NCBI GenBank assembly: GCA_027459505.1 | Contig: DAIDIE010000020.1 | Span: 62,001 to 126,000, forward strand | Length of the DNA stretch: 64,000 nt | Reading direction: 5' to 3' | Origin: Acidobacteriota bacterium | GTDB lineage: Bacteria > Acidobacteriota > Terriglobia > Terriglobales > SCQP01 | Shown: piece by piece, positions 1 through 64,000 of the stretch | Position numbering within the stretch: position 1 is the stretch's first letter | Layout: each line of letters starts with the position of its first letter | Position numbers and translations under genes: made by a program | Notes under the pieces: model-generated | Seen by the model: the letters and a program-made list of their open reading frames with translations, nothing else | Databases searched by the model: none | What the model was told of the DNA's origin: nothing

Positions 1-1
1 C

Positions 2-1027
2 GCCTCCGTGTACGTCCGCAACATGGAGTTGTTTCCCTCTTCACTTCCGGTCATCGCGGCCTCCCCTATGCCGCCGGTATCCCCTCTTCTGTTGCACTAT
101 CAATTGCAACTGCCCGGGCAGGGCGAGGTCTTTCCCGCGCTGGTCAGTGAGGGGCATGCCGACTACTGGCCGCTAGCCGTTCTCACAATCACCAACAATG
201 CCTCCTCGCCAGCGGTGGAGATCATTACCGCTTCCATCCCCGGTTGGAGCAACGTCGACCAGCGGACGGTGGTCATCAACGCAGGGCAGAGCTATCGCGT
301 CTCGCTCAGCCCCCAGTTGCTGCCGCGCGCATTTCAGAATCAGGAATTACGGCAGGCTATCTTATCCGTGCTGGTTCACAGTCCTGACGACGTGGTTGGA
401 TTCCACGACACCCGCAACGTTTATCTTCATGGCGCCTCCGATCTCTACTGGGGCAAACGGTTCGCCAACGCTCAATTCGTGGCCCGTTGGGTCACTCCCC
501 ACGACCCGAGCGTACTGAACCTGATCGCCTCCGCGCGGCGCTATATCCGTAACGGCCGTCTTCCGGGCTACGAGGAGAATGTCAACCCGCGCGTGCAGGC
601 TCGCGAGGTGGAAAGCGAAGTGCGCGCCGTTTTCGAAGCGATGCGCCACTCCGGCTTGAGCTACGTCAACAGCATGTTTACGTTTGGGAATTTCGCCGGT
701 GATGCGGAACGCATCCGCCTGCCGCGGGAGACCCTCACCGAATATTCGGCCAACTGCATCGATGTTTCCGTTGCGTTTGCCTCGGCCATGGAGAACCTGG
801 GCATCGATCCGGTAATCATGATCGTCCCGGGACACGCCTTCACCGGGGTACGCCTGGGGGAGAACTCCAATGAGATTCGCTACGTGGATCTGACCGTGCT
901 TCCAGAGGGAACCCTGGCCAGCGCCGAAGAGCGCGCCCGATATTGGCTGCAAAAGACTCCCGTGAATGAGCGGTTGATGGTGGACATCGGCTCGGCGCGC
1001 GAGTTGGGCATTTACCCAATGGAATAG
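2..1027 (+). CDS. Transglutaminase-like domain protein (5' partial)
   Basis: The reading frame is open to the first base of the window, so the true N-terminus probably lies upstream; the first internal ATG is at 23. The N-terminal half reads as beta-rich, Ig-like segments (short hydrophobic strands around TITNN and VVINAGQ). The C-terminal half holds a transglutaminase/protease-like core: a Cys in YSANCIDVS, a His in VPGHAFTGV and an Asp in RYVDLTV, spaced as a Cys-His-Asp triad. In bacteria such domains usually act as peptidases or amidases rather than cross-linking enzymes. No signal peptide is visible because the start is missing. Substrate unknown. The fold assignment is fairly secure, the function is not. 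Confidence 0.6.
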   Translation, partial: ASVYVRNMELFPSSLPVIAASPMPPVSPLLLHYQLQLPGQGEVFPALVSEGHADYWPLAVLTITNNASSPAVEIITASIPGWSNVDQRTVVINAGQSYRVSLSPQLLPRAFQNQELRQAILSVLVHSPDDVVGFHDTRNVYLHGASDLYWGKRFANAQFVARWVTPHDPSVLNLIASARRYIRNGRLPGYEENVNPRVQAREVESEVRAVFEAMRHSGLSYVNSMFTFGNFAGDAERIRLPRETLTEYSANCIDVSVAFASAMENLGIDPVIMIVPGHAFTGVRLGENSNEIRYVDLTVLPEGTLASAEERARYWLQKTPVNERLMVDIGSARELGIYPME

Positions 1028-1220
1028 CCGTCTGAAACAACTCTGAAGTGCGCCGGGGAGCGGAAACGAGACCGTTTCGCCCGCGCGCGGTGCCACACGA
1101 TGTCACCCACCATCCGGCGGTGACGCAAAGTGTCACCCTGGGGTCCGGTTTGCAGTGGCGGCTCTCTCAAGTGCAGGCAAATTCACACCTTTTTGCTCGC
1201 GCCAGCACAGTTCCCGGGTT

Positions 1221-1236
1221 TGGCCCGCGACATGCC
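1221..1236 (+). promoter_or_regulatory. Candidate sigma-54 (-24/-12) promoter
   Basis: TGGCCCGCGACATGCC has the invariant GG and GC twelve bases apart and matches TGGCNCG of the -24 box. The predicted transcript would start near 1247, about 40 bases before the receiver-PilZ gene at 1289. The rest of the 261-base gap (1028-1288) has only a short GTCACC/GGTGAC dyad near 1100-1125. A match of this strength will also occur by chance, so this is tentative. Confidence 0.35.
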
Positions 1237-1288
1237 TGTAATGGGGTGTGGCGCCTGGTGTAGAACCGGGTTGCACGCACTAACCGCG

Positions 1289-1975
1289 ATGAAACCTCGA
1301 CTACTGGCAGTTGATGACGAAGTTGCCGTGCTGGAAATGCTCGGCACGATGTTGCGCGCTGAAGGCGCGCAGGTGACCGAATGCAGGTCACCGCAGGAAG
1401 GCCTGGAGCGGCTCAAGGGGCATTGTTTTGATGGCGCCTTTGTGGATTTCAATATGCCCTCGATGAACGGACTGGAGTTTGTTCGCCGCGCCCGCGAATC
1501 GGATTTGAACCGCCGTATCCCGCTGGTGCTTACCACGGCGCTGCACCATTCCGAGCTCATGCGAGAAGGACTGCGCGCCGGCGCCAATTTCTTTTTGGCC
1601 AAGCCCATTGTCGAGGAGAGACTGCAGAATCTGGTGCAGGTCATTCAGGGAACCATGCAGCGTGAGAAGGTCCGCTACCTGCGCGTTCCGTTCCGCAGTA
1701 TTGTGCACGGCGAATCCACGGATGGAGAGAAGCTACGGCTGATCAGCGTGAATCTGGCGGAGACGGGCATTCTGGTGCAGACGATTCGCCGTTTGGAACT
1801 TGGGCAGCGCTTGCATCTGGAGCTCAACCTGCCGGGGAATCTCGAACCGATCCATTTGCCCGCCCATGTGGTCCGTCAGCAGGGCAACGATCAGGTGGCT
1901 CTGCACTTTGACGATGCGCGCGAGGGCGACATCGAACTCATCCGGCGCTTCATGATCGGGAGTTGGCGCGTTTGA
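1289..1975 (+). CDS. Response regulator with C-terminal PilZ domain
   Basis: Residues 1-120 are a CheY-like receiver: acidic pair in VDDE near the start, phospho-acceptor Asp53 in FVDFNMP, and a Lys in AKPI. Residues about 130-225 are a PilZ domain, the cyclic-di-GMP binding fold. The RxxxR motif (RVPFR) is present, while the second motif reads NLAETG instead of the usual D/NxSxxG, so the Ser is lost. The protein probably links a phosphorelay to c-di-GMP-controlled motility or surface behaviour. The start at 1289 (MKPRLLAV) is where receiver homology begins; the frame runs upstream to 1130 without homology. No partner kinase is adjacent. A strong hairpin follows at 2045-2080. Confidence 0.85.
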   Translation: MKPRLLAVDDEVAVLEMLGTMLRAEGAQVTECRSPQEGLERLKGHCFDGAFVDFNMPSMNGLEFVRRARESDLNRRIPLVLTTALHHSELMREGLRAGANFFLAKPIVEERLQNLVQVIQGTMQREKVRYLRVPFRSIVHGESTDGEKLRLISVNLAETGILVQTIRRLELGQRLHLELNLPGNLEPIHLPAHVVRQQGNDQVALHFDDAREGDIELIRRFMIGSWRV

Positions 1976-2044
1976 ACGAGACGCCCCCGCGCGGTGATTC
2001 GCGCCGCGCATTTGACACCCGCACCATCCTTTGAGAAACTCTAT

Positions 2045-2080
2045 TTGCGGCAGCCGCTGAATTGCTGAGGGCTGCCGCAA
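2045..2080 (+). terminator. Rho-independent terminator candidate
   Basis: A perfect 11-bp inverted repeat (arms 2045-2055 and 2070-2080, 14-base loop) is followed by TCGTTTGTAT, a modest T-rich tail. It sits 70 bases after the receiver-PilZ gene and just before tRNA-Leu, so it most likely ends the upstream transcript. Its right arm repeats the sequence that opens the tRNA (GCTGCCGCA). Confidence 0.6.
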
Positions 2081-2097
2081 TCGTTTGTATTGGTGCT

Positions 2098-2184
2098 GCC
2101 GCAGTGGCGGAATTGGCAGACGCGCATGGTTCAGGTCCATGTTCTCGCAAGGGAGTGGGGGTTCGAGTCCCTTCTGCGGCACCA
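2098..2184 (+). tRNA. tRNA-Leu (anticodon CAG)
   Basis: Class II tRNA of 87 bases with CCA encoded. The acceptor stem pairs GCCGCAG with CTGCGGC. The anticodon stem CATGG/CCATG encloses TTCAGGT, giving anticodon CAG, which reads the leucine codon CUG. A long variable arm and a T-loop TTCGAGT are visible. The gene stands alone between a terminator and the convergent ABC transporter genes. Confidence 0.97.
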
Positions 2185-2260
2185 ACGCTGACGAATCTTC
2201 TCCGCGCCGTTTCCAACCCGTACTTCCGCCTCTGATGACCGCCGGCGTCGACGTTTCCGC

Positions 2261-3007
2261 CTAGATTTCAATTTTCGAGAACAAATAGCTTCCCAGCGAG
2301 AGTAGCGCCACGGCTACCAGACAGAGAACCCACAGGTCGATACGGAAGCCGTAATGCGCCCGCCCGATCAGCGCTCCCCGTAACCCGTCGATGCCGTAGG
2401 AGAGCGGATCCAAATCCGTCACCGCAGCCAGTGCCTTGGGCAGGTGATCCAGCGGGAATAGGGCTCCGGAAAGGAAGAAGATGGGCATTACCAGGAAATT
2501 CATCACCAACTGGAAGCCCTGCATGTCCTGCAAGCGCGATCCGATGGCCGTTCCGAGGCCGCCAAAGACCAAGGCGATGAGCAGCATAAAGACAAAGCCG
2601 TTGAGCAGCGCCAGCCAACTGGCGGGACGGAACCCCGCAATCAGGCTGATCACGATGACCAGTACGCCCTGGATGAGGGCGACCGTGATTCCTCCCAGCG
2701 TTTTGCCAAGCACGATGCTGATGCGTGGCACGGGCGCCACCAGGGTCTCCTTCAGAAAGCCGAACTGGCGGTCCCAGAGTAGCCCAATGCCGGCGAACAT
2801 CGATGTAAACAGCACCGCCATGCCGACCACCCCAGGGGCCACAAACTGCAGGTAGCTGCCGTTTCCCGAGGCGCGGAAGACGGGCCCCAGGCCGAAGCCC
2901 AGCGCAACCAGGTACATGAGCGGCTGGCCCAGGGACGCAACGACCTGGGCTCTGGAGCGCAGGTAGCGCTTCACTTCACGCAGCCAGAGAATATAGATCG
3001 CTCCCAT
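2261..3007 (-). CDS. ABC-2 type transporter permease (DrrB-like)
   Basis: A 248-residue integral membrane protein with about six hydrophobic segments and the ABC-2 signature region (FVAPGVVGMAV near residue 75; PIFFLSGALFPLDHLP near 175-190). This is the membrane half of a DrrAB/NodIJ-type exporter. The ATPase gene lies directly upstream on the same strand with 36 bases between, so the two form an operon. The export substrate cannot be read from sequence; the family handles drugs, lipids and polysaccharides. Confidence 0.9.
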   Translation of the reverse strand: MGAIYILWLREVKRYLRSRAQVVASLGQPLMYLVALGFGLGPVFRASGNGSYLQFVAPGVVGMAVLFTSMFAGIGLLWDRQFGFLKETLVAPVPRISIVLGKTLGGITVALIQGVLVIVISLIAGFRPASWLALLNGFVFMLLIALVFGGLGTAIGSRLQDMQGFQLVMNFLVMPIFFLSGALFPLDHLPKALAAVTDLDPLSYGIDGLRGALIGRAHYGFRIDLWVLCLVAVALLSLGSYLFSKIEI

Positions 3008-3043
3008 GGAGTTCCTCCCGTTGCGGTTTAACCGCGCCTGAGC

Positions 3044-3838
3044 TTACCGGCGCCACATGCGTGCGAACTGCCGCAGCTGGTCGGCGGCGCCCGCGCTCTC
3101 GTCGCGAATCGTGGTGCCGGTCAGCGCCAGAAAGGCCTGTTCCAGGCTGCCGGTACCGGTGTTCTGTTTGAGTTCTTGTGGCGACCCGAGTGCCACGATT
3201 TTGCCGTGATCAATGACCGCAATGCGCTCGGCCACGCGCTCGGCCTCCTCCATATAGTGCGTGGTGAGGAACACGGTCACATGCTCTTCCTGGTTGAGCG
3301 CTTTGACATGTGTCCAGAGCTGGTTGCGGCTTTGCGGATCAAGCCCCAGCGTGGGCTCGTCCAAAAACAGAATGCGGGGCGTGTGGAGCAGGCCTCGCGC
3401 GATTTCCAGCCGGCGTTTCATGCCGCCGGAAAAGCGCTTCACCGGTTCCTTCCGCCGTTCCCACAGCTCGAACATGCGAAGCAGCCGTTCGGTGCGCTCC
3501 AGGCGCAGTTTACGTGGCATGTGGTAAAGCACGCCATGCAGTTCCATGTTTTCCGCCGCCGTGAGTTCCGACTCGAGGCTGGGGTCCTGGAAGACGATAC
3601 CGAAGCGCTGGCGCGCCTCGCGCTGCCGCCGCTGCGGATCGAGGCCGTCCAAAAGGATAGTGCCGCCGCTGGGCTGCAGCAACGTGGTGAGCATCTTGAT
3701 GGTGGTGGTCTTACCAGCGCCGTTGGGGCCCAGAAACGCAAACACCTCCCCGGTCTGCACACTGAAGGAGATGTTGTCCACGGCGGTAAATGCGCCAAAA
3801 CGCTTGCTCAGCGACTGCACCTCGATCATTGCGGACAT
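3044..3838 (-). CDS. ABC transporter ATP-binding protein (DrrA-like)
   Basis: 264-residue ATPase with Walker A GPNGAGKT, signature FSGGMKRRLE, Walker B ILFLDEP and switch His in TTHYMEE. It belongs to the daunorubicin-resistance (DrrA) type that pairs with ABC-2 permeases; its permease is the next gene. The start at 3838 (MSAMIEVQ) has an AGGAG ribosome-binding site six bases upstream. An upstream ATG at 3910 would add 24 residues without family support. Confidence 0.92.
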   Translation of the reverse strand: MSAMIEVQSLSKRFGAFTAVDNISFSVQTGEVFAFLGPNGAGKTTTIKMLTTLLQPSGGTILLDGLDPQRRQREARQRFGIVFQDPSLESELTAAENMELHGVLYHMPRKLRLERTERLLRMFELWERRKEPVKRFSGGMKRRLEIARGLLHTPRILFLDEPTLGLDPQSRNQLWTHVKALNQEEHVTVFLTTHYMEEAERVAERIAVIDHGKIVALGSPQELKQNTGTGSLEQAFLALTGTTIRDESAGAADQLRQFARMWRR

Positions 3839-3944
3839 GAGGGCTCCTGAACTGCGGTGCTGGTCATTATAGCCCGCCCCCGCCAGGGGATGGCTTACGC
3901 GGGTTGGCACCAGACGCGCCAGAGCCGAGTCGAACTGCTTTCCA

Positions 3945-4234
3945 GTTCGAAATCGCAGGCCAAAGTGAAAGCAAATGTTCGGGGTTGCCGTTTAGGTCCC
4001 GCACCGCTGGCGACGCCCGAGTTCGTCACCAGGCGAGTCGCTGGCACGGAGAAGAGTGCGGCTTTTCTCAACAGAAAAAGCCGCATGCCGCTAGAGCGCA
4101 GAAGCGCTGTTGTGTGACGAACTCGGGCTAGTAAAGCGCGGCCACCATCCGTGAGCTTCGGCCGGGGTCCCCGCGCCGCGCCGCGCGACTTGGGGTGGGG
4201 CCGGACACCGAAGCGGGTGGAATAAAAGCGGCCG
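3945..4234. repeat. Dispersed intergenic repeat, copy A (interrupted)
   Basis: The 469-base gap 3839-4307 contains no convincing gene. Its ends match a second element at 45759-45872: GTTCGAAATCGCAGGCC here against GTTCGAAAGCGCAGGCC there, then GCACCGCTGGCGAC against GCACCGCTCGCGAC, then a GGACACCGAAGCGGGTGGAA block against GGACACTGGAGCGGATGGAA, each followed by TAAAAGCGG. In copy A the element is split by the palindromic insert at 4015-4128 and further diverged sequence. The conserved 3' block ends 74 bases before the start of the next gene, so a promoter or leader role is possible. No transposase is present. Confidence 0.55.
4015..4128. repeat. Palindromic insert with 15-bp terminal inverted repeats
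   Basis: Arms 4015-4029 and 4114-4128 are perfect 15-bp inverted repeats (GCCCGAGTTCGTCAC). Inside lies a second dyad, TGCGGCTTTT (4057-4066) with AAAAGCCGCA (4076-4085). The whole is 114 bases and non-coding. It looks like a small non-autonomous mobile or REP-like element inside dispersed repeat copy A. No target-site duplication is obvious. Confidence 0.55.
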
Positions 4235-4307
4235 TGCCGCCTTGCGGCAACTCCTCCGCAACATCCCTTGTCGGGTTCGCATCCGAACCAAACACAGGAG
4301 AGGACCC

Positions 4308-4727
4308 ATGCCACTGAGCAACAAAGCATTGGCCGTGCTTGAAAATCATCTTCCCAAAGTCATCGGGCCGCGCGCCCACGGCAACATCGACTATTTGCAC
4401 GTGGCCGCCTTCGCCCTGGCCGGCCTGTTTTTCTGGAAGCGCAACAAGAAGGCCGCCGTGGCCGCCTTTGCCACCAGCGGGGCTGTGCTGGCGGAATCAC
4501 TTTTGACCGACTACCCGCTGGGAGTCAAGCCCGTGCTCAGCTTTGAAACTCATGGCCGCCTGGATCAGGGGCTGGCGGCGGGAGCCATGGCGATTCCACA
4601 TGTGTTTGGCTTCGCGGGAGAGCCGGAAGCCTGGTTTTTCCGCGCCAATGGCGTGCTGGAGGCCGCCGTTGTGGGAATGACCGATTTCGATTCCGCGCGT
4701 GCCCACATGGAACGCTTAGCTGCCTGA
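4308..4727 (+). CDS. Small predicted membrane protein, unknown function
   Basis: 139 residues. The start at 4308 has an AGGAG-type ribosome-binding site (AACACAGGAGAGG). Two to four weakly hydrophobic segments are visible (residues about 25-40, 48-65, 85-100), with basic KRNKK between the first two. I know similar acidobacterial proteins with the same pattern (LPKVIGPRAHG, LTDYPLGV, THGRLDQGLAAG, EPEAWFFRANG) but no assigned function. It follows the dispersed repeat and stands alone. Confidence 0.75.
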   Translation: MPLSNKALAVLENHLPKVIGPRAHGNIDYLHVAAFALAGLFFWKRNKKAAVAAFATSGAVLAESLLTDYPLGVKPVLSFETHGRLDQGLAAGAMAIPHVFGFAGEPEAWFFRANGVLEAAVVGMTDFDSARAHMERLAA

Positions 4728-4764
4728 TGAAGCTTTTGCGGAGTGTTCGGGCACGAGCCGCGCG

Positions 4765-5532
4765 CTACAGGTTGAACAGTTCGCGCAGCCGCCGGCTCTG
4801 GTTGCGGCTTACCGGAATCTCGGTCTGCTTCTTATCGTTCATGCGGAGTTGATAGCTGCTGTTGAACCACGGCACGACCTCGCGAACGTGGTTAAGGTTG
4901 ACCACGAAGGAGCGATGGGCGCGCCAGAAGATTTTTGGATCGAGGTTGGCCTGCAGGTCTTCGATGGTGCGGAAATTGCCGTGGCCTTCTCCGGCGGTGG
5001 TGCTCACAGAGATGACGCCATCTTCAATGCGGGCATAAACAATGTCGCTGGGATCGACCAGCAGGTTACGTCCCTGAATGCGGATGAGCAGCTTGGCCGG
5101 GAAGCCGGACTGGCGGGCCTCCAGCAGGTGGAGCATGCGATCCAGCTTCTGTTCAGAGCTGCCGCTGCTGTTCACGGCGCGCCGGACGCGTTCGATGGTG
5201 CGCTCCAGTCGTGCCCGGTCAAAGGGTTTCAGCACGTAGTCGACCGCGTTCACCTCAAAGGCGTGGACGGCGTACTGGTCGTAGGCGGTGGCGAAGACCA
5301 GGTAGGGCATGGGAACGTCGAGCTGCAACAGGCGCTCCACCACGGCAAATCCGTCCAGCCCGGGCATCTGCACATCGAGGAAGATCAGGTCGGGCTTGTG
5401 CTCGCGCACCAACTCGACGGCTTCCAGTCCGTCCGCGCCTTCGGCAATCAGCTCCACATCGGGAAAGGTGCGAATCAGGAACGAAAGCTCGTCGCGCGCC
5501 AGTTGCTCGTCGTCGACCACGATCGTGCGCAT
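4765..5532 (-). CDS. LytTR-family response regulator
   Basis: 255 residues. Residues 1-120 are a receiver domain (VDDEQ; phospho-acceptor Asp in IFLDVQMP; Lys in LKPFD). Residues about 150-255 are a LytTR DNA-binding domain (LLIRIQGRNLLV, FWRAHRSFVVNL, IPVSRNQ). Such regulators (LytR/AlgR type) bind imperfect direct repeats and usually serve a LytS-type histidine kinase, but none is adjacent, so it is an orphan here. The start at 5532 has AGGAG five bases upstream; the longer frame to 5583 lacks homology. Confidence 0.92.
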   Translation of the reverse strand: MRTIVVDDEQLARDELSFLIRTFPDVELIAEGADGLEAVELVREHKPDLIFLDVQMPGLDGFAVVERLLQLDVPMPYLVFATAYDQYAVHAFEVNAVDYVLKPFDRARLERTIERVRRAVNSSGSSEQKLDRMLHLLEARQSGFPAKLLIRIQGRNLLVDPSDIVYARIEDGVISVSTTAGEGHGNFRTIEDLQANLDPKIFWRAHRSFVVNLNHVREVVPWFNSSYQLRMNDKKQTEIPVSRNQSRRLRELFNL

Positions 5533-5664
5533 CGCACTCCTATAATGGCAAACCCCTCCTCTCCTGCAAAGCACAAATGTCACGGGCGCAGGGGCGGTCG
5601 GCCAGCGGAAATCTGCTAGACTCTGGATGTTTCCACCGCCAGTGTTGGTTTGCCAGGGATCTTT

Positions 5665-7194
5665 GTGCGACGACGCCTATTTTTTGTCAGTTTTTGGACT
5701 TTACTGCTGCCGCTGAGCGTATTTGCGCGGCAAGAGGCGGCTCCGGTTACCGCTGCCGCTCCCGTTTCGGTGCGCACCAATGTGGTGCTGGACAGCAATG
5801 AAACGCTGTTCACGGTCCTTGCGGCCGCGCATGTGGGCGGAGTTCCGGGAGCGCCCACGCAGGCACCCGCGGCGGGGATTCTGGCTCGCTTGCGAGCTGC
5901 GCATCTGCCCATTACCGCCCAGTTAGAGCAGTTTTGCGCGGCGCACCGCCAGTCAAACTCGCAAGCGGATTTGGCGCAATATGTGTCGCTGGCACTTCTG
6001 CTGGGGGATCCGCCCAATTTCAACCTGCAAGTGGCGCCGGCGGACATGCCGGCCGATGCCGCCGGGGTACGTGGGTTCATTCCCTTGCTGCGGCAGTTTT
6101 ACCAACAGGCGGATATTGCCGACCTGTGGTTCAGCCTGGAGAAGAGCAACCGGCAGGCGGTGGACGCGTATTCGCCCAAGGTGCGCCGCATTGTGGAGCG
6201 CATCGACGCCTACTTCCGTCTGCCGCAGGTCTACCTGGGGCGGCAGATGTTCATTTATCCCGACCTGCTGGCCTCCTCCCGCCAAGCGGATGCGCGTAGT
6301 TTTTTGGGCAGCTACTTTATTGTGGTCAACCCCAATTCTCCGGCCGAAGTGAAGGATGTACAGCACACGTATCTGCACTACGTGCTGGATCCCTTGGTGG
6401 AGAAGTATGCGGGCGCCTATAGGCGCTTGCAGCCGATTATGGAGCAACTGCGCCGCGCGCCGGCGCTGGCGCCGCCGTTCAAAAGCAGTGCACGCTTGCT
6501 GATGACCGAATGCCTGGTGCGCGCCGTGGAGTTGCGCCTCAGTCACGCCACTGCGGCGCAGCAACTCCAGGCCGTGCAGGCGGACGCCGCCAGTGGCCTG
6601 GTGCTGACCCCTTACTTTTACAATCAGCTCGGCGCCTATCAGAAGGACGTGGTTACGTTTTCCGAGTTTTATCCCAAGAGCGCCTGGACCATCGACGAGA
6701 ACGTTTTGAAGGGACAGGTGCGGCACATGGTGTTTAGCGCCGCGCCCGTTTCCACCGAACCGTTGCAGGCGGGGCGCCTGCGGTCCGCGGCGCCGCAGGG
6801 ATTATTGGAGCAGGGGCAGGCGGCCATGGCCGCCAACAACTGGACCGGACTGCAGGCCTTGGCCACCGCGGCGCTGAAGTCGCCCAGCGGCGATCACGCC
6901 ACCGCCCATTACTTATTGGCGGAAATGGCCGCCCGCCAGCGGCAACCCGAACTGGCCTTCAGTTACTTCCAGCGCGCGCTGGCGGAAGCCGCGCCCGCGC
7001 AGCGCCATGTGCGTACCTGGGCCAACATCTACCTGGCTCGCATTTACGATTTGCAGGGTGAACGCCCGGCGGCATTGCGGCATTACCAGGCCGCGCTCAG
7101 CACCGCCCAGAGTCCGGGCGCCCGGGAGATCGCCAACGATGGTCTGCAACACCCGTTTCACACCAACCTGCCTCACAACGTAAAGCAGCCGTGA
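5665..7194 (+). CDS. Exported protein, DUF4932-like degenerate metalloprotease fold with TPR-like C-terminus
   Basis: 509 residues from a GTG at 5665, preceded by AGGGA at good spacing; a TTG at 5650 in frame is the alternative. The N-terminus is a signal peptide (RRRLFFVSF..LSVFARQ). The middle has QHTYLHYVLDPLVEKY, which resembles the zinc site HExxH plus NPLV-K of DUF4932 peptidases, but the catalytic Glu is replaced by Thr. The C-terminal ~130 residues are helical repeats of TPR type (HYLLAEMAARQ..., IYLARIYDLQGE). I infer a non-catalytic periplasmic or secreted protein. It starts a plus-strand run with the next exported TPR protein. Confidence 0.7.
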   Translation: MRRRLFFVSFWTLLLPLSVFARQEAAPVTAAAPVSVRTNVVLDSNETLFTVLAAAHVGGVPGAPTQAPAAGILARLRAAHLPITAQLEQFCAAHRQSNSQADLAQYVSLALLLGDPPNFNLQVAPADMPADAAGVRGFIPLLRQFYQQADIADLWFSLEKSNRQAVDAYSPKVRRIVERIDAYFRLPQVYLGRQMFIYPDLLASSRQADARSFLGSYFIVVNPNSPAEVKDVQHTYLHYVLDPLVEKYAGAYRRLQPIMEQLRRAPALAPPFKSSARLLMTECLVRAVELRLSHATAAQQLQAVQADAASGLVLTPYFYNQLGAYQKDVVTFSEFYPKSAWTIDENVLKGQVRHMVFSAAPVSTEPLQAGRLRSAAPQGLLEQGQAAMAANNWTGLQALATAALKSPSGDHATAHYLLAEMAARQRQPELAFSYFQRALAEAAPAQRHVRTWANIYLARIYDLQGERPAALRHYQAALSTAQSPGAREIANDGLQHPFHTNLPHNVKQP

Positions 7195-7228
7195 TTGCGC
7201 CACAGGTTTCAAGAGGAGCATCGCCCTT

Positions 7229-8221
7229 ATGATTACGAATCGTTTTGCCTGGTCATTGTCGCTCTTGCTCAGCGTGAGTGTTTGGGGGCAGAGCGCCAGG
7301 TTAAAGCCGCGCGTTCCGGCGGCGGCCTCGCCCAGCGCGCCGGCCACGGCCCAATCCTCGTTGAACACTCCCAGCCCGAGCGCCCCCGGCGGGGTAAAAG
7401 CGGGCTCAACGGCGCCCAGCAAGACTGTAGCGGGAGACCCACAGCTGCAGCAGTTGCTGAACGAGATGCGCTCACCGCAAAGTTCGCCGGTGGACGTGAA
7501 ACAGGCCGTGGAAAGTTACCTCAGCTCGCACAAGGACGCCACCAGTCAGGAAGTCGCCGAGACCCTGGCCATGGAATACTTTCAGGCGCATGGCAACCTG
7601 CCCGACATGCTCGACTATGGACAGCGCGTTCTGGCTCACGATCCGGATTCCATGGCCGCGCTTCTGGGATTGTCCGCGGCGATTGCTCTTTCCAGTAACG
7701 AGGCGGATTTGAACGGACCGCAGATGTTGCAGCAAGCCAGCCAGTATGCGCAACATGCCCTGGAGGTGTTGAGCAAAATCGGGCCGGACTACCACGGCGT
7801 CCACCTCACTCCCGAGCAGTTCAGCGCGGTGCAGCGCACCGTGAAGGCGCAGGCCAACGTGGCGCTTGGCCTGATCGATTACAAGCAGCGGCATTTTAAT
7901 CAGGCGATCACCCATTACCGTTTGGCGCTGCAAAGCGCCACGCCGGCCGAAAAGGCCACCTACGACTTGCGCCTCGCGCTGGCGCAGGAAGAAGTGCGCC
8001 AATACGGCGACGCGCTGTCGTCACTGGAAAGCGCGCTGGCGAACCCGCAGGGTTCTCCAGCGGTGAAGACAATGGCGCGCGCCGAGCGGGTGAAGATTCA
8101 GCGGCTGGCGGGTCTGCCCGTCTCCACCCCACGCAACTCGATCGCGGCCCCGGCGGCGCCGGCGATGGCTCCGGCCGCCACAACCCCGACGGCCACGCCC
8201 ACGACACCCTCGGCCCATTAG
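7229..8221 (+). CDS. Exported TPR-repeat protein
   Basis: 330 residues with a signal peptide (MITNRFAWSLSLLLSVSVWG), a low-complexity Ala/Pro/Ser linker to about residue 65, then TPR-like helical repeats (ETLAMEYFQAHGN, ALGLIDYKQRHFNQAITHYRLAL, LALAQEEVRQYGDALSSLESAL). The C-terminal ~40 residues are again Ala/Pro/Thr rich. It lies 34 bases after the previous exported protein, probably co-transcribed. TPR proteins are protein-binding scaffolds; the partner is unknown. Confidence 0.8.
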   Translation: MITNRFAWSLSLLLSVSVWGQSARLKPRVPAAASPSAPATAQSSLNTPSPSAPGGVKAGSTAPSKTVAGDPQLQQLLNEMRSPQSSPVDVKQAVESYLSSHKDATSQEVAETLAMEYFQAHGNLPDMLDYGQRVLAHDPDSMAALLGLSAAIALSSNEADLNGPQMLQQASQYAQHALEVLSKIGPDYHGVHLTPEQFSAVQRTVKAQANVALGLIDYKQRHFNQAITHYRLALQSATPAEKATYDLRLALAQEEVRQYGDALSSLESALANPQGSPAVKTMARAERVKIQRLAGLPVSTPRNSIAAPAAPAMAPAATTPTATPTTPSAH

Positions 8222-8323
8222 AGTGGTAGGGAGCGGGAGATGCCGCGGGGCACCAGAACAGCATCGCGGTGACTCACGGCGGCGCCCCAACATCTCTCCA
8301 ACTGTCAACCGCGGAGCTTTCAC

Positions 8324-9151
8324 ATGGCGCAGAACCGGCGGAATTCAGAAGCGGCCACACGCTCCAGGCCCCGTGAAAGCGGGACAGCCGCGCCCGAGGC
8401 TGCTTCCCGTGGGAAAGCCCGTCCCAGTAAAGCCGCAAGCTGGGAAGTTCTGCAGAAGCGTCTGGGCGTGAAATTCAACAATGCGGAGCTCCTCTACCAG
8501 GCGCTGACGCACAGCTCCTGGTGCGCCGATCGTCATGCCAAGCGCAACGATGCTGGGCAGGTGCGCGACTATGAGGTGCTGGAGTTTCTGGGTGACGCGG
8601 TTTTGGGGCTGCGCGCCAGCGAGCGGCTCATGCAAACGTTTCCCGACAGTGGGGAAGGCGCCTTGACCAGAAGCCGATCCTGGCTGGTCAGCGCCCGGCA
8701 TTTGACCAAGGTGGCGCGCGAGTTGCAGCTGGGCGCATTCCTTCGGCTCAGTCACGGCGAAGAAGCAATTGGCGGACGGGACAAGGAACGCATTCTGGCC
8801 AATGTTATGGAAGCGGTTATCGGCGCCATCCACCTCGACGCGGGCTATGCCGTAGCCGCCCGCTTCATTGATCGCTTCATCCTGAGCGATCTGGAAAAGG
8901 GAACGGCGCCGGCGCGCCTGGACGAGTTCAGTTATAAGTCGGCGTTGCAGGAGTGGGCGCACAAAGAGGGGCTGGCTTTGCCCAGGTACCGTTTGCTGCA
9001 GAGCACTGGCCCGGAACATCAAAAGCTGTTTCTGGTGGAAGTGAGCGCTGGCGATTGTCGCGCCGAGGCCAGCGCGAATACCAAAAAACAGGCCGAGCAA
9101 TGGGCCGCCAAAGGCGCGCTGCGGGCCCTGGGCGTCATCGAGGCCGACTGA
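8324..9151 (+). CDS. rnc: Ribonuclease III
   Basis: 275 residues. The catalytic domain (about residues 40-190) has the signature LEFLGDAVLG, with the metal-binding Glu and Asp. A double-stranded RNA-binding domain follows (from about 205: FSYKSALQEWA ... NTKKQAEQWAAKGAL). It cleaves double-stranded RNA in rRNA processing and RNA turnover. In the second metal-binding patch, ILANVMEA has Asn where the Escherichia coli enzyme has Asp114; the Glu is kept. I believe this is common in the phylum. A basic, disordered N-terminus of ~35 residues precedes the domain. The ATG at 8324 has GGAG upstream. Confidence 0.93.
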   Translation: MAQNRRNSEAATRSRPRESGTAAPEAASRGKARPSKAASWEVLQKRLGVKFNNAELLYQALTHSSWCADRHAKRNDAGQVRDYEVLEFLGDAVLGLRASERLMQTFPDSGEGALTRSRSWLVSARHLTKVARELQLGAFLRLSHGEEAIGGRDKERILANVMEAVIGAIHLDAGYAVAARFIDRFILSDLEKGTAPARLDEFSYKSALQEWAHKEGLALPRYRLLQSTGPEHQKLFLVEVSAGDCRAEASANTKKQAEQWAAKGALRALGVIEAD

Positions 9152-9286
9152 AATCCGGCGGCGGTCTGGCTGGCGCCGGCGCCGCTTTTTGCCCCAACGG
9201 CTTGCTGCCATCCCCTGCTAAACTGGATGCTTAGTGGCGCGGCGGGCTGCGCGCCGGGATCTATTTACGTTAAAGAGCCTCAACTG

Positions 9287-10096
9287 GTGACGAACTCCAA
9301 ACCGCAACCCCCAGCTTCACCGGAAACGGAAAAGCGACAGCCGCTCCCGGAGAGTTTCTTCCGCGTGTGGATCCCAACGCTCGTCTCGGCGTTGTTTATC
9401 ATCACCTTCATCTTGCAGGCGTTTGAAATTCCATCGGCATCGATGGAGCGCACACTGCTGATCGGTGATCACCTGCTGGTGGACCGGGTAAGGTTTTCGC
9501 CACCGACCGGGTTGGGCGCTTTCATGCCTTACCGTCCGCTGCGTGATGGCGATATCGTCGTCTTCATGTCGGTCATCCAGCCCGGCTTGCATCTGGTCAA
9601 GCGCGTGGTTGGCGTGCCTGGCGATCGCCTGCACTTGAAAGACAAGGTTCTTTACCGCAATGGAGTGGCGGTGAAGGAGCCGTATGCGGAGCCGTACCCG
9701 GTTGATTGTGACGAAGGGAGCGCCGCTCCCGATCCTGCCCGGGATGATTGGCCCGACGGCGGCCCTCTGGATGAGGCCACGCCGGAGTGGCAGATCGAGC
9801 AGCAGCAGTACATTCACAACGGCGATCTGGTCGTGCCGCCGGGCCATTACTTCATGATGGGCGACAACCGCTTGTGCTCGTTCGATTCCCGCTATTTTGG
9901 CCTGGTTCCCGAGCGCAATATCATTGGCCGTCCGCTGCTGGTGTACTGGTCGTACCATAGTCTTCACCCCACCCGCGACTACGGCGACGGGGAGAACGCC
10001 CGGCCCTTCTCCGAAAAAGTCGAAGGGTTTTTCTCCGTGCTCTTCCATTTCCCGGTGCGGACGCGCTGGGGACGCACGCTGCACCTGGTGCGCTGA
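9287..10096 (+). CDS. lepB: Signal peptidase I
   Basis: A type I leader peptidase that cuts signal peptides from secreted proteins at the outer face of the inner membrane. One membrane segment (WIPTLVSALFIITFILQAF) is followed by the catalytic Ser52 (SASMERT) and general base Lys105 (HLVKRVVG), counting from the GTG at 9287. The box MGDNRLCSFDSRYFG is present. An acidic insertion of about 45 residues sits between the catalytic domain strands, as in other acidobacteria. An ATG at 9227 in the same frame would add 20 residues; neither start has a strong ribosome-binding site. The next gene begins 6 bases after the stop. Confidence 0.92.
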   Translation: MTNSKPQPPASPETEKRQPLPESFFRVWIPTLVSALFIITFILQAFEIPSASMERTLLIGDHLLVDRVRFSPPTGLGAFMPYRPLRDGDIVVFMSVIQPGLHLVKRVVGVPGDRLHLKDKVLYRNGVAVKEPYAEPYPVDCDEGSAAPDPARDDWPDGGPLDEATPEWQIEQQQYIHNGDLVVPPGHYFMMGDNRLCSFDSRYFGLVPERNIIGRPLLVYWSYHSLHPTRDYGDGENARPFSEKVEGFFSVLFHFPVRTRWGRTLHLVR

Positions 10097-10102
10097 GCCG
10101 AG

Positions 10103-12634
10103 GTGAACTTGAGCAAACGCGAGGCTATCTGGTGGGCTGTGGTGGTGCTGGTCGCATTGCCGCTGATCGTCCCCAGCTTTACGCTGCACAAGGAAAAAGG
10201 CCGTATTCTGGCCACGGTTTCCGGCGCATTGGGACGTGAGGTGAGCGCCAGCGCGGTGCACCTGGTGCTGTTCCCCTGGCCGGGATTCAAGCTGGTCGAC
10301 GTGCGCGTGGCCGGCGGTCCCGCCTTTGGCGAAAGCGACATGATGCGTGCCGGAGATGCGGTGGCGACGGTTCGCCTGTGGTCGCTGTTGGGCGGACAAT
10401 TGGAGTTTTCCAGTGTGCGTCTGGATGACGCCGATCTGAATCTGGTGCGCAACGCCGGCGGCGCCTGGAACTTCTCCTCGTTTTTGGACCGTACCGCCGC
10501 GGGCATGCCGCAGCTGCGGCCCACGAACGCCGCTCCTGCCCTGCATCAGCCCCGTTTCCCGTATCTGGAAGTGCGCGATGCGCGCGTGAACTTCACGCTG
10601 GGAATGGAACGGCAACGCTTTTATCTAAGCAACGTGAATGCCTCCCTTGCACTGGAGGGAGGGCGCTGGCGCTTCGAGGCCGATTTTCAGCCGGAACGCA
10701 CCGACCTGACCGATCTGAACCTCTCCGACATGGGGACGGTTCAGGTCAACGGCTATGTGCAGGCGGCGCGCCGTTCTTTTCGCGACCTGCCTTTTGATCT
10801 CTCCATCAGCTTGCGGCATTCTTATCTCGCGGCCTCCTCGGCGCTGCTGCTTGGGGAATCGGGCGGAGTAGATGGTGTCGTCGATATACAGTCGCGGGTG
10901 CGCGGCTCCGGGCAACAGTTTCAAATCTCCGGCAACTTTCAGGCACAGTCGGTCCGGCGCTGGGATCTGCTGCCTCCCATGGTCACTGTTCACGGCAGTT
11001 TTGCGGCGAATTACTTCCCCGGCACTGACCTGCTGACCATTCAACATTTCGGCGATCCCGGCTATCACGCCCTCTCGCTGCAGGGCGAGGTGCGGCACCT
11101 GTTGACGCATCCGCAGCCACAGTTAGGGCTCGCGGTGCGCAACCTGCCGGCCAGCGATCTTTTGATTGCGGCGCGCGCCGTGAAGAGCGATCTGCCGCGC
11201 GATCTTAGCGCCTCGGGCAGCGTCCAGGGCAAGGCCGCCATTACCGGCTGGAGCAGTTTGTTTCCGGCGGGGAGTGGGCAGTTTCAGTTTTCAGCCATGC
11301 GGTTGGCTTTTGCCGGCAACCGCCTGGATCTACCGCTTTTCGGTGTGCAGTGGTCCGCCAAGGGTTTGCAAACGGGGCCGGTTGTGGCGCATCTCCAGCT
11401 CAACTCCGCCAAGGCTCTCGCGGTGCCGCTAACGTTTCAGGCGCAATCCGATAGCAAGGGCTATGCGCTGCAGGTGCGCAGCCCAGCGGTGGACGGGAAC
11501 GCGCTGCGTGTAGCTGGGGAGTTTTTCGGGCTGCACTCGCCGATCCCTTCCGGCTTGCAGGGCGTGGCCAATCAGGATTGGTCCCTGGCTGGCAGCTGGC
11601 AGAACTTCCGCAACCCGATCTGGACAGGCAGTGCGAACTGGGTGAATGCCACCTTTCACTCCTCCAGCTTGCCGGTGCCGGTTGAACTCTCCGATTTTCA
11701 ATTGACGGCCAGTGGTGTGAACGCCCTGGCACGCTTTAATGCGCGCTTTGCCGGGGCGGCCTGGACGGGAACCTTGCGCCGCGGCCAGCTTCCCCCGAAC
11801 CTCGCGCCATCTGCCCGCGCCCGGCAGACACGGAGAGCGAAAGAATCCCGCGCCGCGCGCGCGGCCCGGACCATCCCCACATCCGCGTCTGCTTCGGACA
11901 CGACCTGGAATCTCTCGCTACTGACTCCGCATTTGCCGGTGCCGCTCTTGCTGCAGTCGTTCAAGCCCGCCTCGCGGCATGTGCTGCCCGCCTGGCTTGA
12001 ACCGCAGTCGATGGTTCACCTGTTGCCACTGGGTTTGCAATTTAACCTGCGCTTGCAGGCCGGGGTAGCCGATTGGGGCAGGTTGAAAGGGCCCTTGGAT
12101 GCCCAGGTCAGTTCCGACGGAAAGAACTGGCAGCTCTCCCATTTGATCTGGAAAGACCGCTCCGCGGTGATAACCGCTCAAGGTAAGGTAAGGGGCGGCG
12201 AGGTGGACCTTTCCGGGAACTTCACCGGCCTTCCCTTACCGGAGCTGCTGAACGGTAAGAATCTGAATGGGCAGGTCAGCGCCAGCTTTCAATTCAGCGG
12301 CGACGCGCTGCTTGCGGCGCCAGCTCAAGTGAGTGGTGTCGCGAATATACGGTACGGCAGCATTCGCAACCTGAAATGGGGGCGCGGGATATTCCGCTTC
12401 CGTTCGTTCTCCGCTCCCTATACCTGGACGCCCAGCGGCATCATCCTGGGGCAGGGCAGGGTGGTGGTGGCAGCGAAGAAGTACACGGTGAGCGGCTCAG
12501 TGCAGCCCGCCTCCGTGGACGTCATGCTGCAGAACGGCAGCACCAACCGCCACTTGGGCGGCTCCATGCTGCAGCCACGCTGGCTGGCCGTTTCGGTGAA
12601 GAACGCCAGCCCCGCCGCCAAATCCACAAAGTAA
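10103..12634 (+). CDS. AsmA-family protein
   Basis: 843 residues with one N-terminal membrane segment (WWAVVVLVALPLIVPSF) and a long, mostly beta-strand periplasmic part. The N-terminus fits AsmA: conversion of GREVSASAVHLVLFPWPGFKLVDVRV and VRLDDADLNLVRNAGGAWNFSS-type strands. AsmA/TamB-like proteins form lipid-transport bridges or aid outer-membrane assembly. It starts with GTG six bases after lepB, so the two are coupled. The middle holds a basic, low-complexity stretch near residues 570-595 (ARQTRRAKESRAARAARTI), which is likely a disordered linker. Confidence 0.8.
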   Translation: MNLSKREAIWWAVVVLVALPLIVPSFTLHKEKGRILATVSGALGREVSASAVHLVLFPWPGFKLVDVRVAGGPAFGESDMMRAGDAVATVRLWSLLGGQLEFSSVRLDDADLNLVRNAGGAWNFSSFLDRTAAGMPQLRPTNAAPALHQPRFPYLEVRDARVNFTLGMERQRFYLSNVNASLALEGGRWRFEADFQPERTDLTDLNLSDMGTVQVNGYVQAARRSFRDLPFDLSISLRHSYLAASSALLLGESGGVDGVVDIQSRVRGSGQQFQISGNFQAQSVRRWDLLPPMVTVHGSFAANYFPGTDLLTIQHFGDPGYHALSLQGEVRHLLTHPQPQLGLAVRNLPASDLLIAARAVKSDLPRDLSASGSVQGKAAITGWSSLFPAGSGQFQFSAMRLAFAGNRLDLPLFGVQWSAKGLQTGPVVAHLQLNSAKALAVPLTFQAQSDSKGYALQVRSPAVDGNALRVAGEFFGLHSPIPSGLQGVANQDWSLAGSWQNFRNPIWTGSANWVNATFHSSSLPVPVELSDFQLTASGVNALARFNARFAGAAWTGTLRRGQLPPNLAPSARARQTRRAKESRAARAARTIPTSASASDTTWNLSLLTPHLPVPLLLQSFKPASRHVLPAWLEPQSMVHLLPLGLQFNLRLQAGVADWGRLKGPLDAQVSSDGKNWQLSHLIWKDRSAVITAQGKVRGGEVDLSGNFTGLPLPELLNGKNLNGQVSASFQFSGDALLAAPAQVSGVANIRYGSIRNLKWGRGIFRFRSFSAPYTWTPSGIILGQGRVVVAAKKYTVSGSVQPASVDVMLQNGSTNRHLGGSMLQPRWLAVSVKNASPAAKSTK

Positions 12635-12696
12635 GTGGAACTGGGGCCTTTGCCGTGCATCTATTACGGAGGCGAGAAAAACGCGCTTCCCTCTCC

Positions 12697-13329
12697 ATGA
12701 AACAGTTTGGCCCCATTGCGTTCATGCTGTTGCTGCCTTTCGGCTTTCATGGGCTCCAAGTGGCACAAGGGAGCGCCACAGCCGAGCAGACTTCCACCCC
12801 GGCGACGGAGGCCGCCGCCCTGGCCGCCTTTCGTGCGCAGCTTGCAACCATCCGGCACAATGAAGTCACACCCCCGCCGCATAGCCCGGTGGTGCTGCAG
12901 TCCAGTGGTGTGGACGCTTGGCTTGCCGGTCCCGGACAGAAAAAGCTGCCGGCGGGCGTCAGCCAGGTGCGATTGTGGTCCGGGCCCGGGATGATTCACG
13001 GAAGCGCCCTAGTCGATTTCGATCAGGTGCACAAAGCCCACCCCAATTCCAACCCGTTGGTGGAGGCGATGTTGGAGTCGCTGTTTACGGGCGTGCATCA
13101 GGTGGGGGCGACGGCGCGGGTAGACTCGCCTAGCGCACCGAAGGCGCAGTTGACCATCACTCAGGTCACGCTGGATGGTCAGGCGATTCCTTCCGGACTG
13201 ATCGATGCGGCCATTGCCGCGTTCGTCACTCCTCATCACCCCGATATCCGCCGCACCTTTCAGGTTTCGCTGCCACGCCATGTGCGCCAGGTGGAGGTGC
13301 GCCACAACCAGGTTGTGCTGCAATATTGA
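12697..13329 (+). CDS. Exported hypothetical protein, possibly DUF2993-like
   Basis: 210 residues with a signal peptide (MKQFGPIAFMLLLPFGFHG). The mature part is beta-rich with conserved-looking stretches TITQVTLDGQAIPSGLIDAAI and a C-terminal VRQVEVRHNQVVLQY. The VTLDGQ..P pattern recalls LmeA/DUF2993 lipid-binding proteins, but I cannot confirm this. It lies between an AsmA-like gene and uvrB on the same strand and ends 12 bases before uvrB. GGAGG at 12668 is too far from the ATG; GTG at 12655 is an alternative start. Confidence 0.6.
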   Translation: MKQFGPIAFMLLLPFGFHGLQVAQGSATAEQTSTPATEAAALAAFRAQLATIRHNEVTPPPHSPVVLQSSGVDAWLAGPGQKKLPAGVSQVRLWSGPGMIHGSALVDFDQVHKAHPNSNPLVEAMLESLFTGVHQVGATARVDSPSAPKAQLTITQVTLDGQAIPSGLIDAAIAAFVTPHHPDIRRTFQVSLPRHVRQVEVRHNQVVLQY

Positions 13330-13341
13330 AACGGGAGTGAG

Positions 13342-15360
13342 TTGGCCGCCGGCCAGTCCGCCGATCAGAACCCAGCCATGCCATTCAAGCTTGTCAGCGA
13401 TTATCAACCGCGTGGAGATCAAGGCGCCGCCATCGCCTCGCTGGTGGCCGGTGTGCGGCAGAGTGAGCCGCATCAGGTTCTGCTCGGGGTTACTGGTTCC
13501 GGCAAGACCTACACCATGGCCAGCGTGATCGCCGAACTGGGCCGCCCCGCGCTGGTGCTGGCGCATAACAAGACGTTGGCGGCGCAGCTCTACCACGAGT
13601 TCAAGAGCTTCTTTCCGGAAAACGCGGTGGAGTACTTTGTCTCCTACTACGACTACTACCAGCCGGAAGCCTACATCCCCGCCGCCGACACCTACATTGA
13701 AAAGGAATCCACCATCAATGATGAATTGGACAAGCTGCGTCTGTCGGCGACGCGCTCCCTGTTCGAGCGCCCGGACTGCATTATCGTCGCCTCCGTCTCC
13801 TGTATTTATGGGATTGGGTCCCCCGAGGCTTATTACGGCATGCTGCTGGTGATCGAGAAGGGGCAGAAGATCCGGCGCGAGGAGATTCTGCGCAAGCTGG
13901 TCGATATCCTCTACGAACGCAACGACGTCGACTTCAAACGGGGAACCTTCCGCGTGCGCGGCGATGTGATCGAGCTGTTGCCCTCTTACGAGGACTATGC
14001 GGTCCGCATTGAGATGTTCGGCAATGAGATTGACAGCATCGCGCAAGTCGATCCGTTAACCGGCCAGGTGCGGCAGAAAATGAACCGGCTGACGGTCTAT
14101 CCGAAAAGCCATTACGTGATCACGCCGCAAGCCCGCGACCGCGCCCTGGAATCGATCATGGAGGAGTTGCACTGGTGGAAGCCGCAACTGGTGCAGCGCG
14201 GCAAGCTGGTGGAGGCGCAGCGGCTGGAGCAGCGCACCCGCTTCGATCTCGAGATGATCCGCGAGATCGGCTACTGTCACGGCGTGGAGAACTACTCGCG
14301 TCATTTCACCGGGCGCCAGCCCGGCGAACCGCCTCCGACCTTGCTGGACTACCTGCCTTCCAACGCGATGATCTTTATCGACGAGAGCCATCAGACTATC
14401 CCGCAGGTGCGCGGCATGTTCAACGGTGACCGGGCGCGCAAGACGACGCTGGTCGAGTACGGCTTCCGTCTGCCTTCGGCCATGGATAACCGTCCGCTGA
14501 CGTTTGCGGAGTTCGAACAGCGCATGCCGCAGGCGGTCTACGTTTCCGCCACTCCCAGCGAGTACGAGCTGCGCAAGAGCTCCGGGGTGTTTGTCGAGCA
14601 GGTCATTCGTCCCACCGGGCTGCTGGACCCGCAAGTCGAGGTGCGCGGCAGCCGCGGGCAGATCGATGACCTGTTGCAGGCCATCCGCGAGCGCGTGAAA
14701 AACGGGCAGCGCGTGCTGGTTACCACACTGACCAAGCGCATGGCCGAAGATCTGGCGGAATATTACGGGGAAGTGGGCGTACGCTGCCGCTACATGCACA
14801 GCGAAATCGAAACCCTGGAGCGCATCAAGATTCTGCGCGACCTGCGGCGCGGCGAGTTCGACGTTTTGATTGGCATCAACCTGCTGCGTGAAGGACTCGA
14901 CCTGCCGGAAGTTTCCCTGGTGGCGATTCTCGACGCCGATAAGGAGGGCTTCCTGCGTTCGACCGGGTCGCTGATCCAGACGATTGGCCGGGCGGCGCGG
15001 CACGTTGAGGGGCGCGCCATTCTTTACGCCGACACCATGACCGACTCGATGAAGCGCGCCATTTCGGAAACCGAGCGGCGCCGTCAGATTCAGGCGGCCT
15101 ACAACGCGGAAAACGGCATCGTGCCACGTAGCGTCTCGCGGGCTTTGGATGTCGCCCTGGTCGGCGCGGGTGCGGAAACGGCGGCGCCCGCGGAGCTGGA
15201 CTTCGATCTCGATGGCCTGAGTTCGCAGGAAGAGCTCGACAAGATGATGGCGCGCATGGAGGCGGAGATGCGCCAGGCCGCCGCCCGCTTCGACTTTGAA
15301 CGCGCCGCCAAGCTGCGCGACCAGTTGGCGGGGCTGCGCGAAAAGCGCATTGCCGTCTAA
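13342..15360 (+). CDS. uvrB: Excinuclease ABC subunit B
   Basis: The damage-verifying helicase subunit of nucleotide excision repair, full length at 672 residues. Walker A GVTGSGKT, the beta-hairpin region [16 protein letters not shown]-like box FIDESHQT, helicase motifs ATPSEYEL and [25 protein letters not shown], and a C-terminal UVR domain ([29 protein letters not shown]) are all visible. A TTG at 13342 has GGGAG at good spacing; the ATG at 13378 (MPFKLVSDY), where homology starts, lacks a ribosome-binding site. Confidence 0.97.
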
Positions 15361-15388
15361 ACTGTCAGCGCTCTCAATTTTTTCCGCG

Positions 15389-18166
15389 CTAGCGGGGCGC
15401 CTTCGGCAGCGACAGTAAATTCGCCAGCATGCGATATGCGCCGGGAACTCCCTGCGGCAGCTCGCGATAGAGCGCGTAATTCTGGATCACGTAGATACCC
15501 TTGCCATAGCGCGCGAACAGCAGGCCACCAAGCTGTGCGGTTTGTCCGGGGTCGTGGGTGCTCAACAATGGAACATATTGCGGCGCCCACTTGACCAGAA
15601 AACGCGCGCCCCGCTGCTCCACCCAGTTGTTGAAATCGCTCTCTGTAATCTTGTTGGGGAAGGTGAAAAGCGGGTTTTGCGGATGCAGGATGAGCACCGG
15701 CGCGGTCTCGTCAGTCTCCGCCGGGGCATTGCCCATGGAGTAGGGATAAGGGCCGTAGTTGTGGTCGAATTCCCAGGTGTTGTACTGCACGATCAACACC
15801 CCTCCGCGGTGGACGTAATCAAGCAGGCGGGCATTGTAGGCGCGCACGTCCGGCCGTGCGGCATAGGCGCGCACCCCGAGCATAATTTCATCGAACTGGT
15901 TCAGGTTCGCCGTGGCCAGCGCCTCGGGGCTAAGAAGCACAGGCTGCACGCCCAATTGCCGGATAGCATCCGGGACGGAATCACCTGAACCCATCACGTA
16001 TGCCACTCGCAATCCGGGCGCGACGCGCACCGGAATTTGTTCAATCATCTGCCGGGCGGCACGGTAAAACGGGTAAGGACGAATGCCGGCATAGCCGACC
16101 AGACGATAACCTTCGGTGAAGGTTTCTCCCTGGCAGGGAGCACTCTGGCAAGTCACGGTGGCTTGAATGCCGCCGTCGGGAAAGCCCGTGGCGCGCACGC
16201 GGAAGCTCAACCGCTTTTCGGGCATGTTGTGATCGAGGGTGATAATCGCCGCGGCCGGACTCGCCGTCCATCCCGGCGGTAGCCGCAAGCGAACCTGGGT
16301 ACGGATCTCCCGCGGCAAATTGCTGCGGACAATGACCGCGGTGGTGAAAACTCCGTGTTTCGACGCGGCAGGCAGGATACGGAAGCGCCGCGGAAAGCGT
16401 ATCGAAAGCGCGGGTGCGGCAATGAGCGGATTCAACACTTGGCCTTGGCCGGTTTCATGATGACTTGTGAGCACAACCCGGCGGAGCGGGACGGTGACGC
16501 CGTCTACCATGACGTTGACAGTGGCAAACAGCGGGTACGGGGCAAACGGGCGCAGGCGATACGGTGTTGCGGGTATCTGATACCACGACTGCTCGACGCT
16601 GGTGCGCGGAGCCCAATAGGGTCGTGTCAGGATCAGGTGCTTAGGCGCGGTAACCTGAAAACGCCAGCGTTGCGTGTTTCCCGCACTGTGGTGGCTTTCT
16701 GTGGGAAAAGGCAGCACGCTCCAGTGTTGCGGACGGGAGGCATGGACACTGCCTAGCTTTACGGAGCTGACCTCCAGCGGTTGGCTGGCTTCCACCGAGA
16801 CCTGAACTCCGAAGCGCTGAGCTGGCGAGACGGTCTGGATGGTGCCGGGCCATTGAAAGCGTGCCCACGGGCCAGCGGGCAGCTTGGCCGGCATTACGAT
16901 CGGATGGATCTCAATTCCCAGTACGTCGGCAATGGCCTGAGCGCACTCGTCCTGCTTGATTTGGAGTTCGTAGGCAACGTCCAGCGCGGCGTTTTTCGCA
17001 TTCGCGTCCCCGCGGGAGGTTTGGGCTAGCTGCCGTAGGCGTGCCGCAAGCTGACGGAATTGGGAAAGGGCTCCGGCAAGCTTAGCGGCCGACTGGAGGG
17101 AATCTCCGCTGAAGTATTGGGCTTGCGCTGTGGCAATACGGCTCTCGACATCGGTGAGGGAGGATGCGAGCCACGACGCGCCGGTGGTGTTGCCTTTCGC
17201 CGGGGAGTTAGACGGCAGCCAGGCGGCAAGAGCGGTCAGTTTGGTATTGATGCCCTGAAAGAAACCGGATTCGCGGTTCGAACTTGGCTGCGGTGATACC
17301 CGCTGGTAACAGGACGGGTAAGAGCCCAGCTTGGCAATGCTGCCTCCACCGTACTGGCTGAGTTGACTCCACCAGCCGAGACGGGCGATTTCGATAGCGC
17401 GGTAGCCGGTGGTGGGATCGGCGGAATCTTCATCGATACGCACATTGCATGGCTCATTGTGGGCAATATTGCCGGCATAGAGCTTGCGCGGTTGCCAGGG
17501 GCGGAGGCCCTCGTAAAGCTGCTGGGGAAAGGCGTGCGGGTCACCTGCAAGTGCAAATGCCTGGCGCGCAACCACGCCGGAATACTGGTGATTAGCATGG
17601 CCGTCGCGGGGCGCGCCCTGGAAACGGGCAATCACCACCAGTGGCCGGAAAAGGCGAATGGCGCGCACCGTCTCTTCCAAGCCGCGCTGCATGGTCCACT
17701 TCTGAACGGATTCCTTGAGCGTCTTGGAGAACCCGTAATCAATGAGATTGCTGAAGAGCTGTGCGCCGGCGCTGCCGCCGGTCTCATCGGCGTTGTAGGA
17801 GTGCAGTCCGTAGAAGCGGTCGGAATCGAGGAGCTCTCTGGTGCGGAGGACACCGAGCGCGTCGAAATAGTCGCCGGACATGACGTTCTGGCCGCCCTCG
17901 CCCCGTGTGAGGGTGAGCAGGCCCATGCGCACGCCCTGGAAGCGGCTTTCCAGCACCAGCATGCCGCCGTCCTCATCGTCGGGATGGGCGGTCACATGCA
18001 GAGCGCTGGCAATGGTCTGCAACTGCCGGAAATCGCGCAGCACGGCGGCGCGGCCACGATCCAGCGGCAAGGGACGGCTATCCGGTGCGGGAAAGTTGTT
18101 GGAGGCGGAAAGACTCAGTGTGAGTGACAAAAACAGTGTGAAGCGAAGCCAACGGGAAGTGCGCAT
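15389..18166 (-). CDS. Exported PIG-L family deacetylase, large multidomain
   Basis: 925 residues with a signal peptide. The N-terminal domain is a LmbE/PIG-L zinc-dependent N-acetylglucosamine deacetylase: AHPDDED (about residue 60) and the downstream DGHANHQYSG His pair bind zinc. The middle (about 400-670) is beta-sandwich-like. The C-terminal ~200 residues resemble a type 1 glutamine amidotransferase-like fold (FDEIMLGVRAYAA, LLDYVHRGGVLIVQYNT). Acidobacteria and Bacteroidetes carry many such exported PIG-L proteins, presumed to act on glycans or peptidoglycan-derived sugars. It converges with uvrB with 28 bases between. Substrate not known. Confidence 0.85.
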   Translation of the reverse strand: MRTSRWLRFTLFLSLTLSLSASNNFPAPDSRPLPLDRGRAAVLRDFRQLQTIASALHVTAHPDDEDGGMLVLESRFQGVRMGLLTLTRGEGGQNVMSGDYFDALGVLRTRELLDSDRFYGLHSYNADETGGSAGAQLFSNLIDYGFSKTLKESVQKWTMQRGLEETVRAIRLFRPLVVIARFQGAPRDGHANHQYSGVVARQAFALAGDPHAFPQQLYEGLRPWQPRKLYAGNIAHNEPCNVRIDEDSADPTTGYRAIEIARLGWWSQLSQYGGGSIAKLGSYPSCYQRVSPQPSSNRESGFFQGINTKLTALAAWLPSNSPAKGNTTGASWLASSLTDVESRIATAQAQYFSGDSLQSAAKLAGALSQFRQLAARLRQLAQTSRGDANAKNAALDVAYELQIKQDECAQAIADVLGIEIHPIVMPAKLPAGPWARFQWPGTIQTVSPAQRFGVQVSVEASQPLEVSSVKLGSVHASRPQHWSVLPFPTESHHSAGNTQRWRFQVTAPKHLILTRPYWAPRTSVEQSWYQIPATPYRLRPFAPYPLFATVNVMVDGVTVPLRRVVLTSHHETGQGQVLNPLIAAPALSIRFPRRFRILPAASKHGVFTTAVIVRSNLPREIRTQVRLRLPPGWTASPAAAIITLDHNMPEKRLSFRVRATGFPDGGIQATVTCQSAPCQGETFTEGYRLVGYAGIRPYPFYRAARQMIEQIPVRVAPGLRVAYVMGSGDSVPDAIRQLGVQPVLLSPEALATANLNQFDEIMLGVRAYAARPDVRAYNARLLDYVHRGGVLIVQYNTWEFDHNYGPYPYSMGNAPAETDETAPVLILHPQNPLFTFPNKITESDFNNWVEQRGARFLVKWAPQYVPLLSTHDPGQTAQLGGLLFARYGKGIYVIQNYALYRELPQGVPGAYRMLANLLSLPKAPR

Positions 18167-18277
18167 CGTGTTCAGCCGGAACTGCGAAAAAGATATTATC
18201 GCAGGCCAAGCTGCATCAGCGCGCCTGAAGTTTTTAGGGGTGCTCGTGAGCGGTGGACCAAGATCAGCCGGATCGAT

Positions 18278-19405
18278 CTAGCCAGCCGCCTTGCTGTCGC
18301 GCGGTTCGACTTCTTCGCCGTCGCCGGGCAGGCTGATGATGGAAGGAGCGCCGGGGGGCGTGGTGAGTCGCCGGGCGGCCTCGTAGGAATGCCAGCGCAG
18401 CCACAGCACGCGCAGGCTGGCCATGGCGGGAATGGAGATGTAAACGCCGAGCACGCCGGCAATTTCGCCGCCCGCAAGAATGCCGAACAGCACCGCCAGC
18501 GGATGCAATTCGACGGAATTGCCCAGGATATGCGGGGAATTGTAATAATCCTGCATCACGCGCCAGCCACCCAGAAAGAGCAGCAGCAACACCCAATGCG
18601 CGTAGCCGGTGAGCAGGCAGGTGCTGGCGATGGCGAGCGCGCCGGAGAGCGGTCCCACCACGGGAATGAATTCCAGAACGCCCGCCAGCGTGCCCAGGAC
18701 AAACGCATAGGGCACGTGCAAAATCGGCAGGAACACATCAAAGGCCACCACGGAGAGAGCGGCGAGGATGATCTGCCCGCGGATAAACTGCGCCATCACG
18801 TTGTGGAGGTCTTTTAACAGGCCTTCCAGAAACTCCTGTTGCCGCCGGTGCGAGAGCAGCTCGACCAGCGCCTCCATGATTTTGCCGGCGTCAATCAAAA
18901 AAAAGATGGCCAGCAGCGGCACGAGTAGCAGCCACCAAAGGTGCCTGGCAACCACGCCGGCATAGCCGGCGATCTGGTCCTTCACCCAGTCGACCACGTT
19001 TTGGTGCTGGATCAAGAACTGCTGCAGCTTGTAGCGCGTGGTCATGCTCCAGCCGCGCTCGGCGCCGATTTGCTGAGCGATTTGACCAGACTTGATTTGC
19101 TGCGAGAAGGTGGGCAGAGCGTCGGCGAACTTTTCCGATTCTTGCACCAGGCGCGGCGCCAACAGATATCCGGAGATGCCAATCGCCGCCAGAAGGACAA
19201 GGTAAATAATCGCCACCGCGCGCGTGCGGGAAATGCGCAGCAGGCGTTGCAGGCGGGGCACCAGCGGCGCAATCAGATAAGCGAAGAAGATGGCCAGCAG
19301 AAAAATCAGCAGGGTGTCGCGAGCAAAATAGACAAACCCCAGGCACAGGGCCGCGACCAGCAGCGTGGCCAGCACTCGCAACGCACGTGTGTCGAAGACG
19401 GCCAC
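18278..19405 (-). CDS. AI-2E family transporter (PerM-like)
   Basis: 375 residues with about seven to eight membrane segments. The pairs at the N-terminus (LVAALCLGFVYFARDTLLIFLLAIFFAYLI) and C-terminus (LEFIPVVGPLSGALAI, HPLAVLFGILAGGEIAGVLGVYISIPAMA) are characteristic of the AI-2 exporter/PerM family. Members export autoinducer-2 or act as Na+/H+ antiporters; the role here is unknown. It stands 111 bases downstream of the PIG-L gene start on the same strand. Confidence 0.88.
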   Translation of the reverse strand: MAVFDTRALRVLATLLVAALCLGFVYFARDTLLIFLLAIFFAYLIAPLVPRLQRLLRISRTRAVAIIYLVLLAAIGISGYLLAPRLVQESEKFADALPTFSQQIKSGQIAQQIGAERGWSMTTRYKLQQFLIQHQNVVDWVKDQIAGYAGVVARHLWWLLLVPLLAIFFLIDAGKIMEALVELLSHRRQQEFLEGLLKDLHNVMAQFIRGQIILAALSVVAFDVFLPILHVPYAFVLGTLAGVLEFIPVVGPLSGALAIASTCLLTGYAHWVLLLLFLGGWRVMQDYYNSPHILGNSVELHPLAVLFGILAGGEIAGVLGVYISIPAMASLRVLWLRWHSYEAARRLTTPPGAPSIISLPGDGEEVEPRDSKAAG

Positions 19406-19504
19406 AATTATTAGAGCCCGGAAGAGGGAAACTGGTTGCTCTACCGAAGGTGCCGGGGCGTCAGGCCGTGCGGGCAGCGGATGAGCGCTCCGGGGCCACG
19501 CCCC

Positions 19505-20473
19505 TCAGTCGTGATTCCAGACGTAGGCGTCAAACTCGCGAAGTGTTTTGAATCCGAGATGTTCATACAGCGCCACCGCATTTTCGTTGGATTGGGTAAC
19601 GGTGAGAGTAACCGCTCGCAGGCCCGCCCGGCGCAGGCTCGCTAACGCGTACGCGAACAAAGCTCTTCCCAGAGCGCGATGCCGGTGCCGCGGATGGACA
19701 CAGACCTGGGTAATATGCGCCACATCCGACTTCACCCGCGAAACCAGCAGCATGCCCAGCAGTGGCGAGCGTTCGCCGGAGCGCCCAGTGGTGGCGGTAT
19801 CGCGAATGCCGCAAGAGGAAAGGGCGTCGAAGCTCCCGCAGCCCGGATAATGAATTACGTTGTGCAAAAAGCGCAATGCTCCGGGATAAGAGCGGTATTG
19901 ATCGTTGACGGCGCTGTCGATGTGTCCGGCATAGGCATCGGTGATGAGCGAGGCCGCCTCCTCAAAACCGACCGTCTCCCATCCCTGAACAGCAAGAGTG
20001 GAGGGAGCGGGGAGCACGGCCTGTTCGAGGTCGAGGTGCATGAACAGGCGGCGGAAGGCTTGAAAGCCGGCAGCGGCAAAGACTTCCGCCAGATCGGGGG
20101 GGCGGAACGGCATCAGTTGCGCTTCGATGCGCTGGAGGCCGGGAGTGGCCTGCAAGGTGGCCAGCATGGGGCGCAGGAGGGCACGTTCCTCCTCGCGTTG
20201 CCCGGAGCGAAAACGCGGATGGGCAAAAATTGCCCCGACCAATGCCTTGTGTGATTCGTAAACAAAAAAGCCGTAGCCTTTGGGCAGGTGGCGCCCCTCG
20301 TTTCCGATGAGAACGTAACCGGGAAGAATGCGGGCCTGCAGGTACTGCCGGATCAACTCCAGTGAAGTGCTGTAATTCCAGTGGAGTTCGCGCCGCCACT
20401 CCTCGGCTTCGGCGCGCAGCAGCGGTTCCAGTTCCGCCGCACGAAATTGGCGGAGGTCCAGGACGTCAGCCAC
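19505..20473 (-). CDS. GNAT family N-acetyltransferase
   Basis: 322 residues. The C-terminal half holds the acetyl-CoA binding motif A (VCVHPRHRHRALGRALFAYALASLRRAG) and motif B (ENAVALYEHLGF). The N-terminal half is a diverged GNAT-like domain (EEWRRELHWNYS...GYVLIGNEGRHLPKGYGFFVYE), so it is probably a tandem-GNAT protein. Substrate unknown. A lone receiver gene ends 64 bases away, downstream of the start of... its own promoter side, on the same strand. Confidence 0.82.
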   Translation of the reverse strand: MADVLDLRQFRAAELEPLLRAEAEEWRRELHWNYSTSLELIRQYLQARILPGYVLIGNEGRHLPKGYGFFVYESHKALVGAIFAHPRFRSGQREEERALLRPMLATLQATPGLQRIEAQLMPFRPPDLAEVFAAAGFQAFRRLFMHLDLEQAVLPAPSTLAVQGWETVGFEEAASLITDAYAGHIDSAVNDQYRSYPGALRFLHNVIHYPGCGSFDALSSCGIRDTATTGRSGERSPLLGMLLVSRVKSDVAHITQVCVHPRHRHRALGRALFAYALASLRRAGLRAVTLTVTQSNENAVALYEHLGFKTLREFDAYVWNHD

Positions 20474-20536
20474 GGCGGCTCCCTCTATGTGCCATGCAGG
20501 CTCATAGTACCGCAGGCGGGGTGCAGAAGTGGTCTG

Positions 20537-20941
20537 CTAGCTTTCCGAGGCGTCGGATTCTGGCGACGCCGGCTCCGGCGCGGAAGCGGGAGTGGAGAGG
20601 ACCTGTTCCAGGGTGCTGAGCATCTGTTGCGTCGGCGCGCCCTTGGGAAGAAAGGAGTCAATCAACTGGATGGTTTCCGCTGGAGGCTGCATGAAGCCGG
20701 AGAGTAGAATCAGCGGAACCTCGGGCTTTTCCGCACGCATGATCCTGGCGACCTCGTCGCCATCCATGCCCGGCATACGGAAATCGAGCAGGACGGCGTC
20801 AACGGGATACTCGCGAAACAGCTCCAAGCCGCGCGGTCCGCTCTCGGCGGTCAAAACCTGGTAGCCAGATTTTGTAAGAATGATCTCCTGCAGTCGTAAG
20901 CCAGCCGAATCATCATCAACGCAGAGGATCAATTTGGGCAT
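20537..20941 (-). CDS. Stand-alone response regulator receiver protein
   Basis: 134 residues, one CheY-like domain: VDDDS, phospho-acceptor Asp in VLLDFRMPGMDG, and a Lys in LPKGAP, followed by an acidic Ser/Ala/Pro/Glu tail of about 20 residues. No DNA-binding or output domain. No kinase is adjacent, so its partner is unknown. It is transcribed in the direction of the GNAT gene located at 19505-20473. Confidence 0.88.
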   Translation of the reverse strand: MPKLILCVDDDSAGLRLQEIILTKSGYQVLTAESGPRGLELFREYPVDAVLLDFRMPGMDGDEVARIMRAEKPEVPLILLSGFMQPPAETIQLIDSFLPKGAPTQQMLSTLEQVLSTPASAPEPASPESDASES

Positions 20942-20969
20942 AGTAGGTCTCTAGCTGAGATGCTCCGGC

Positions 20970-20990
20970 AAAGGTGCTGGGTGCACCTTT
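20970..20990. terminator. Hairpin between GH16 gene and receiver gene
   Basis: AAAGGTGC (20970-20977) and GCACCTTT (20983-20990) form a perfect 8-bp stem with a 5-base loop. It lies after the end of the minus-strand GH16 gene and before the start of the receiver gene. There is no T-run, so it may be a weak terminator or an operator. Confidence 0.35.
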
Positions 20991-21057
20991 GGTACGAGCG
21001 CCAGGCTGCTTGCCGAGGAGCCAACCGCCGGTCAGCACGGAGCGACCGCCGCTCGCA

Positions 21058-22404
21058 TTAATTTACGGTAAGGCCAACATTGGCGGTGCTGCTGTCGCCA
21101 CTGACCGTGTAGGCGGTAACCGTCAGGCTGTAGTTTCCCGCCGGGGTGCCGCTGGCCGTATTGACGGAGGGGGTGGTGGGTGACGAGCTTCCCCCACCAC
21201 AGCCGCTGAAGGTCAGCATCAGGGCCGCGAGTCCGGCCATGGCAAGCGCCGGAGCGAGAGCGTAACGGCGCCGCGCCCAGGGTAGAGCGGCCAACAGCAG
21301 TCCGCCGATGCCCACCAGGAGCGCCACAGGGAGAAGCGGTTCACGTGGGCCCGCTGCCGGCGGAGCGCCCAGCAGATCACTATGGGCGGTGGTGGTGACG
21401 GTTAAGGTCGCGGTTGCGGTGCTGGAGCTGGTGAAGTCCACCACGTTGGGCGAGATCGAACAGCTTGCTTGTGCGGGCGCTCCGCTGCACTGCAGATAAA
21501 CCTTTCCGGAACCCAACGTGCCGGAAAGTTGCAGTTGGGAGGTGCCATTGCTGCCGGCATTGACTGTGATGCTGGAGCCCGTGATCGCCGGGCCCGCTAT
21601 CGCGGCCGCCTGGTAGACACGCACGTAATCCACGTACATCGAGGCGGGAAATACTGTCGTGGGAGCCACCGCGCCGCCCCAGCTGCCACCCACGGCCAAG
21701 TTGAGGATAAAGAAGAAGGGATTCGACTTGTCGTCAAAGGGCCAGTAGGTGGTTCCGGCCGGCGGCGTAAACGATTCGACGATATTGCTGGGGCTATCAA
21801 GGTAGTACTGCACCAGGCCCGGCGACCAGATGATGCCGTAGATGTGGAACTGGCCGTCGACGGTCTCGCCGCTGGGCAGAGCGGTGGGACTGCCTCCGTT
21901 GTAGCCGGTGGCGTGGATGCTGGCCTGGTAATTGGTATCGCCAAGCTGGCTGACGCTCTCCATGATGTCCAGTTCGCCGCATTGCGGCCAGGAGGCGGTG
22001 GTGATATCGCTGCCCAGCATCCAGAAGGCGGGCCAGAGCCCGGCACCAAAAGGCAGTTTGATGTTGGCCTCGGCGCGACCGTACCGGAAGGTGAACAGTC
22101 CCTGCGTCTTGATGCGCGCCGACGTGTAGCTGCCATCGGGGTTCTTGATGGCGGTGATCACCAGGTTACCGTTGCCGTCCATGGCGGCGTTAGCGGTGCT
22201 GTTGGTGTAGGTTTCCAGTTCGTTGTTGCCCCAGCCACCCCCGCCCAGGTCATAGGTCCACTTCGAACTGTCAGGAGGGGTGCCGGCGGCGCCATTGAAC
22301 TCATCGCTCCAGACCAGGTTCCAGGTCACTTGAGCATGCAAACGGGTAGCGGCAAGAACCAGCAGAGCGGCGCACAGGACCAAACGGGAAAGGGAGCGGG
22401 ACAT
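21058..22404 (-). CDS. Glycoside hydrolase family 16 protein with membrane segment and Ig-like tail
   Basis: 448 residues. A signal peptide (to about residue 24) precedes a GH16 catalytic domain (about 28-270) with the catalytic box GELDIMES (nucleophile and acid/base Glu) and WSDEFNG, FWMLGS, YVDYVRVYQ. Family members with this box are mostly endo-beta-1,3(4)-glucanases (laminarinases). After an Ig-like region comes a membrane segment (VALLVGIGGLLLAALPW), a second one (ALAMAGLAALMLTF), then SGCGGGSSSP and a short Ig-like tail. The SGC could serve as an internal lipobox, which would be unusual. Probably secreted or surface-bound and used for glucan degradation. Confidence 0.87.
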   Translation of the reverse strand: MSRSLSRLVLCAALLVLAATRLHAQVTWNLVWSDEFNGAAGTPPDSSKWTYDLGGGGWGNNELETYTNSTANAAMDGNGNLVITAIKNPDGSYTSARIKTQGLFTFRYGRAEANIKLPFGAGLWPAFWMLGSDITTASWPQCGELDIMESVSQLGDTNYQASIHATGYNGGSPTALPSGETVDGQFHIYGIIWSPGLVQYYLDSPSNIVESFTPPAGTTYWPFDDKSNPFFFILNLAVGGSWGGAVAPTTVFPASMYVDYVRVYQAAAIAGPAITGSSITVNAGSNGTSQLQLSGTLGSGKVYLQCSGAPAQASCSISPNVVDFTSSSTATATLTVTTTAHSDLLGAPPAAGPREPLLPVALLVGIGGLLLAALPWARRRYALAPALAMAGLAALMLTFSGCGGGSSSPTTPSVNTASGTPAGNYSLTVTAYTVSGDSSTANVGLTVN

Positions 22405-22537
22405 GGGGGCAGAGCACCTTTGGTGTAATAGAAATCTTAGGCATTGTACGGCAGGAACTCTGCACGGCGGACAAAGAAAAAGCGTTTTGGCAATTTACAG
22501 CGTTACAGTTTTTCCGGGCGGTAAAGGCGTAAGCAGG

Positions 22538-23512
22538 CTAGAGGGCCGGATGCCTGAGGCGGCGCCGCCAGCGCGCCCAGTGCCCGGCGCCAAAGCCATG
22601 TCCCAGGCCCTCGACGTGCCCGGCCTGGATGCTGAGAATGCCGCCAGCACAGATCAGCCCTGTGCCAAAGAGCGCGCCCAGTCCAGGCACATTGCCAAAC
22701 ATCAGCCAGCCCAGTACGCCCGAGAAGACCACGACAGTGTAGTTGAAGGGGGAGAGCTCAGAGGCACTGGCGCGACGGTAGGCCGCGATAATCAGGTATT
22801 GCGTGGCGGCATAAAGAACGCCGATCAGCAGCAGCAGGGTCCAGGTGCGCGCGGAGAGAGGCCGCCACTGCTCGATAGCGAGTGGAATCAGCAGCAGCGT
22901 GGCCACTCCAAAGTTATAGAGCAGAATGCGCATTGCCGGTTCCGTGCTGGTGAGAGCGTTGGTGGCGACCAGCGCCAGGGCGGAGAAAAAGGCCGCTGCG
23001 AGTGCAATCGCGGAGGCGGGATGGCGAAACATGGCCGCGCCGGGATGCAGCATGAGGACAACCCCCGCCAGTCCAATCAACAGGCTCACCGCCACCAGCG
23101 GCTGAACGCGTTTCCGGAACCAGACCAGCACGACCAGGGGAATGAACAAGGGCGCGGCGTTTGAAAGCAGCACCGCGTCGAGGAGAGGGATCGAACGAAC
23201 CGCGATAAAAAACAGCAATTGGCAGATCGCGCCGGAGAGGCTGCGCAGCAGATGCAGCGGGAAGCGTCTGGTTCTCAGCAACGAAAAGCGGTGCAGGGTG
23301 GGAAGGAAAACCAGAAAGCTGATGGCGTACTGCGTGAACAGCAGCAATAGGGGTGGGGCCTGGGTGGCCTGCTTGCTCAACGCGCTCATCAGCGCCGCGC
23401 AGAAGAATGCGGAACTGATCAGGGCCACTCCGGCCAACAGGTTATGCCGGAGCGGGGCGGTTTTCCCGGCCAGGGTTCCGCCGCCGCTGTCGATCGCTTG
23501 CCTGTTCTCCAT
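22538..23512 (-). CDS. EamA/DMT-superfamily transporter
   Basis: 324 residues with about ten membrane segments in two repeated halves of EamA type (GLAGVVLMLHPG; PFNYTVVVFSGVLGWLMFGNVPGLGALFGTGLICAGGI is the matching C-terminal region). Such proteins export metabolites or amino acids. The start at 23512 lies 9 bases after the stop of the alpha/beta hydrolase gene, so both are one operon. Confidence 0.88.
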   Translation of the reverse strand: MENRQAIDSGGGTLAGKTAPLRHNLLAGVALISSAFFCAALMSALSKQATQAPPLLLLFTQYAISFLVFLPTLHRFSLLRTRRFPLHLLRSLSGAICQLLFFIAVRSIPLLDAVLLSNAAPLFIPLVVLVWFRKRVQPLVAVSLLIGLAGVVLMLHPGAAMFRHPASAIALAAAFFSALALVATNALTSTEPAMRILLYNFGVATLLLIPLAIEQWRPLSARTWTLLLLIGVLYAATQYLIIAAYRRASASELSPFNYTVVVFSGVLGWLMFGNVPGLGALFGTGLICAGGILSIQAGHVEGLGHGFGAGHWARWRRRLRHPAL

Positions 23513-23521
23513 GAGTGCTGT

Positions 23522-24214
23522 TCAGATTCCCTCACTATGACTGCGGATGGCCTGCTGCAACGCTTCTTTGTGGGCGGAGAAGAAGTGGTCCGCGCCCGCG
23601 ATGCGAATAACCTGTGTTGGCGGCTCCAGGCTTGCGGTGTAGGTTTCTAAGGCGCCAGGATCGGCAAAGGCGTCCAGCTCGCCGCTGATAAAGAGTTTTG
23701 GCCCGTTCCAGGCCAGCCGTTCCGGCGGCGTTAGGCGGACAATGCGCCGCGCCTCGGCGTATTGTCCCGTTGCCTGGGCATGAGGCGGGTGTGCGGGAAA
23801 GCCGGCGCCCAGGTACTGTTGCACGCGACGGTCGTTGTGTTCGCCGAGCCAGTAGAGTGCCACGATGGCGCCGAAGGAAAAACCGGCCAGCAGGATGGGT
23901 CCGCCCCAATTGTCAAACATGAAGTCCATCGCGGCGCCCACGTCGCCGCGCTCGCCGCGGCCTTCGTCGTAGTTCCCGGCGCTGTTGCCGACGCCGCGGA
24001 AGTTGAAGCGCAGCACGCGGTGACCGCTTTCCGCGAGCGCTTGCGCAATCCAGTACACCGTGCGGCTGTGCATGGTGCCCCCAAACAGCGGGTGGGGATG
24101 GCACAGAACCGCGTTTGGGGTTGTGCTGTTCGCGGCCTCGGGCTCGGACAACAGATATTCGATTTGTCCACAGGGCCCGGAAAACACACCGTTGGTCACA
24201 CGCGTCATATGCAT
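23522..24214 (-). CDS. Alpha/beta hydrolase (HPHP-type)
   Basis: 230 residues. An N-terminal HPHPLFGGTM loop, a nucleophile elbow GFSFGA (Ser), an acidic residue in SGELDAF and a C-terminal His in ADHFFSAH give a complete Ser-Asp-His triad. This small hydrolase type is widespread and its physiological substrate is unknown. A second Met at residue 3 is an alternative start. First gene of an operon with the EamA transporter; divergent from the M20 peptidase with 101 bases between. Confidence 0.88.
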   Translation of the reverse strand: MHMTRVTNGVFSGPCGQIEYLLSEPEAANSTTPNAVLCHPHPLFGGTMHSRTVYWIAQALAESGHRVLRFNFRGVGNSAGNYDEGRGERGDVGAAMDFMFDNWGGPILLAGFSFGAIVALYWLGEHNDRRVQQYLGAGFPAHPPHAQATGQYAEARRIVRLTPPERLAWNGPKLFISGELDAFADPGALETYTASLEPPTQVIRIAGADHFFSAHKEALQQAIRSHSEGI

Positions 24215-24315
24215 GAATTATCCGCGAAGGGAATTGTCTGCCAAAATGGAAATGCGGAACGGATAGCGTCGCGCCGCCCAACGGAGCTGGGAGCTTACGT
24301 TCCGCCGCAATTCTC

Positions 24316-25311
24316 ATGGATCTATTCGCATTCACGCGGGCGCTGGTTGACCTGGAGTCGATTACCGGCAATGAAGAAAAAGTCGCGCGCTTTCTCGCCG
24401 GATTTCTGCGCGAGAAGGGTATCGGCGCCGAACTCATCGAGGTCGAGGCGGGGCGTTTCAACGTGCTGGCTCGCTGTGGCGAGCCGCGCGTGGTCCTGAG
24501 CACGCATATCGATACCGTTCCGCCCTTTATTCCCAGTTCCGAAGATGAGCAGTATATCTATGGCCGCGGCTCCTGCGACGCCAAGGGTATTGCGGCGGCC
24601 CAGGTGTTTGCCGCGCTGGAACTGCTGGCAGCCGGAGAGCGCGATTTTGCGCTGCTGTTTGTCGTGGGAGAGGAGAAGAACAGCACTGGCGCCCTGTTCG
24701 CCAACCAGCATCCGATTGGCTCCCGCTTCCTGATCAACGGCGAACCCACAGAAAGCAAGATGGTCTCCGCCGGCAAGGGGGCCTTGCGCCTCGATCTGGT
24801 CAGCCGCGGCCGCATGGCGCACTCGGCCTACCCCCACCTGGGCGAATCGGCCATCGAAAAGCTGCTGCTCGCCTTACGGCGTTTGCGGCAGGTGTCGCTG
24901 CCGGCCGACGAGCGTTTGGGGCCAACCACCTACAATGTGGGCGTCATCTCCGGCGGCCGCGCCCCCAACGTTGTGCCCGATTATGCGCGTGCGGAAATCC
25001 TGATCCGGCTGGTCAGCGATGCGGCGCCGCTACGCGGAGCTATCACCCAGGCAGTGGGGACGGATGCCGAGGCCCATTTTCTCCTGGAGATTCCGCCGGT
25101 GTTCCCCAGAGTCCTGCCGGGCTTTGAGACAGCGGTGGTCTCGTTTACCACCGACATTCCCGCGCTGTCGAATTGGGGCGAGCCCGTGCTGTTTGGGCCG
25201 GGTTCAATCCATGTGGCGCACACGACCGACGAGCGCATTGCGAAACAGGAGCTCAAGGCCGCGGTGGGAGCTTACGCGAAGATCGTGCGTCAACTACGGT
25301 CTCGCGGCTAA
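24316..25311 (+). CDS. M20 family metallopeptidase (ArgE/DapE-like)
   Basis: 331 residues. Zinc ligands are visible in order: STHIDTV (His, and catalytic Asp two residues on), GRGSCDAKG (Asp), VGEEKN (catalytic Glu pair), NGEPTES (ligand), and a C-terminal His in SIHVAHTTDE. A dimerisation domain lies in the middle (GRMAHSAYP). The family hydrolyses N-acyl amino acids (acetylornithine, succinyl-diaminopimelate) or small peptides. No arginine or lysine pathway gene is nearby, so the substrate is open. Slightly short for the family, but no motif is missing. Confidence 0.87.
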   Translation: MDLFAFTRALVDLESITGNEEKVARFLAGFLREKGIGAELIEVEAGRFNVLARCGEPRVVLSTHIDTVPPFIPSSEDEQYIYGRGSCDAKGIAAAQVFAALELLAAGERDFALLFVVGEEKNSTGALFANQHPIGSRFLINGEPTESKMVSAGKGALRLDLVSRGRMAHSAYPHLGESAIEKLLLALRRLRQVSLPADERLGPTTYNVGVISGGRAPNVVPDYARAEILIRLVSDAAPLRGAITQAVGTDAEAHFLLEIPPVFPRVLPGFETAVVSFTTDIPALSNWGEPVLFGPGSIHVAHTTDERIAKQELKAAVGAYAKIVRQLRSRG

Positions 25312-25355
25312 GGTCGCCTTCGCGCGTGTGCCCATTGCTTGCCGCTGGTCCGCGA

Positions 25356-27335
25356 TCAGGGCTGCCGCACTGCGCAGTGGACGAGGCTGTCAATCTGCGC
25401 CGCCGAAAGGGACTGCCCGAAGGCGGGCATGCGGCCCTGACTTTGCTGGCCGTTGCGAATGGCGTCCTTCAACTCGGCGTCCGCGTGCTGTTTCTGCCAC
25501 TGCGTATTGGTGAAATCAGGGGTGCCGATGGCGGGATTGCCGCGGCGGTTTTCGCCATGGCAGAGGGCGCATTGTTGCTCGAACAGCGCGAGAGCCGGAG
25601 CGCAGCCCTTGGGGGTGAGGCGCGCCTCACTGCGCGCCTCACCAGTGGTTGAGGGCGGAACCGCCCGCTGTGCCGGGGTGCTGGCGCGGTTCTGGGACGG
25701 GCCGGCGAGGTTGTGGCGCCCATGCTGGACGCCGAGGCCGAAGGCGTAGACCTGCCCGTGGTTGGTAGTCACAAAGACTTGGCCAGCGGCCAGCGCCAGT
25801 CCAGAAAAGTGCGTCCAGTCATGAATCTCGCCTCGGCTGTCCCAGAGGGTGCGGCCGGTTCGCGCATCGAGCGCGTACAGAACGGCGCGGCCGGTATTTT
25901 GGCCGGCACGGTTGTGAATGGCGCGCGAGATGTCGTTGTTGATGACCTGGGTGGTGTTCTCTCCGGTGCCGAGTGCGAAGACGACTCCATTGGCAATGGC
26001 CACCGGTTCCGGGACGGAGATGTTGGTGGAGCGCCATGCCGGCTGCAAGACCGGCTCACCGTGGGCGTTGGGGACGACCTGGAACGCCATCACCGAGCCG
26101 TCGGCTGCCGCGCCGTGAGTGCGGGGGAAGCGCGGCCCATGCGCCGCTTCCGGGCCCCATAGCGGGACGTACAGCCAGCGGCGGCCCTGGGCATCGCTCC
26201 AACTGCTCATGCCGCCCCAGATGCCAGCCTTTTGAAACGATTGCGCATCGTTGCCCAGGCGGGGGCTGGTGTAGAGGGAGCGATGATGAGTGGCGCCGCC
26301 CAGATGTTTGGTGTCGAGCAGGTAGACCACACTCTCTTTGCCGCCTACCGCGGCCAACCAACGGTTGTGCCAGGGAAACAGGGTAGGGGTGTTGCCGCCC
26401 AGGTCGAGATCCATCTTGTTGAGGTAGGCGGCATTGGGGGCGTTGAAATAATCCGCCAGGGTGAGGCTTCCGCCACGGTAATGGATAACCGAACTGCCCA
26501 GATCGTAGCCCGCAGGATCGATGTGACCGTCGCCAGAGGCGACGATGATGTCGCCGCCGGGCAGAGTGGCCGCCCCGCCGCGTCCCCAAACGCCGCCTCC
26601 ACAGAAACCACCGCCACATTCCGGCGTGGTCGCGACGAAAGTGACGGGATGGCCGGGCTGGTCGGGATCGACGGCGAGAACGCCGGAGCGGGCATCATTA
26701 CAGTCCTGCGATTGGGTGGTGTAGAGATAGCCGTGCCCCGAGTGCCCGGTTGCCGGAACGTAGTTGAGGCTCCACATCTTCGAAAACGGAGGAGCGAAGC
26801 GGAACGGGGGCTTCAAGTCGCGCCCAGTGGCGAGATCGATGGTGTAGAGGCGGCCGTCGGCGGCAAGTGCAAAGACACGGTGGCGGGCGGCGTCGATTAC
26901 CGGGGTAGCCATCATCGCGTTGGGACAGAGCCAGAAGACCGGGCGCAGCGGTTGAGCTTTGATGGGGAAGCTGCGCTGCCAGACCAGGCTGCCGTTGGAG
27001 GCACTGAGCGCAAACAGATGGTTGGAACTACCCGCCACGATGACCAGCGCGGTTTTTCCCTGGGGCGTTGCGACAGGGCCGGAAACGACGGCGGCTGTCA
27101 ATCCAAACACTGAATGAGGTGCGTTGGGTACGGTCGTTTCCCAGTCGAGGTGAAGGTTGGCCACGCTGGAGGGGGCTAGGCGGCGTTCATGGCGTGCCCA
27201 GCCGCTGCGCTGGGAGTCATGGCCGAAGGTGGGCCAGCTCACGTGTTGAGACGGCTCCGGCTTAGTGCTGGACCAGGCGAGTGGAGACAAGATGGTGAAA
27301 AGGGCGGCAAGCAGGAGCGACAGGCGGCGGGGCAT
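25356..27335 (-). CDS. Exported PQQ-repeat protein with C-terminal cytochrome c domain
   Basis: 659 residues. Signal peptide (MPRRLSLLLAALFTILSPLAWS), then beta-propeller repeats of the PQQ/quinoprotein type (SASNGSLVWQRSF, ATPVIDAARHRVFALAADGRLYTIDLATG, LDARTGRTLWDSRG). The C-terminal ~85 residues are a class I cytochrome c: haem site CALCH, distal Met in GRMPAFG. It could be a periplasmic quinohaemoprotein dehydrogenase, though the propeller lacks an obvious PQQ site that I can assign. Start at 27335 chosen for the GGGAG upstream; the frame extends to 27527 without homology and would overlap tgt. Confidence 0.83.
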   Translation of the reverse strand: MPRRLSLLLAALFTILSPLAWSSTKPEPSQHVSWPTFGHDSQRSGWARHERRLAPSSVANLHLDWETTVPNAPHSVFGLTAAVVSGPVATPQGKTALVIVAGSSNHLFALSASNGSLVWQRSFPIKAQPLRPVFWLCPNAMMATPVIDAARHRVFALAADGRLYTIDLATGRDLKPPFRFAPPFSKMWSLNYVPATGHSGHGYLYTTQSQDCNDARSGVLAVDPDQPGHPVTFVATTPECGGGFCGGGVWGRGGAATLPGGDIIVASGDGHIDPAGYDLGSSVIHYRGGSLTLADYFNAPNAAYLNKMDLDLGGNTPTLFPWHNRWLAAVGGKESVVYLLDTKHLGGATHHRSLYTSPRLGNDAQSFQKAGIWGGMSSWSDAQGRRWLYVPLWGPEAAHGPRFPRTHGAAADGSVMAFQVVPNAHGEPVLQPAWRSTNISVPEPVAIANGVVFALGTGENTTQVINNDISRAIHNRAGQNTGRAVLYALDARTGRTLWDSRGEIHDWTHFSGLALAAGQVFVTTNHGQVYAFGLGVQHGRHNLAGPSQNRASTPAQRAVPPSTTGEARSEARLTPKGCAPALALFEQQCALCHGENRRGNPAIGTPDFTNTQWQKQHADAELKDAIRNGQQSQGRMPAFGQSLSAAQIDSLVHCAVRQP

Positions 27336-27454
27336 GATGTTCTCCCAACTGCTTCTACCTTTGCAGGATAGCAGTCTGCGAGAGAGCTTGCCGGATGCGA
27401 TCCAGCGGCGGGCGCCGAAAAAGGGCCAGCCCGGCGGACTGATAGACTCGAGGC

Positions 27455-28660
27455 GTGTCGTTTCGCTTTGAACTGCTCTTTCAGGATCCGCAGACAGGCG
27501 CCCGCCGGGGACGCCTGCACACCCCACATGGAGTGATCGAAACGCCAGCCTTTATGCCGGTGGGCACCCAGGCGTCGGTCAAGGCCGTGCCGCAGGAGAT
27601 GCTCGAGGCGCTGGACGCGCAAATCATTCTCGGCAACACCTATCACCTTTACTTGCGGCCCGGCCACGAGCTCATCCGCGAACTGGGCGGTCTGCACCGG
27701 TTCATGGCCTGGCCGAGGCCTATCCTGACCGACAGTGGCGGCTTTCAGGTTTTCAGCCTCAACCAGCTTCGCAAGATGAGCGAGCAGGGGGTGCAGTTCC
27801 GGTCGCATCTGGATGGATCACTGCACGAGTTCACGCCCGAGCTATCGATCGATGTGCAATTGGCGCTGGGCTCCGATATTGTGATGGCTTTTGACGAATG
27901 CACGCCCTATCCGGCCACCCCGCAACAGGCCCGCGCCTCCATGGAGCTCACGTTGCGTTGGGCGGAACGGAGCCGCCGCCGCTGGCTGGAGGCGGACCGG
28001 GGACGGGCGGTGCAGAGAGGGCCCGACCGCCAGGCGGGCAGTGAACAGGCGCTGTTTGGGATTGTGCAGGGAGGCATGTATCCGGAATTGCGGCGGGAAT
28101 GCGCGGCGCGGCTGGTGGACCTCGATCTTCCCGGCTACGCGCTCGGCGGCTTATCGGTGGGCGAGCCCAGGGAAGCCACTCAGGAGACGGTGGCGGCGAG
28201 CCTGCCGCACTTGCCCGTGGAAAAGCCCCGCTACCTCATGGGTGTGGGTACGCCGGAAGAGCTCGTTCTTTATGCCAACCAAGGCATCGACATGATGGAC
28301 TGCGTCATGCCGACCCGAAACGCGCGCAATGGACTGTTGTTTACGTCACAGGGGCGGCTGTCGATCAAGAACGCGGTGCATGCACGCGATCCGCGGCCCA
28401 TCGATGAATCCTGCGGCTGTCCGGTGTGTCAGCGCTACTCGCGGGCCTACCTGCGGCACCTTTTTCAGAGTGGAGAGATGCTGGCGGCAGCCCTCAATAC
28501 GGTGCACAACATCTACCATTATCTTGACACTATGCGGCGAGTCCGTCATGCTATCGAGCTTAGGGAGCTGCAAACCCTTGCAGCATCCGATCCTGCCGGA
28601 AACAGGCGTTCCGCCTGCTCCGCAGCGGACTCCGCGCAGCCGGAAAGCGCAGAACGCTAG
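27455..28660 (+). CDS. tgt: Queuine/preQ1 tRNA-guanine transglycosylase
   Basis: Exchanges guanine-34 for preQ1 in tRNAs with GUN anticodons. 401 residues from GTG. Catalytic Asp in TDSGGFQVFS, nucleophile Asp in the MDCVMPTRNARNG region, and the zinc site CGCPVCQ followed by the downstream His in VHNIYHY. A C-terminal tail of ~25 residues beyond the family end is low complexity. An inserted stretch (RGRAVQRGPDRQAG) in the middle is unusual. Head of the tgt-yajC-secD-secF gene order common in bacteria. Confidence 0.96.
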   Translation: MSFRFELLFQDPQTGARRGRLHTPHGVIETPAFMPVGTQASVKAVPQEMLEALDAQIILGNTYHLYLRPGHELIRELGGLHRFMAWPRPILTDSGGFQVFSLNQLRKMSEQGVQFRSHLDGSLHEFTPELSIDVQLALGSDIVMAFDECTPYPATPQQARASMELTLRWAERSRRRWLEADRGRAVQRGPDRQAGSEQALFGIVQGGMYPELRRECAARLVDLDLPGYALGGLSVGEPREATQETVAASLPHLPVEKPRYLMGVGTPEELVLYANQGIDMMDCVMPTRNARNGLLFTSQGRLSIKNAVHARDPRPIDESCGCPVCQRYSRAYLRHLFQSGEMLAAALNTVHNIYHYLDTMRRVRHAIELRELQTLAASDPAGNRRSACSAADSAQPESAER

Positions 28661-28882
28661 GCCTGGTTCGTCGAGGTGCGGCGGCTGGGGGCAAAAGTGT
28701 GCCGCGTTTCACTAGTGGAAACGCCGTATCTGCTTGCTCCAAGCTTATCCGCAGGCGCGAACGCGGGCTGGCCAGCGCACAACTGCCGGCGGGGTTCCGG
28801 ACCGAGCAGCAGGCCAGCGCCTCCCGTCCAGTGTTTTCGAGGGTGTGCGCCGGGAACGATCATTGCTCAGGAGCTGAACGGG

Positions 28883-29194
28883 TTGCACGTACAAGCGTTA
28901 TCTATCTTTCTGTTGCAGGGTCTCGCCAGCCGGGTTCCCTTATTGATGACCCTGGCGATGTTCGCCATTTTCTATGTGCTGCTGATTTTGCCAACGCAGC
29001 GGCGGCAAAAAAAGCTGCAGCAGATGATCGCCGGCCTGAAGACCGGCGATCATGTGATCACCGCGGGAGGATTGCGCGGCACAATCATTAATCTCAAGGA
29101 CGATAGCGTATACCTGCGCCTGGCTCCGGATCAGATCAAGGTCGAGGTGCTGCGCAGCGCCGTAACGCACCTGGAAAATCCCGAGACGAAATAG
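28883..29194 (+). CDS. yajC: Preprotein translocase subunit YajC
   Basis: 103 residues from a TTG at 28883 with AGGAG nine bases upstream. One membrane segment (LMTLAMFAIFYVLLILP) is followed by the cytoplasmic basic box QRRQKKLQQM and GDHVITAGGLRGTI. YajC is the small partner of SecDF in the Sec holo-translocon. The reading frame is open back to 28676, but the upstream part has no homology. The 222 bases between tgt and this start show no other gene. Confidence 0.93.
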   Translation: MHVQALSIFLLQGLASRVPLLMTLAMFAIFYVLLILPTQRRQKKLQQMIAGLKTGDHVITAGGLRGTIINLKDDSVYLRLAPDQIKVEVLRSAVTHLENPETK

Positions 29195-29215
29195 CCGCCC
29201 AGCGGCCACATTGGC

Positions 29216-30841
29216 ATGAAAAAGAATCTGCTTCCCAAAACCCTCTTCATTATCTCCGTGGTGGTGTTGTGCCTGTTTTCCATCACGGGAGTGCCGCATG
29301 GCTTCGGCTGGAGCGCGATCAAGCAGTCGATGGCCAAGCGCATTCACCTGGGCCTTGACCTGCAAGGGGGAACCCACCTGATTTTGCAGGTGCATGTCAA
29401 CGATGCGGTACGGGCGGAAGTGGATCAGGACATGGGCCACTTGCAGGATGCCCTGGGCAAGGCTGGTATTGGCTTTGCGAGCATAGCGCAGCCCGACAAG
29501 GCGGCCCATCCAGGCATGTTCCAGGTGCATGGGATCGACCCAGCGCGTGCGGGTAACTTCCGTGAGGTGGCGCAGAATACCCTGGGCAACGGGTATCAGG
29601 TCGCCAGCCTCAGCAACGAGCCTAACGGCTATCAGATCAGCTTGACGGCGACTGCCCAGGATTCGATCCGCCAGCGCGCCCTGCAACAGTCGATTGAGAC
29701 GATTGGCAATCGTATCAACCAGCTTGGTGTTACCGAGCCAACGGTGCAGCAGCACGGACTGGGCGCCTACCAGATTCTGGTGCAGCTGCCCGGCGTAAGC
29801 GATCCGGCGCGGGTGAAGGATGTGATCCAGCGCACCGCCATGCTCAGCATCCACCTCGTCAAGGGGGGGCCGTTCTCTGATCAGGCGACGGCGCTGTCGC
29901 AGTACAACGGCGTGCTGCCTCCGGATACCGAGTTGCTGCAGGGCAACGATATGCCGGGAAGCACTGGCGCCAGCAAATGGTATCTGCTGGACATGCGCGC
30001 CATTGTGAACGGCCCCGATCTGCGTCCGGGGGGCACCTCGGCCGGAACCGATCAGTACGGCCAGCCCATGGTGAATTTTACGTTGACGCGCGCCGCCGGC
30101 GATCGCTTCGGAACCTTTACGGGCGCCCACATTGGCCAGCCCATGGCCATAGTGCTGGATAACCGTGTCCAGGAAGTCGCCAACATCAAGAGTGAAATCC
30201 ACGACCAGGGCGAGATCACGGGTCAGTTCACCACTCAACAGGCTCAGGATCTGGCGCTGCTGCTCCGTTCTGGCGCCTTGCCGGCTTCGATCACCTACAG
30301 CGAGGAAGAGGTCGTGGGCCCGTCGCTGGGGCGGGATTCTATCCGCGCCGGTGTGCAGGCCTCCATTGCCGGGTTCCTGGTGGTGGCGATCTTCATGCTC
30401 ATCTACTACAAAGGCGCTGGCATCAATGCGGTGCTGTCGCTGGTGCTGAACCTGATCATCCTGATGGCGTTTATGGCGCTGGTCTCGGCGACACTCACGT
30501 TGCCGGGTATTGCCGGCATCATTTTGACCATTGGTATGGCGGTGGACAGCAACGTACTGATTTTCGAACGCATTCGTGAGGAGCTGCGCCACGGACGCAG
30601 CACCGGCGAAGCGGTGCAGATCGGTTTTGATCGCGCCTTCCACACCATCCTGGATACCCACGTAACCACCGTCGTCTCAGCAATCATTTTGTTCCTGTTC
30701 GGCACCGGGCCGATCAAAGGCTTTGCGGTGACCCTGACGGTTGGTTTGGTGGCAAACCTGTTCACGGCGGTGTTTGTATCGCGCGTCATTTTCGACTACC
30801 TGCTGTCGAAGGCGCCGCGGGGTGCGCAGCTCAGCATCTAA
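29216..30841 (+). CDS. secD: Protein translocase subunit SecD
   Basis: 541 residues. Inner-membrane protein that uses proton motive force to pull exported proteins into the periplasm with SecF. First membrane segment (TLFIISVVVLCLFSITGV), conserved HLGLDLQGGTHL, periplasmic P1 domain (about 50-330), then the transmembrane cluster with GMAVDSNVLIFERIREEL. Begins 21 bases after yajC. Confidence 0.96.
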   Translation: MKKNLLPKTLFIISVVVLCLFSITGVPHGFGWSAIKQSMAKRIHLGLDLQGGTHLILQVHVNDAVRAEVDQDMGHLQDALGKAGIGFASIAQPDKAAHPGMFQVHGIDPARAGNFREVAQNTLGNGYQVASLSNEPNGYQISLTATAQDSIRQRALQQSIETIGNRINQLGVTEPTVQQHGLGAYQILVQLPGVSDPARVKDVIQRTAMLSIHLVKGGPFSDQATALSQYNGVLPPDTELLQGNDMPGSTGASKWYLLDMRAIVNGPDLRPGGTSAGTDQYGQPMVNFTLTRAAGDRFGTFTGAHIGQPMAIVLDNRVQEVANIKSEIHDQGEITGQFTTQQAQDLALLLRSGALPASITYSEEEVVGPSLGRDSIRAGVQASIAGFLVVAIFMLIYYKGAGINAVLSLVLNLIILMAFMALVSATLTLPGIAGIILTIGMAVDSNVLIFERIREELRHGRSTGEAVQIGFDRAFHTILDTHVTTVVSAIILFLFGTGPIKGFAVTLTVGLVANLFTAVFVSRVIFDYLLSKAPRGAQLSI

Positions 30842-31008
30842 TCTGGGCCGCGCCCAGGCGTCTGGAACTGAGGCGGGCCGGAGGCCAGCAATGCTGGGCA
30901 GGGCCGGCCGGGAACATTTTGGAAGTTGCCGGAGTCTAAGCAATGTTGGGCACCAGATCGCGCCCACGGCTCCGGCCCGGGGAAGGCCCCGGGAGGACCA
31001 ATAGCGGA

Positions 31009-31953
31009 ATGGAATTTTTCAGGGATACCAATATCGATTTCCTGGGCAAGAAGTGGTACTTCTTGACCCTTACCATGGTGCTTTTTGTGGTTGGCATGAT
31101 TTCTCTGGCTATCCACCATGGGCCCGACCTGGGAATCGATTTCACCGGTGGCACGCAAGTGAACGTGAAATTCAACCAGCGCGTGCCGACCGACGAAATT
31201 CGCAGTGCGCTCAACCATGGCGAGCTGAAGGAGTGCACCATTCAGCCGGTGGGCGGCGCCAACAGCAACCAGGTGTTGATCTCCCTGGCGCTGGCACAGT
31301 TGAACGAGCAGCAACTGGAGCGCGGGCGCGACCGCATTGTGGCCGCGCTCAATAGCCGCTTCGGGGCGGGCAGCTTTACGGTGCTGCATGCCAACATCAT
31401 CGGAGCCGAGGTGGGGCGCCAACTGCGTGGTCAGGCACTGCGGGCGACCTTGTACGCCTTGGCGGGCATGCTGATTTACGTTGGCATCCGCTTCGAGTTC
31501 ATCTACGGTGTCGCGGCGGTGGTGGCGGTGTTCCATGATGTGCTGATTACACTCGGAATGTTCTCGGTGGCGCGTCTGCCGATCACGCTGACGGTGATTG
31601 CGGCATTTTTGACCCTGGTGGGATATTCGATGAACGACACCATCGTGGTGTTTGACCGCGTGAAGGAGAATCTGAAGTCTTCGCGCCGGGAAGAGCTTTC
31701 GGTGGTGGTCAACCGCAGTATCAACCAGACGCTGAGCCGGACAATTTTGACTTCGGGATTAACGTTCTTGTCGGTGTTGTGTTTGCTGGTCTTTGGCGGC
31801 GACGTGTTGCGGGGCTTTTCCTTCGCAATGACGTTCGGGATTCTGGTGGGAACCTACTCCTCGGTGGCGGTTGCCGCGCCGATGATGGTGGCCTATATTG
31901 ACTGGCGCAAGCGGCGGCCGCAGGCGGCCCGCGCGGCGCGTGGCCGCGCCTGA
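31009..31953 (+). CDS. secF: Protein translocase subunit SecF
   Basis: 314 residues. N-terminal MEFFRDTNIDFLGKKW, GIDFTGGTQV and the transmembrane motif YSMNDTIVVFDRVKENL identify SecF. The start at 31009 is where homology begins, with GGAGG twelve bases upstream. An upstream ATG at 30943 has GGAG at better spacing and would add 22 Arg/Gly/Pro-rich residues. The family start argues for 31009. Works with SecD. Confidence 0.95.
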   Translation: MEFFRDTNIDFLGKKWYFLTLTMVLFVVGMISLAIHHGPDLGIDFTGGTQVNVKFNQRVPTDEIRSALNHGELKECTIQPVGGANSNQVLISLALAQLNEQQLERGRDRIVAALNSRFGAGSFTVLHANIIGAEVGRQLRGQALRATLYALAGMLIYVGIRFEFIYGVAAVVAVFHDVLITLGMFSVARLPITLTVIAAFLTLVGYSMNDTIVVFDRVKENLKSSRREELSVVVNRSINQTLSRTILTSGLTFLSVLCLLVFGGDVLRGFSFAMTFGILVGTYSSVAVAAPMMVAYIDWRKRRPQAARAARGRA

Positions 31954-32045
31954 GGCGGCTGGTTGGCGGACAAGGATTGCCGGAAACGGTGGCCCCTGGC
32001 CACGGGCCCGGCGAGCGTGCGGTAAACGATTACGCGTGGCACGAA

Positions 32046-32057
32046 CTCAATATTGAG
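32046..32057. promoter_or_regulatory. 12-bp palindrome upstream of tonB
   Basis: CTCAATATTGAG is a perfect AT-rich palindrome 18 bases before the TonB start, in an otherwise GC-rich gap. The position would suit a repressor operator or a translation-blocking site. A palindrome of this length is expected by chance several times per window, so confidence is low. Confidence 0.25.
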
Positions 32058-32074
32058 GCTGGCGGGAGAACGCT

Positions 32075-32800
32075 ATGTTTGAGCAGAGTTTGGTGGAGTC
32101 CGGTAACCGGGCACGCACCAAAAAGCCGATGACCATCTTTCTCTCCTTCGCCATTCAGGCGGTGGTGCTGTTTGTGCTGGTTATCATTCCCTTGATCTAC
32201 TACGAGGTGCTGCCGGCGACGGCCATGTCGGCGTTTCTGACCGCGCCGCCCCCTCCTCCACCGCCCCCTCCGCCACCCCAAGTGGTGAAGGTAGTGAAGC
32301 AGATTCCGAGCCAGATGCAGAACAACCAGCTGATGGCGCCGAAGGTGATCCCCAAAAAGGTGGTCATGATCAAAGAGAGCGCGCCGCCGCCCCCGCCCGT
32401 AGCCGGCGTGGTGGGAAGCGTGGATACCGGATCGAGCGGCCCTGGACTCCCAGGGGGAGTCATTGGGGGGGTAGGCATGGCTCCTCCGCCACCGCCGCCG
32501 GCGGCTCCTCAGAAGATTGTAGTGGGAGGTGACGTGCAGTCGGGTAAATGCCTGTATTGTCCGCAGCCGCAATATCCTGCCATCGCCCTGGCGGCCCACG
32601 TTACCGGTTCGGTCATTTTGCAGGCCACCATTTCAAAAGATGGCAGAGTGGCACAACTCCAGTTGCTGAGTGGTAATCCTATGCTTGCCGGGCCGACCAT
32701 GCAGACAGTGCGGGAATGGCGTTATCGCCCCACCCTGCTGAATGGGGTGCCGGTTGAGGTGGCAACGGAAATTACAGTGAACTTCGTGCCCTCCGAGTAG
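32075..32800 (+). CDS. TonB family energy transducer with CxxC motif
   Basis: 241 residues. A membrane anchor (FAIQAVVLFVLVIIPLIYYEVL) is followed by a long Pro-rich periplasmic linker and a C-terminal TonB domain (about 160-241: YPAIALAAHVTGSVILQA, VREWRYRPTLLNGVPVEV). TonB carries proton-motive energy from ExbBD to outer-membrane receptors. At the start of the C-terminal domain the usual sequence is replaced by KCLYCPQPQYP, a CxxC pair that could form a disulfide or bind metal. Head of the tonB-exbB-exbD-exbD group. Confidence 0.92.
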   Translation: MFEQSLVESGNRARTKKPMTIFLSFAIQAVVLFVLVIIPLIYYEVLPATAMSAFLTAPPPPPPPPPPPQVVKVVKQIPSQMQNNQLMAPKVIPKKVVMIKESAPPPPPVAGVVGSVDTGSSGPGLPGGVIGGVGMAPPPPPPAAPQKIVVGGDVQSGKCLYCPQPQYPAIALAAHVTGSVILQATISKDGRVAQLQLLSGNPMLAGPTMQTVREWRYRPTLLNGVPVEVATEITVNFVPSE

Positions 32801-32939
32801 CGGCTGGTATTGAGTCCAGCGGTTCGGCGAACGCATCGAAAGAGAAGTCAGCTCACAAGCTTGTAAACAACCGGCGCGCAGGGATGTACGCCGGGGATGG
32901 ATCAAACTCCAAAAGGGTAAACGGAAAGGGAGCAGCGCA

Positions 32940-33662
32940 ATGCTTTACGCCTTCGTTTTGTTGCTACAGGATCAGACGACCGACTTCAACCTCCTCTCGC
33001 TCTGGCACAACATGGGTCTTTTGGCCAAGTGCGTGGTGGGAGTTCTCTTCTTCATGTCAGTGATCTCCATCGGAGTGATGGTAGATCGTTGGCTGATGTT
33101 TAACGCCGCGCGCAACCAGTCGCGCAAGTTCGCCCCCGCGGTGGCTGGCGCGCTGCGCAATGGCCGCCTGGACGAGGCCATCAAGATCGCCGAAGCCAAC
33201 AAGAAGAGCCATTTGGCGAAGGTGGTTACGGCGGGACTGCAGGAGTTCCAGGCCCATGAGGGGATTAGCGATGTGCCTGGCGATCAGATCGAGGCTTCGC
33301 GCCGCGCGCTGGATCGTGCCGAGGCTATTGCCCATGCCGAATTGAAGCGCGGACTGGGTTCGCTGGCCACCATCGGCGCCACCGGACCGTTCGTGGGTCT
33401 GTTCGGAACCGTCGTCGGCATTATTCACGCCTTCCAGCAGATCGGTATTCAGAAGAGCTCCGGCATCGGCGCGGTGGCGGGCGGCATTTCCGAAGCGCTG
33501 GTAACGACCGCGTTCGGTCTGTTCGTCGCCATTCCGGCGGTGTGGGCGTACAACTACTTCACCAGCCGCATCGAGGCGTTTGACATTGAAATGAACAACT
33601 CCTCCAGCGAGCTGATCGATTACTTCCTCAAGCGCAGCGGGCGCAGCACGGTTAGCAAGTAA
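32940..33662 (+). CDS. exbB: ExbB/TolQ/MotA proton channel family protein
   Basis: 240 residues with three membrane segments (about 25-50, 150-175, 190-215). The family core [22 protein letters not shown] is present together with the later [21 protein letters not shown]. ExbB forms the pentameric proton channel around ExbD and drives TonB. Its start has a GGGAGCAGCGCA leader. A hairpin separates it from the first exbD. Confidence 0.94.
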
Positions 33663-33732
33663 GAGTGTCCGCGGACGGGAATTGCGTGCTTGACCGCGTA
33701 CCGTCGGCGTGACGGTGCGCCCGTTACCCTGG

Positions 33733-33759
33733 CCGGCGGCGCCATTCAAGCGCCGCCGG
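33733..33759 (+). terminator. Intercistronic hairpin between exbB and exbD
   Basis: CCGGCGGCGC (33733-33742) and GCGCCGCCGG (33750-33759) form a perfect 10-bp GC-only stem with a 7-base loop. No T-run follows. It may slow or partly stop transcription, or protect the exbB 3' end, so that more ExbB than ExbD is made. Confidence 0.45.
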
Positions 33760-33784
33760 TAGAAAACGAGGGAGATCCCAATCT

Positions 33785-34243
33785 ATGCCGCTCAAACGAA
33801 ATCAAATCGATGTCACCTCTGACATTAACGTCACCCCACTAGTGGATGTGATGTTGGTGTTGCTGATCATCTTCATGGTGATCACGCCAATGTTGCAGCA
33901 CGGCGTAGAGGTGAATTTATCGAAGACCCACAATCCGGTTCCCATGCAGGACGCCGACAAGGAAGATGCGGTGCTGGTGGCGGTCACGCCCGACGGACGC
34001 ATCTTTATGGGTAACGACCTGGTCTCCGGCGACCAGCTCACCGATCAGGTGCAAAAAGCGATCAGCAAAAAGCTAAACAAAACCGTCTACATCAAGGCTG
34101 ACGCACGTGCCCAGTTCAGGGATGTTGCCGACGTTGTGGACGACATTCGCGCCGCCGGCGTGGATCAGGTGGCGATGCTGACTCAAAAGGTCGACGCGCA
34201 GGGCCGTCCGGTGAACTCCACCGCCGCGGGTCCGGCACAGTAA
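33785..34243 (+). CDS. exbD: ExbD/TolR family biopolymer transport protein (first copy)
   Basis: 152 residues. One membrane segment with the proton-carrying Asp in TPLVDVMLVLLIIFMV, preceded by SDINV, then a periplasmic domain (VAVTPDGRIFMGNDLV; DVADVVDDIRAAGVDQVAM). It is a dimeric plug inside the ExbB channel. A second, diverged copy follows 53 bases on. Confidence 0.94.
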   Translation: MPLKRNQIDVTSDINVTPLVDVMLVLLIIFMVITPMLQHGVEVNLSKTHNPVPMQDADKEDAVLVAVTPDGRIFMGNDLVSGDQLTDQVQKAISKKLNKTVYIKADARAQFRDVADVVDDIRAAGVDQVAMLTQKVDAQGRPVNSTAAGPAQ

Positions 34244-34296
34244 AACGATTAGCGATCCGCCAGATCCTGGCGACCCCAGCAGGGGAGGACTTTTTT

Positions 34297-34722
34297 ATGG
34301 CAATGGCCGTAGGGGGCAAGCATGGCGGCCCCAGTTCCGATATCAACGTAACGCCACTCATCGACGTTTTGCTGGTGCTGATCATCATCTTCATGGTGAT
34401 CACGCCGATTACTCCGCAGGGCCTCAGCGCCCTGGTGCCGCAACCGCCGAAGAAGAAGGTCAACACCCCGAACCCGCGTACGGTGGTGGTGCAGGTGCTG
34501 GACGGCAACCAGTTGAAGATCAACCAGGAGCCGGTCACCTGGGACCAGCTTGGCAACCGGCTGGTGGACATCTTCAAAACACGCGCCGAAAAGATCATGT
34601 TCGTGAAAGCGGATAACGACATCCCCTTCCAGGACGTGGCGCAGGTGTTCGACATTGCCCGCGGCGCCGATCCGGCGATTCAAGTGGGCATTCTCACACC
34701 CAAAATTCAGGCCGGGCAGTAA
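34297..34722 (+). CDS. exbD: ExbD/TolR family biopolymer transport protein (second copy)
   Basis: 141 residues. Same plan as the first copy: SDINVTPLIDVLLVLIIIFMV with the channel Asp, then a periplasmic domain (VLDGNQLKINQEPV; VFDIARGADPAIQVGIL). It differs in most periplasmic positions, so the two may form heterodimers or serve different receptors. Paired exbD genes after exbB are common in this phylum. GGAGG lies upstream of the ATG. Confidence 0.93.
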   Translation: MAMAVGGKHGGPSSDINVTPLIDVLLVLIIIFMVITPITPQGLSALVPQPPKKKVNTPNPRTVVVQVLDGNQLKINQEPVTWDQLGNRLVDIFKTRAEKIMFVKADNDIPFQDVAQVFDIARGADPAIQVGILTPKIQAGQ

Positions 34723-34729
34723 GATTGCG

Positions 34730-34751
34730 GGGCTGGAGCCGTCTCCAGCCC
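34730..34751 (+). terminator. Hairpin terminator candidate after second exbD
   Basis: GGGCTGGAG (34730-34738) and CTCCAGCCC (34743-34751) make a perfect 9-bp stem with a 4-base loop; TGAGTCGTTTT follows. It starts 8 bases after the exbD stop, so it probably ends or attenuates the tonB-exb transcript. Confidence 0.5.
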
Positions 34752-34885
34752 TGAGTCGTTTTGCGCGCGATTTTAGGCGCGAGTTTGCAGCCGCTCTGGC
34801 ACTTTCCCCCCGGCAGGCCAAACTTGCCGGGCCAGTGTGGTATCAGCGGTAGTGATGGTGGGGACCCGAGGAGCCTTCTACGTCC

Positions 34886-35719
34886 ATGACCACTTTTCAG
34901 AAATATTTTGGGCTAGGTGCCTTAGCGGCTGGATTGCTGTGCGCCACCGGCTGTAACAAGCTGCAGGCCCGCGATCAACTGAATAAAGGCGTGCAGGCTT
35001 ATAAGTCGGCACAGTTCAACGCCGCGATCGAGCACTTCAAGCGTGCTATTCAGCTCGATCCATCGTTGTTGAACGCGAAGCTTTATCTGGCGACTGCCTA
35101 CCAAAGCCAGTACGTTCCCGATAATCCTTCCCAGGACAACCAAAAGCTGGGTGACCAGGCGGCCACGGCGTACAAGGAAATCCTGCGGCAGCAACCCAAC
35201 AATCCCAACGCTTTGCAGGGCCTCGCGCGGCTTTACCTTGACATGGATCAGCTCGACCAGTCACGAGACTATTACGTGCGGCTGAAGTCCGCCGAGCCCT
35301 CCAATCCGATCGCCTATTATTCCATCGGCGTCATTGACTGGACTCAGGCCCGTAAAGCCGATCTGAAAACCCGCACTACGCTGCTGATCGCATCGGAAAG
35401 TGAACCGATTGTTCCGGCCAAGAAACCTTCCAAGAAGGCGATTGAGGCCTGTCATCAGTTGGCGCAGCAGAATGGGCCGATCATTCAGGAAGGGATGGAC
35501 GCGCTGGACCAGGCGATGAAGCTGCGCAGCAACTACGCCGACGCCATGGTTTACCAGAACCTGCTGTACCGGCAAAAGGCGGATATCGAATGCGAAAATC
35601 AGGATGCGCGCACCGCCGACCTTAATGCGGCTGATAAGCTGGCATCTCAGGCTCTCAGCGCCCGCAAGGCGGCTGCCGCAGCGGCGGCGAAAAACCCCAA
35701 ACAGGCGCAGAACGAATAG
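34886..35719 (+). CDS. TPR-repeat lipoprotein
   Basis: 277 residues. The signal sequence ends in LLCATGC, a usable lipobox with Cys at about residue 23, so the protein is probably lipid-anchored. TPR units follow (GVQAYKSAQFNAAIEHFKRAIQLDP, LYLATAYQSQY, LQGLARLYLDMDQLDQSRDYYVRL, SNPIAYYSIGVID). The C-terminus is Ala/Lys rich. It follows the TonB-ExbBD genes and ends at a very strong terminator. A role in envelope assembly or TonB-dependent uptake is inferred from position only. Confidence 0.85.
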   Translation: MTTFQKYFGLGALAAGLLCATGCNKLQARDQLNKGVQAYKSAQFNAAIEHFKRAIQLDPSLLNAKLYLATAYQSQYVPDNPSQDNQKLGDQAATAYKEILRQQPNNPNALQGLARLYLDMDQLDQSRDYYVRLKSAEPSNPIAYYSIGVIDWTQARKADLKTRTTLLIASESEPIVPAKKPSKKAIEACHQLAQQNGPIIQEGMDALDQAMKLRSNYADAMVYQNLLYRQKADIECENQDARTADLNAADKLASQALSARKAAAAAAAKNPKQAQNE

Positions 35720-35736
35720 CTTTTCGCCCAGCGTTT

Positions 35737-35780
35737 ACAAACAAAAGCGGCAGCCCTAAACGGCTGCCGCTTTTGTTTGT
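35737..35780 (+). terminator. Strong intrinsic terminator
   Basis: Perfect 19-bp stem (35737-35755 with 35762-35780), 6-base loop. The 5' arm begins ACAAACAAAAGCGG and the 3' arm ends with CTTTTGTTTGT, giving a U-rich tail on either strand. It starts 18 bases after the TPR lipoprotein stop. The rest of the gap to 35985 shows no gene. Confidence 0.9.
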
Positions 35781-35985
35781 GCGGCTTGCAGTGGAGTTCG
35801 AGACACTGCTACATTGCAACTGCGGCTTTGCTCATCACGAGCTGGGGCCGAGTCGAACGATGGGCGTGTGGCCGGACTGCGACGCGCGTTGAATAAGAGC
35901 GGCACTGCTCGCCTCGGCGATCCGCAGGCCCGCTCCGCACGATTTGCCGCAAGCCGCGGCCGGCTGGCCGACCAGAATCATCCGG

Positions 35986-37320
35986 ATGAACACTCCTCCA
36001 GGCGCGAAGCACGCTGTCTCCAGCCCTGCGGATGGCGTGGGCTGGCAACAGCCCCCGGTTGCCGCGGTGTACGCGCTAGCCGGACTCGCCGCAGCCGTTT
36101 TTGCCCTGCTTACCGCGCGGCACGCAATCGATTTTCGCGTCTACTATGCCACTGCAACCGCATTCCGGCTGCATGGAGGTCCAGTTTACGGATCGCACAG
36201 CGGCAACGGCGGCACCATGATTTTCCGCTATCCGCCGCTGGGGCTTCTGCTGTTCTATCCGCTGGCGCTTTTGCCGTTCCGGTGGGCGGTTGCGGTGTGG
36301 GGCGGACTCAACGGGCTCGCTCTGACAGGCGCGACCCGGGCCTGGCGACAGCGCTTCTGGAAACCCCAGATGAACGTGGGCGGGCGCGTGGCTGGCGTTC
36401 TGGTCCCGGTCATGCTGTTTGGGCCCTACTTTGTTCAGGAATTGCGCAGCGGCAATGCACAGTTCATGACTGTGGCGCTTTCCTGCTGGGGGTTGCTGCT
36501 GCTGGAGCGCGCTCCTGTCCGCGGGGCCTCATTGTTGGCGTTGGCCACATACCTTAAAGTTTGGCCAATCTTCTTTGGGCCTTTGTTGCTGGTGCGGCGA
36601 CGCTGGAAGGCCGCCGCTGCCGGCGTGCTCTGGCTGCTGCTGCTGACCCCGGCGACATCGGTGTTGCTGGGCTGGCGCCGCACTGTATCGTTAAGCCGCC
36701 AGTGGGTTCAACAGGAATATAGTCTGAACACCCGCGGGCGGGAGATCTGGTATCCCAGCCAATCGTTGCACGGCGTTCTGGCGCGTTATCTGGCGCCGGT
36801 AGACTATTCCGCTCTGCCGGATTCCAATTATCGCGAGGTCAACATCGCGCACGTGGGGCGAACCACCGTGGAACGGCTTTGGCTGGTGTGTTCACTGGGT
36901 CTTTACGTTTGGCTGTTGATTTGGACGGCGCGGTTACCACAGGGGGCAATCGAGGGACAGGGAGCACCCAGCAGTGGCGCCTTTGTTGAGGCGAACGCGT
37001 GGGCTATGGCCTTCTGCCTGGTTTTGCTGATCGAACCCAACGTGCACCGCATCGTCCTGGTGGATTTGCTATGGCCGGCGCTGACGGCCGCGCGATGGCT
37101 GGTGGAGCGAAACACAACAACCGCGGCTCGCGTTCTGTTGTGGACAGCGGCTATCGCCGCCCTGGTCGAGCCCCTTATCCCCGGCGCAGCCAGCCAGCGC
37201 TTCATGCAAGTTCTGGGCGTTGATTTCGCGATCATTGCCCTGGTCAGCATCGGGCTTTGGATCGCCGCCGGGCCTAGGGGGTTGAGAGCTGAGCGGGCCG
37301 GTGCGCAAAGCGGCGGGTGA
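35986..37320 (+). CDS. GT87-like (DUF2029) membrane glycosyltransferase
   Basis: 444 residues with about ten membrane segments. Near the first loop, HAIDFRVYYATATAFRLHGGPVYG carries the acidic residue pattern (DF.VYY.A..) of polyprenol-phosphate-mannose-dependent GT-C enzymes; FRYPPLGLLLFYPLALLPF and LKVWPIFFGPLLLVRRRWK are further family hallmarks. Such enzymes add mannose or related sugars on the periplasmic side. ATG at 35986 is used; TTG at 35944 is in frame. No strong ribosome-binding site for either. Acceptor unknown. Confidence 0.8.
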   Translation: MNTPPGAKHAVSSPADGVGWQQPPVAAVYALAGLAAAVFALLTARHAIDFRVYYATATAFRLHGGPVYGSHSGNGGTMIFRYPPLGLLLFYPLALLPFRWAVAVWGGLNGLALTGATRAWRQRFWKPQMNVGGRVAGVLVPVMLFGPYFVQELRSGNAQFMTVALSCWGLLLLERAPVRGASLLALATYLKVWPIFFGPLLLVRRRWKAAAAGVLWLLLLTPATSVLLGWRRTVSLSRQWVQQEYSLNTRGREIWYPSQSLHGVLARYLAPVDYSALPDSNYREVNIAHVGRTTVERLWLVCSLGLYVWLLIWTARLPQGAIEGQGAPSSGAFVEANAWAMAFCLVLLIEPNVHRIVLVDLLWPALTAARWLVERNTTTAARVLLWTAAIAALVEPLIPGAASQRFMQVLGVDFAIIALVSIGLWIAAGPRGLRAERAGAQSGG

Positions 37321-37377
37321 TTCGGGCTCTTGCCGGCGCCATGCGCATGGTTGGTGAGCGGTAGCCACCAGCAAGCA

Positions 37378-40113
37378 TTAATGCGGCAACTGCCGCCGCA
37401 AGGTGATGACTTCCAGTTCGGGGCCGGGATCGCGGGTGAAGCCGAATTCCTTTTCCAGCAGCCGCACCATGTGGAAGTTGGTAGCCAGCACGCGCGCGAA
37501 AAGGTGATAAATCCGCTCCATCGCGGCGGCGCTCACCAGCAACTCCAGCAACTTGCGCCCGATTCCGCGGCGCTGCCATTTGTCGGCGAGGACGATGGCA
37601 ATCTCCGCTGTGCCGCGCTCACGCGTGCGCGACAGGCGGGCGACACCGGCGATTTCCGGCTGGCCCATCTCGTCGCGGACTTCGGCCACCAGCGCCAGAT
37701 TGCGGTCGTAGTCGTCCATGCAGATGCGCACCAGACGCTGGTGGTCGGAGCGTTGCTGCGGGGTAGAAAAGCCGAAGTAGCGGTGTTCGACCGTCTCCTC
37801 CGACAGCTCCTGATGGAAGCGGACCAGGAGCGGCTCGTCCTCCGGCATGATCGGGCGCAACCGCAGGCAGACGCCGCTATCCAGCCGCAGGTCGCGCACA
37901 TACTCGTTGGGGTAGGGGCGAATAGCGGGCGTGGGCAGTGCGGTAAGACGAGTTTCCGCGGGATAAACGATGATGCGGGCATCCAGCGCCAGCACGCCGC
38001 GCGAGGAGACCAGCAGCGGGTTGATCTCGATTTCGCGAATGCGGGGATTTTCCAGCACCAGCTCGCTGAAGCGCACCAGGGTCGTCTCCAACTCCCCAAC
38101 GTTGACCGGGGGCCGGCCGCGCACGCCGGCAAAGGCCTTGGCGATGCGGGTACGGTAAATCAGCGAACGGGCAAGGTTGCTGTTGAGTGGTGGCAATTCC
38201 AACGCGCGGTCTTTTAACAGCTCGACCATCTGCCCGCCCGCCCCAAACATGATCACCGGGCCAAACTGCGGGTCGGGACTGCTTCCCACAATGACCTCGT
38301 AGGCGCCGCTCATGTCGACCATGGGCTGCACGCTGACGCCCTGAAAGGCGTTCGGGGAATGGTGCTGCGCACCGGCCTGGATGCGGGTAAAGGCCTCGCG
38401 CACCTGGGCAGCGTTTTGCAGGTTAAGCTGAACGCCTCCCACGTCGCTCTTGTGGGTGATGACTTCGGAGTGGAGCTTGAGCACCACGGGATACCCCATG
38501 CGCTCGGCAATCTGTTCCGCCTCCTGAGCATTGACCGCCAACTCCATCTGAGTCACCGGCAGTCCGTAGGCGGCGAGCAGTTGCTTGGAATCCAACTCCG
38601 AGAGCAGCGTGTGATGCGACTGCAGGGCGCGATTGAGGATAGCGGTGGCGCGGGCGCGGCGGTCATAGCGGGCTTGCACCGGGCGCGGCGTCTGATAGAG
38701 CTTTTCCAGGTTGCTGGAGTACTTCCACATGTAAGCAAACGCCTGGGCCGCGTCGTCCGGGTAGGCGAACACGGGAATTCCGGCGCGCTGCAGAATCTCG
38801 CGGCCCTCGCGCACGCTTTCCGCTCCCATCCAACTGGCCAGCAGGGGAACAGTGCTGGTGGCGCGGTTCTGGATGGCGAAATCCGCCAGTTGCTGCGCGG
38901 TGCCGGTGGGATCGGTCATATCCTGCGGCGTGAGAATGACCAGCAGGCCGCCGGTTTCCGGATCCTGATGGGCAATTCGCAGAGCGCTGGCATAGCGCTC
39001 GGGCGCGGCGTCGCCCAAAACGTCAATCGGATTGCCGTGTGACCAGGGGTCGGGCAGCATCGTGTTCAACGATTGCAGCGAATCCGGCGAGAGTTGCGTC
39101 AGTTCCGCCCCGGCTTCCACCAGCGCGTCGGTGGCCAGCACGGCGGGTCCGCCCGCGTTGGTGAGCACCGTCAGGCGAGGACTGCTGGGCCGCGGTTGAC
39201 GGCCCAGCACCTGAACCATGCCAAACAACTCACTGATGCGGTCCACGCGCAGCACCCCGGCGCGTTGAAAGGCGGCGTCAAGCACGTCATCGGCGCCGGT
39301 CAGGGCACCCGTGTGGGACGCGGCGGCGGCCGCGGCGGCCTGGCTACGCCCGGCCTTAATGACGATGACAGGCTTATTCAGCGCCGTCACCCGCGCGGCG
39401 CTGAGAAAGGCGCGCGCGTCCCCCACCGTTTCCATGTAGATCAGGATGGCTTTGGTCTCGGGGTCGTCGCCGAAGTATTCAATCAGGTCGCCCCACCCTA
39501 CGTCCAGCATCGAGCCCAGTGAGACAAAGGCGCTGAAACCCACGTGCTCGCGCCACGACCAGTCGAGGATGCCGGTCATCAGCGCGCCCGACTGCGACAG
39601 AAACGCGATCGAGCCTGGCTCGGCGATGCCTTTGGCGAAACTGGCGTTGAGGCCGTAGGCGGGATTCTGGACCCCTAGACAGTTGGGGCCAATTATGCGC
39701 ATCGGGCTCTCACTGATGCGGCGTTTGACTTCCTGCTCCAACTCCGCCCCGCGCGCGCCAATCTCCTTGAACCCGGCGGAGAGGATAATGGCGCCACCAA
39801 CGCCCGCCTGCACGCATTCACCAATAATGCCCGGCACCGTTTCCGCCGGCGTGCAGATCACGGCCAGATCAATCGGCAGGCCAGTGGCGGAGATGTGGGG
39901 AAAACAGGGAACACCGAGCACCTGGTTGCGGTTGGGATTGACCGCTACCACGCGCAGATTTTCATTGCCGGCGGCGAGATTGACCAGCGTGGTGCGGCCG
40001 ACCGCACCCGGCTTTTCAGTGGCGCCGATCACCGCCACATTGCGCGGACGGAAGAGCGCATCCAATCCGTCGGGTCTGGTTTTTGCCGGGCGTGTTTCCA
40101 AGGTTGTCTCCAC
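37378..40113 (-). CDS. Acyl-CoA synthetase (NDP-forming)-like protein fused to GNAT (Pat/YfiQ type)
   Basis: 911 residues. Order: CoA-binding domain ([16 protein letters not shown]), succinyl-CoA-ligase-like domains with phospho-His267 (ASHTGALTG), ATP-grasp domain (about 490-715: [21 protein letters not shown]), then a C-terminal GNAT domain (about 755-905; [16 protein letters not shown]). This is the plan of the lysine acetyltransferase Pat/YfiQ that silences acetyl-CoA synthetase. In true ADP-forming acyl-CoA synthetases that His is essential; here it is kept, so both activities are conceivable. It is the last gene of an operon with two universal stress proteins (8-base gap), probably under the promoter at 42121-42136. 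Confidence 0.87.
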
Positions 40114-40121
40114 GGGCGTCT

Positions 40122-41198
40122 CTAGTTTTCTGAGCCCCAGTGATCGCTGGGCCCGGTTGTCGTGCGGTATGGATGTGGGCGAGGATAGTTGCCGCCATGA
40201 TCGCCAGCCTGGTTTGGGGGCGCATAGGCCGCCCCGGGCCGGTCCTCTCCCCGTTGGGGGAGGCGCACCGGTGCGGGGGAGGTGGCGTGCTGGCTGCGCA
40301 CCACCAGAACCGCGCAGTGCGCATCATCGAGCAGCGCGGCCAGCGTTTTTTGTTGAAGAAGGTTCCACCAGGGGCTGCCCGGCATTTCCAATGCGATCAA
40401 GCCGGCGCGTTCTGTGCGGCTGGCGGCCGCTAAACCTTCGGCGAGGGAAGAGGCGCTGACCTGAAGCAGCGGGTTTAGCAAAGCGGCGCTGTTTGTGTTG
40501 GCTCCAGCCCGGCCGGCCTCCCTGCCTGAAGCGGCTTGACCGGAAGGCAGCGCGCTGGCGAAATGGCGGCGCAGACGGACCAGCACGCTCGAGGAGGGCG
40601 GCTGGTGGACACAAACCGCGCGCAACTCAGCGCGGCCATGCCGCGCCAGTGCCTTCGCAATCCGCGCCGCGGTGCCCGGCAAAGCCGCGCTAAGGCGATC
40701 GTCGTCCAGCACGCCGTCCAGCAGCACAATGGGCGCGTGCGGGCCACAGGCGCTCAACTGCGCAGCCCGCCCGGCGAAGAGCAGGGGCGCCCCGGTTGTT
40801 CGCAGGATGCTTTCCACGATGGGACTCGACGCCAAGCGCTTCAACGCGGCCATTTCCCGCGCCTCAATCACAATGAGGTCGATCCAGGCGGTGTTCAGAA
40901 ACTGTTGCAGGCTGCGCTCGGGGGCAAGTTGCTCGCGCCAGGTGCGCTGCTCTTCGTCCCGCGCTCGTTGCATGCGGAGCTGGATAACCAAGTCGGCCGG
41001 CTGCAAGCCCGCCATTTGCTCCGGCTCGCAGCTCCATCTGGAACCGGAATCCACGTCCACCAAGTGAAGACTGGCGCCATGGCCCTCGCAGGCGGCCAGC
41101 GCGGTTTGCAGGCCGCGGCGGCTGTCTCCCCGGTTGTTCACCAGCGCGAGTATCTGGCGAGGCGCGTAGCCGGTGGTGGCGCTTGCGGCGGCGCTCAC
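40122..41198 (-). CDS. Diverged universal stress protein (tandem UspA)
   Basis: 358 residues from a GTG that overlaps the stop of the previous gene (GTGA), so translation is coupled. Two UspA-like halves: the first ([36 protein letters not shown] ... [11 protein letters not shown] ... LLFAG) and the second ([12 protein letters not shown] ... [11 protein letters not shown] ... CAVLVVRS). The ATP-binding GxxG(S/T) motifs are degenerate, so nucleotide binding is uncertain. The C-terminal ~50 residues are basic, Pro/Gly rich and probably disordered. Middle gene of the Usp-Usp-Pat-like operon. Confidence 0.75.
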
Positions 41199-42079
41199 GC
41201 GACCACCGCTTTCTGCGCCTCTTCGGCGCGCACCGGGCAAATCAGTACGGGGCAGGAGGCACTGCGGATCACCGTGTTGGCGGTGCCTGAAGATAACGGC
41301 GCCCACCAGGGCTTTACGCGAGCTCCCAGGACGATCAAGTCGGCTTGCCGCCGTTGCGCCTCCGACAGGATGGCGACTGCCGGATCAGCGCCGAAGCCCA
41401 CGGCGAAGTCGGTGCCCGGACGAGGGCCGGGAGGGATGACGCGGCGCAACACGTCGCGCTCGCCGGGGCGAATCGCGTCCTGGCCGAAGCGGGTTTCCAC
41501 GTGCATCACGGTCAGCAGCGCCGCGTGCTGATCCGCTAGACTGGCCGCGACCGCCCCCGGCCCAAACCCGTGCAGCATGTCGGTGGCGTAGAGAACCTGG
41601 CGTACGGCGAGCCGCTGACCCACGCCAATCCGGTTGTTTGGACCCACTACCCATACCGGCACCATGGAATGGCGGAAAATAGCCTCCGCCGTCGAACCTT
41701 GCAGCACCCGGTCCAGGCCCGTCGGCGCGGCGGTTCCCATGACGACCAACCCAATCTCGAAGTCGCTCTCCAGTTTGTTGGCGGCTTCTTCCGGCGTCAT
41801 CTCCTCGATCCAAACGCGATGGGCGACCCCCTCCAGTTCCGGACGGCTGGCCAGGCGGTGTAAGGCCTCCCGGTCGGACTCCAGCATTTCAGTTCTCACT
41901 AGCGCCGTTGACTCGGGCTCATAGAGCCCGTAGCGGTTGAAATCGAGAGCATGCATGATGTGCAGACACGCCTTGAACTCGCGCGCCAACGCGACCGCGT
42001 GTTCCCAGGCGCGCTCGGCGCTGAGGGAAAAATCCGTCAGGTAGAGAATTTCGCGCGGCCGGAAGTTTTGCCCTGGCAT
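41195..42079 (-). CDS. Universal stress protein, tandem UspA domains
   Basis: 294 residues with two UspA domains (ILYLTDFSLSAERAWEHAVALA...IGLVVMGTAAPTGLDRVLQGSTAEAIFRHSMVPVWVVGP is domain 1; residues ~160-290 are domain 2 with LIVLGARVK and SGTANTVIRSASCPVLI). The second half keeps a G-x(9)-G-S/T-like ATP loop. Such proteins support survival under energy and oxygen limitation. First gene of the minus-strand operon; a sigma-54 type promoter lies about 42 bases upstream of the start. Homologous to the Usp at 44685-45626. Confidence 0.9.
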   Translation of the reverse strand: MPGQNFRPREILYLTDFSLSAERAWEHAVALAREFKACLHIMHALDFNRYGLYEPESTALVRTEMLESDREALHRLASRPELEGVAHRVWIEEMTPEEAANKLESDFEIGLVVMGTAAPTGLDRVLQGSTAEAIFRHSMVPVWVVGPNNRIGVGQRLAVRQVLYATDMLHGFGPGAVAASLADQHAALLTVMHVETRFGQDAIRPGERDVLRRVIPPGPRPGTDFAVGFGADPAVAILSEAQRRQADLIVLGARVKPWWAPLSSGTANTVIRSASCPVLICPVRAEEAQKAVVA

Positions 42080-42120
42080 AGGTGTGTGCTCCCCACTGGA
42101 AGTCCTAACGCCCTGTCTGC

Positions 42121-42136
42121 TGCATGTCGGCTGCCA
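42121..42136 (-). promoter_or_regulatory. Candidate sigma-54 promoter for the Usp-Usp-Pat operon
   Basis: Read on the minus strand: TGGCAGCCGACATGCA, with GG and GC exactly 12 bases apart and TGGCA/TGCA matching both boxes. Transcription would begin near 42110, giving a leader of about 30 bases to the Usp start at 42079. The gap 42080-42407 holds no gene, only this site and the weaker one at 42358. Confidence 0.6.
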
Positions 42137-42357
42137 AAATGCGGCGACTTGGCGAGGCTACAGTCAATCACCGCAGAAGCGTGAGTAACTGACCATTGCA
42201 AGGCTGCAGCGGCCGGAAATGTGCGTTGTGCCACAGCGGGGGAAGGCTCGGCGGCCTGCGGCAATTGCCCCACCCCCATGCGCATTAAGCCGCACTGGAT
42301 TGCCGCCAGGGTCCTCAAGCGCTTGCAAATCATGTGCTTATCGCGTTTATAGCGGTT

Positions 42358-42373
42358 TGGCCCCCAACGTGTA
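42358..42373 (+). promoter_or_regulatory. Degenerate sigma-54 type site before the zinc-ribbon gene
   Basis: TGGCCCCCAACGTGTA has TGGC and TG at the right spacing but GT instead of the nearly invariant GC in the -12 box. Its distance to the ATG at 42408 (35 bases) fits the other sites. Listed because position and form match its neighbours; it may be inactive. Confidence 0.25.
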
Positions 42374-42407
42374 GTTCAGCCGGTGGGAAGACCAGCAGGG
42401 AGGAGCC

Positions 42408-42641
42408 ATGGGCGCTAGCGCTGTTAAGCAGAAAGCCATTGAACCCTCACCACGTACGGCGGAGCGAGCCAATGCCCGCCATGTGCAGAAGCGCTGCCGC
42501 AGTTGCGGCAACTACTTCGAGGGGGAGTTGGATGGAACCTACCTCTGCCTCCAGTGCCGCCAGGATGATCCCCTGCACTTGCAGGGCGCGCTTCCGCTCA
42601 CGGATCTGGAGATTGTCTATCGCCGCCCGGCGCACCGGTAG
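42408..42641 (+). CDS. Zinc-ribbon microprotein
   Basis: 77 residues with a strong ribosome-binding site (GGGAGGAG six bases before ATG). CRSCG and CLQCR form a CxxC-x13-CxxC zinc-ribbon or rubredoxin-like knuckle (residues about 30-50), flanked by a basic N-terminus and a C-terminal tail. It sits 33 bases before a radical SAM gene on the same strand, so it may be a partner, a metal or electron donor, or a substrate for it. I know no named family. Confidence 0.75.
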   Translation: MGASAVKQKAIEPSPRTAERANARHVQKRCRSCGNYFEGELDGTYLCLQCRQDDPLHLQGALPLTDLEIVYRRPAHR

Positions 42642-42674
42642 AGCCAGTCGGGGAAAAGGAGACGAGGAAAACGT

Positions 42675-43817
42675 ATGTCAACCACGATGCGAGCCAATCC
42701 AGTGCCGGATTTTCACCAAGCCCCTTGGGTGGCAATTTGGGAGGTCAGCCAGGCCTGTGACCTGGCCTGCCTGCACTGCCGCGCTTCTGCGCAAGCGGCG
42801 CGGCATCCACTGGAACTGACCACGGAAGAGGGCCGTGACTTGTTGGATCAGATCCGCGCCCTGCAGCCACCGGTCCTGGTTTTTACCGGCGGCGATCCGC
42901 TGAAGCGTCCTGACATTTTCGAATTGGTGCAGTACGCCGCCAAAATCGGGCTTGTTCCGGCCTTTACTCCGAGCGCCACGCCGCTGTTGACCCCCGAAGC
43001 CCTGGAGCGCCTGGCCATGGCGGGATTGCGCCGGGTGGCGCTGAGCCTCGACGGCCCGGATGCGGCGACCCACGACGCTTTCCGCGGCGTCTCCGGCTCA
43101 TTTGATTTGACCCTGCGCGCCGCTCAGGCGGCCCGCCAGCTTGGCTTGGAGTTGCAGATCAACACCACCGTGCGGCGTTCCAGCCGCGCCGATCTGACTC
43201 GCATTGCCTCGGTCGTGGAGCAGTTGGGGGCGCTGGTGTGGAGTGTGTTTTTCCTGGTGCCGGTCGGCCGCGCGCTGCGTTCGGAGATGCTCAACGGCGA
43301 CGAAGCCGAAGACGTTTTCGCCACCCTGCTAGAGATTGCTTCGCGGCGCAAGTTTGCCGTGCGCACCGCCGAAGCGCTGCATTACCGCCGCTACCTCCTA
43401 CAGCATAAAGAGCAGGGCAAGCACACGGCGCCGCTGGTGTGGTCGCCCGGCTATGTGCCACTGGGCATCAGCGACGGCTGCGGCTTTGTCTTTATCTCCC
43501 ATACCGGAGAGGTTTATCCCAGCGGATTCCTGCCGGTCAGCGGCGGAAACATCCGCCGCCAGCCCTTGGGAGAGATTTACCGCAATAGCCCCATGTTTCG
43601 CGAATTGCGGGAACGCGATCAGTTGAAAGGGAAGTGCGGCGTCTGCGAATTCCGCAAAGTCTGCGGCGGTTCGCGCTCGCGTGCCTTTGCCGTTACCGGG
43701 GACTGGATGGAGTCCGACCCCAGTTGCTCCTACATTCCCAAGACCTGGCAACCGCAGTCCCTGGAAGGCGCCACGCCGGAAAAGGAACTGTCGCGAAAGG
43801 AGTCGGCCGGCGCCTAA
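42675..43817 (+). CDS. Radical SAM/SPASM protein (TIGR04053-like)
   Basis: 380 residues. The [4Fe-4S]/SAM site is CDLACLHCRA (CxxxCxxC, about residues 29-37), with FTGGDPL as the SAM-contacting GGE-like motif and LSLDGPD further on. The C-terminal SPASM-like region has CGFVFISHTGEVYPSGF and CGVCEFRKVCGG plus a last Cys in DPSCSYIP, enough for one or two auxiliary clusters. The architecture matches the haem-biosynthesis-like family near AhbD/NirJ. Neighbouring di-iron repair proteins and the haem gene at 46930 support a haem or Fe-S role, which is inference. Confidence 0.85.
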   Translation: MSTTMRANPVPDFHQAPWVAIWEVSQACDLACLHCRASAQAARHPLELTTEEGRDLLDQIRALQPPVLVFTGGDPLKRPDIFELVQYAAKIGLVPAFTPSATPLLTPEALERLAMAGLRRVALSLDGPDAATHDAFRGVSGSFDLTLRAAQAARQLGLELQINTTVRRSSRADLTRIASVVEQLGALVWSVFFLVPVGRALRSEMLNGDEAEDVFATLLEIASRRKFAVRTAEALHYRRYLLQHKEQGKHTAPLVWSPGYVPLGISDGCGFVFISHTGEVYPSGFLPVSGGNIRRQPLGEIYRNSPMFRELRERDQLKGKCGVCEFRKVCGGSRSRAFAVTGDWMESDPSCSYIPKTWQPQSLEGATPEKELSRKESAGA

Positions 43818-43849
43818 ACCGTGGCGTCATGTGGGCCTTGACCGTTATG

Positions 43850-43877
43850 GGGCAGCCAGCGCGGTTCCTGGCTGCCC
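43850..43877 (+). terminator. Hairpin between radical SAM gene and RIC gene
   Basis: GGGCAGCCAG (43850-43859) and CTGGCTGCCC (43868-43877) form a perfect 10-bp stem, 8-base loop, then AAATGTTTTTG. It could terminate the upstream transcript. The right arm overlaps TGGCTGCCCAAATGTT (43869-43884), a further degenerate -24/-12 like sequence with GT in the -12 box, 20 bases before the RIC start. Confidence 0.5.
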
Positions 43878-43904
43878 AAATGTTTTTGTGAATAGGTTGA
43901 CCTC

Positions 43905-44627
43905 ATGATGATGGCGGAAGACACTCTGCGGCGCATCCTTTTGGAGCGGCCGGAAGCGGTGTCGCTGTTTGAAGCCCTGGGTATTGACTACGCCTGTGGC
44001 GGCGAACGCACGCTTCGGGAGGAGTGTCAGCGCAAGGCGTTGTCGTTGGATCTGGTCAGCCAACAGGTTGCGGCACTGCCGGCGCCGGAGGCGACCTGCG
44101 CCGAGTTTGTCTATCTCGTGCCCCTGCCGGAGTTGGCCCGCCATATCGTTGAGACTCACCATACGTTTGCCCGCACCCAGATGCCGCGCATCAACCGTCT
44201 CTTCGAGCGCGCCGCACAGCTCCACAGCAGCCGGCTGCCCAATATTTGCCGCCTGCGCGAACAGATGATGGACCTCAGCGATGAATGGTCGGTGCACATG
44301 ATCCGCGAAGAGCGGGGCCTGTTTTCCACCGTGCATCGCGGCGGCAATCCGCACGAGGGCGGCTGTCGCGGAGTATTAGCCGGCTGCGCGATGAGGGTCT
44401 CGCTGCAGCAGATTCGCCTGGAACATCAGATGGTGGTGCTGCGCATGCAAAGCATCGTGACCGCGCTCTCGCACTCCCTGACCGTCAGCAGCCTGACTGA
44501 TCCCCTGCCGCGGGAACTGGAAGCGATGCTGCTCCAGTTTCAGGCTGATCTCCACCTGCACGTCCACCTGGAAAACAACATCCTGCTCCCCCGCCTGGAA
44601 CAGCTCGAGCAGACGCTGCGAGCCTAG
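43905..44627 (+). CDS. RIC (ScdA-type) iron-sulfur cluster repair protein, copy 1
   Basis: 240 residues. The N-terminal domain (1-60, DUF542 type) has the signature GIDYACGGERTL. The C-terminal hemerythrin-like domain supplies di-iron ligands: HIVETHH, SVHMIREE, RLEHQ and the C-terminal HLHVHLENN. The family repairs Fe-S clusters after nitric oxide or oxidative damage. The middle carries a short GGNPHEGGCRGVLAGC insert. 40% or so like copy 2 at 46096 by eye. Downstream of the radical SAM gene, separated by a hairpin. Confidence 0.9.
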   Translation: MMMAEDTLRRILLERPEAVSLFEALGIDYACGGERTLREECQRKALSLDLVSQQVAALPAPEATCAEFVYLVPLPELARHIVETHHTFARTQMPRINRLFERAAQLHSSRLPNICRLREQMMDLSDEWSVHMIREERGLFSTVHRGGNPHEGGCRGVLAGCAMRVSLQQIRLEHQMVVLRMQSIVTALSHSLTVSSLTDPLPRELEAMLLQFQADLHLHVHLENNILLPRLEQLEQTLRA

Positions 44628-44684
44628 CCAGCCGCATCGGTTTTCAGCGCCGCCCCCTTCAGAAGAGCCGTTGCACCCGCCACG

Positions 44685-45626
44685 TCAAGCCTGGGCGTAA
44701 TGGGCGTGAGTAGCCGTTTCGTGCAGTGGCGCCAGCGCCGCGCTGTGGTTGGGAACCACCAACACTGGGCAGGGCGCGCTGTGAATCACATTGCTTAGCC
44801 GTCCACCCCCGAAAGGCAGCCACCAGCCCTGCTCGTGCGCCCCCATCACAATAAGGCTGGCCTGTCGCCGCTGCGCTTCCTCCACAATGGCGGCGCTGAC
44901 ATCGCGACCGTGCACGACGACGTTTTCCGCTGTGGCGCCGGCATCAATTGGCAGCACTTCCAACCGCAGCCGCTCCAATTCGCGGGTGAGCGTATCGGTC
45001 TCGTTGATGACCTCTGGCGCGGGGTTCCCGATCCAGGAGGGGCGTACGACATGCAGCAACGTCAGTGCGGATTGATGACTATGGGCCAGGCTGAACGCCA
45101 CTTGCGCGGCAGCGTAGTGAACCATGTCCGTGGGACACAGAATCCGGGGCAGTTGCAGGGGCGCGCGGCGCCCGGCTCTTGGGCCAACTACCCACGCGGG
45201 AGCGCCGGCGTGGCGAAAGATGGTGGCGGCCGTGGAACCGGCCAGCAATCCTTCCCAGCCAAGCCTCCCCTCCGAACCCATGACAATCAGGTCAATGTGG
45301 AACTGGGCCGTGAGCTCCTGTGCGGCGCGCACCGGTGACATCCGCTCCAGCCAAATGTGGTGATCAACGTCACGCAACTCGGGCCCGTCCAGGTTGTGCA
45401 GCAACGCCTGCGCGGAGTGCAGCAGTTCGTCCCGCAGCATGGCCGCTCCATCTGCCACCATCCAGCGGTAACGGCCCAGATCGAAGGCATGCGCGATGTG
45501 CAATGTCGCCCCGTATTGGCGCGCCAGCGCCACCGCATGGGGAAAGGCGTCCCGCGCGACCGCCGAGAAGTCGGTCAGGTAGAGGATCTGCCTGGGTCTG
45601 AACGGCAGCGAGTTGAGGATGGCCAT
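44685..45626 (-). CDS. Universal stress protein, tandem UspA domains
   Basis: 313 residues. ILYLTDFSAVARDAFPHAVALARQYG begins the first UspA domain; LIVMGSEGRLGWEGLLAGSTAATIFRHAGAP its C-terminus. The second (ILCPTDMVHYAAAQVA) ends with LIVMGAHEQGWWLPFGGGRLSNVIHSAPCPVLVVP, keeping a G-rich nucleotide loop. The start at 45626 has a perfect AGGAGG. Closely related to 41195-42079, so the two probably arose by duplication within the island. Confidence 0.9.
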   Translation of the reverse strand: MAILNSLPFRPRQILYLTDFSAVARDAFPHAVALARQYGATLHIAHAFDLGRYRWMVADGAAMLRDELLHSAQALLHNLDGPELRDVDHHIWLERMSPVRAAQELTAQFHIDLIVMGSEGRLGWEGLLAGSTAATIFRHAGAPAWVVGPRAGRRAPLQLPRILCPTDMVHYAAAQVAFSLAHSHQSALTLLHVVRPSWIGNPAPEVINETDTLTRELERLRLEVLPIDAGATAENVVVHGRDVSAAIVEEAQRRQASLIVMGAHEQGWWLPFGGGRLSNVIHSAPCPVLVVPNHSAALAPLHETATHAHYAQA

Positions 45627-45710
45627 GTTTCCTCCTTCGAGCGTGCGCATACAGTAAGCAAGCCGGACGCAGTCCTCGTGCAAGAAACGGGAGCGTGCCG
45701 GAAAAGCCAT

Positions 45711-45726
45711 TGCACGCAAGTGTCCA
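45711..45726 (-). promoter_or_regulatory. Weak sigma-54 type site upstream of Usp gene
   Basis: On the minus strand TGGACACTTGCGTGCA keeps GG and GC twelve bases apart but the -24 box is TGGAC, not TGGCA. A transcript from here would have a leader of ~75 bases to the Usp start at 45626. Confidence 0.35.
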
Positions 45727-45758
45727 ATCCGTCGAGCGCTGGGTCCGGCTGGATGTGA

Positions 45759-45872
45759 GTTCGAAAGCGCAGGCCGAAAAGGTCCGGGGTTAAGGTTAAG
45801 CTTCCGCACCGCTCGCGACTGCTACGCGGCCTGGGGTGGGCCGGACACTGGAGCGGATGGAATAAAAGCGGG
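45759..45872. repeat. Dispersed intergenic repeat, copy B (uninterrupted)
   Basis: Matches copy A (3945-4234) over its start (GTTCGAAAGCGCAGGCC), middle (GCACCGCTCGCGAC) and end (GGTGGGCCGGACACTGGAGC then GGATGGAATAAAAGCGG). Copy B lacks the 114-base palindromic insert and is 114 bases in total. It lies in the gene-free interval 45627-46095, between two divergent genes of the stress island. Function unknown; no coding capacity. Confidence 0.55.
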
Positions 45873-46048
45873 CCGCGGCGCCCGTGCGCCGCTGTGGAGC
45901 AGCATTCTCCGTGGCGCAGCTATATCCCTTCGCGATCCCTTCCGCCACTGCGCGAAAATGCCACCCCGTGCGGGCTAGTACGCAGGAGAAGCAGGAAAGA
46001 CTTGAATTTCCGGAGCGGCGAACCACTGGGCGCGGAACGATATGCCTT

Positions 46049-46064
46049 TGGCATGGGAAATGCA
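46049..46064 (+). promoter_or_regulatory. Candidate sigma-54 promoter for RIC copy 2
   Basis: TGGCATGGGAAATGCA: GG and GC twelve bases apart, TGGCA and TGCA boxes match consensus. Predicted start of transcription about 46075, 20 bases before the ATG at 46096, leaving room for the GAAGAGAGAAG ribosome-binding region. Confidence 0.6.
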
Positions 46065-46095
46065 CGGGAACGGTGGGAACGAAGAGAGAAGAACT

Positions 46096-46848
46096 ATGAG
46101 CGCAGCCGCCATCAAAACCGTTCAGGAAATCGTTTTACAGACCCCCTCCGCCATTCCTCTGTTTGAATCGCTGGGCATCGATTATTGCTGCGGCGGAGAG
46201 CGCACGCTGGCCGAAGCCTGCGCTCGTGCGGAAGTGGACGAGCCGGAGGTCTCCGGCCGGTTGGCGCGACTGAACAATCCGCCGCACAGCCCCGAGCTTT
46301 TCCTCACGATTCCTCTCTCGCTGCTGGTGCGCCACATCGTGGAAGCGCATCACGTGCAGGCGCGCGAACAGCTGCAGCTCCTCAGCTTGTTAGGGGCGCG
46401 CGCGGTGCGCACCGCCGGAGCGCGGCATCCCCGCCTGTATCGTATTCGCGAGCAGATGGCCGACCTGGCCGATGAATTTTCCGTGCACATGCTGAAAGAG
46501 GAGCGCGTGCTGTTTCCCTACATTGAGCGGCTCGATGAGAGCGCCGCCTCCCACATGCGTTTGCCGCTGCACAGCTTCCGCGGTTTGGGCATCCAGTTGC
46601 GCGTCATGCGCCATGAGCACGATGTCACCACTCAACTAGCCGACGCCCTTGCCAGCGCGCTCGCGCAGGTGCTCAGCGAAAGCGCCTCGTCCAGCCACGA
46701 ACGCCAGCAGCCATGCGCCGCGGTCCGGGAACTCGCCGAAGCCTTTGAAACCTGGCGTAAGGCGCTGCACCTGCATTTGCATTTGGAAAACAACGTGCTT
46801 TTCCCGCGCGCTGAGCGGCTGGAAGAGGAACTCGCGCTAGGTAGATAG
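46096..46848 (+). CDS. RIC (ScdA-type) iron-sulfur cluster repair protein, copy 2
   Basis: 250 residues. N-terminal GIDYCCGGERTL is the canonical CCGG form of the ScdA/YtfE N-domain. The hemerythrin-like domain has HIVEAHH, SVHMLKEE, RHEHD and HLHLHLENN as di-iron ligands. Expected to repair Fe-S clusters damaged by nitric oxide or peroxide. The ATG at 46096 is where homology begins; an upstream ATG at 46042 would place the start before the candidate sigma-54 promoter, which argues against it. Confidence 0.92.
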   Translation: MSAAAIKTVQEIVLQTPSAIPLFESLGIDYCCGGERTLAEACARAEVDEPEVSGRLARLNNPPHSPELFLTIPLSLLVRHIVEAHHVQAREQLQLLSLLGARAVRTAGARHPRLYRIREQMADLADEFSVHMLKEERVLFPYIERLDESAASHMRLPLHSFRGLGIQLRVMRHEHDVTTQLADALASALAQVLSESASSSHERQQPCAAVRELAEAFETWRKALHLHLHLENNVLFPRAERLEEELALGR

Positions 46849-46929
46849 GCAGAGCAGCGGAATCGCAATGCAGCAGGGCGTACCGCGCCAGAGGTATTCC
46901 GGACGGCCCGGCCTCACTGCGTTGCGCGC

Positions 46930-48354
46930 TCAGCGGCTGACTGCCTGCGTGCGTTCCTCCAGGAATGCCGCCGCCAGACGCTCTCCCTGCTCCACACATC
47001 CTGGAACACCGCCTCCGGTGCGGCCCGCGCCCGCGAAATACAGCCCCTCATGCCGGCTCAGAAGTTGGTCGATGCGCGCTATGCGCGCTGTGTGTCCCAC
47101 CACATATTGCGGGTTGCCGCGCTCCCACCGGAAGATCCTCGTGAACAGTGGGGTAGCGCGAATTCCCAGCGTGATGCGCAGTTCCTGCCGGACAATGTCC
47201 TCCAACTCGTTGTCACTTCCTTGCAGAATGTGGTTGAGCTCCGGTCCGCCCAAAAAGGCGCGCAGCAGGAATACGTCCTCGGGAGAGCGCGCCGGAAACT
47301 TTGCACTGGTCCAGGTGCAGGCTTTCAGGCGCCGGTGCGCCTTGGGCGGAACAAAGTATCCCCAGCCCTTGCCCAACCCCTGCGCGCTGTTCAGGAGGTC
47401 GGCGCGCCGGAAGGCGACAGAAACCGTGGCGCTTGAGGCGTATGGAATCGCATTGAACTCGTCGCGCAATTCGGGATCAAGCGTGGCGACCAGTGTGGCC
47501 GCGCTGTAAGCGGGAACCGCCAGCACCACCTCGTCAACGCTGATGCCGCTTCCGCATTCCATTTGAACCACCCATCCTTGCGATCCGCGCCAGAGCCGGG
47601 AAATACGCTGGCCAAGCTTCACCTTGGTGGGATCAAGCTGAGCCGCAAGCGCGTCGATCAACTGCTGCATGCCGTTTTTGAAGCTATAAAATCCTCCACC
47701 CGTGTTTCCGGAGGGCGCCGCGGCGGCCGTCTGCCGGCGGTTGGCCAGCATTGCCCGTAGCAGGCCGCCGTGTTCCCGCTCCATCCGGCGCAGTTGCGGA
47801 AAGGTACTGAGGACGCTGAGCTGGGCCGCGTCGCCGCCGTGAATGCCCGCGAGCAGAGGCCCGGCGATAGTCCGCAGCATCTCTCCGCCCAACCGCCGCT
47901 CGACAAAGGAGGCCAGGCTTTCGTCCCCCTCGTCCCGTTTGGGCGGAATGAAATATTCCATGCCCATACGCATCTTGCCCGGCCAGGAAATCACGCTGGA
48001 ACGCAGGAAGGGGCTGATTTTTCGTGGAACCAGTTGGGTGATGCCCTCCGGTAGCGGTTTCAGCTTCTTGCCTTGCCAGAGGTACAGGGTGGAGGCGCCC
48101 GTCTCGGGTTGGATGAGTTGCGAGTCGAGGCCCAGTTCACCGCAGAGCCGCCGCAACGCCGGGCGATGGGAGAGAAACGAATCCGGTCCGCCCTCCAGTG
48201 TGCAGCCCTGCTCGGCCACCGACACGATCTTGCCGCCCAGCCGGTTTCCGCTTTCCAGCAGAAGATAGCGGACGCCGGAATTGCGCTCGCGCTGCAGGCG
48301 ATGAGCGATGCTCAGTCCCGTGATGCCGCCGCCGATAATTGCTATGGTCTTCAT
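46930..48354 (-). CDS. hemY: Protoporphyrinogen oxidase (HemY-type flavoprotein)
   Basis: 474 residues. FAD-binding GGGITGLSIAHRLQ near the N-terminus, GNRLGGKI, the LEGGPDSFL motif, and a C-terminal FAGAGRTGGGVPGCVEQGERLA. It oxidises protoporphyrinogen IX (or coproporphyrinogen III in related enzymes) during haem synthesis. As the last gene of an NnrS-cydA-cydB-hemY operon (8 bases after cydB), it ties haem supply to the haem-rich bd oxidase. The frame runs upstream to 48573 inside cydB; homology begins at 48354. Confidence 0.9.
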   Translation of the reverse strand: MKTIAIIGGGITGLSIAHRLQRERNSGVRYLLLESGNRLGGKIVSVAEQGCTLEGGPDSFLSHRPALRRLCGELGLDSQLIQPETGASTLYLWQGKKLKPLPEGITQLVPRKISPFLRSSVISWPGKMRMGMEYFIPPKRDEGDESLASFVERRLGGEMLRTIAGPLLAGIHGGDAAQLSVLSTFPQLRRMEREHGGLLRAMLANRRQTAAAAPSGNTGGGFYSFKNGMQQLIDALAAQLDPTKVKLGQRISRLWRGSQGWVVQMECGSGISVDEVVLAVPAYSAATLVATLDPELRDEFNAIPYASSATVSVAFRRADLLNSAQGLGKGWGYFVPPKAHRRLKACTWTSAKFPARSPEDVFLLRAFLGGPELNHILQGSDNELEDIVRQELRITLGIRATPLFTRIFRWERGNPQYVVGHTARIARIDQLLSRHEGLYFAGAGRTGGGVPGCVEQGERLAAAFLEERTQAVSR

Positions 48355-48362
48355 TGCGCCTC

Positions 48363-49385
48363 TCAGTAATGCGCGTCTTCCAGGCGTACCTTGCCACGGA
48401 AAGTGCGGTGAACGTAAGTGGTGTAAACCGCCACGCCGATCATGCCAACAATGTTGGCGGCAAACGCGGTCCGCAGCGCATGCGTGGTCGAGGCGGCATT
48501 GTAAATATTCAGGCTGAAAGCCGGATTCACGGTGGAGATGAGCAGGTTCGGAAATACGCTGATGCCGGCGCAAATCAGCATTCCGGGAATCACTCCCGCG
48601 CTGGCCCGAAACGCAAGCGCTTCACCATCCGCGCGCCGGTCCGAGCGTAAGGCCAGCGCAAAAGCGATCACGACCAGAACCGGGAAAAGCAGCGACACCG
48701 GGTGGGCGAGGAAGGGCGAGAACGTGCTTTGACGCAGATCAAAAGCCGATAGCGTGGTAGACACCGCCAGGAGAACCGTTAAAATCCCAATTGGCCGTGA
48801 CCAGCGTGCCGCCCGCTCATGCAGCGCGCCTTCGGTCTTCAATCGCAGGTAATGGGTCCCATGCCACGACAGCACCGCGACGCTCAGAAGCCCGGTCAAC
48901 ACTGAAAAGGGGTTGAGCAGCACGGTAAAGCTACCCTGAAAAGTACCGTCGGCGGCAATCGGGAGCCCGCGTACCACATTGCCCAGCGCCACCCCAAGCA
49001 GCAGGGCCAGCAGCAGGCTCGACCAGGTAAACACCGCGTCCCAGAACGCACGCCAGAGCGGATAGGGGAACTGGCCTCGAAATTCCAGCGAGACGCCGCG
49101 CAGGATGAGCAGCCAGAGGACGACCATCAGCGCCAAATAAAAGCCGCTGAACCCGGAGGCGTAAACGCGCGGAAACGACACCACCATCATGCCGCCGGCC
49201 GCGATCAGCCAGACCTCGTTGCCATTCCAGACCGGGCCGATGGAGCTGAGCGAGAGGCGCCGTTCGGGATCGGTATGCGCCACCCAGACGTGCAGTGCGC
49301 CCACTCCAAGATCGTAGCCGTCAAGGACGGCGTAGGCGGCCAGCATTCCCGCCAGACTCCAGAACCAGACGATATTCATATTCAT
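48363..49385 (-). CDS. cydB: Cytochrome bd ubiquinol oxidase subunit II
   Basis: 340 residues, eight or nine membrane segments. AVLDGYDLGVGAL, GPVWNGNEVWLI and RGVSLEFRGQ are CydB signatures. Structural partner of CydA. Start codon overlaps the cydA stop by four bases (ATGA). Terminal oxidases of this type work at low oxygen and tolerate nitric oxide. Confidence 0.96.
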   Translation of the reverse strand: MNMNIVWFWSLAGMLAAYAVLDGYDLGVGALHVWVAHTDPERRLSLSSIGPVWNGNEVWLIAAGGMMVVSFPRVYASGFSGFYLALMVVLWLLILRGVSLEFRGQFPYPLWRAFWDAVFTWSSLLLALLLGVALGNVVRGLPIAADGTFQGSFTVLLNPFSVLTGLLSVAVLSWHGTHYLRLKTEGALHERAARWSRPIGILTVLLAVSTTLSAFDLRQSTFSPFLAHPVSLLFPVLVVIAFALALRSDRRADGEALAFRASAGVIPGMLICAGISVFPNLLISTVNPAFSLNIYNAASTTHALRTAFAANIVGMIGVAVYTTYVHRTFRGKVRLEDAHY

Positions 49386-50743
49386 GCGGTCGCTCCATGG
49401 TCGCCCAGCGAGGGACGCGCTGGCGGGCCGCCAGCCGGCCCCTGCGCGATCACGCGCCCAACCAGCAGCAGGAAGAGCAGTCCAAGCACGAAATACAATC
49501 CGGCAAAGCCCAGAAGTGTGAAGATCGTTTCTCCGGCGGCCACATTGGGGGAACTGCCCGCCGAGGTGCGAAGCATGCCGTAAATCAACCAGGGTTGGCG
49601 CCCGACTTCCGCTACCACCCAGCCGGCTTCATTGGCGATATAGGGAAACGGCACGCTCAGCATCAGAATCCACAGAAACCAGCGTTGGTGGTAAAGTCCG
49701 CCGCGCCATAAAAGCAGCGTGCCCAGCAGCATGATCAGAATGAAGCAGCTCCCCAGCCCAACCATGATGTGATAGGCGTAGTAAGTCAACTCCACCGGCG
49801 GCCAAAGATCTTTTGAATACTGGTTGAGTCCGGCCACCGAGGAATGGAACTCGCCGTAAGCAAGAAAACTGAGTACGTCCGGCGCCAGCACGGGATCGAT
49901 GAGGCGCCGGTGTTGCGTGTCGGGCATGCCAAGGATGGCCAAAGGCGCGCCCTGCTCGGTCTGAAACAGCCCTTCCATGGAGGCCAGCTTCACCGGCTGA
50001 TAGCGCACCACGTTTTTGCTGTCCATATCGCCGGTGGGAAAGACCTGCAGGATGGCCAGGATCAGGCCACTGACCACCGCCCCTTTGACCGTCATGCGGG
50101 CAAACTCCGCATGGCGTCCCAGCAGCAGATAAAATGCGCCTATGCCGCCGGTGACGAAGGCGGCAGTGACCAGCGCGCCGTTGATGGTGTGCAGGTACTG
50201 CCAGCCGGCGTAGGGATTGAGCAGCACCGCCCAGAAGGACTGCAGCACGGGCCTGCCTTGCGCGTTGAGGGTAAAGCCCACAGGATGCTGCATCCAGGCG
50301 TCCGTGGCGACGATAAAGTAGCCCGACAGCAGCGAGCCGGCGGCGACGCCCATGCCCGCCATCCAGTGCAGGCCGCGGCTGACGCGCTTTTCTCCGAAGA
50401 GAAACAGGCCAAGGAACCCGGACTCCAGGAAGAAGGCGTAGACACCTTCCATCGGAAGCGTCTGGCCAAAGATGCCGCCCCCGAAGGCGGAAAAGCGGCT
50501 CCAGTTGGTGCCGAACTGAAACTCCATGGGAATGCCGGTAACCACGCCAATGGCGAAGTTGATGGCAAAGATGCGCGCCCAAAAACGCGCCGCCTCGGCG
50601 TATACCGGTTTGCCGGTGCGCCACGCCAGCGTCGACAGCACCGCGAGAAACACCCCCAGCCCCATGGTGAGAATGGGGAAGAGGTAATGGAACATGATGG
50701 TGAAGGCGAACTGGATGCGTCCGGCGAAAACCGCTTCGTTCAT
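49382..50743 (-). CDS. cydA: Cytochrome bd ubiquinol oxidase subunit I
   Basis: 453 residues with about nine membrane segments. Haem and quinone features: FHYLFP (haem His near the N-terminus), EFQFGTNW, the Q-loop region with PVKLASMEG, and GWVVAEVGRQPW. It reduces oxygen to water with quinol. Length suggests a short Q-loop, as in cyanide-insensitive-type oxidases. Located 49 bases after the NnrS-like gene in the same direction. Confidence 0.96.
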   Translation of the reverse strand: MNEAVFAGRIQFAFTIMFHYLFPILTMGLGVFLAVLSTLAWRTGKPVYAEAARFWARIFAINFAIGVVTGIPMEFQFGTNWSRFSAFGGGIFGQTLPMEGVYAFFLESGFLGLFLFGEKRVSRGLHWMAGMGVAAGSLLSGYFIVATDAWMQHPVGFTLNAQGRPVLQSFWAVLLNPYAGWQYLHTINGALVTAAFVTGGIGAFYLLLGRHAEFARMTVKGAVVSGLILAILQVFPTGDMDSKNVVRYQPVKLASMEGLFQTEQGAPLAILGMPDTQHRRLIDPVLAPDVLSFLAYGEFHSSVAGLNQYSKDLWPPVELTYYAYHIMVGLGSCFILIMLLGTLLLWRGGLYHQRWFLWILMLSVPFPYIANEAGWVVAEVGRQPWLIYGMLRTSAGSSPNVAAGETIFTLLGFAGLYFVLGLLFLLLVGRVIAQGPAGGPPARPSLGDHGATA

Positions 50744-50792
50744 GGTTGTTCCTCGGAGTGCCCTCCAGGGCTCCCTTGATGCGCCACGCTGC

Positions 50793-52313
50793 CTAGGCGG
50801 GACGGGCGCGCATGCCCGACAAGTGGCGCTTGAGCTCCGCCAGGACCGATTCCGCGTCCACCCCCTCGCGCTCAGACTCCTGAGCCAGGGTGAGGTCGCG
50901 TGGAATCTCCCGCAACTCCCGCAAGCGGCGCAAGCCGGCCCGCTGCAGCAATTTGCGAACGCCGGGATAGGCGTTCACGAACCAGAACAGCGACAGGTTG
51001 ATGTTCAGCAACTCTGGATCAAACCAGATAGGAGCGGGCTTCAACTGCGTCGCCGCCATATTCAAGGCAAACAACAGCACCGCGGCAAACTCGATCCAGG
51101 CCGAGACCGGCAGCAGGCGCCAGGCCAGATCGTGGGTGCTGGAGTAGGCAACACTTTCGCAGATCACGCGCAGCACGCAGCCGATGTTGAGGCTGAGCAG
51201 GGAGGCCGTCATCAGCCGGGTGCTGAACAGTTGGCGGCTGTTCAAAAACGCCGGCAGAAGGCGTGGCCCGACGGTAAAGATGAGACCGGCGACAAACCCC
51301 ACCGTGATGGCATGGCGCGAAGCGCCTCCGAACCCCACTCGAAGCGGGAAAATGACGCTCAACAGCGCCAACGTGGCGCCCGCCGGCAGCCAGGCGAAAC
51401 AGATCCGCATAAACAGCGGCGTGTAGGGGCTGACGCCCTGCAGACGCGGGGTACGCGACGAATGCCGGAACACCTGCATCACCCAAACGGCAAACAGCGC
51501 CACGCCCCACGCCAGCACGTCCACCACCGCGAAGCGGTGCGCCAGCGCCGCAATCGCCACCGCCAGGAACAGCGGCGCAATGAATGGGGCTGCCTTGACG
51601 TTCAGTGGCGGCAACAGCAGGTAACGATGCACAAAGCGCGTGCTGTAGGAGAGCGCCACTGGGATGACAAATACCCAGACCGCCAGCAGCACCAGGGCGC
51701 GATCGCCAGCCTCGGGGTAGGTCGGACTGCTGCCCCAGAAGGCGGCTTGAATCGAATAGTACAGGTTTGCCAGCAGCACCACTCCCAGCCCGCTGAATCC
51801 GACCATGCCAAAGCGTGATCCCAGGTCCACAGGCCGGGGTTCGGTCTTTCGCGGTTGCCACACCAGCGCCGACATCACCAGCAGGTAGGCCAACAGCAGC
51901 ACTGCGGCCGAACCCACCAAACCGCTACGCCACGCTTCTCGCGTCACCACTGCCCACCAATGCCAGAAAACGCCGACCGTCCAGAGTGTCCATATCGTGT
52001 AGCCAACGTTCGCCTCGACTGGGCCCCGCTGCCGGATCTTTGGCAACAGATAGATCGATATCCCCAGAATGAAGCTGCCCACCCACCCAAACAGTTGCGC
52101 TTGCCCGTGTGCCTGGATCCAGGAGGCCTCCGGCGCTCCCGGCGCGCGGTTGGAGACAATGCTCATCAGGTTCCACACACCCAGAAACGTCCCCGGCAGC
52201 ACCACAAACCACAGCCCCGCCGCGATAAACAAGCCCAGCAGGCGCGCGGCCGTGCGTTCATGGCGCGGATCATTGAGGATTGGAACGGCGGCGGTCTCGG
52301 GGCTAGAGCTCAT
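50793..52313 (-). CDS. NnrS family membrane protein with C-terminal DUF1858-like domain
   Basis: 506 residues. About twelve membrane segments; HGQAQLFGWVGSFILGISIYLLP is the NnrS hallmark (HGH..LFG), and further conserved His residues lie in FVHRYLL and ASRHAITVGFV. NnrS proteins are haem/copper membrane proteins linked to nitric oxide metabolism. The soluble C-terminal ~65 residues (AYPGVRKLLQRAGL ... LTLAQESEREGVDAESVLAELKRHL) look like DUF1858. Start 52313 is preferred over 52400, which would precede the predicted transcript start. First gene of the cyd operon. Confidence 0.85.
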   Translation of the reverse strand: MSSSPETAAVPILNDPRHERTAARLLGLFIAAGLWFVVLPGTFLGVWNLMSIVSNRAPGAPEASWIQAHGQAQLFGWVGSFILGISIYLLPKIRQRGPVEANVGYTIWTLWTVGVFWHWWAVVTREAWRSGLVGSAAVLLLAYLLVMSALVWQPRKTEPRPVDLGSRFGMVGFSGLGVVLLANLYYSIQAAFWGSSPTYPEAGDRALVLLAVWVFVIPVALSYSTRFVHRYLLLPPLNVKAAPFIAPLFLAVAIAALAHRFAVVDVLAWGVALFAVWVMQVFRHSSRTPRLQGVSPYTPLFMRICFAWLPAGATLALLSVIFPLRVGFGGASRHAITVGFVAGLIFTVGPRLLPAFLNSRQLFSTRLMTASLLSLNIGCVLRVICESVAYSSTHDLAWRLLPVSAWIEFAAVLLFALNMAATQLKPAPIWFDPELLNINLSLFWFVNAYPGVRKLLQRAGLRRLRELREIPRDLTLAQESEREGVDAESVLAELKRHLSGMRARPA

Positions 52314-52409
52314 GGTCTGTTTGACTCCCGGTTTGATTCCAACGGGCGGCGCTCCAATCACACCATCAGCGGCCTGAAGCGCAGGAATGCTTGAACGCAA
52401 CTTGGCTGC

Positions 52410-52425
52410 TGCAGGTTTATCGCCA
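52410..52425 (-). promoter_or_regulatory. Candidate sigma-54 promoter for NnrS-cydAB-hemY
   Basis: On the minus strand TGGCGATAAACCTGCA: TGGC and TGCA boxes, GG and GC twelve bases apart. The transcript would start near 52399 with a leader of about 85 bases to 52313. The 345-base divergent gap 52314-52658 contains no gene, only this site and the opposing one at 52624. Confidence 0.6.
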
Positions 52426-52623
52426 AACAGAACCGGTGCGGTAGCGTGAAATGCCGAGTTGGCCTGGAGCGCTCCTGTTGAAAGGTGAGGAGGCGCACCC
52501 TCAAACCGGGCCTCGAGTGCCTGATAGCGTTATTCTGAGTGAAAACACGCAGTTTATTGTGCGATTTCACCCAATGTGGGATTCTCCGCACCAGGACAGC
52601 GCCGCTTCCGTGCGCAATTTGTT

Positions 52624-52639
52624 TGGCAGTGCACCTGCT
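52624..52639 (+). promoter_or_regulatory. Sigma-54 type site before the histidine kinase
   Basis: TGGCAGTGCACCTGCT matches both boxes with correct 12-base GG-GC spacing. The predicted start of transcription (about 52650) falls inside the AAGGGG ribosome-binding site of the kinase gene at 52659, so the resulting mRNA would be nearly leaderless. Either the start differs or the match is accidental. Autoregulation of the two-component genes would make sense. Confidence 0.4.
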
Positions 52640-52658
52640 TGTTACTAAGGGGTCGACT

Positions 52659-54764
52659 ATGAATCAGCCCTTCAACCCCCTGACCGACGCCCAGAAGTCG
52701 CAACTGCTGGACTTGGCGTTCAATGCGGCGCTGGTCTGCGATGCGCAGGGCCGAATCGTCTACTGGAACCGGGGGGCCGAACAACTTTATGGTTGGGGCC
52801 GGGAAGAGGCGCTGGGTAAAAGCGCCTTGGAACTGTTAGAAAGTCGTTTGCCACAGCCCTTGGAGCAAATCTACGACCAGCTTCGCCGCCAGGGTGAATG
52901 GCAGGGGGAGGTGAAACAGACCCATCGCAATGGGGCTGGCATTTTGGTTTTGAGCCGCTGGGCGCTTGCGGCAACATCTGCGGCTGATGCCTCCTCAATT
53001 CTGCAGATTGATCGCGACATCACCTCCGGCAGGCGTGCCGAGGAGGTCAGCCGGATGGAGTTTCTCGTCCTGCGCACGTTGGGAGAGGCGGTGGATCTGA
53101 CCGACGCCGCCACGCGTGTGCTGGAGACATTGAGCCGGGAGTTGTTCTGGAGCCAGGGCGAATACTGGAGCGTTTCCGAGACCGACCTGAAGTGTATCGC
53201 GGTCTACGGCGATGCACCCTGCGCCCAAGTCGCGGCGGCAAACGAGAGCGCACTGCTGGACGAGTTTTTCCGTCCCCTGGATGGCGAGGCGGCCGGCGCC
53301 CTGTCGGAAGTGTGCCGCACCGGTCAGCCATTACTCATGTCGCTGGATGCGGTTCCAGCCGAGTGGCGCCCCGAGCAAGCCGCGCGGGCCGCTGGCATGA
53401 CCGACGTGCTGGTGTTTCCCATCCAGAATCAGCATCACCTCCGTGGCGTGTTTCGCTTATTTCGCAATATGCAGGCGGTGCCGCCCGCCCAGGGCGTTGC
53501 GGTCTCCGATGAGGCGCTGCTGCAGGCACTATCGTTGGCTGCGGCCCCCATGGGGCAGTTTGTCGAGCGCTGGTCGGCGCAGGTTGCGCTGCGGCGCAGT
53601 GAGGCGCGCTTCCGCAGCCTGTTGGAGTCGGCGCCCGATGGCATCCTGATCGCCAACTCGCGCGGCGCCATTCAACTGGCCAACCAGCAGGCGGAAATGA
53701 TGTTTGGCTATACCCGCCAGGAACTGACCTCCATGCGCGTGGAGGACCTCATGCCGGAACGCTTCCGCCGCAACCACGAGCACCATCGCGGCAGCTATAC
53801 CCGCCACCCCCAGGTGCGGCCCATGGGTGTGGGCCTGGAGCTGTTTGCGCGCCGTAAAGACGGAGTGGAGTTCCCGGTAGAGATCAGTCTCAGCCCCATC
53901 CACATCGATGATGAACCGCTGGTCATTGCCGTGTTGCGCGACGTTACCACACGCAAGCAGGCCGAAAGCGCTGCCCACGAATTGCAGCAGGTCAAGCTTG
54001 CCGAAGCGGAACACCTGGCCACCCTGGGCGAGATCGCGGCCGGCCTGGCGCACGAGATCAAGAATCCTTTGGCCGGCATTGCCGCGGTTTTGGAAGTATT
54101 GGGGTCGAGCTATGCGGAAGGGCACCCGGATCGCGAACTGATGCTGGAGGTGAAGCAGCAGGTCAAGCGAATCAAGGTGACCGTGGATGACCTGCTCAAC
54201 TATGCCCGTCCCAAGCCCATCGAGCTGCTGGAGAGCGATCTCAATGCCACCGTCGAACAGGTGGTGCACTTCACTATGCAACAGGCAGCGGCGCACCACG
54301 TCAATATCGTCTGGCACAACTACCAGTTGCCGCCGGTGCGCCATGATCCCGAGCAAATTCAGCGTCTGGTGATGAACCTGGTGCTCAATGCCGTGCAGGC
54401 GGTCGAACAGGGCAGCACGATCACCGTGAGCACCGGCTGGAGCCCACGCCGGGGCGGTGAGGCGAGCATTGCCGTGGAGGACCATGGGCCCGGCATTCCG
54501 GCGTCGGAGTTAGAAAAGATCTTCCGTCCTTTTTACACCACCAAAGGCCGCAGCGGCACCGGTTTGGGCCTCTCGGTATGTCAGCGCATCGCCAAGTTGC
54601 ACAACGGCCGCATCGAAGTGACCAGCCGTCCGGGGGAGGGCAGCACGTTTGTCGTCTGGCTCCCCTGTCCGGCGCGTCCTCCGGCCATTCATCCGGCGTC
54701 TGGGGGCGGACGGCGCCCCACAACTGAGGGGGCCGCACCCGCCGCCTCGGAGGAGAAATCGTGA
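52659..54764 (+). CDS. Soluble PAS-GAF-PAS sensor histidine kinase (NtrB-like)
   Basis: 701 residues with no membrane segment, so a cytoplasmic sensor. Order: PAS (about 15-125), GAF-like (150-300), PAS (about 325-440), HisKA with phospho-acceptor His465 (GLAHEIKNPL), and HATPase (N-box MNLVLNAVQAV; G-boxes DHGPGIP and GTGLGLS). The second PAS has LMPERFRRNHE with His373 where FixL has its haem-ligating His, but many non-haem PAS domains share this. It phosphorylates the sigma-54 activator encoded by the overlapping next gene. The C-terminal tail is Ala/Pro rich. Confidence 0.92.
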   Translation: MNQPFNPLTDAQKSQLLDLAFNAALVCDAQGRIVYWNRGAEQLYGWGREEALGKSALELLESRLPQPLEQIYDQLRRQGEWQGEVKQTHRNGAGILVLSRWALAATSAADASSILQIDRDITSGRRAEEVSRMEFLVLRTLGEAVDLTDAATRVLETLSRELFWSQGEYWSVSETDLKCIAVYGDAPCAQVAAANESALLDEFFRPLDGEAAGALSEVCRTGQPLLMSLDAVPAEWRPEQAARAAGMTDVLVFPIQNQHHLRGVFRLFRNMQAVPPAQGVAVSDEALLQALSLAAAPMGQFVERWSAQVALRRSEARFRSLLESAPDGILIANSRGAIQLANQQAEMMFGYTRQELTSMRVEDLMPERFRRNHEHHRGSYTRHPQVRPMGVGLELFARRKDGVEFPVEISLSPIHIDDEPLVIAVLRDVTTRKQAESAAHELQQVKLAEAEHLATLGEIAAGLAHEIKNPLAGIAAVLEVLGSSYAEGHPDRELMLEVKQQVKRIKVTVDDLLNYARPKPIELLESDLNATVEQVVHFTMQQAAAHHVNIVWHNYQLPPVRHDPEQIQRLVMNLVLNAVQAVEQGSTITVSTGWSPRRGGEASIAVEDHGPGIPASELEKIFRPFYTTKGRSGTGLGLSVCQRIAKLHNGRIEVTSRPGEGSTFVVWLPCPARPPAIHPASGGGRRPTTEGAAPAASEEKS

Positions 54765-56215
54765 ACGCGCGCATCCTGATTATTGACGACGAACGCCTGC
54801 TGCGCTGGTCCTTGCGCCGTAAATGCCAGGACTGGGAATACGAGGTGGTCGAAGCCGAATCCATCGAGCAGGGCAAGACCGTCTGGTCCGAAGAACAGCC
54901 CGATCTGGTGCTGCTCGACGTGCGCCTGCCCGATGGCAGCGGAGTAGATCTCTTGCGCGCCATGCGCCAGGAACACGCGGCCGCCCAGGTAGTCATGATC
55001 ACCGCCGACCCCAAAGTCGAGGACGTGAAGACCGCTCTACGGCTCGGCGCCTACGACTATCTCACCAAGCCCATCGACTTCGATGAGCTGCAGCTCACCA
55101 TTTCCAACGCCCTGGAAGTCAACAAGCTCCGCAAGCAAGTCAACGCCCTGCAGGACGAGGTGCGCCGCGTGAACGGCGGCATGCAGGTGGTCGGGCGTTC
55201 GCCGCAGATGCGCTCAATTATGGATTTCGTCGCCAAAGTGGCGGCCAGCGAGGCGACCGCCATCCTCATCCAGGGCGAAAGTGGTACCGGCAAGGACTTG
55301 ATCGCCCAGTCGCTGCACGCTATGTCCAGCCGCAGCGAGCAGGCTTATGTGGCGGTGAACTGCTCGGCGATTCCGGAGAACCTGCTGGAGGCCGAGCTGT
55401 TCGGCCACGAGAAAGGCGCCTTCACCGACGCCCGTACGCAGAAAAAAGGCCTCTTTGAAATGGCCAACGGCGGAACGCTGTTTCTCGATGAAATCGGCGA
55501 ACTACCGCTCATGCTGCAGTCCAAGCTGCTGCGCGTGCTGGAAGACCAGAGCTTCCGCCGCCTTGGCGGCGTTAAAGATCTCAAGGTGGACGTCCGTATC
55601 GTGGCCGCCTCCAACCGCAACCTCGAGGAGGCCGCGCGGTCCGGACAGTTCCGCCAGGATCTGTTCTACCGCCTCATGGTCATCCCCATCTTTATCCCTC
55701 CGCTGCGCAACCGCCGCGATGACATCCTGGCGCTGGCCAACTTTTTCATTGAGCATTACAACGTGCGCTTCCGCAAGAAGATTGAAGGACTGACCCACGA
55801 AGCCGAGCAGTTGATGCTGAACTACGACTGGCCGGGCAATGTGCGTGAATTGAAAAACGCCATTCAGCGCGCCATGATCCTGGAGGATAGCAGCCGTATC
55901 CGGCCCACGTATCTGCCCTTCTATCACGAGTCGGGGCCGTTGCTGACCTCCAACGTCGCCTTCCCCGATCAGCAGCAGAACTCGGCGATTACCGCCGATT
56001 CCAAAACCTTGCCCAATGGCCGCCAGGTACCCCTATGGCGCATTCCTTCCGCGGGAACCTCCATGGAAGAGGTCGAGCGCGTGATGGTGACCCAGGCGCT
56101 CAGCCAGACGCATGGTAACCAGAGCCAGGCCGCGCGCCTGCTCGATATCAGCCGCGACGCGCTGCGCTACAAAATGAAGAAGTTCGGCCTGGAAAACGGC
56201 GAGGCCGCGCAGTAG
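54761..56215 (+). CDS. NtrC-type sigma-54-dependent response regulator
   Basis: 484 residues from GTG, overlapping the kinase stop by four bases (GTGA). Receiver (1-120) with IIDDER and Asp53 (LLDVRLP). AAA+ domain (about 145-385) with Walker A GESGTGKD, sigma-54 contact loop GAFTDA, Walker B FLDEIGE and the R-finger region FRQDLFYRLMV. Fis-type helix-turn-helix at the end (GNQSQAARLLDISRDALRYKMKKFGL). It opens sigma-54 promoters after phosphorylation. The set of -24/-12 sites nearby suggests that it serves the island. Confidence 0.96.
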   Translation: MNARILIIDDERLLRWSLRRKCQDWEYEVVEAESIEQGKTVWSEEQPDLVLLDVRLPDGSGVDLLRAMRQEHAAAQVVMITADPKVEDVKTALRLGAYDYLTKPIDFDELQLTISNALEVNKLRKQVNALQDEVRRVNGGMQVVGRSPQMRSIMDFVAKVAASEATAILIQGESGTGKDLIAQSLHAMSSRSEQAYVAVNCSAIPENLLEAELFGHEKGAFTDARTQKKGLFEMANGGTLFLDEIGELPLMLQSKLLRVLEDQSFRRLGGVKDLKVDVRIVAASNRNLEEAARSGQFRQDLFYRLMVIPIFIPPLRNRRDDILALANFFIEHYNVRFRKKIEGLTHEAEQLMLNYDWPGNVRELKNAIQRAMILEDSSRIRPTYLPFYHESGPLLTSNVAFPDQQQNSAITADSKTLPNGRQVPLWRIPSAGTSMEEVERVMVTQALSQTHGNQSQAARLLDISRDALRYKMKKFGLENGEAAQ

Positions 56216-56282
56216 TCGGCCCCACTCTTTTTTGATTGCGAGCGCGTCCTAGGGCGCGGTCGATAAAATGGTTGCATATTGC

Positions 56283-56537
56283 ATGGGCCTCAACATTAAA
56301 GACGAGAGTGCGTACAGGCTCGCGCAGGAACTTGCCTCCATCACCGGCGAGAGCCTAACCGTTGCGGTTACCGCAGCGCTCCGGGAACGCCTTGATCGAG
56401 TGCGCCGCAATCAAAAAGGGCCGCTTGCCGAGCGTCTGCTTGCCATTGGCAAGGATTGCGCGGCTCATCTTAAGGAACCCTATCGCTCGGCTGAGCACGG
56501 TGATCTTCTCTATGATGAAAACGGGCTGCCCCGATGA
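56283..56537 (+). CDS. vapB: VapB-type antitoxin
   Basis: 84 residues. MGLNIKDESAYRLAQELA with TGESLTVAVTAALRERL is the N-terminal DNA-binding form of the Rv0623/PSK antitoxin group, and GDLLYDENGLPR is its typical end. The frame extends six codons upstream to 56268. The ORF overlaps the start of a vapC remnant by four bases (ATGA), the usual coupling, but the toxin is gone. Confidence 0.85.
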   Translation: MGLNIKDESAYRLAQELASITGESLTVAVTAALRERLDRVRRNQKGPLAERLLAIGKDCAAHLKEPYRSAEHGDLLYDENGLPR

Positions 56538-56620
56538 TCAAGACATCTGCACTGATTGCGATCCTGCGGGGAGAGCCGGAAGCGAATGAGTTGGCATTGG
56601 CGAGTCAATTACGGCAGTGA
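56534..56620 (+). pseudogene. vapC: Truncated VapC toxin remnant
   Basis: 28 codons then TGA. The product begins MIKTSALIAILRGEPEANEL, which matches the first 20 residues of VapC PIN-domain ribonucleases, except that the usual V-D before TSALIAI is missing, including the first catalytic Asp. The remaining ~100 residues, with the other acidic active-site residues, are absent; the next gene end lies 20 bases on. The antitoxin gene is intact, so this is an inactivated toxin-antitoxin pair. Confidence 0.8.
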
Positions 56621-56640
56621 TGGATTACCGCACTGAGGCG

Positions 56641-57918
56641 CTATCGTTCTTTGCCCCGGCGTCCCGCCAGCTCACTAATTTTCTTGAGCAGAAAATCCCG
56701 TTCCGTCTGATTCGTTGCCAAACCCAGCGCACACTCGTAGCCGGCCGCGGCGGCGCCGGTTTGCCCCAACTCGCGCAAGAAGTGGGCGCGCGTGGCATGG
56801 AAGAGGTGATATCCGTCCAACTCCCCGCTGGCGCCAATCGGCTCCAGCAGTCTGAGCCCAGCCGCAGGCCCTTCCGCCATGGAAACGGCTACGGCGCGGT
56901 TCAGCGCCACTACCGCGGTGGGTTCCAGCGCGTAAAGACGTTCGTACAGCTGGGCAATGCGCTTCCAGTCGGTATCGTTTGCCTCACGCGCGCGGCCATG
57001 GCAGGCGGCAATCGCGGCCTGCAGGGCGTAGCGGCCGCCCCCAACGCCACTGCTGCCGCGCATGGCTGCATCGGCCAACAAGAGTCCCTCCGCGATCTGC
57101 GCCTGGTTCCAGCGGCTCCGGTCCTGCCGATCCAGCGGAACCAGTTCTCCATGGGCGCCGGTCCGGGCCTCGCGCCGCGCGTCCTGCAGCAGCATGAGCC
57201 CGAGCAGGCCGAGCAGTTCGGGATCGGCATACGGCGAGCTCAATCCGATCAGGTCGCGGGTGAGGCGGATGGCGTCGCCGCATAGTTCCGCGCGCACCAG
57301 TTCCTCGCCGCGGGTCGCGGCATAACCCTCGTTAAACACCAGGTACAGCACGGTCAGGACCGCCCCCAGCCGCTCCGGCAGTTGGCTGAGCGGAGGCACC
57401 CGGTAGGGAATCGCCGATTCGCGAATTTTGCGCTTCGCGCGGACCAGCCGCTGCGCCATGGTGGCTTCACTGACCAGGAAGGCGCGCGCGATTTGGCCCG
57501 TATCAAGACCGCACAAGGTGCGCAAGGTCAGCGCCACCTGTGAATCCAGCGCCAACGCCGGATGGCAGCAGGTGAAGATGAGCCGCAACTGGTCGTGGGC
57601 GATCTCCCGCTCGGTGTAGTCGGGTTCGTATTGGGTCGGCAACTCCCCGGCGGCGGCCTGCTCCTGGAGTTTTCGTTGCAGGTTGCTGGAGCGCCGGGCG
57701 CGATCAATCGCCTTATTGCGGGCCACGCGAATGATCCAGGCGCGGCTCTGCTCGGGAACACCCGTCTTTGGCCACTGCCGCAGCGCCTCGGCAAATGCGT
57801 CCTGGGCGCACTCCTCGGCCGTGTCGAAATCCCCCAAGAACCGGATCAAAATGGCGACAATTTTCCCCCACTCCTGGCGGTAAAGCTCTTCCACACGCTC
57901 AGTGGCCGGACTGGTCAT
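56641..57918 (-). CDS. ECF42-type RNA polymerase sigma factor with C-terminal TPR-like extension
   Basis: 425 residues. Region 2 (AEECAQDAFAEALRQWP, SRAWIIRVARNKAIDRARR) and region 4 (ALTLRTLCGLDTGQIARAFLVSEATMAQRLVRAKRKIRE) are clear. The ~230-residue C-terminal extension (AVLTVLYLVFNEGYAATRG ... YERLYALEPTAVVALNRAVAVSMAEG) is characteristic of the ECF42 group, whose genes sit beside YCII/DGPF proteins. No anti-sigma factor is seen; in this group the C-terminal domain is thought to control activity. Divergent from the YCII gene at 57995. Confidence 0.93.
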   Translation of the reverse strand: MTSPATERVEELYRQEWGKIVAILIRFLGDFDTAEECAQDAFAEALRQWPKTGVPEQSRAWIIRVARNKAIDRARRSSNLQRKLQEQAAAGELPTQYEPDYTEREIAHDQLRLIFTCCHPALALDSQVALTLRTLCGLDTGQIARAFLVSEATMAQRLVRAKRKIRESAIPYRVPPLSQLPERLGAVLTVLYLVFNEGYAATRGEELVRAELCGDAIRLTRDLIGLSSPYADPELLGLLGLMLLQDARREARTGAHGELVPLDRQDRSRWNQAQIAEGLLLADAAMRGSSGVGGGRYALQAAIAACHGRAREANDTDWKRIAQLYERLYALEPTAVVALNRAVAVSMAEGPAAGLRLLEPIGASGELDGYHLFHATRAHFLRELGQTGAAAAGYECALGLATNQTERDFLLKKISELAGRRGKER

Positions 57919-57948
57919 GCAAAAAAGTTTAAAAAGTTTGAGCCCGGC

Positions 57949-57977
57949 TGTCGAATCCAGCCCCCTTGGTTCGATTT
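57949..57977 (+). promoter_or_regulatory. Putative ECF42 promoter
   Basis: TGTCGA (57949-57954), a 17-base spacer, then CGATTT (57972-57977). This agrees with the TGTCGA / CGA(T) boxes that I recall for ECF42-controlled promoters, and lies directly before the DGPF gene at 57995, divergent from the sigma gene. The short distance to the ATG makes the leader very short. Confidence 0.6.
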
Positions 57978-57994
57978 AGAGATGGAGGAACGGA

Positions 57995-58348
57995 ATGAAG
58001 TTCATGCTTTTGATCTACGGAGACGAACAGGCCTGGACGGATGGCGAGCGCCAGGCCTGCTACGGGGAGTCTGCCCAACTTGCGCAACAGCTCCAAAAAG
58101 AGGGCTGCTACATCGACGCCAACCCCCTGCAGTCGGTGCAAACCGCTACCACTGTCCGGGTTCGGGAAGGGCGTCCGCAGATCATGGATGGCCCCTTCGC
58201 CGAGGCGCGCGAACAACTGGGCGGCTATTTCCTGATCGAAGCCGCCGATCTTGATCAGGCGCTCGCGATTGCCGCCCGTATCCCCGCCGCGCGCAAAGGC
58301 AGTGTCGAGGTCCGTCCCGTTGTGCCCGTTCCCGGACTACCCGGATAA
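57995..58348 (+). CDS. YCII-related (DGPF) protein
   Basis: 117 residues, YciI-like fold. The defining DGPF motif (IMDGPFAEAREQLGGYFLIEA) and the N-terminal MKFMLLIYGDE are present. YCII proteins are small dimeric ferredoxin-like folds of unknown catalytic role. With GGAGG before the ATG. Classic partner of ECF42 sigma factors. Its last 37 bases are duplicated at 59110-59146. Confidence 0.9.
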   Translation: MKFMLLIYGDEQAWTDGERQACYGESAQLAQQLQKEGCYIDANPLQSVQTATTVRVREGRPQIMDGPFAEAREQLGGYFLIEAADLDQALAIAARIPAARKGSVEVRPVVPVPGLPG

Positions 58349-58489
58349 GTGCAGCGGCGCCCCAAAGCGTGGAAGGGGGCGGATCGGGAAGGACGGGGAA
58401 GGGGAAAAGTCTGGCGCCGTTCGGCGGCCGGTTGAGGTTGCTGCTCAGGTGGCATGAACCGGCGAAACAATTGCCGGAAAGGGTAGCGT

Positions 58490-58930
58490 ATGCAAAAGGA
58501 ACTCTTGCGGGAAATCTTGAAGCAAAACGAATTTACAAGTCATTTCTCCCTTGACCGGGTGTGCGCAGAGAATGCATCGCTGAAGTTGAACGATAAAGCA
58601 GCGTCGATTGGATTCATATATCGGCATATCGGCGAAATGATGAACTTGTTCGCGGCTATGTTAGGCATTCCTACTGACGTAAGGAACTCTACGATGGGCG
58701 AGGCGGACCACGGACAGGGGGCCGATGTGGAATACAGCCGGCAGTTGATCTCAAGAGGATACGGTGCGTTGAAGGAACTTGTAGAGAGTAGTGTGGATGA
58801 GGACTGGCTGAAACCTATTGACACTCCATTCTTTGGCACAGTTACGCGGATGAGACTGTTTAGTCACGCTCTTTTCCATACCTCCCACCATGCGGGCCAA
58901 ATATCGCTGACGCTGGCAAGAGGAAAGTAA
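58490..58930 (+). CDS. DinB-family protein
   Basis: 146 residues. DinB-like four-helix fold with putative metal ligands: YRHIGE (His near residue 47) and HALFHTSHHAGQ (two His at the end). The family includes metal-dependent thiol-transferases and damage-inducible proteins. Codon use is clearly more AT-rich than in its neighbours (many AAA, GAA, TTG, AGT codons), which suggests recent acquisition. Sits in the ECF42 group. Confidence 0.88.
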   Translation: MQKELLREILKQNEFTSHFSLDRVCAENASLKLNDKAASIGFIYRHIGEMMNLFAAMLGIPTDVRNSTMGEADHGQGADVEYSRQLISRGYGALKELVESSVDEDWLKPIDTPFFGTVTRMRLFSHALFHTSHHAGQISLTLARGK

Positions 58931-59260
58931 GCCAACGGGCAGGTCTTGTCGCGCCTTTTGTCTGGCGAGGTTCCCCCAGTTCATCGCCGGATTCAATTGT
59001 CGCGAGGTCGTACTAAGGCGGATGGGTACCAAAATGCGCTCTTCACAATAAGCTGACCGTCTGCGGTGCCCGGAGCTTCCTCAGGAACGATCATCGGCTC
59101 ATCGCCCAGGTGTCCGTTCCAGGACCGCCCGGATAAGTGCAGCGGCAGCGGGATGTCGAGAGCGCTGAGGTCATGGCGGGGCTATCAAGTGCCGCCTTCA
59201 GGTATCCCCGGGGAACGTTGAAGCGTCTTCAGGTGAGGTCAAAGCAGAGAGGAAATGCTT
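58931..59260. other. Gene-free interval with remnant repeat
   Basis: No supported gene in 330 bases. It contains the remnant at 59110-59146 and TGTCGA at 59154-59159, followed at 17 bases by CGGG; this is at best a weak ECF42-like site before the second YCII gene. Confidence 0.6.
59110..59146 (+). repeat. Duplicated 3' end of the YCII gene
   Basis: 37 bases matching 58322-58358 at 33 positions, covering the codons for the last residues of the YCII protein (V-S-V-P-G-P-P-G here), its TAA stop and the following GTGCAGCGGC. The sequence before it does not code for YCII. It looks like a leftover of a tandem YCII duplication or of gene conversion. Confidence 0.7.
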
Positions 59261-59635
59261 ATGCGATTCATGATGATGGTGCGATCCAACCCTGTGGCGG
59301 AGAGTGGGCAACCACCCTCACCCAAATTACTGGCTACCATGCAGGCCTATAACGAGCAGCTTCAAAAGGCGGGCGTGCTCCGCGACCTGGCCGGATTGAA
59401 GCCCTCGGCCGCGGGCTTTCGCCTGCATTACGCGAACGGCGAGCCCACCCTGCATGATGGCCCCTTCGCCGAGACGCGGGAGCTGATTGCCGGCTTCTGG
59501 ATCATCGAAACAAAAACCCGCGATGAGGCGCTGGCCTGGGCCAAAAAGATTCCGGCGCCCTTCGAGGACGGCAGTGGCGTCATTGAGGTGCGGCCCTTGT
59601 GGGGACCCGAAGACTTCGGTCCACCGGCGCAATAA
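59261..59635 (+). CDS. YCII-related (DGPF) protein, second copy
   Basis: 124 residues. TLHDGPFAETRELIAGFWIIETK contains the DGPF signature; MRFMMMVR at the N-terminus and a C-terminal IEVRPLWGPEDF complete the fold. The ATG at 59261 has GAGAGGAA at eight bases; an in-frame ATG at 59255 is too close to it. Paralogue of 57995-58348 and member of the ECF42 group. Confidence 0.9.
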   Translation: MRFMMMVRSNPVAESGQPPSPKLLATMQAYNEQLQKAGVLRDLAGLKPSAAGFRLHYANGEPTLHDGPFAETRELIAGFWIIETKTRDEALAWAKKIPAPFEDGSGVIEVRPLWGPEDFGPPAQ

Positions 59636-59707
59636 GCGCTCTTGCGAGCGCCTGACAAGACTGGATCGATGACGGCGAGACCGCCTCGCCCTGACAGGAG
59701 ACGAGCT

Positions 59708-60121
59708 ATGAAAATCAGCAACTATCTTCATTTCGATGGCAACTGCAAGGAAGCCTTTGAGCATTACGCCGCGGTATTGGGTGGAAAAGTCACCGCGATG
59801 ATCCCCCACACCGGATCTCCGGCGGAAAACTTCGTCCCCGCCGAGTGGAAGGACAAAGTTCTTCACGCCTGCATCGAGCTCGACGGGCAACTGCTGATGG
59901 CATCGGATGCGCCTCCGGGGCGCTTTCAAAAACCGCAGGGCTTCAGTGTCTGCCTGCACGTCGCCAGCCCGCAGGAGGCGGAGCGGCTCTATAACGCCCT
60001 CAGTCCCGGCGGGAGCATCAGTATGCCGCTCGGCAAGACCTTCTTCGCCGAGAGTTTTGCCATGGTGACCGATCGCTTTGGGACACCCTGGATGATTAAT
60101 TGTCCGCCCAACCAGCACTAG
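59708..60121 (+). CDS. VOC-superfamily (PhnB-like) protein
   Basis: 137 residues. MKISNYLHFDGNCKEAFEHYAAVLGG opens a PhnB/glyoxalase-like fold, and FAMVTDRFGTPWMINC closes it. Related to 3-demethylubiquinone methyltransferase-like VOC proteins of unknown substrate; common next to YCII genes under ECF42. Start has GGAGACGAGCT upstream. Confidence 0.9.
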   Translation: MKISNYLHFDGNCKEAFEHYAAVLGGKVTAMIPHTGSPAENFVPAEWKDKVLHACIELDGQLLMASDAPPGRFQKPQGFSVCLHVASPQEAERLYNALSPGGSISMPLGKTFFAESFAMVTDRFGTPWMINCPPNQH

Positions 60122-60234
60122 CCAAATCAACAGAGAGTTCCGTGCGCAGTGCGGCCCCGGAAATCGCTTGCCGGCCCAAGTCCACGGCAGATTAGAGCCT
60201 GAGCTTGGGCCGGAAGCGGAAGTGCATTTCAACA

Positions 60235-60735
60235 ATGGATCTGTTTACCAGCTCTGTTCACTTCGAAGGGAGACTTGTCGTGCATTTGACTGAAGAGCCT
60301 GAAATCGTCCAGTGGCCGGCCTCGCATTACCTCTTTGTTGAGAAGAACGGCTCGATCTCGAAAAACGCTCCGCAGGCCTGGCAGGAATTTCACAGCCATT
60401 TGGCCGGCATCTTGCGGGACCAGCAGGTATCCGGATTTGTGAGCCTCTACCGGCCCAATGAAGGCCTTTATCGCGCGGGCGTAATGGTAAACGCGCAGCC
60501 TTCTTGTGTTCCGCAGGGACTGTCATATGAGTTGTTCCAGGGCGGCAAGTACGGCCGTTTCATAATGACCGGGCCCTATTCCTCCCTCCCTGAGGCCTGC
60601 AGTCGCGTCTTTGAGCTGGTTCAACAGGCCAAACCGCGGCTGCGCGACGACTTTTACCTGGAGCACTACGTCAACGATCCCAGGACCACGCCAGAAGACC
60701 AACTGATTACGGCGATTCTGGTCCCGCTGGCGTGA
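60235..60735 (+). CDS. GyrI-like small-molecule-binding domain protein
   Basis: 166 residues. The stretch VVHLTEEPEIVQWPASHYLFVEKNG and the C-terminal FELVQQAKPRLRDDFYLEHYVNDPRTTPEDQLITAILVPL match the GyrI/AraC-effector domain end (E.Y..DP..TP.E.L.T.I..P). Without a DNA-binding part. Such proteins bind or hydrolyse toxic small molecules. ATG at 60235 preferred; TTG at 60205 is in frame. Last member of the ECF42 group. Confidence 0.8.
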   Translation: MDLFTSSVHFEGRLVVHLTEEPEIVQWPASHYLFVEKNGSISKNAPQAWQEFHSHLAGILRDQQVSGFVSLYRPNEGLYRAGVMVNAQPSCVPQGLSYELFQGGKYGRFIMTGPYSSLPEACSRVFELVQQAKPRLRDDFYLEHYVNDPRTTPEDQLITAILVPLA

Positions 60736-60787
60736 ACCCAACCTAAGCGAGTCGCCTGCTGGCGGACGCGGGGGCAGAGGCCGTACA

Positions 60788-63283
60788 ATGCGATTTCAGC
60801 TCTGGTCCGCTTGCCCCCAACATCCCATGCGCCAGTATTCCATTCGCACCTCGCTCGTTCTGTTGTCCATTTTGGTTTCCGCCAGCTTGTGCGCCGCCCT
60901 GCCCAGCGCCGCTGGCGCTGGCAAAAACACAGCCCGTCATGCCCGGCGCAGCGCGGGAGCCCGCCTGCCCTGGCGCCGCCTCGATCCCATCGTTGAAGAT
61001 TCGCTGAAGCGCCACGAGATGCCAGGAGCGGTGTTGATCGTGGGGCATAACGGCCACGTCGTTTATCGCAAGGCGTATGGCGAGCGCGCGCTGTTTCCTC
61101 ACCGCGAGAAGATGACGGTCAACACCATCTTCGATTGCGCTTCGCTGACCAAGGTGGTGGCCACCACGCCGTCAATCATGCAGCTTTTTGAAGAGGGCAA
61201 GCTGCGGTTGAACGACCCGGTATCGCGCTACCTGCCTGGATTTGCGGTCAACGGCAAAGAGCACATTACTATCCGGGAGTTGCTGACACACTTCTCCGGA
61301 CTGCCGCCTGACCTGGATGTTTCCACGCCCTGGCATGGCTACAATCTCGGGGTGGAGAAGGCGGAGGCCTCCACGCTCGACCGCGCTCCCGGCAGCCGCT
61401 TCGAGTACAGCGACGTCAACTTCGTGATCCTTGGCGAGTTGGTGCGGCGCATCTCCGGCGAGCGGCTTGACCAGTACGCCTGGGAGCATGTTTGGAAACC
61501 GCTGGGGATGGCGCACACGCGCTTTCTGCCTCCCGCCTCCTGGCGGCCGCGCATTGCCCCGACCGCGCGCGATCCGCAGACCGGCCGCTGGCTGCGTGGC
61601 ACCGTGCATGACCCTACTGCCCGCTACATGGATGGCGTGAGCGGCGACGCCGGAGTGTTTTCCACCGCCGATGATCTGGCGCGCTACGCGCAGATGATGC
61701 TGAACGGCGGCGTGGGCGCCAATGGGCATCGCGTGCTCAGCGCCCTCACTGTAGCCAAGATGACCACCCCGCAGACGCCGTTCAACGTCCCCGACCTGCA
61801 CGGCCTGGGTTGGGACATTGACACGCCGTTCTCCTCCAATCGCGGCGAGTTGCTGCGGGTCGGCTCCTATGGTCATACGGGTTTTACCGGCACTTCGATC
61901 TGGATCGATCCTTATACCAACACTTACATCGTGTTGCTGACCAATGCCGTTCATCCGCAGCCCCGGAAACCGGTGATTTCGTTGCGTTCCAAGGTGGCCA
62001 CCGCGGTCGCCGCGATCCTCTCCGAAGAGCACCCCACCCGGAATGAGAAAAAGCTGCGCGCCCGGATGCTCGCCGCTTACCAGGAAAACCTCACCGGGTA
62101 CAACGAAGTCAACATGACCACTCATCGCCCTATCGCGCGCAATGGCGTGGTCCTGACCGGCCTGGATGTGTTGAAGCAGCGCGGCTTTGATGTCCTGCGC
62201 GGACTGAATGTCGGTCTGGTGACCAATGAGACCGGCATTGACGGTAGTGGGGTGCGGAACCTCGACGACATGCGCGCCGCCGGCATCCATGTGACTGCAG
62301 CCTTCGCTCCCGAGCACGGCTGGGCAGGGAAGCTCGACACGACCCAAATTGGCAACACCCGTGACGCCGCTACTGGCATCCCTGTCTACAGCGCTTACGG
62401 AGCTACCCCGGCTGCCCGCCATCTTTCGCCGGCTGGCCTGGACAAGGTCAACGCCCTGGTCTACGACATTCAGGACGTGGGCGTGCGTTTCTACACCTTT
62501 GAAACCACGCTGGGCTACACCCTGGAAGCCGCCGCGCAGCGTCATATCCCGGTTTTTGTTCTGGACCGTCCCGATCCCATCAACGGCATTGATGTGCAGG
62601 GGCCGGTGCTCGACCCCACCCTGCGCAGCTTTACCGGCTACTACCCTGGTATGCCGGTTCGCAATGGTATGACGGTGGGCGAACTGGCGGAGATGTTTAA
62701 TCGCACCATGAACATTGATGCCAACCTGAAGGTCATCCGCATGGAAGGATGGGAGCGCGGCGACTTCTACGATTCCACCAGCTTGCCGTGGGTGAATCCC
62801 TCGCCGAATCTGCGCAATCTGACTGAAACCATTCTGTATCCGGGCGTCTCGCTGGTGGAGGGAACCAACGTCAGCGTCGGGCGCGGCACTGATGATCCCT
62901 TTGAAGTTCTCGGCGCGCCCTGGATTCACGCCACCGAACTTGCCGCCTACCTGAACCGGCGCGTCATTCCTGGCGTGCGCTTCATCCCCATACAGTTCAC
63001 GCCCTCTTCCAGCCGCTATGCCCACCAGCTCTGCCAGGGGGTGAGCATCAACCTGGAAGATCGCGACATTCTGAACGCTCCGGAACTCGGCCTGGAGATT
63101 GCCTCGGCTCTCGCTCACCTCTATCCGCGTCAGTGGGATAGCCATGAGATGTTCCGCCTGGCCGGCAGCCACCAGGTGGTTCAGCAGATTCTGTCCAGGC
63201 AGGATCCGCGCAATATCGACGTGAGTGAGGCAGCGCAGCGCAAAGCGTTTATGCACACCCGGGGCCGCTTCCTGTTGTACTGA
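60788..63283 (+). CDS. Exported serine beta-lactamase-fold protein fused to DUF1343 (NamZ-like) domain
   Basis: 831 residues. Signal peptide near residues 14-45. First domain (about 60-420): class C beta-lactamase/esterase fold with SxxK (Ser119, Lys122 in CASLTKVV), Tyr207 in FEYSDVNF and GHTGFTG as the third motif. Second domain (about 455-831): DUF1343, with GLVTNETGI, FAPEHGW, VYDIQDVGVRFYTF and the late PGVSLVEGTNVSVGRGT. DUF1343 enzymes include exo-N-acetylmuramidases (NamZ). The fusion suggests peptidoglycan turnover: the first part may cleave D-amino acid or ester bonds, the second releases N-acetylmuramic acid. AGAGG supports the ATG at 60788. Confidence 0.88.
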   Translation: MRFQLWSACPQHPMRQYSIRTSLVLLSILVSASLCAALPSAAGAGKNTARHARRSAGARLPWRRLDPIVEDSLKRHEMPGAVLIVGHNGHVVYRKAYGERALFPHREKMTVNTIFDCASLTKVVATTPSIMQLFEEGKLRLNDPVSRYLPGFAVNGKEHITIRELLTHFSGLPPDLDVSTPWHGYNLGVEKAEASTLDRAPGSRFEYSDVNFVILGELVRRISGERLDQYAWEHVWKPLGMAHTRFLPPASWRPRIAPTARDPQTGRWLRGTVHDPTARYMDGVSGDAGVFSTADDLARYAQMMLNGGVGANGHRVLSALTVAKMTTPQTPFNVPDLHGLGWDIDTPFSSNRGELLRVGSYGHTGFTGTSIWIDPYTNTYIVLLTNAVHPQPRKPVISLRSKVATAVAAILSEEHPTRNEKKLRARMLAAYQENLTGYNEVNMTTHRPIARNGVVLTGLDVLKQRGFDVLRGLNVGLVTNETGIDGSGVRNLDDMRAAGIHVTAAFAPEHGWAGKLDTTQIGNTRDAATGIPVYSAYGATPAARHLSPAGLDKVNALVYDIQDVGVRFYTFETTLGYTLEAAAQRHIPVFVLDRPDPINGIDVQGPVLDPTLRSFTGYYPGMPVRNGMTVGELAEMFNRTMNIDANLKVIRMEGWERGDFYDSTSLPWVNPSPNLRNLTETILYPGVSLVEGTNVSVGRGTDDPFEVLGAPWIHATELAAYLNRRVIPGVRFIPIQFTPSSSRYAHQLCQGVSINLEDRDILNAPELGLEIASALAHLYPRQWDSHEMFRLAGSHQVVQQILSRQDPRNIDVSEAAQRKAFMHTRGRFLLY

Positions 63284-63314
63284 TTCCGGCGGAATGCGAA
63301 ACTGTTCGCTCGGC

Positions 63315-64000
63315 ATGTCCACTACTGATTTCTGGAAGACAGCGGTTTCCCCTGGTCTGGGATCTCTCAACGAGCTATTGCTCTGGGCACGGCAGCGCGG
63401 CCAAGCCCCCGCCCTGGCTTGGAAAGAGCCCGGCTCCAAAGGGCCGTGGCAGACACTCTCGTGCGAGGCCTTCTACGAGCGCGTGCTCAGCCTGAGCGTT
63501 GGGCTGGAGGCGCACGGCCTCAAGCCGGGTGATCGCGTGGCCCTGCTTTCGGAAAACCGCCCGGAATGGCTGATCAGCGACTTTGCCTGTCTGGCGCTTG
63601 GCCTGATTGACGTTCCCATTTACGCCACACTTCCTGGGCAACAGATCGTCGATATCCTCGTTGATAGCGGCGCGAGCGCCGTGCTGCTCTCGAATGGTCC
63701 CCAACTCGAAAAGTTGGCCCCGCTGCTGGCCTCCGTGCCTGGTCTGCGTTGGATGGCCACCTTCGACAAGCACGCTGAACAGCAGTGTGGCGGGCTCCCA
63801 CTGCTTTATTGGGGTGATCTCCTCCAGCCAGCGTCGGACGAGCGGCGCAACGCCTTTGATTCACGCCTGCGGCAAACGCCCGGTGAGCAGGTTGCTACCC
63901 TGATCTACACCTCCGGCACGACCGGTTCTCCGCGTGGGGTGGTTTTGACCCACGCCAACCTGTGCTCGAACCTGAACGTCTCTTCCGCTTGTCTTCCTGG
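63315..64000 (+). CDS. Long-chain acyl-CoA synthetase (3' truncated by window end)
   Basis: The frame from ATG 63315 is open to the window end (228 complete codons). It begins MSTTDFWKTAVSPGLGSLNE and reaches the AMP-binding P-loop YTSGTTGSPRGV. RPEWLISDFACLALG and DVPIYATLP match long-chain fatty acid:CoA ligases (FadD15-like). These activate fatty acids as acyl-adenylate and then acyl-CoA. The rest lies outside the window. Confidence 0.88.
   Translation, partial: MSTTDFWKTAVSPGLGSLNELLLWARQRGQAPALAWKEPGSKGPWQTLSCEAFYERVLSLSVGLEAHGLKPGDRVALLSENRPEWLISDFACLALGLIDVPIYATLPGQQIVDILVDSGASAVLLSNGPQLEKLAPLLASVPGLRWMATFDKHAEQQCGGLPLLYWGDLLQPASDERRNAFDSRLRQTPGEQVATLIYTSGTTGSPRGVVLTHANLCSNLNVSSACLP

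Follow-up and report, generated by a model that had tools for sequence, protein, structure and literature searches.

Does the sigma-54 activator encoded in this acidobacterial locus control the genes around it, and through which DNA site would it do so? The stretch of DNA analyzed here (the window, 64 kb) belongs to a genome of 4.06 Mb (4,061,573 bp) in 45 contigs. An initial annotation, made from the letters alone, had proposed that a kinase–regulator pair switches on a whole island of low-oxygen and NO-stress genes from a set of sigma-54 promoters. The relatives retrieved by protein search were all Acidobacteriota, mostly Terriglobia and Acidobacteriaceae.

Gene content of the island

The island spans 37 to 56 kb of the window, and its proteins were identified by Pfam and NCBIfam profile searches. 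It encodes a CoA-ligase/acetyltransferase, three universal stress proteins (Usp), a radical-SAM protein (TIGR04053), two RIC-type iron–sulfur repair proteins, HemY, CydB, CydA, a membrane protein, a PAS kinase, and an NtrC-type regulator. The genes that matter for the argument are the following:

41195..42079, minus strand: usp2, universal stress protein with two Usp domains (PF00582, two stretches)
46096..46848, plus strand: RIC2, ScdA/YtfE-type di-iron protein of iron–sulfur repair (ScdA_N and Hemerythrin; TIGR03652 below its cut-off)
46930..48354, minus strand: hemY-type protoporphyrinogen oxidase (TIGR00562 above cut-off)
48363..49385, minus strand: cydB (PF02322, E 1.2e-83)
49382..50743, minus strand: cydA (PF01654, E 4.5e-152)
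50793..52313, minus strand: predicted 12-helix membrane protein with a haem–copper oxidase subunit I fold ("NnrS-like"; AlphaFold and Foldseek)
52659..54764, plus strand: soluble PAS-containing histidine kinase (Pfam PAS, HisKA, HATPase_c)
54761..56215, plus strand: NtrC-type response regulator (Pfam receiver, AAA+, Fis HTH; HTH GNQSQAARLLDISRDALRYKMKK)

The membrane protein had been named NnrS, and this name could not be established. The protein has no Pfam or NCBIfam match (Pfam searched to E 10), and a search of the whole genome with PF05940 (NnrS) at E 10 gave no match. The AlphaFold model (pLDDT 87) has its best Foldseek matches in CcoN and NorB. Because His69 and His334 are its only invariant histidines, the product is modelled as a haem–copper-oxidase-fold protein that lacks the customary set of ligands.

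The last PAS domain of the kinase resembles the FixL PAS domain (E ~2e-17), and like FixL the kinase is soluble. In contrast to FixLJ, the position of the FixL haem-ligand histidine is occupied by an arginine, and the partner is a sigma-54 activator. A role as a FixL oxygen sensor was rejected on this proximal haem ligand. The low-oxygen or NO input had been read from gene content alone and, with arginine at this position, is not established.

The sigma-54 activator that had been annotated in the island is borne out by its domains, with receiver, AAA+ module, and Fis-type HTH all present. Its L1 loop, which corresponds to the GAFTGA motif that makes contact with sigma-54, reads GAFTDA and is conserved in the orthologues; this loop is listed as an activation-competent (permissive) variant (PMC4641369). 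The domain composition of the pair is that of AtoSC, ZraSR, and NtrBC. The best NCBIfam scores are far below the equivalog cut-offs (AtoS 265 versus 646, AtoC 437 versus 714), and the neighbors and the DNA site differ from those systems. The sigma factor itself is encoded in the genome; a profile search of the contigs found rpoN on contig C19 (PF04552, 198.6 bits).

Sigma-54 boxes and the palindrome between the divergent operons

Candidate boxes were defined by a spacing of 10 nt between the GG and GC dinucleotides in a TGGCACG-N4-TTGCW context, and were scored with an approximate matrix of the sigma-54 consensus (maximum 18.7 bits). Core counts for the genome come from pattern searches, and the matrix scans covered 104 kb around the window and the loci of the relatives. 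The cis elements retained are the following:

46049..46064, plus strand: predicted sigma-54 box before RIC2, TGGCATGGGAAATGCA (TGGCATGGGAAATGC); 15.7 bits; 32 nt to the ATG at 46096
42121..42136, minus strand: possible sigma-54 box before usp2, TGGCAGCCGACATGCA (TGGCAGCCGACATGC); 11.3 bits
52410..52425, minus strand: predicted sigma-54 box of the NnrS-like–cydA–cydB–hemY operon, TGGCGATAAACCTGCA (TGGCGATAAACCTGC); 10.4 bits
52624..52639, plus strand: predicted sigma-54 box of the kinase–activator operon (autoregulation), TGGCAGTGCACCTGCT (TGGCAGTGCACCTGC); 11.3 bits
52537..52572, no strand: predicted palindromic upstream activating sequence common to both divergent promoters, GAGTGAAAACACGCAGTTTATTGTGCGATTTCACCC; 36 bp

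All four boxes that the initial annotation had called good, 46049(+), 42136(−), 52425(−), and 52624(+), are present where it placed them and have the exact GG/GC spacing. Its two weaker sites failed and were dropped: 45726(−), TGGACACTTGCGTGCA, scores 4.5 bits, and 42358(+), TGGCCCCCAACGTGTA, scores 5.2 bits and has no −12 GC. Among the four, only the box at 46049 is strong by itself. The pattern TGGCAYGN5TGCW matches the genome at 13 places, this box included, and five of these matches are intergenic; RIC2 probably has a sigma-54 promoter. The usp2 candidate is weak, and the boxes at 52425 and 52624 are middling. With the kinase box, the predicted leader ahead of the ATG at 52659 measures just 9 nt and would cut into the Shine–Dalgarno sequence; the kinase leader in the relatives G001 and G006 appears longer than this.

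The chance rate of such cores had been put at one per 16 kb per strand, which is about fourfold too low. We counted 1,918 matches on both strands of 4,061,573 bp, that is, approximately one per 4.2 kb per strand. The claimed excess of four sites holds for the intergenic DNA of the island (approximately 1.4 kb, or 2.8 kb of strand), where four sites stand against an expectation of about 0.66 (Poisson P ~0.005, with a post hoc choice of region). It does not hold across the 64 kb window, which has 22 cores versus 24 in shuffles. Sites were also compared inside and outside genes. Over the 104 kb surrounding the window, sense-strand, gene-proximal sites of at least 10 bits occur at 1.40 per kb upstream of island genes, a density based on three sites, with the kinase site scored as coding because the gene caller chose an earlier start. 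The corresponding values are 0.21 per kb upstream of genes elsewhere and 0.10–0.16 per kb in coding DNA. A common core, no window-wide excess, and scores of just 10–11 bits for 42136, 52425, and 52624 are what would be seen if all four boxes had arisen by chance in GC-rich DNA and ordinary sigma-70-type or FNR-type regulators controlled the island. Two scans of the island intergenic regions, both weak tests, found neither FNR-like sites nor sigma-70-like promoters.

The element that bears most directly on the activator lies in the 345 bp intergenic region 52313–52659. Between the outward-facing boxes 52425(−) and 52624(+), positions 52537–52572 form a palindrome, GAGTGAAA-N20-TTTCACCC, which a repeat tool also recovered as an inverted repeat and which ranks top among 450 upstream regions on a dyad matrix. 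The kinase box begins 69 nt, and the membrane-protein box 129 nt, from the center of the dyad, distances that are workable for DNA looping. The pattern GTGAAAN{17,24}TTTCAC occurs at three places in the 4.06 Mb genome, and a control reading gave 0.

The second copy is on contig C21. Its center is approximately 100 nt upstream of the box TGGCATGATGCGTGCA (14.7 bits), and both precede two genes, one for a cupredoxin and one for a cytochrome-like protein, that are unlinked to the regulator. The genes of this operon are 56–76 % identical to the pair that adjoins the kinase in relatives of other genera; the operon thus kept both cis elements despite its unlinked position. The third copy, on contig C34, was judged incidental, with no box nearby, as were the dyad matches L115, inside a Usp gene, and L150, a terminator-like hairpin without a box.

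The palindrome does fold as RNA (−11.4 kcal/mol), as a transcription terminator or RNA hairpin would. This fold is unexceptional (z −1.42), the element lies between divergent starts and has no T-run, and the sequence itself, beyond complementarity, is conserved between the palindrome loci; we consider a hairpin function scarcely credible.

The boxes at 52425 and 52624 therefore have an upstream activator site, and those at 46049 and 42136 do not. No significant palindrome was found upstream of RIC2 (dyad score 4.0) or of usp2 (7.3, within the upper tail of the background), the 95th percentile of the background being 9.7. A genome-wide palindrome scan yielded two good regulatory regions alone, the divergent region and the C21 cupredoxin operon. 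Since RIC2 and usp2 carry no significant dyad and the genome holds no other good one, the proposal that the pair switches on the whole island is unsupported; the part that stands concerns the divergent promoters of the kinase–activator and NnrS-like–cydAB–hemY operons. The same scores and the same scan would fit an activator confined to its own operon and the divergent one; the boxes before RIC2 and usp2 would then serve other sigma-54 activators, of which the genome has about a dozen with different HTHs, or the usp2 box would be chance. We give even odds to this division of labor, against which stand the RIC and Usp genes that neighbor activator orthologues in three relatives (G001, G004, and G009). 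These carry dyad-like elements together with boxes, which places both families in the regulon of relatives. Membership of RIC and Usp genes in the regulon here is plausible on the strength of these elements, and RIC2 is assigned to the activator by inference from relatives.

Conservation of the boxes and the dyad in relatives

Among the first 60 relatives, 16 have a clear orthologue of the regulator (59–66 % identity), and the next identities lie across a gap, at 47 %. The neighborhoods of the orthologues were fetched, their genes were called with a home-made caller, and the loci were then scanned. In relatives of the same family, sense sites of at least 10 bits occur upstream of genes near the orthologue at 1.02 per kb, compared with 0.22–0.24 per kb in coding DNA, 0.28–0.30 per kb in other intergenic DNA, and 0.43 per kb upstream of more distant genes. 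The arrangement of two divergent boxes with a dyad between them is found again in two genera other than that of the window: G001 and G006 belong to one of them and G003 to the other. The kinase box scores 12.2, 12.2, and 15.4 bits in G001, G006, and G003, and the box of the divergent gene, there a cupredoxin gene, scores 13.9, 12.2, and 18.0 bits, respectively. Across the promoters of the relatives, the dyad between the divergent boxes has the consensus GRGTGAAA-N17..20-TTTCACYC.

NnrS-like genes at 31 other acidobacterial loci are often beside RIC genes and have no box and dyad, so the NnrS-like gene does not carry the promoter along.

The dyad matrix was trained on five sites from promoters picked for their boxes and is partly circular; for this reason, the 443 upstream regions without training sites were scored. 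Seven of the 11 regions with a dyad score of at least 11 also have a downstream box of at least 10 bits, versus 18 of 432 (Fisher P 2e-7), with some of these hits coming from one genus and not being fully independent. Untrained promoters linked to the activator rank at the top of the 450 regions. The top untrained matches stand before a CRP/FNR gene and a RIC gene of G001, the G003 kinase gene, G009 genes of the Usp and CRP/FNR types, and the cupredoxin genes of G010 and G002. Together with the conserved divergent architecture, the elements retained at the unlinked cupredoxin operon, and an independent case in another family (G042, below), this co-occurrence makes a chance origin of all four boxes very unlikely.

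A sequence model of the dyad, run on 298 genomes of the order, found seven genomes at E ≤0.05: five family members with an orthologue, G042, and G106. The G106 match is a terminator-like hairpin and was rejected. G042 has no orthologue; in this genome a perfect palindrome, with a box of 17.2 bits beside it, separates a CRP/FNR gene from the gene of a divergent GAFTGA activator. This activator is 38 % identical overall to the window regulator, and its HTH (51 %) is the closest match found; activators of the window's own genome reach 41 % at most. Both HTHs carry GNQSQAAR and RDALRYK. That two activators of otherwise distant sequence combine this helix with this DNA site is the best evidence that the regulator binds the dyad.

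CRP/FNR genes adjoin the dyad in G001, G009, and G042, as might be expected if the boxes were real and the palindrome bound another protein, such as a regulator of the CRP/FNR type or a repressor. The dyad and the activator gene occur together, the distant G042 activator has the same recognition helix, and a dyad of approximately 34 bp with a 3–6 bp center is unlike the CRP/FNR shape; binding by another protein is therefore unlikely, if somewhat less so than chance boxes. The weak point of the case for binding by the regulator is family f2, which holds the more distant orthologues at the order level. Boxes are not significantly enriched in f2 and the dyad model has no match there at E ≤0.05, although the HTH of its regulators is nearly identical. 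The f2 orthologues adjoin ResB/CcsA cytochrome c biogenesis genes, and the dyads there, which precede ResB or cytochrome genes of G019, G030, and G041, are all weak. The family genomes g3 and g5 likewise have weak dyads only.

A predicted bidirectional switch and its relation to known systems

We propose that the region 52313–52659 directs sigma-54-dependent transcription both ways. In response to a signal, the PAS kinase would phosphorylate the NtrC-type regulator, and the phosphorylated regulator would oligomerize on the palindrome. Through DNA looping and the AAA+ motor with its GAFTDA loop, sigma-54 RNA polymerase would then open two outward-facing promoters. The box at 52624(+) would drive the kinase–regulator operon itself, and that at 52425(−) the haem–copper-oxidase-fold protein, cydA, cydB, and hemY. 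In trans, the regulator would also act on the unlinked cupredoxin/cytochrome-like operon, which has the same palindrome and a sigma-54 box. Binding, activation, the direction of regulation, and the signal are what we infer here from sequence. That the phosphorylated regulator fires both divergent promoters from 52537–52572 is given a probability of roughly 0.78.

NorR is an NO-responsive sigma-54 activator with tandem GT-N7-AC sites and a divergent norR–norVW arrangement (Rodionov 2005, PMC1274295), and it is reported to control dnrN, of the RIC type, in Pseudomonas stutzeri and nnrS in P. aeruginosa (PMC1274295). The present locus resembles norR–norVW in having a sigma-54 activator gene divergent from its putative target operon, palindromic activator sites, and a sigma-54 box. 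It differs in its kinase–receiver pair, in its palindrome GRGTGAAA...TTTCACYC, and in the presence of boxes on both divergent operons. Membership in the NorR regulon was rejected: the regulator has a receiver domain, scores 348 against the NorR model (cut-off 476), and has a palindrome other than GT-N7-AC. As in the sigma-54 regulome of Desulfovibrio vulgaris, where many two-component activators each have one or a few target operons, the predicted targets here are few operons; in passages of that study we saw no counterpart of the palindrome or the gene set (PMC4641369). A study of CO tolerance in Cupriavidus that deals with cytochrome bd proved unrelated.

Two-component sigma-54 activators that control neighboring operons are a known kind. 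In the literature searched, we came across neither a sigma-54 regulon nor an enhancer sequence reported for Acidobacteriota; the novelty lies in this individual system, with its enhancer sequence, its targets, and its place in Acidobacteriota. The palindrome is a searchable signature that links the kinase–regulator pair to its putative targets, including the unlinked cupredoxin operon, which could not be guessed from gene order. It also ties the recognition helix RDALRYK to one DNA site in a pair of activators that are otherwise distant, a link open to direct testing. More tentatively, and with more doubt than belief on our part, a two-component sigma-54 system with its own enhancer may serve one acidobacterial family as a respiratory and nitrosative-stress switch in place of the NorR, NsrR, or FNR of other phyla, with fast-changing targets (cupredoxin/cytochrome, cydAB, RIC, Usp, radical SAM, and CRP/FNR genes) recruited by acquiring the enhancer and a box.

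Gene downstream of the activator

The gene directly after the NtrC-type activator is Rv0623-like:

56268-56537, (+), Rv0623-like gene (PSK_trans_fac, antitoxin-type)

The next called gene encodes an ECF-like sigma factor on the opposite strand, and thus no partner toxin was seen.

Palindrome and sigma-54 box at other loci

The palindrome GRGTGAAA-N17..20-TTTCACYC and a sigma-54 box (approximate matrix, maximum 18.7 bits) also occur together outside the window:

L112, 1684-3033 (contig C21, same genome), cupredoxin-like gene, then CSRCH-motif gene; palindrome and 14.7-bit box
L149, 1501-1616 (G042, a genome without the activator orthologue), perfect palindrome GGGTGAAATGGCGCAGTGGCTGCGCCATTTCACCC and 17.2-bit box

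The cupredoxin-like operon is a predicted unlinked target. The G042 site is flanked by a CRP/FNR gene and a different sigma-54 activator. A weak dyad (E 0.34) precedes a pyruvate:ferredoxin oxidoreductase gene of a relative (G001, L116 1501-1629), a possible further target.

Neighbours of orthologous activators

In G004 (L039, about 4900-12220), the orthologous activator is followed by molybdopterin oxidoreductase and narHJI-looking genes, which suggests a link to nitrate respiration. In the order-level family f2, the orthologous kinase-activator genes have genes for cytochrome c biogenesis (ResB and CcsA-type) as neighbours, with weak dyads and boxes at some of these loci:

L041, 13137-15998 (G019)
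L054, 7641-9083 (G041)
L059, 2771-4342 (G020)

A membrane protein family adjoining RIC-type genes

50793-52313, (-), 12-helix haem-copper-oxidase-fold protein; family members at L118-L148

This Acidobacteriota family has no match in Pfam or NCBIfam, and only two of its histidines are invariant. In many genomes a RIC-type gene (iron-sulfur repair di-iron protein) adjoins the family gene, which hints at a role in nitrosative stress.

Follow-up and report, generated by a model that had tools for sequence, protein, structure and literature searches.

A dispersed family of hairpin-built elements inserted beside a C-starting tetranucleotide in Acidobacteriota genomes

Results

Two related elements in the window

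The stretch of DNA analysed in this study (the window, 64 kb) corresponds to positions 62001-126000 of contig C37 in a 4.06-Mb draft genome of 45 contigs, hereafter G000. Two related elements, copies A and B, were identified in the window, and the two genes adjoining copy B lie outside the element:

3910-3913, forward strand: tetranucleotide CCAG flanking the left end of copy A, with the C at position -4 that is the rule in the family
3914-4240, forward strand: copy A, a full-length element carrying both optional modules
3930-3950, forward strand: hairpin H1 of copy A (TCGAACT / AGTTCGA), which covaries in the family
4015-4128, forward strand: optional inner module of copy A, 114 bp, with a 15-bp inverted repeat (GCCCGAGTTCGTCAC / GTGACGAACTCGGGC) at its borders
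4164-4202, forward strand: optional hairpin module of copy A, 39 bp
4228-4240, forward strand: terminal hairpin of copy A, GCGGC CGT GCCGC, with CCGC as its last tetranucleotide
44685-45626, reverse strand: universal stress protein (Usp) gene (PF00582, E = 2.5e-44), for which the ATG start at 45626 was chosen among longer frames
45727-45880, forward strand: copy B, diverged and shortened, without the optional modules, both ends approximate
46096-46848, forward strand: gene for a protein with ScdA_N (PF04405, E = 6.3e-17) and hemerythrin (PF01814, E = 6.1e-13) domains

A covariance model (R1) trained on 42 copies, A and B not among them, matched copy A with E = 5.5e-22 and copy B with E = 4.2e-8 in the window, and the blocks that an earlier note had seen to be shared by the two loci are thus real and far beyond chance. 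Copy A ends in GCGGCCGTGCCGC, as do most of the 79 full-length copies described below. In copy B, the covariance-model match covers 45727-45819 and the 3' block lies at 45843-45871; it is an old, diverged and shortened member of the family. The earlier note had placed the copies at 3945-4234 and 45759-45872, which we correct to 3914-4240 and about 45727-45880, and the position 44685 from which it started is the 3' end of the neighboring Usp gene and not a start of the element. Its view that B is intact and A split has to be reversed, because A possesses both family ends and both optional modules. The window also contains a tRNA gene at 2098-2181, the sole Rfam match in it at gathering thresholds.

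Family size and anatomy

Copies A and B belong to a family of at least 138 dispersed, hairpin-rich elements in G000. As the earlier note had proposed, copy B was searched against the genome, and further copies were recovered (at least 49 matching stretches when 40 candidates out of 159 had been scored). A 29-base pattern of the 3'-end block, allowing up to three mismatches, matched 91 times in G000 and a 23-base pattern of the 5' part 128 times, with no match for either reversed control. Profile search and chaining then yielded 138 copies in 485 kb, that is, in the stretches around most pattern matches; 79 of them are full length, 29 consist of the 5' end only, 25 of the 3' end only, and five are of other form. 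This number is an undercount, since 20 additional blocks away from the known copies gave eight more weak matches.

The basic element is 174 bp long and has sharp ends, with the consensus start ACGAGCCAGGGCCGAG and the consensus end AAAAGCGGCCGTGCCGC. Sizes range from 174 to 189 bp and reach about 400 bp where optional hairpin modules are present. According to a strict text pattern, which misses the diverged hairpin module of copy A itself, the inner module with its inverted-repeat borders is present in 16 of the 79 full-length copies, and the 39-bp hairpin module occurs once or twice in 19. Three hairpin modules in tandem can be read from the sequence of the copy at L030. In a comparison of 25 hairpin modules, the arms match fully in twelve, which are of four kinds (AAG/CTT in five, ACG/CGT in four, TAG/CTA in two, and ATG/CAT in one), differ by a G-T pair in nine (GAG/CTT in six and GCG/CGT in three), and match less well in four. 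Copying of one arm of the palindrome from the other could equally be the source of these matched changes. An enlarged relative was also noted on contig C10 of G000 (22369-23420), in which a 519-bp hairpin-rich stretch separates the 5' and 3' parts and is followed by a second 3' part.

Relatives in other genomes

None of the 59 relatives searched contained a 24-base 3' pattern, and a 174-base query matched two of 298 genomes, G000 and G006, the latter a MAG from a sister genus of the same bacterial family. A query taken from G006, for which 40 candidates out of 350 were scored, then found at least 41 matching stretches that were some 130 bases long or longer. In G006, 81 copies were counted in 1.06 Mb (53 blocks of 20 kb on five contigs), corresponding to about 290 copies per genome, an estimate that may be high because these contigs were known beforehand to contain copies. 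Among the genome contigs scanned, a set that may omit the window's own genome, a 21-base core pattern occurred only in Acidobacteria bacterium isolate YP1.bin64, and it had no exact match in viral contigs.

A covariance model of the 5' domain matched five of 397 genomes of the order, all of them in the window's family and representing three genera (G000; G001 and G006; G003 and G008). The matches in G008 are weak, and by eye only one of three resembles the element. The occurrence in relatives about which the earlier note had asked is therefore that of a related family in sister genera of the same bacterial family. In some G006 copies (L080, L085, L086, and L093) the loop of H1 holds a different hairpin (GGCAATTTC..GAAATTGCC), which indicates that modules are swapped at different places in G000 and G006.

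Conserved hairpins

The 5' domain consists of hairpin H1 inside an outer helix and of a second hairpin, H2. Palindromes thus lie near both ends of the element, H1 beginning at about position 17 and the terminal hairpin forming the last 13 bases. In 42 copies from G000 and G006, 96.1% of cells pair, and two-sided changes occur in 37 cells versus 14.9 in shuffled alignments; the number of pairs with two-sided change (three) is not unusual, as judged from 116 of 500 shuffles. In 16 copies from G000, G001, G003, and G006, 93.4% of cells pair and six pairs change on both sides, a number reached by 14 of 500 shuffles, and the covariation score over the four genomes is 0.235 versus 0.121 for shuffled data. 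One pair of H1 appears as G-C, A-U, and C-G across these 16 copies, in which the count of further pair types (17) is not unusual against shuffles. Pair types that differ between genomes carry more weight here than the shuffle counts, because related sequences can beat shuffles without any structure. Across the four genomes, which represent three genera, paired changes preserve the 5' hairpins, and the covariation that the earlier note had proposed to look for is indeed present.

Changes in the stems of neither genome prefer G-U over A-C pairs. The ratio of wobble-keeping to wobble-breaking changes is 18:7 at paired versus 47:20 at unpaired positions in G006, and 6:12 versus 67:98 in G000; nothing in these stems therefore indicates RNA rather than DNA.

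Insertion sites and movement

The left flank of the element is dominated by one base. Among the 66 left ends of G000 with the start motif, position -4 is C in 62 (the C background there is 31%), position -3 is C or A in 49, position -2 is T or A in 52, and position -1 is nearly free; among the 80 right ends with the end motif, position +1 is C or T in 65. The same C at -4 precedes 32 of 36 left ends in G006 and 15 of 16 further ones, and it was found at all eight of the 11 loci in G001, G003, and G008 whose 5' end could be placed by eye (L230, L235, and L244 were left out). The last four bases of the element are CCGC. In 73 copies with both ends, no target-site duplication was detected at any length from 3 to 9 bp, and two-base flank matches were seen in nine (null mean 4.8, null maximum 11). 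Terminal inverted repeats were not found either, with terminal identities of 4/10 and 3/10 and local scores that 30% and 10% of shuffles equaled or exceeded.

The most direct evidence of movement comes from three full G006 copies nested in other copies (C22:322, C43:7624, and C36:27415). To their left stand CCTA, CCAA, and CCTA, and joining the flanks restores the host copy with no base gained or lost, apart from two substitutions near the junction on C36. One further candidate, at position 1829 of the G000 contig C34 stretch that starts at 130200, was not counted because its host lacks four bases. In addition, the syntenic 30 kb of G001 lacks three copies that lie on G006 contig C3 (24-31 kb); the empty-site junctions cannot be placed there base by base because the intergenic DNA has diverged too far. 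The element is mobile and dispersed, and it inserts 3' of a C-starting tetranucleotide.

The three copies on C3 lie between large genes, and G001 has the same genes without the copies. A prophage origin of this stretch, guessed by eye, is not supported by Pfam (no match for two proteins) or PHROGs (no match for three proteins).

Orientation along contigs

Copies tend to point the same way along a contig. In G000, 119 of 136 copies share the orientation that prevails on their contig (null mean 90.7, maximum 110 in 100,000 draws), and in G006 this applies to 78 of 87 (null mean 57.2, maximum 70 in 100,000 draws). The bias is weaker in G006 blocks taken regardless of copies, where five contigs together give 64 of 81 and C12 alone 13 to 7, and contigs C28 and C29 contain local blocks of opposite orientation. 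The orientation bias suggests a coupling to replication.

In G006, the top strand of the element is on the strand of negative GC skew (mean -0.0595, p = 0.0036) and runs against the prevailing gene direction (p = 0.0068). If an excess of G marks the leading strand, this sign is opposite to that expected for top-strand movement on the lagging template, the simplest IS608 model. No significant relation to GC skew was found in G000 (p = 0.21), where skew per contig is noisy and changed sign between analyses.

Candidate enzymes

On balance, we consider it probable, with considerable room for doubt, that A and B are copies of a hairpin-built, non-autonomous single-strand-DNA mobile element moved by an HUH-type (Y1-like) nuclease. 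The family is read in this way because palindromic elements derived from IS200/IS605 (PATEs and REPs) behave likewise. In IS200/IS605, according to the sections of the paper cited here, recognition involves two tetranucleotides, one that flanks the left end and one that closes the right end, and movement is single-stranded and coupled to replication (PMC6006769). By analogy, the element would move as single-stranded DNA at the replication fork; the nuclease, acting in trans, would recognise the 5' hairpins and the terminal hairpin, cut on the left behind the flanking C-N-N-N and on the right behind the terminal CCGC, and paste the cut strand behind another C-N-N-N. If neighboring genes are affected at all, for instance because the terminal hairpin, read on the other strand, terminates weakly, this would be incidental.

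The Y1 profile PF01797 identified 13 loci in eight of 14 genomes searched, two of them in G000, and found no match in G006, G003, or G008; the genomes searched are drafts with remaining gaps. None of the 13 loci, including the two Y1 genes of G000, carries the ends or a copy of the element, and a Y1 transposase as its local partner was rejected. One Y1 transposase gene of G000 (C42:123703) has flanking palindromes of its own (..CCCACTCAAC..), unlike the repeat studied here. Motif scans yielded no HUH-like frame in 1.06 Mb of G006, and no class 3-like or further HUH-like frame at the examined loci, with patterns that matched only nine of the 13 known Y1 loci. The absence of Y2 matches in the 14 genomes carries little weight, since control genomes gave none either. 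Solitary 5' and 3' ends that form pairs in G000 were also inspected for an autonomous copy between them, and no recognisable transposase was seen: gaps of 62-91 bp fall inside the inner module, that of 519 bp on C10 is hairpin-rich, and one of 2055 bp on C18 holds, by eye, the start of an apparent GTPase gene. Unassembled transposase genes, a lost autonomous copy, or too weak a profile could explain the missing enzyme.

The lack of a Y1 match in three of the genomes would also fit movement by another duplication-free enzyme outside the HUH class, be it a serine or tyrosine recombinase, an IS110-type DEDD enzyme, or an undescribed one. However, IS110-type genes have the wrong distribution over the genomes for a mover (one in G000 and none in G001, G003, G006, or G008), the C-N-N-N on the left and the lack of a core common to both junctions are unlike recombinase cores, and the orientation bias fits single-strand movement. 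We regard such an enzyme as an unlikely but serious candidate.

More speculative, and in our view rather improbable, is that the family stands for a class of modular single-strand-DNA mobile element not yet described, with a mover of no known transposase type, hairpin modules exchanged as structural domains, and an insertion rule fixed over three genera. In G006, where some 290 copies are estimated and the profiles used reveal neither a Y1 nor an IS110-type gene, the cutting would then fall to an HUH-like enzyme that escaped recognition or to a replication or repair enzyme of the host.

The conserved, covarying hairpins could alternatively belong to a structured transcript of which a reverse transcriptase makes a copy for insertion at forks, a SINE-like spread via RNA. 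G000 and G006 each encode one reverse transcriptase, yet the two are of different kinds: that of G000 (C39:90888-91292 and surroundings) is a 701-aa protein (PF00078) without Cas1, whereas that of G006 (C28:104801-105406 and surroundings) is a fusion with Cas1 beside a Cas6-type reading frame (Pfam). There is no reverse transcriptase match in G001, G003, or G008, no copy of the repeat lies in the examined flanks of either gene, and the stems show no G-U preference. A reverse transcriptase was rejected as the common mover, and we judge RNA-mediated spread to be very unlikely.

Gene context

In G000, where 78.5% of the stretches are coding according to gene calls made with a simple custom codon scorer, 131 copies lie between genes, two lie inside genes, and five have no gene call on one side. 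The flanking genes are oriented nearly evenly around the copies (++ 41, -+ 31, -- 30, and +- 29), which speaks against a promoter or leader. The following gene is on the same strand as the element at both A and B, as the earlier note had observed, but this does not extend to the family, in which the downstream gene is on the element's own strand at 72 of 131 copies and not at 59.

A functional RNA, leader, or promoter cassette spread by selection would account for covarying hairpins, and the 3' end of the element does resemble an intrinsic terminator on the reverse strand, with one weak terminator-like site at B (0.6 expected by chance) and none at A. The gene orientations argue against it, as does the absence of any Rfam family matching the element in the window at gathering thresholds, and we consider this explanation highly improbable. 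The leader RNA of the earlier note is further disfavored by the stems, which lack a G-U preference. A scan for promoters of the sigma-70-like type showed none at A or B, although only 0.1-0.2 such sites were expected by chance.

A classical MITE moved by a DDE transposase, which the small, numerous, intergenic, and gene-free copies might recall, can practically be dismissed, because terminal inverted repeats and 3-9 bp duplications are absent and the nested insertions occurred without duplication. The term MITE-like in the earlier note remains apt insofar as the element is small, interspersed, and mobile and has no transposase gene; the element is not a classical MITE, since it lacks terminal inverted repeats and a target-site duplication of 3 bp or more.

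Discussion

Comparison with known elements

Several known systems resemble the single-strand-DNA element that we favor. PATEs of Haloquadratum walsbyi are described, in the part of the report cited, as lacking terminal inverted repeats and target duplication, having palindromes near their ends, and being too short for a transposase (PMC3119063). The element studied here is like them in its subterminal palindromes, in its lack of terminal inverted repeats and of target duplications of 3 bp or more, and in the absence of a transposase. It is unlike them in its optional inner modules and its conservation over three genera; moreover, the palindromes of PATEs relate to IS605-type transposons of that genome according to the same part of the report (PMC3119063), whereas no such transposon was found here.

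The element shares with IS200/IS605, as summarized in the cited sections of the paper, insertion beside a left-flanking tetranucleotide and subterminal hairpins (PMC6006769). It differs in that it carries no transposase and no matching autonomous copy was found, in its target, which is looser than the usual tetranucleotide, and in the strand sign of G006, which is opposite to the simplest expectation.

Class 3 TnpA-Y1 proteins have been reported from Acidobacteria, with flanking structures that have the foot CnGA and number about 600 in Solibacter usitatus (PMC6006769). REPs and these class 3 structures are, by the same paper, intergenic, high-copy hairpins with a 5' tetranucleotide foot (PMC6006769), as is the element studied here, in which CCGA directly precedes H2 in every one of the 16 rows aligned and stands before H1 in 12 of them. 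The match of CCGA to CnGA is a weak one of four bases, made to the published description and not to a class 3 sequence (PMC6006769). Unlike REPs and class 3 structures, the element is 174-189 bp long with several hairpins and defined ends, and the examined loci hold no class 3-like frame. The REPtron arrangement, in which the repeat flanks a tnpA-REP gene, was not seen at any of the 13 Y1 loci. By analogy, a class 3 TnpA-Y1 would nevertheless be the most attractive candidate mover and the lead to follow.

BOX elements of Streptococcus pneumoniae are described in the cited excerpt as built from end modules plus inner modules that vary in number (PMC3049150). The likeness to them lies in the modular plan; the modules and the phylum of BOX differ. 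In its workings the element is like a PATE or REP-type element, from which it is set apart in that no transposon sharing its ends was found at the 13 Y1 loci. An earlier description of the family was not recognised in the open-licence full-text literature on repeats and mobile elements of Acidobacteria.

Implications

In this family the mode of insertion can be read from the sequence while the enzyme is missing, through nested joins, a target dominated by one base, an orientation bias, and covarying ends. The question of what moves transposase-less palindromic repeats is thereby made directly testable. The family also carries a warning that such repeats, when they lie upstream of genes, can pass for leaders or riboswitches, and it illustrates how, within one bacterial family, a mobile element can gain and exchange hairpin modules.
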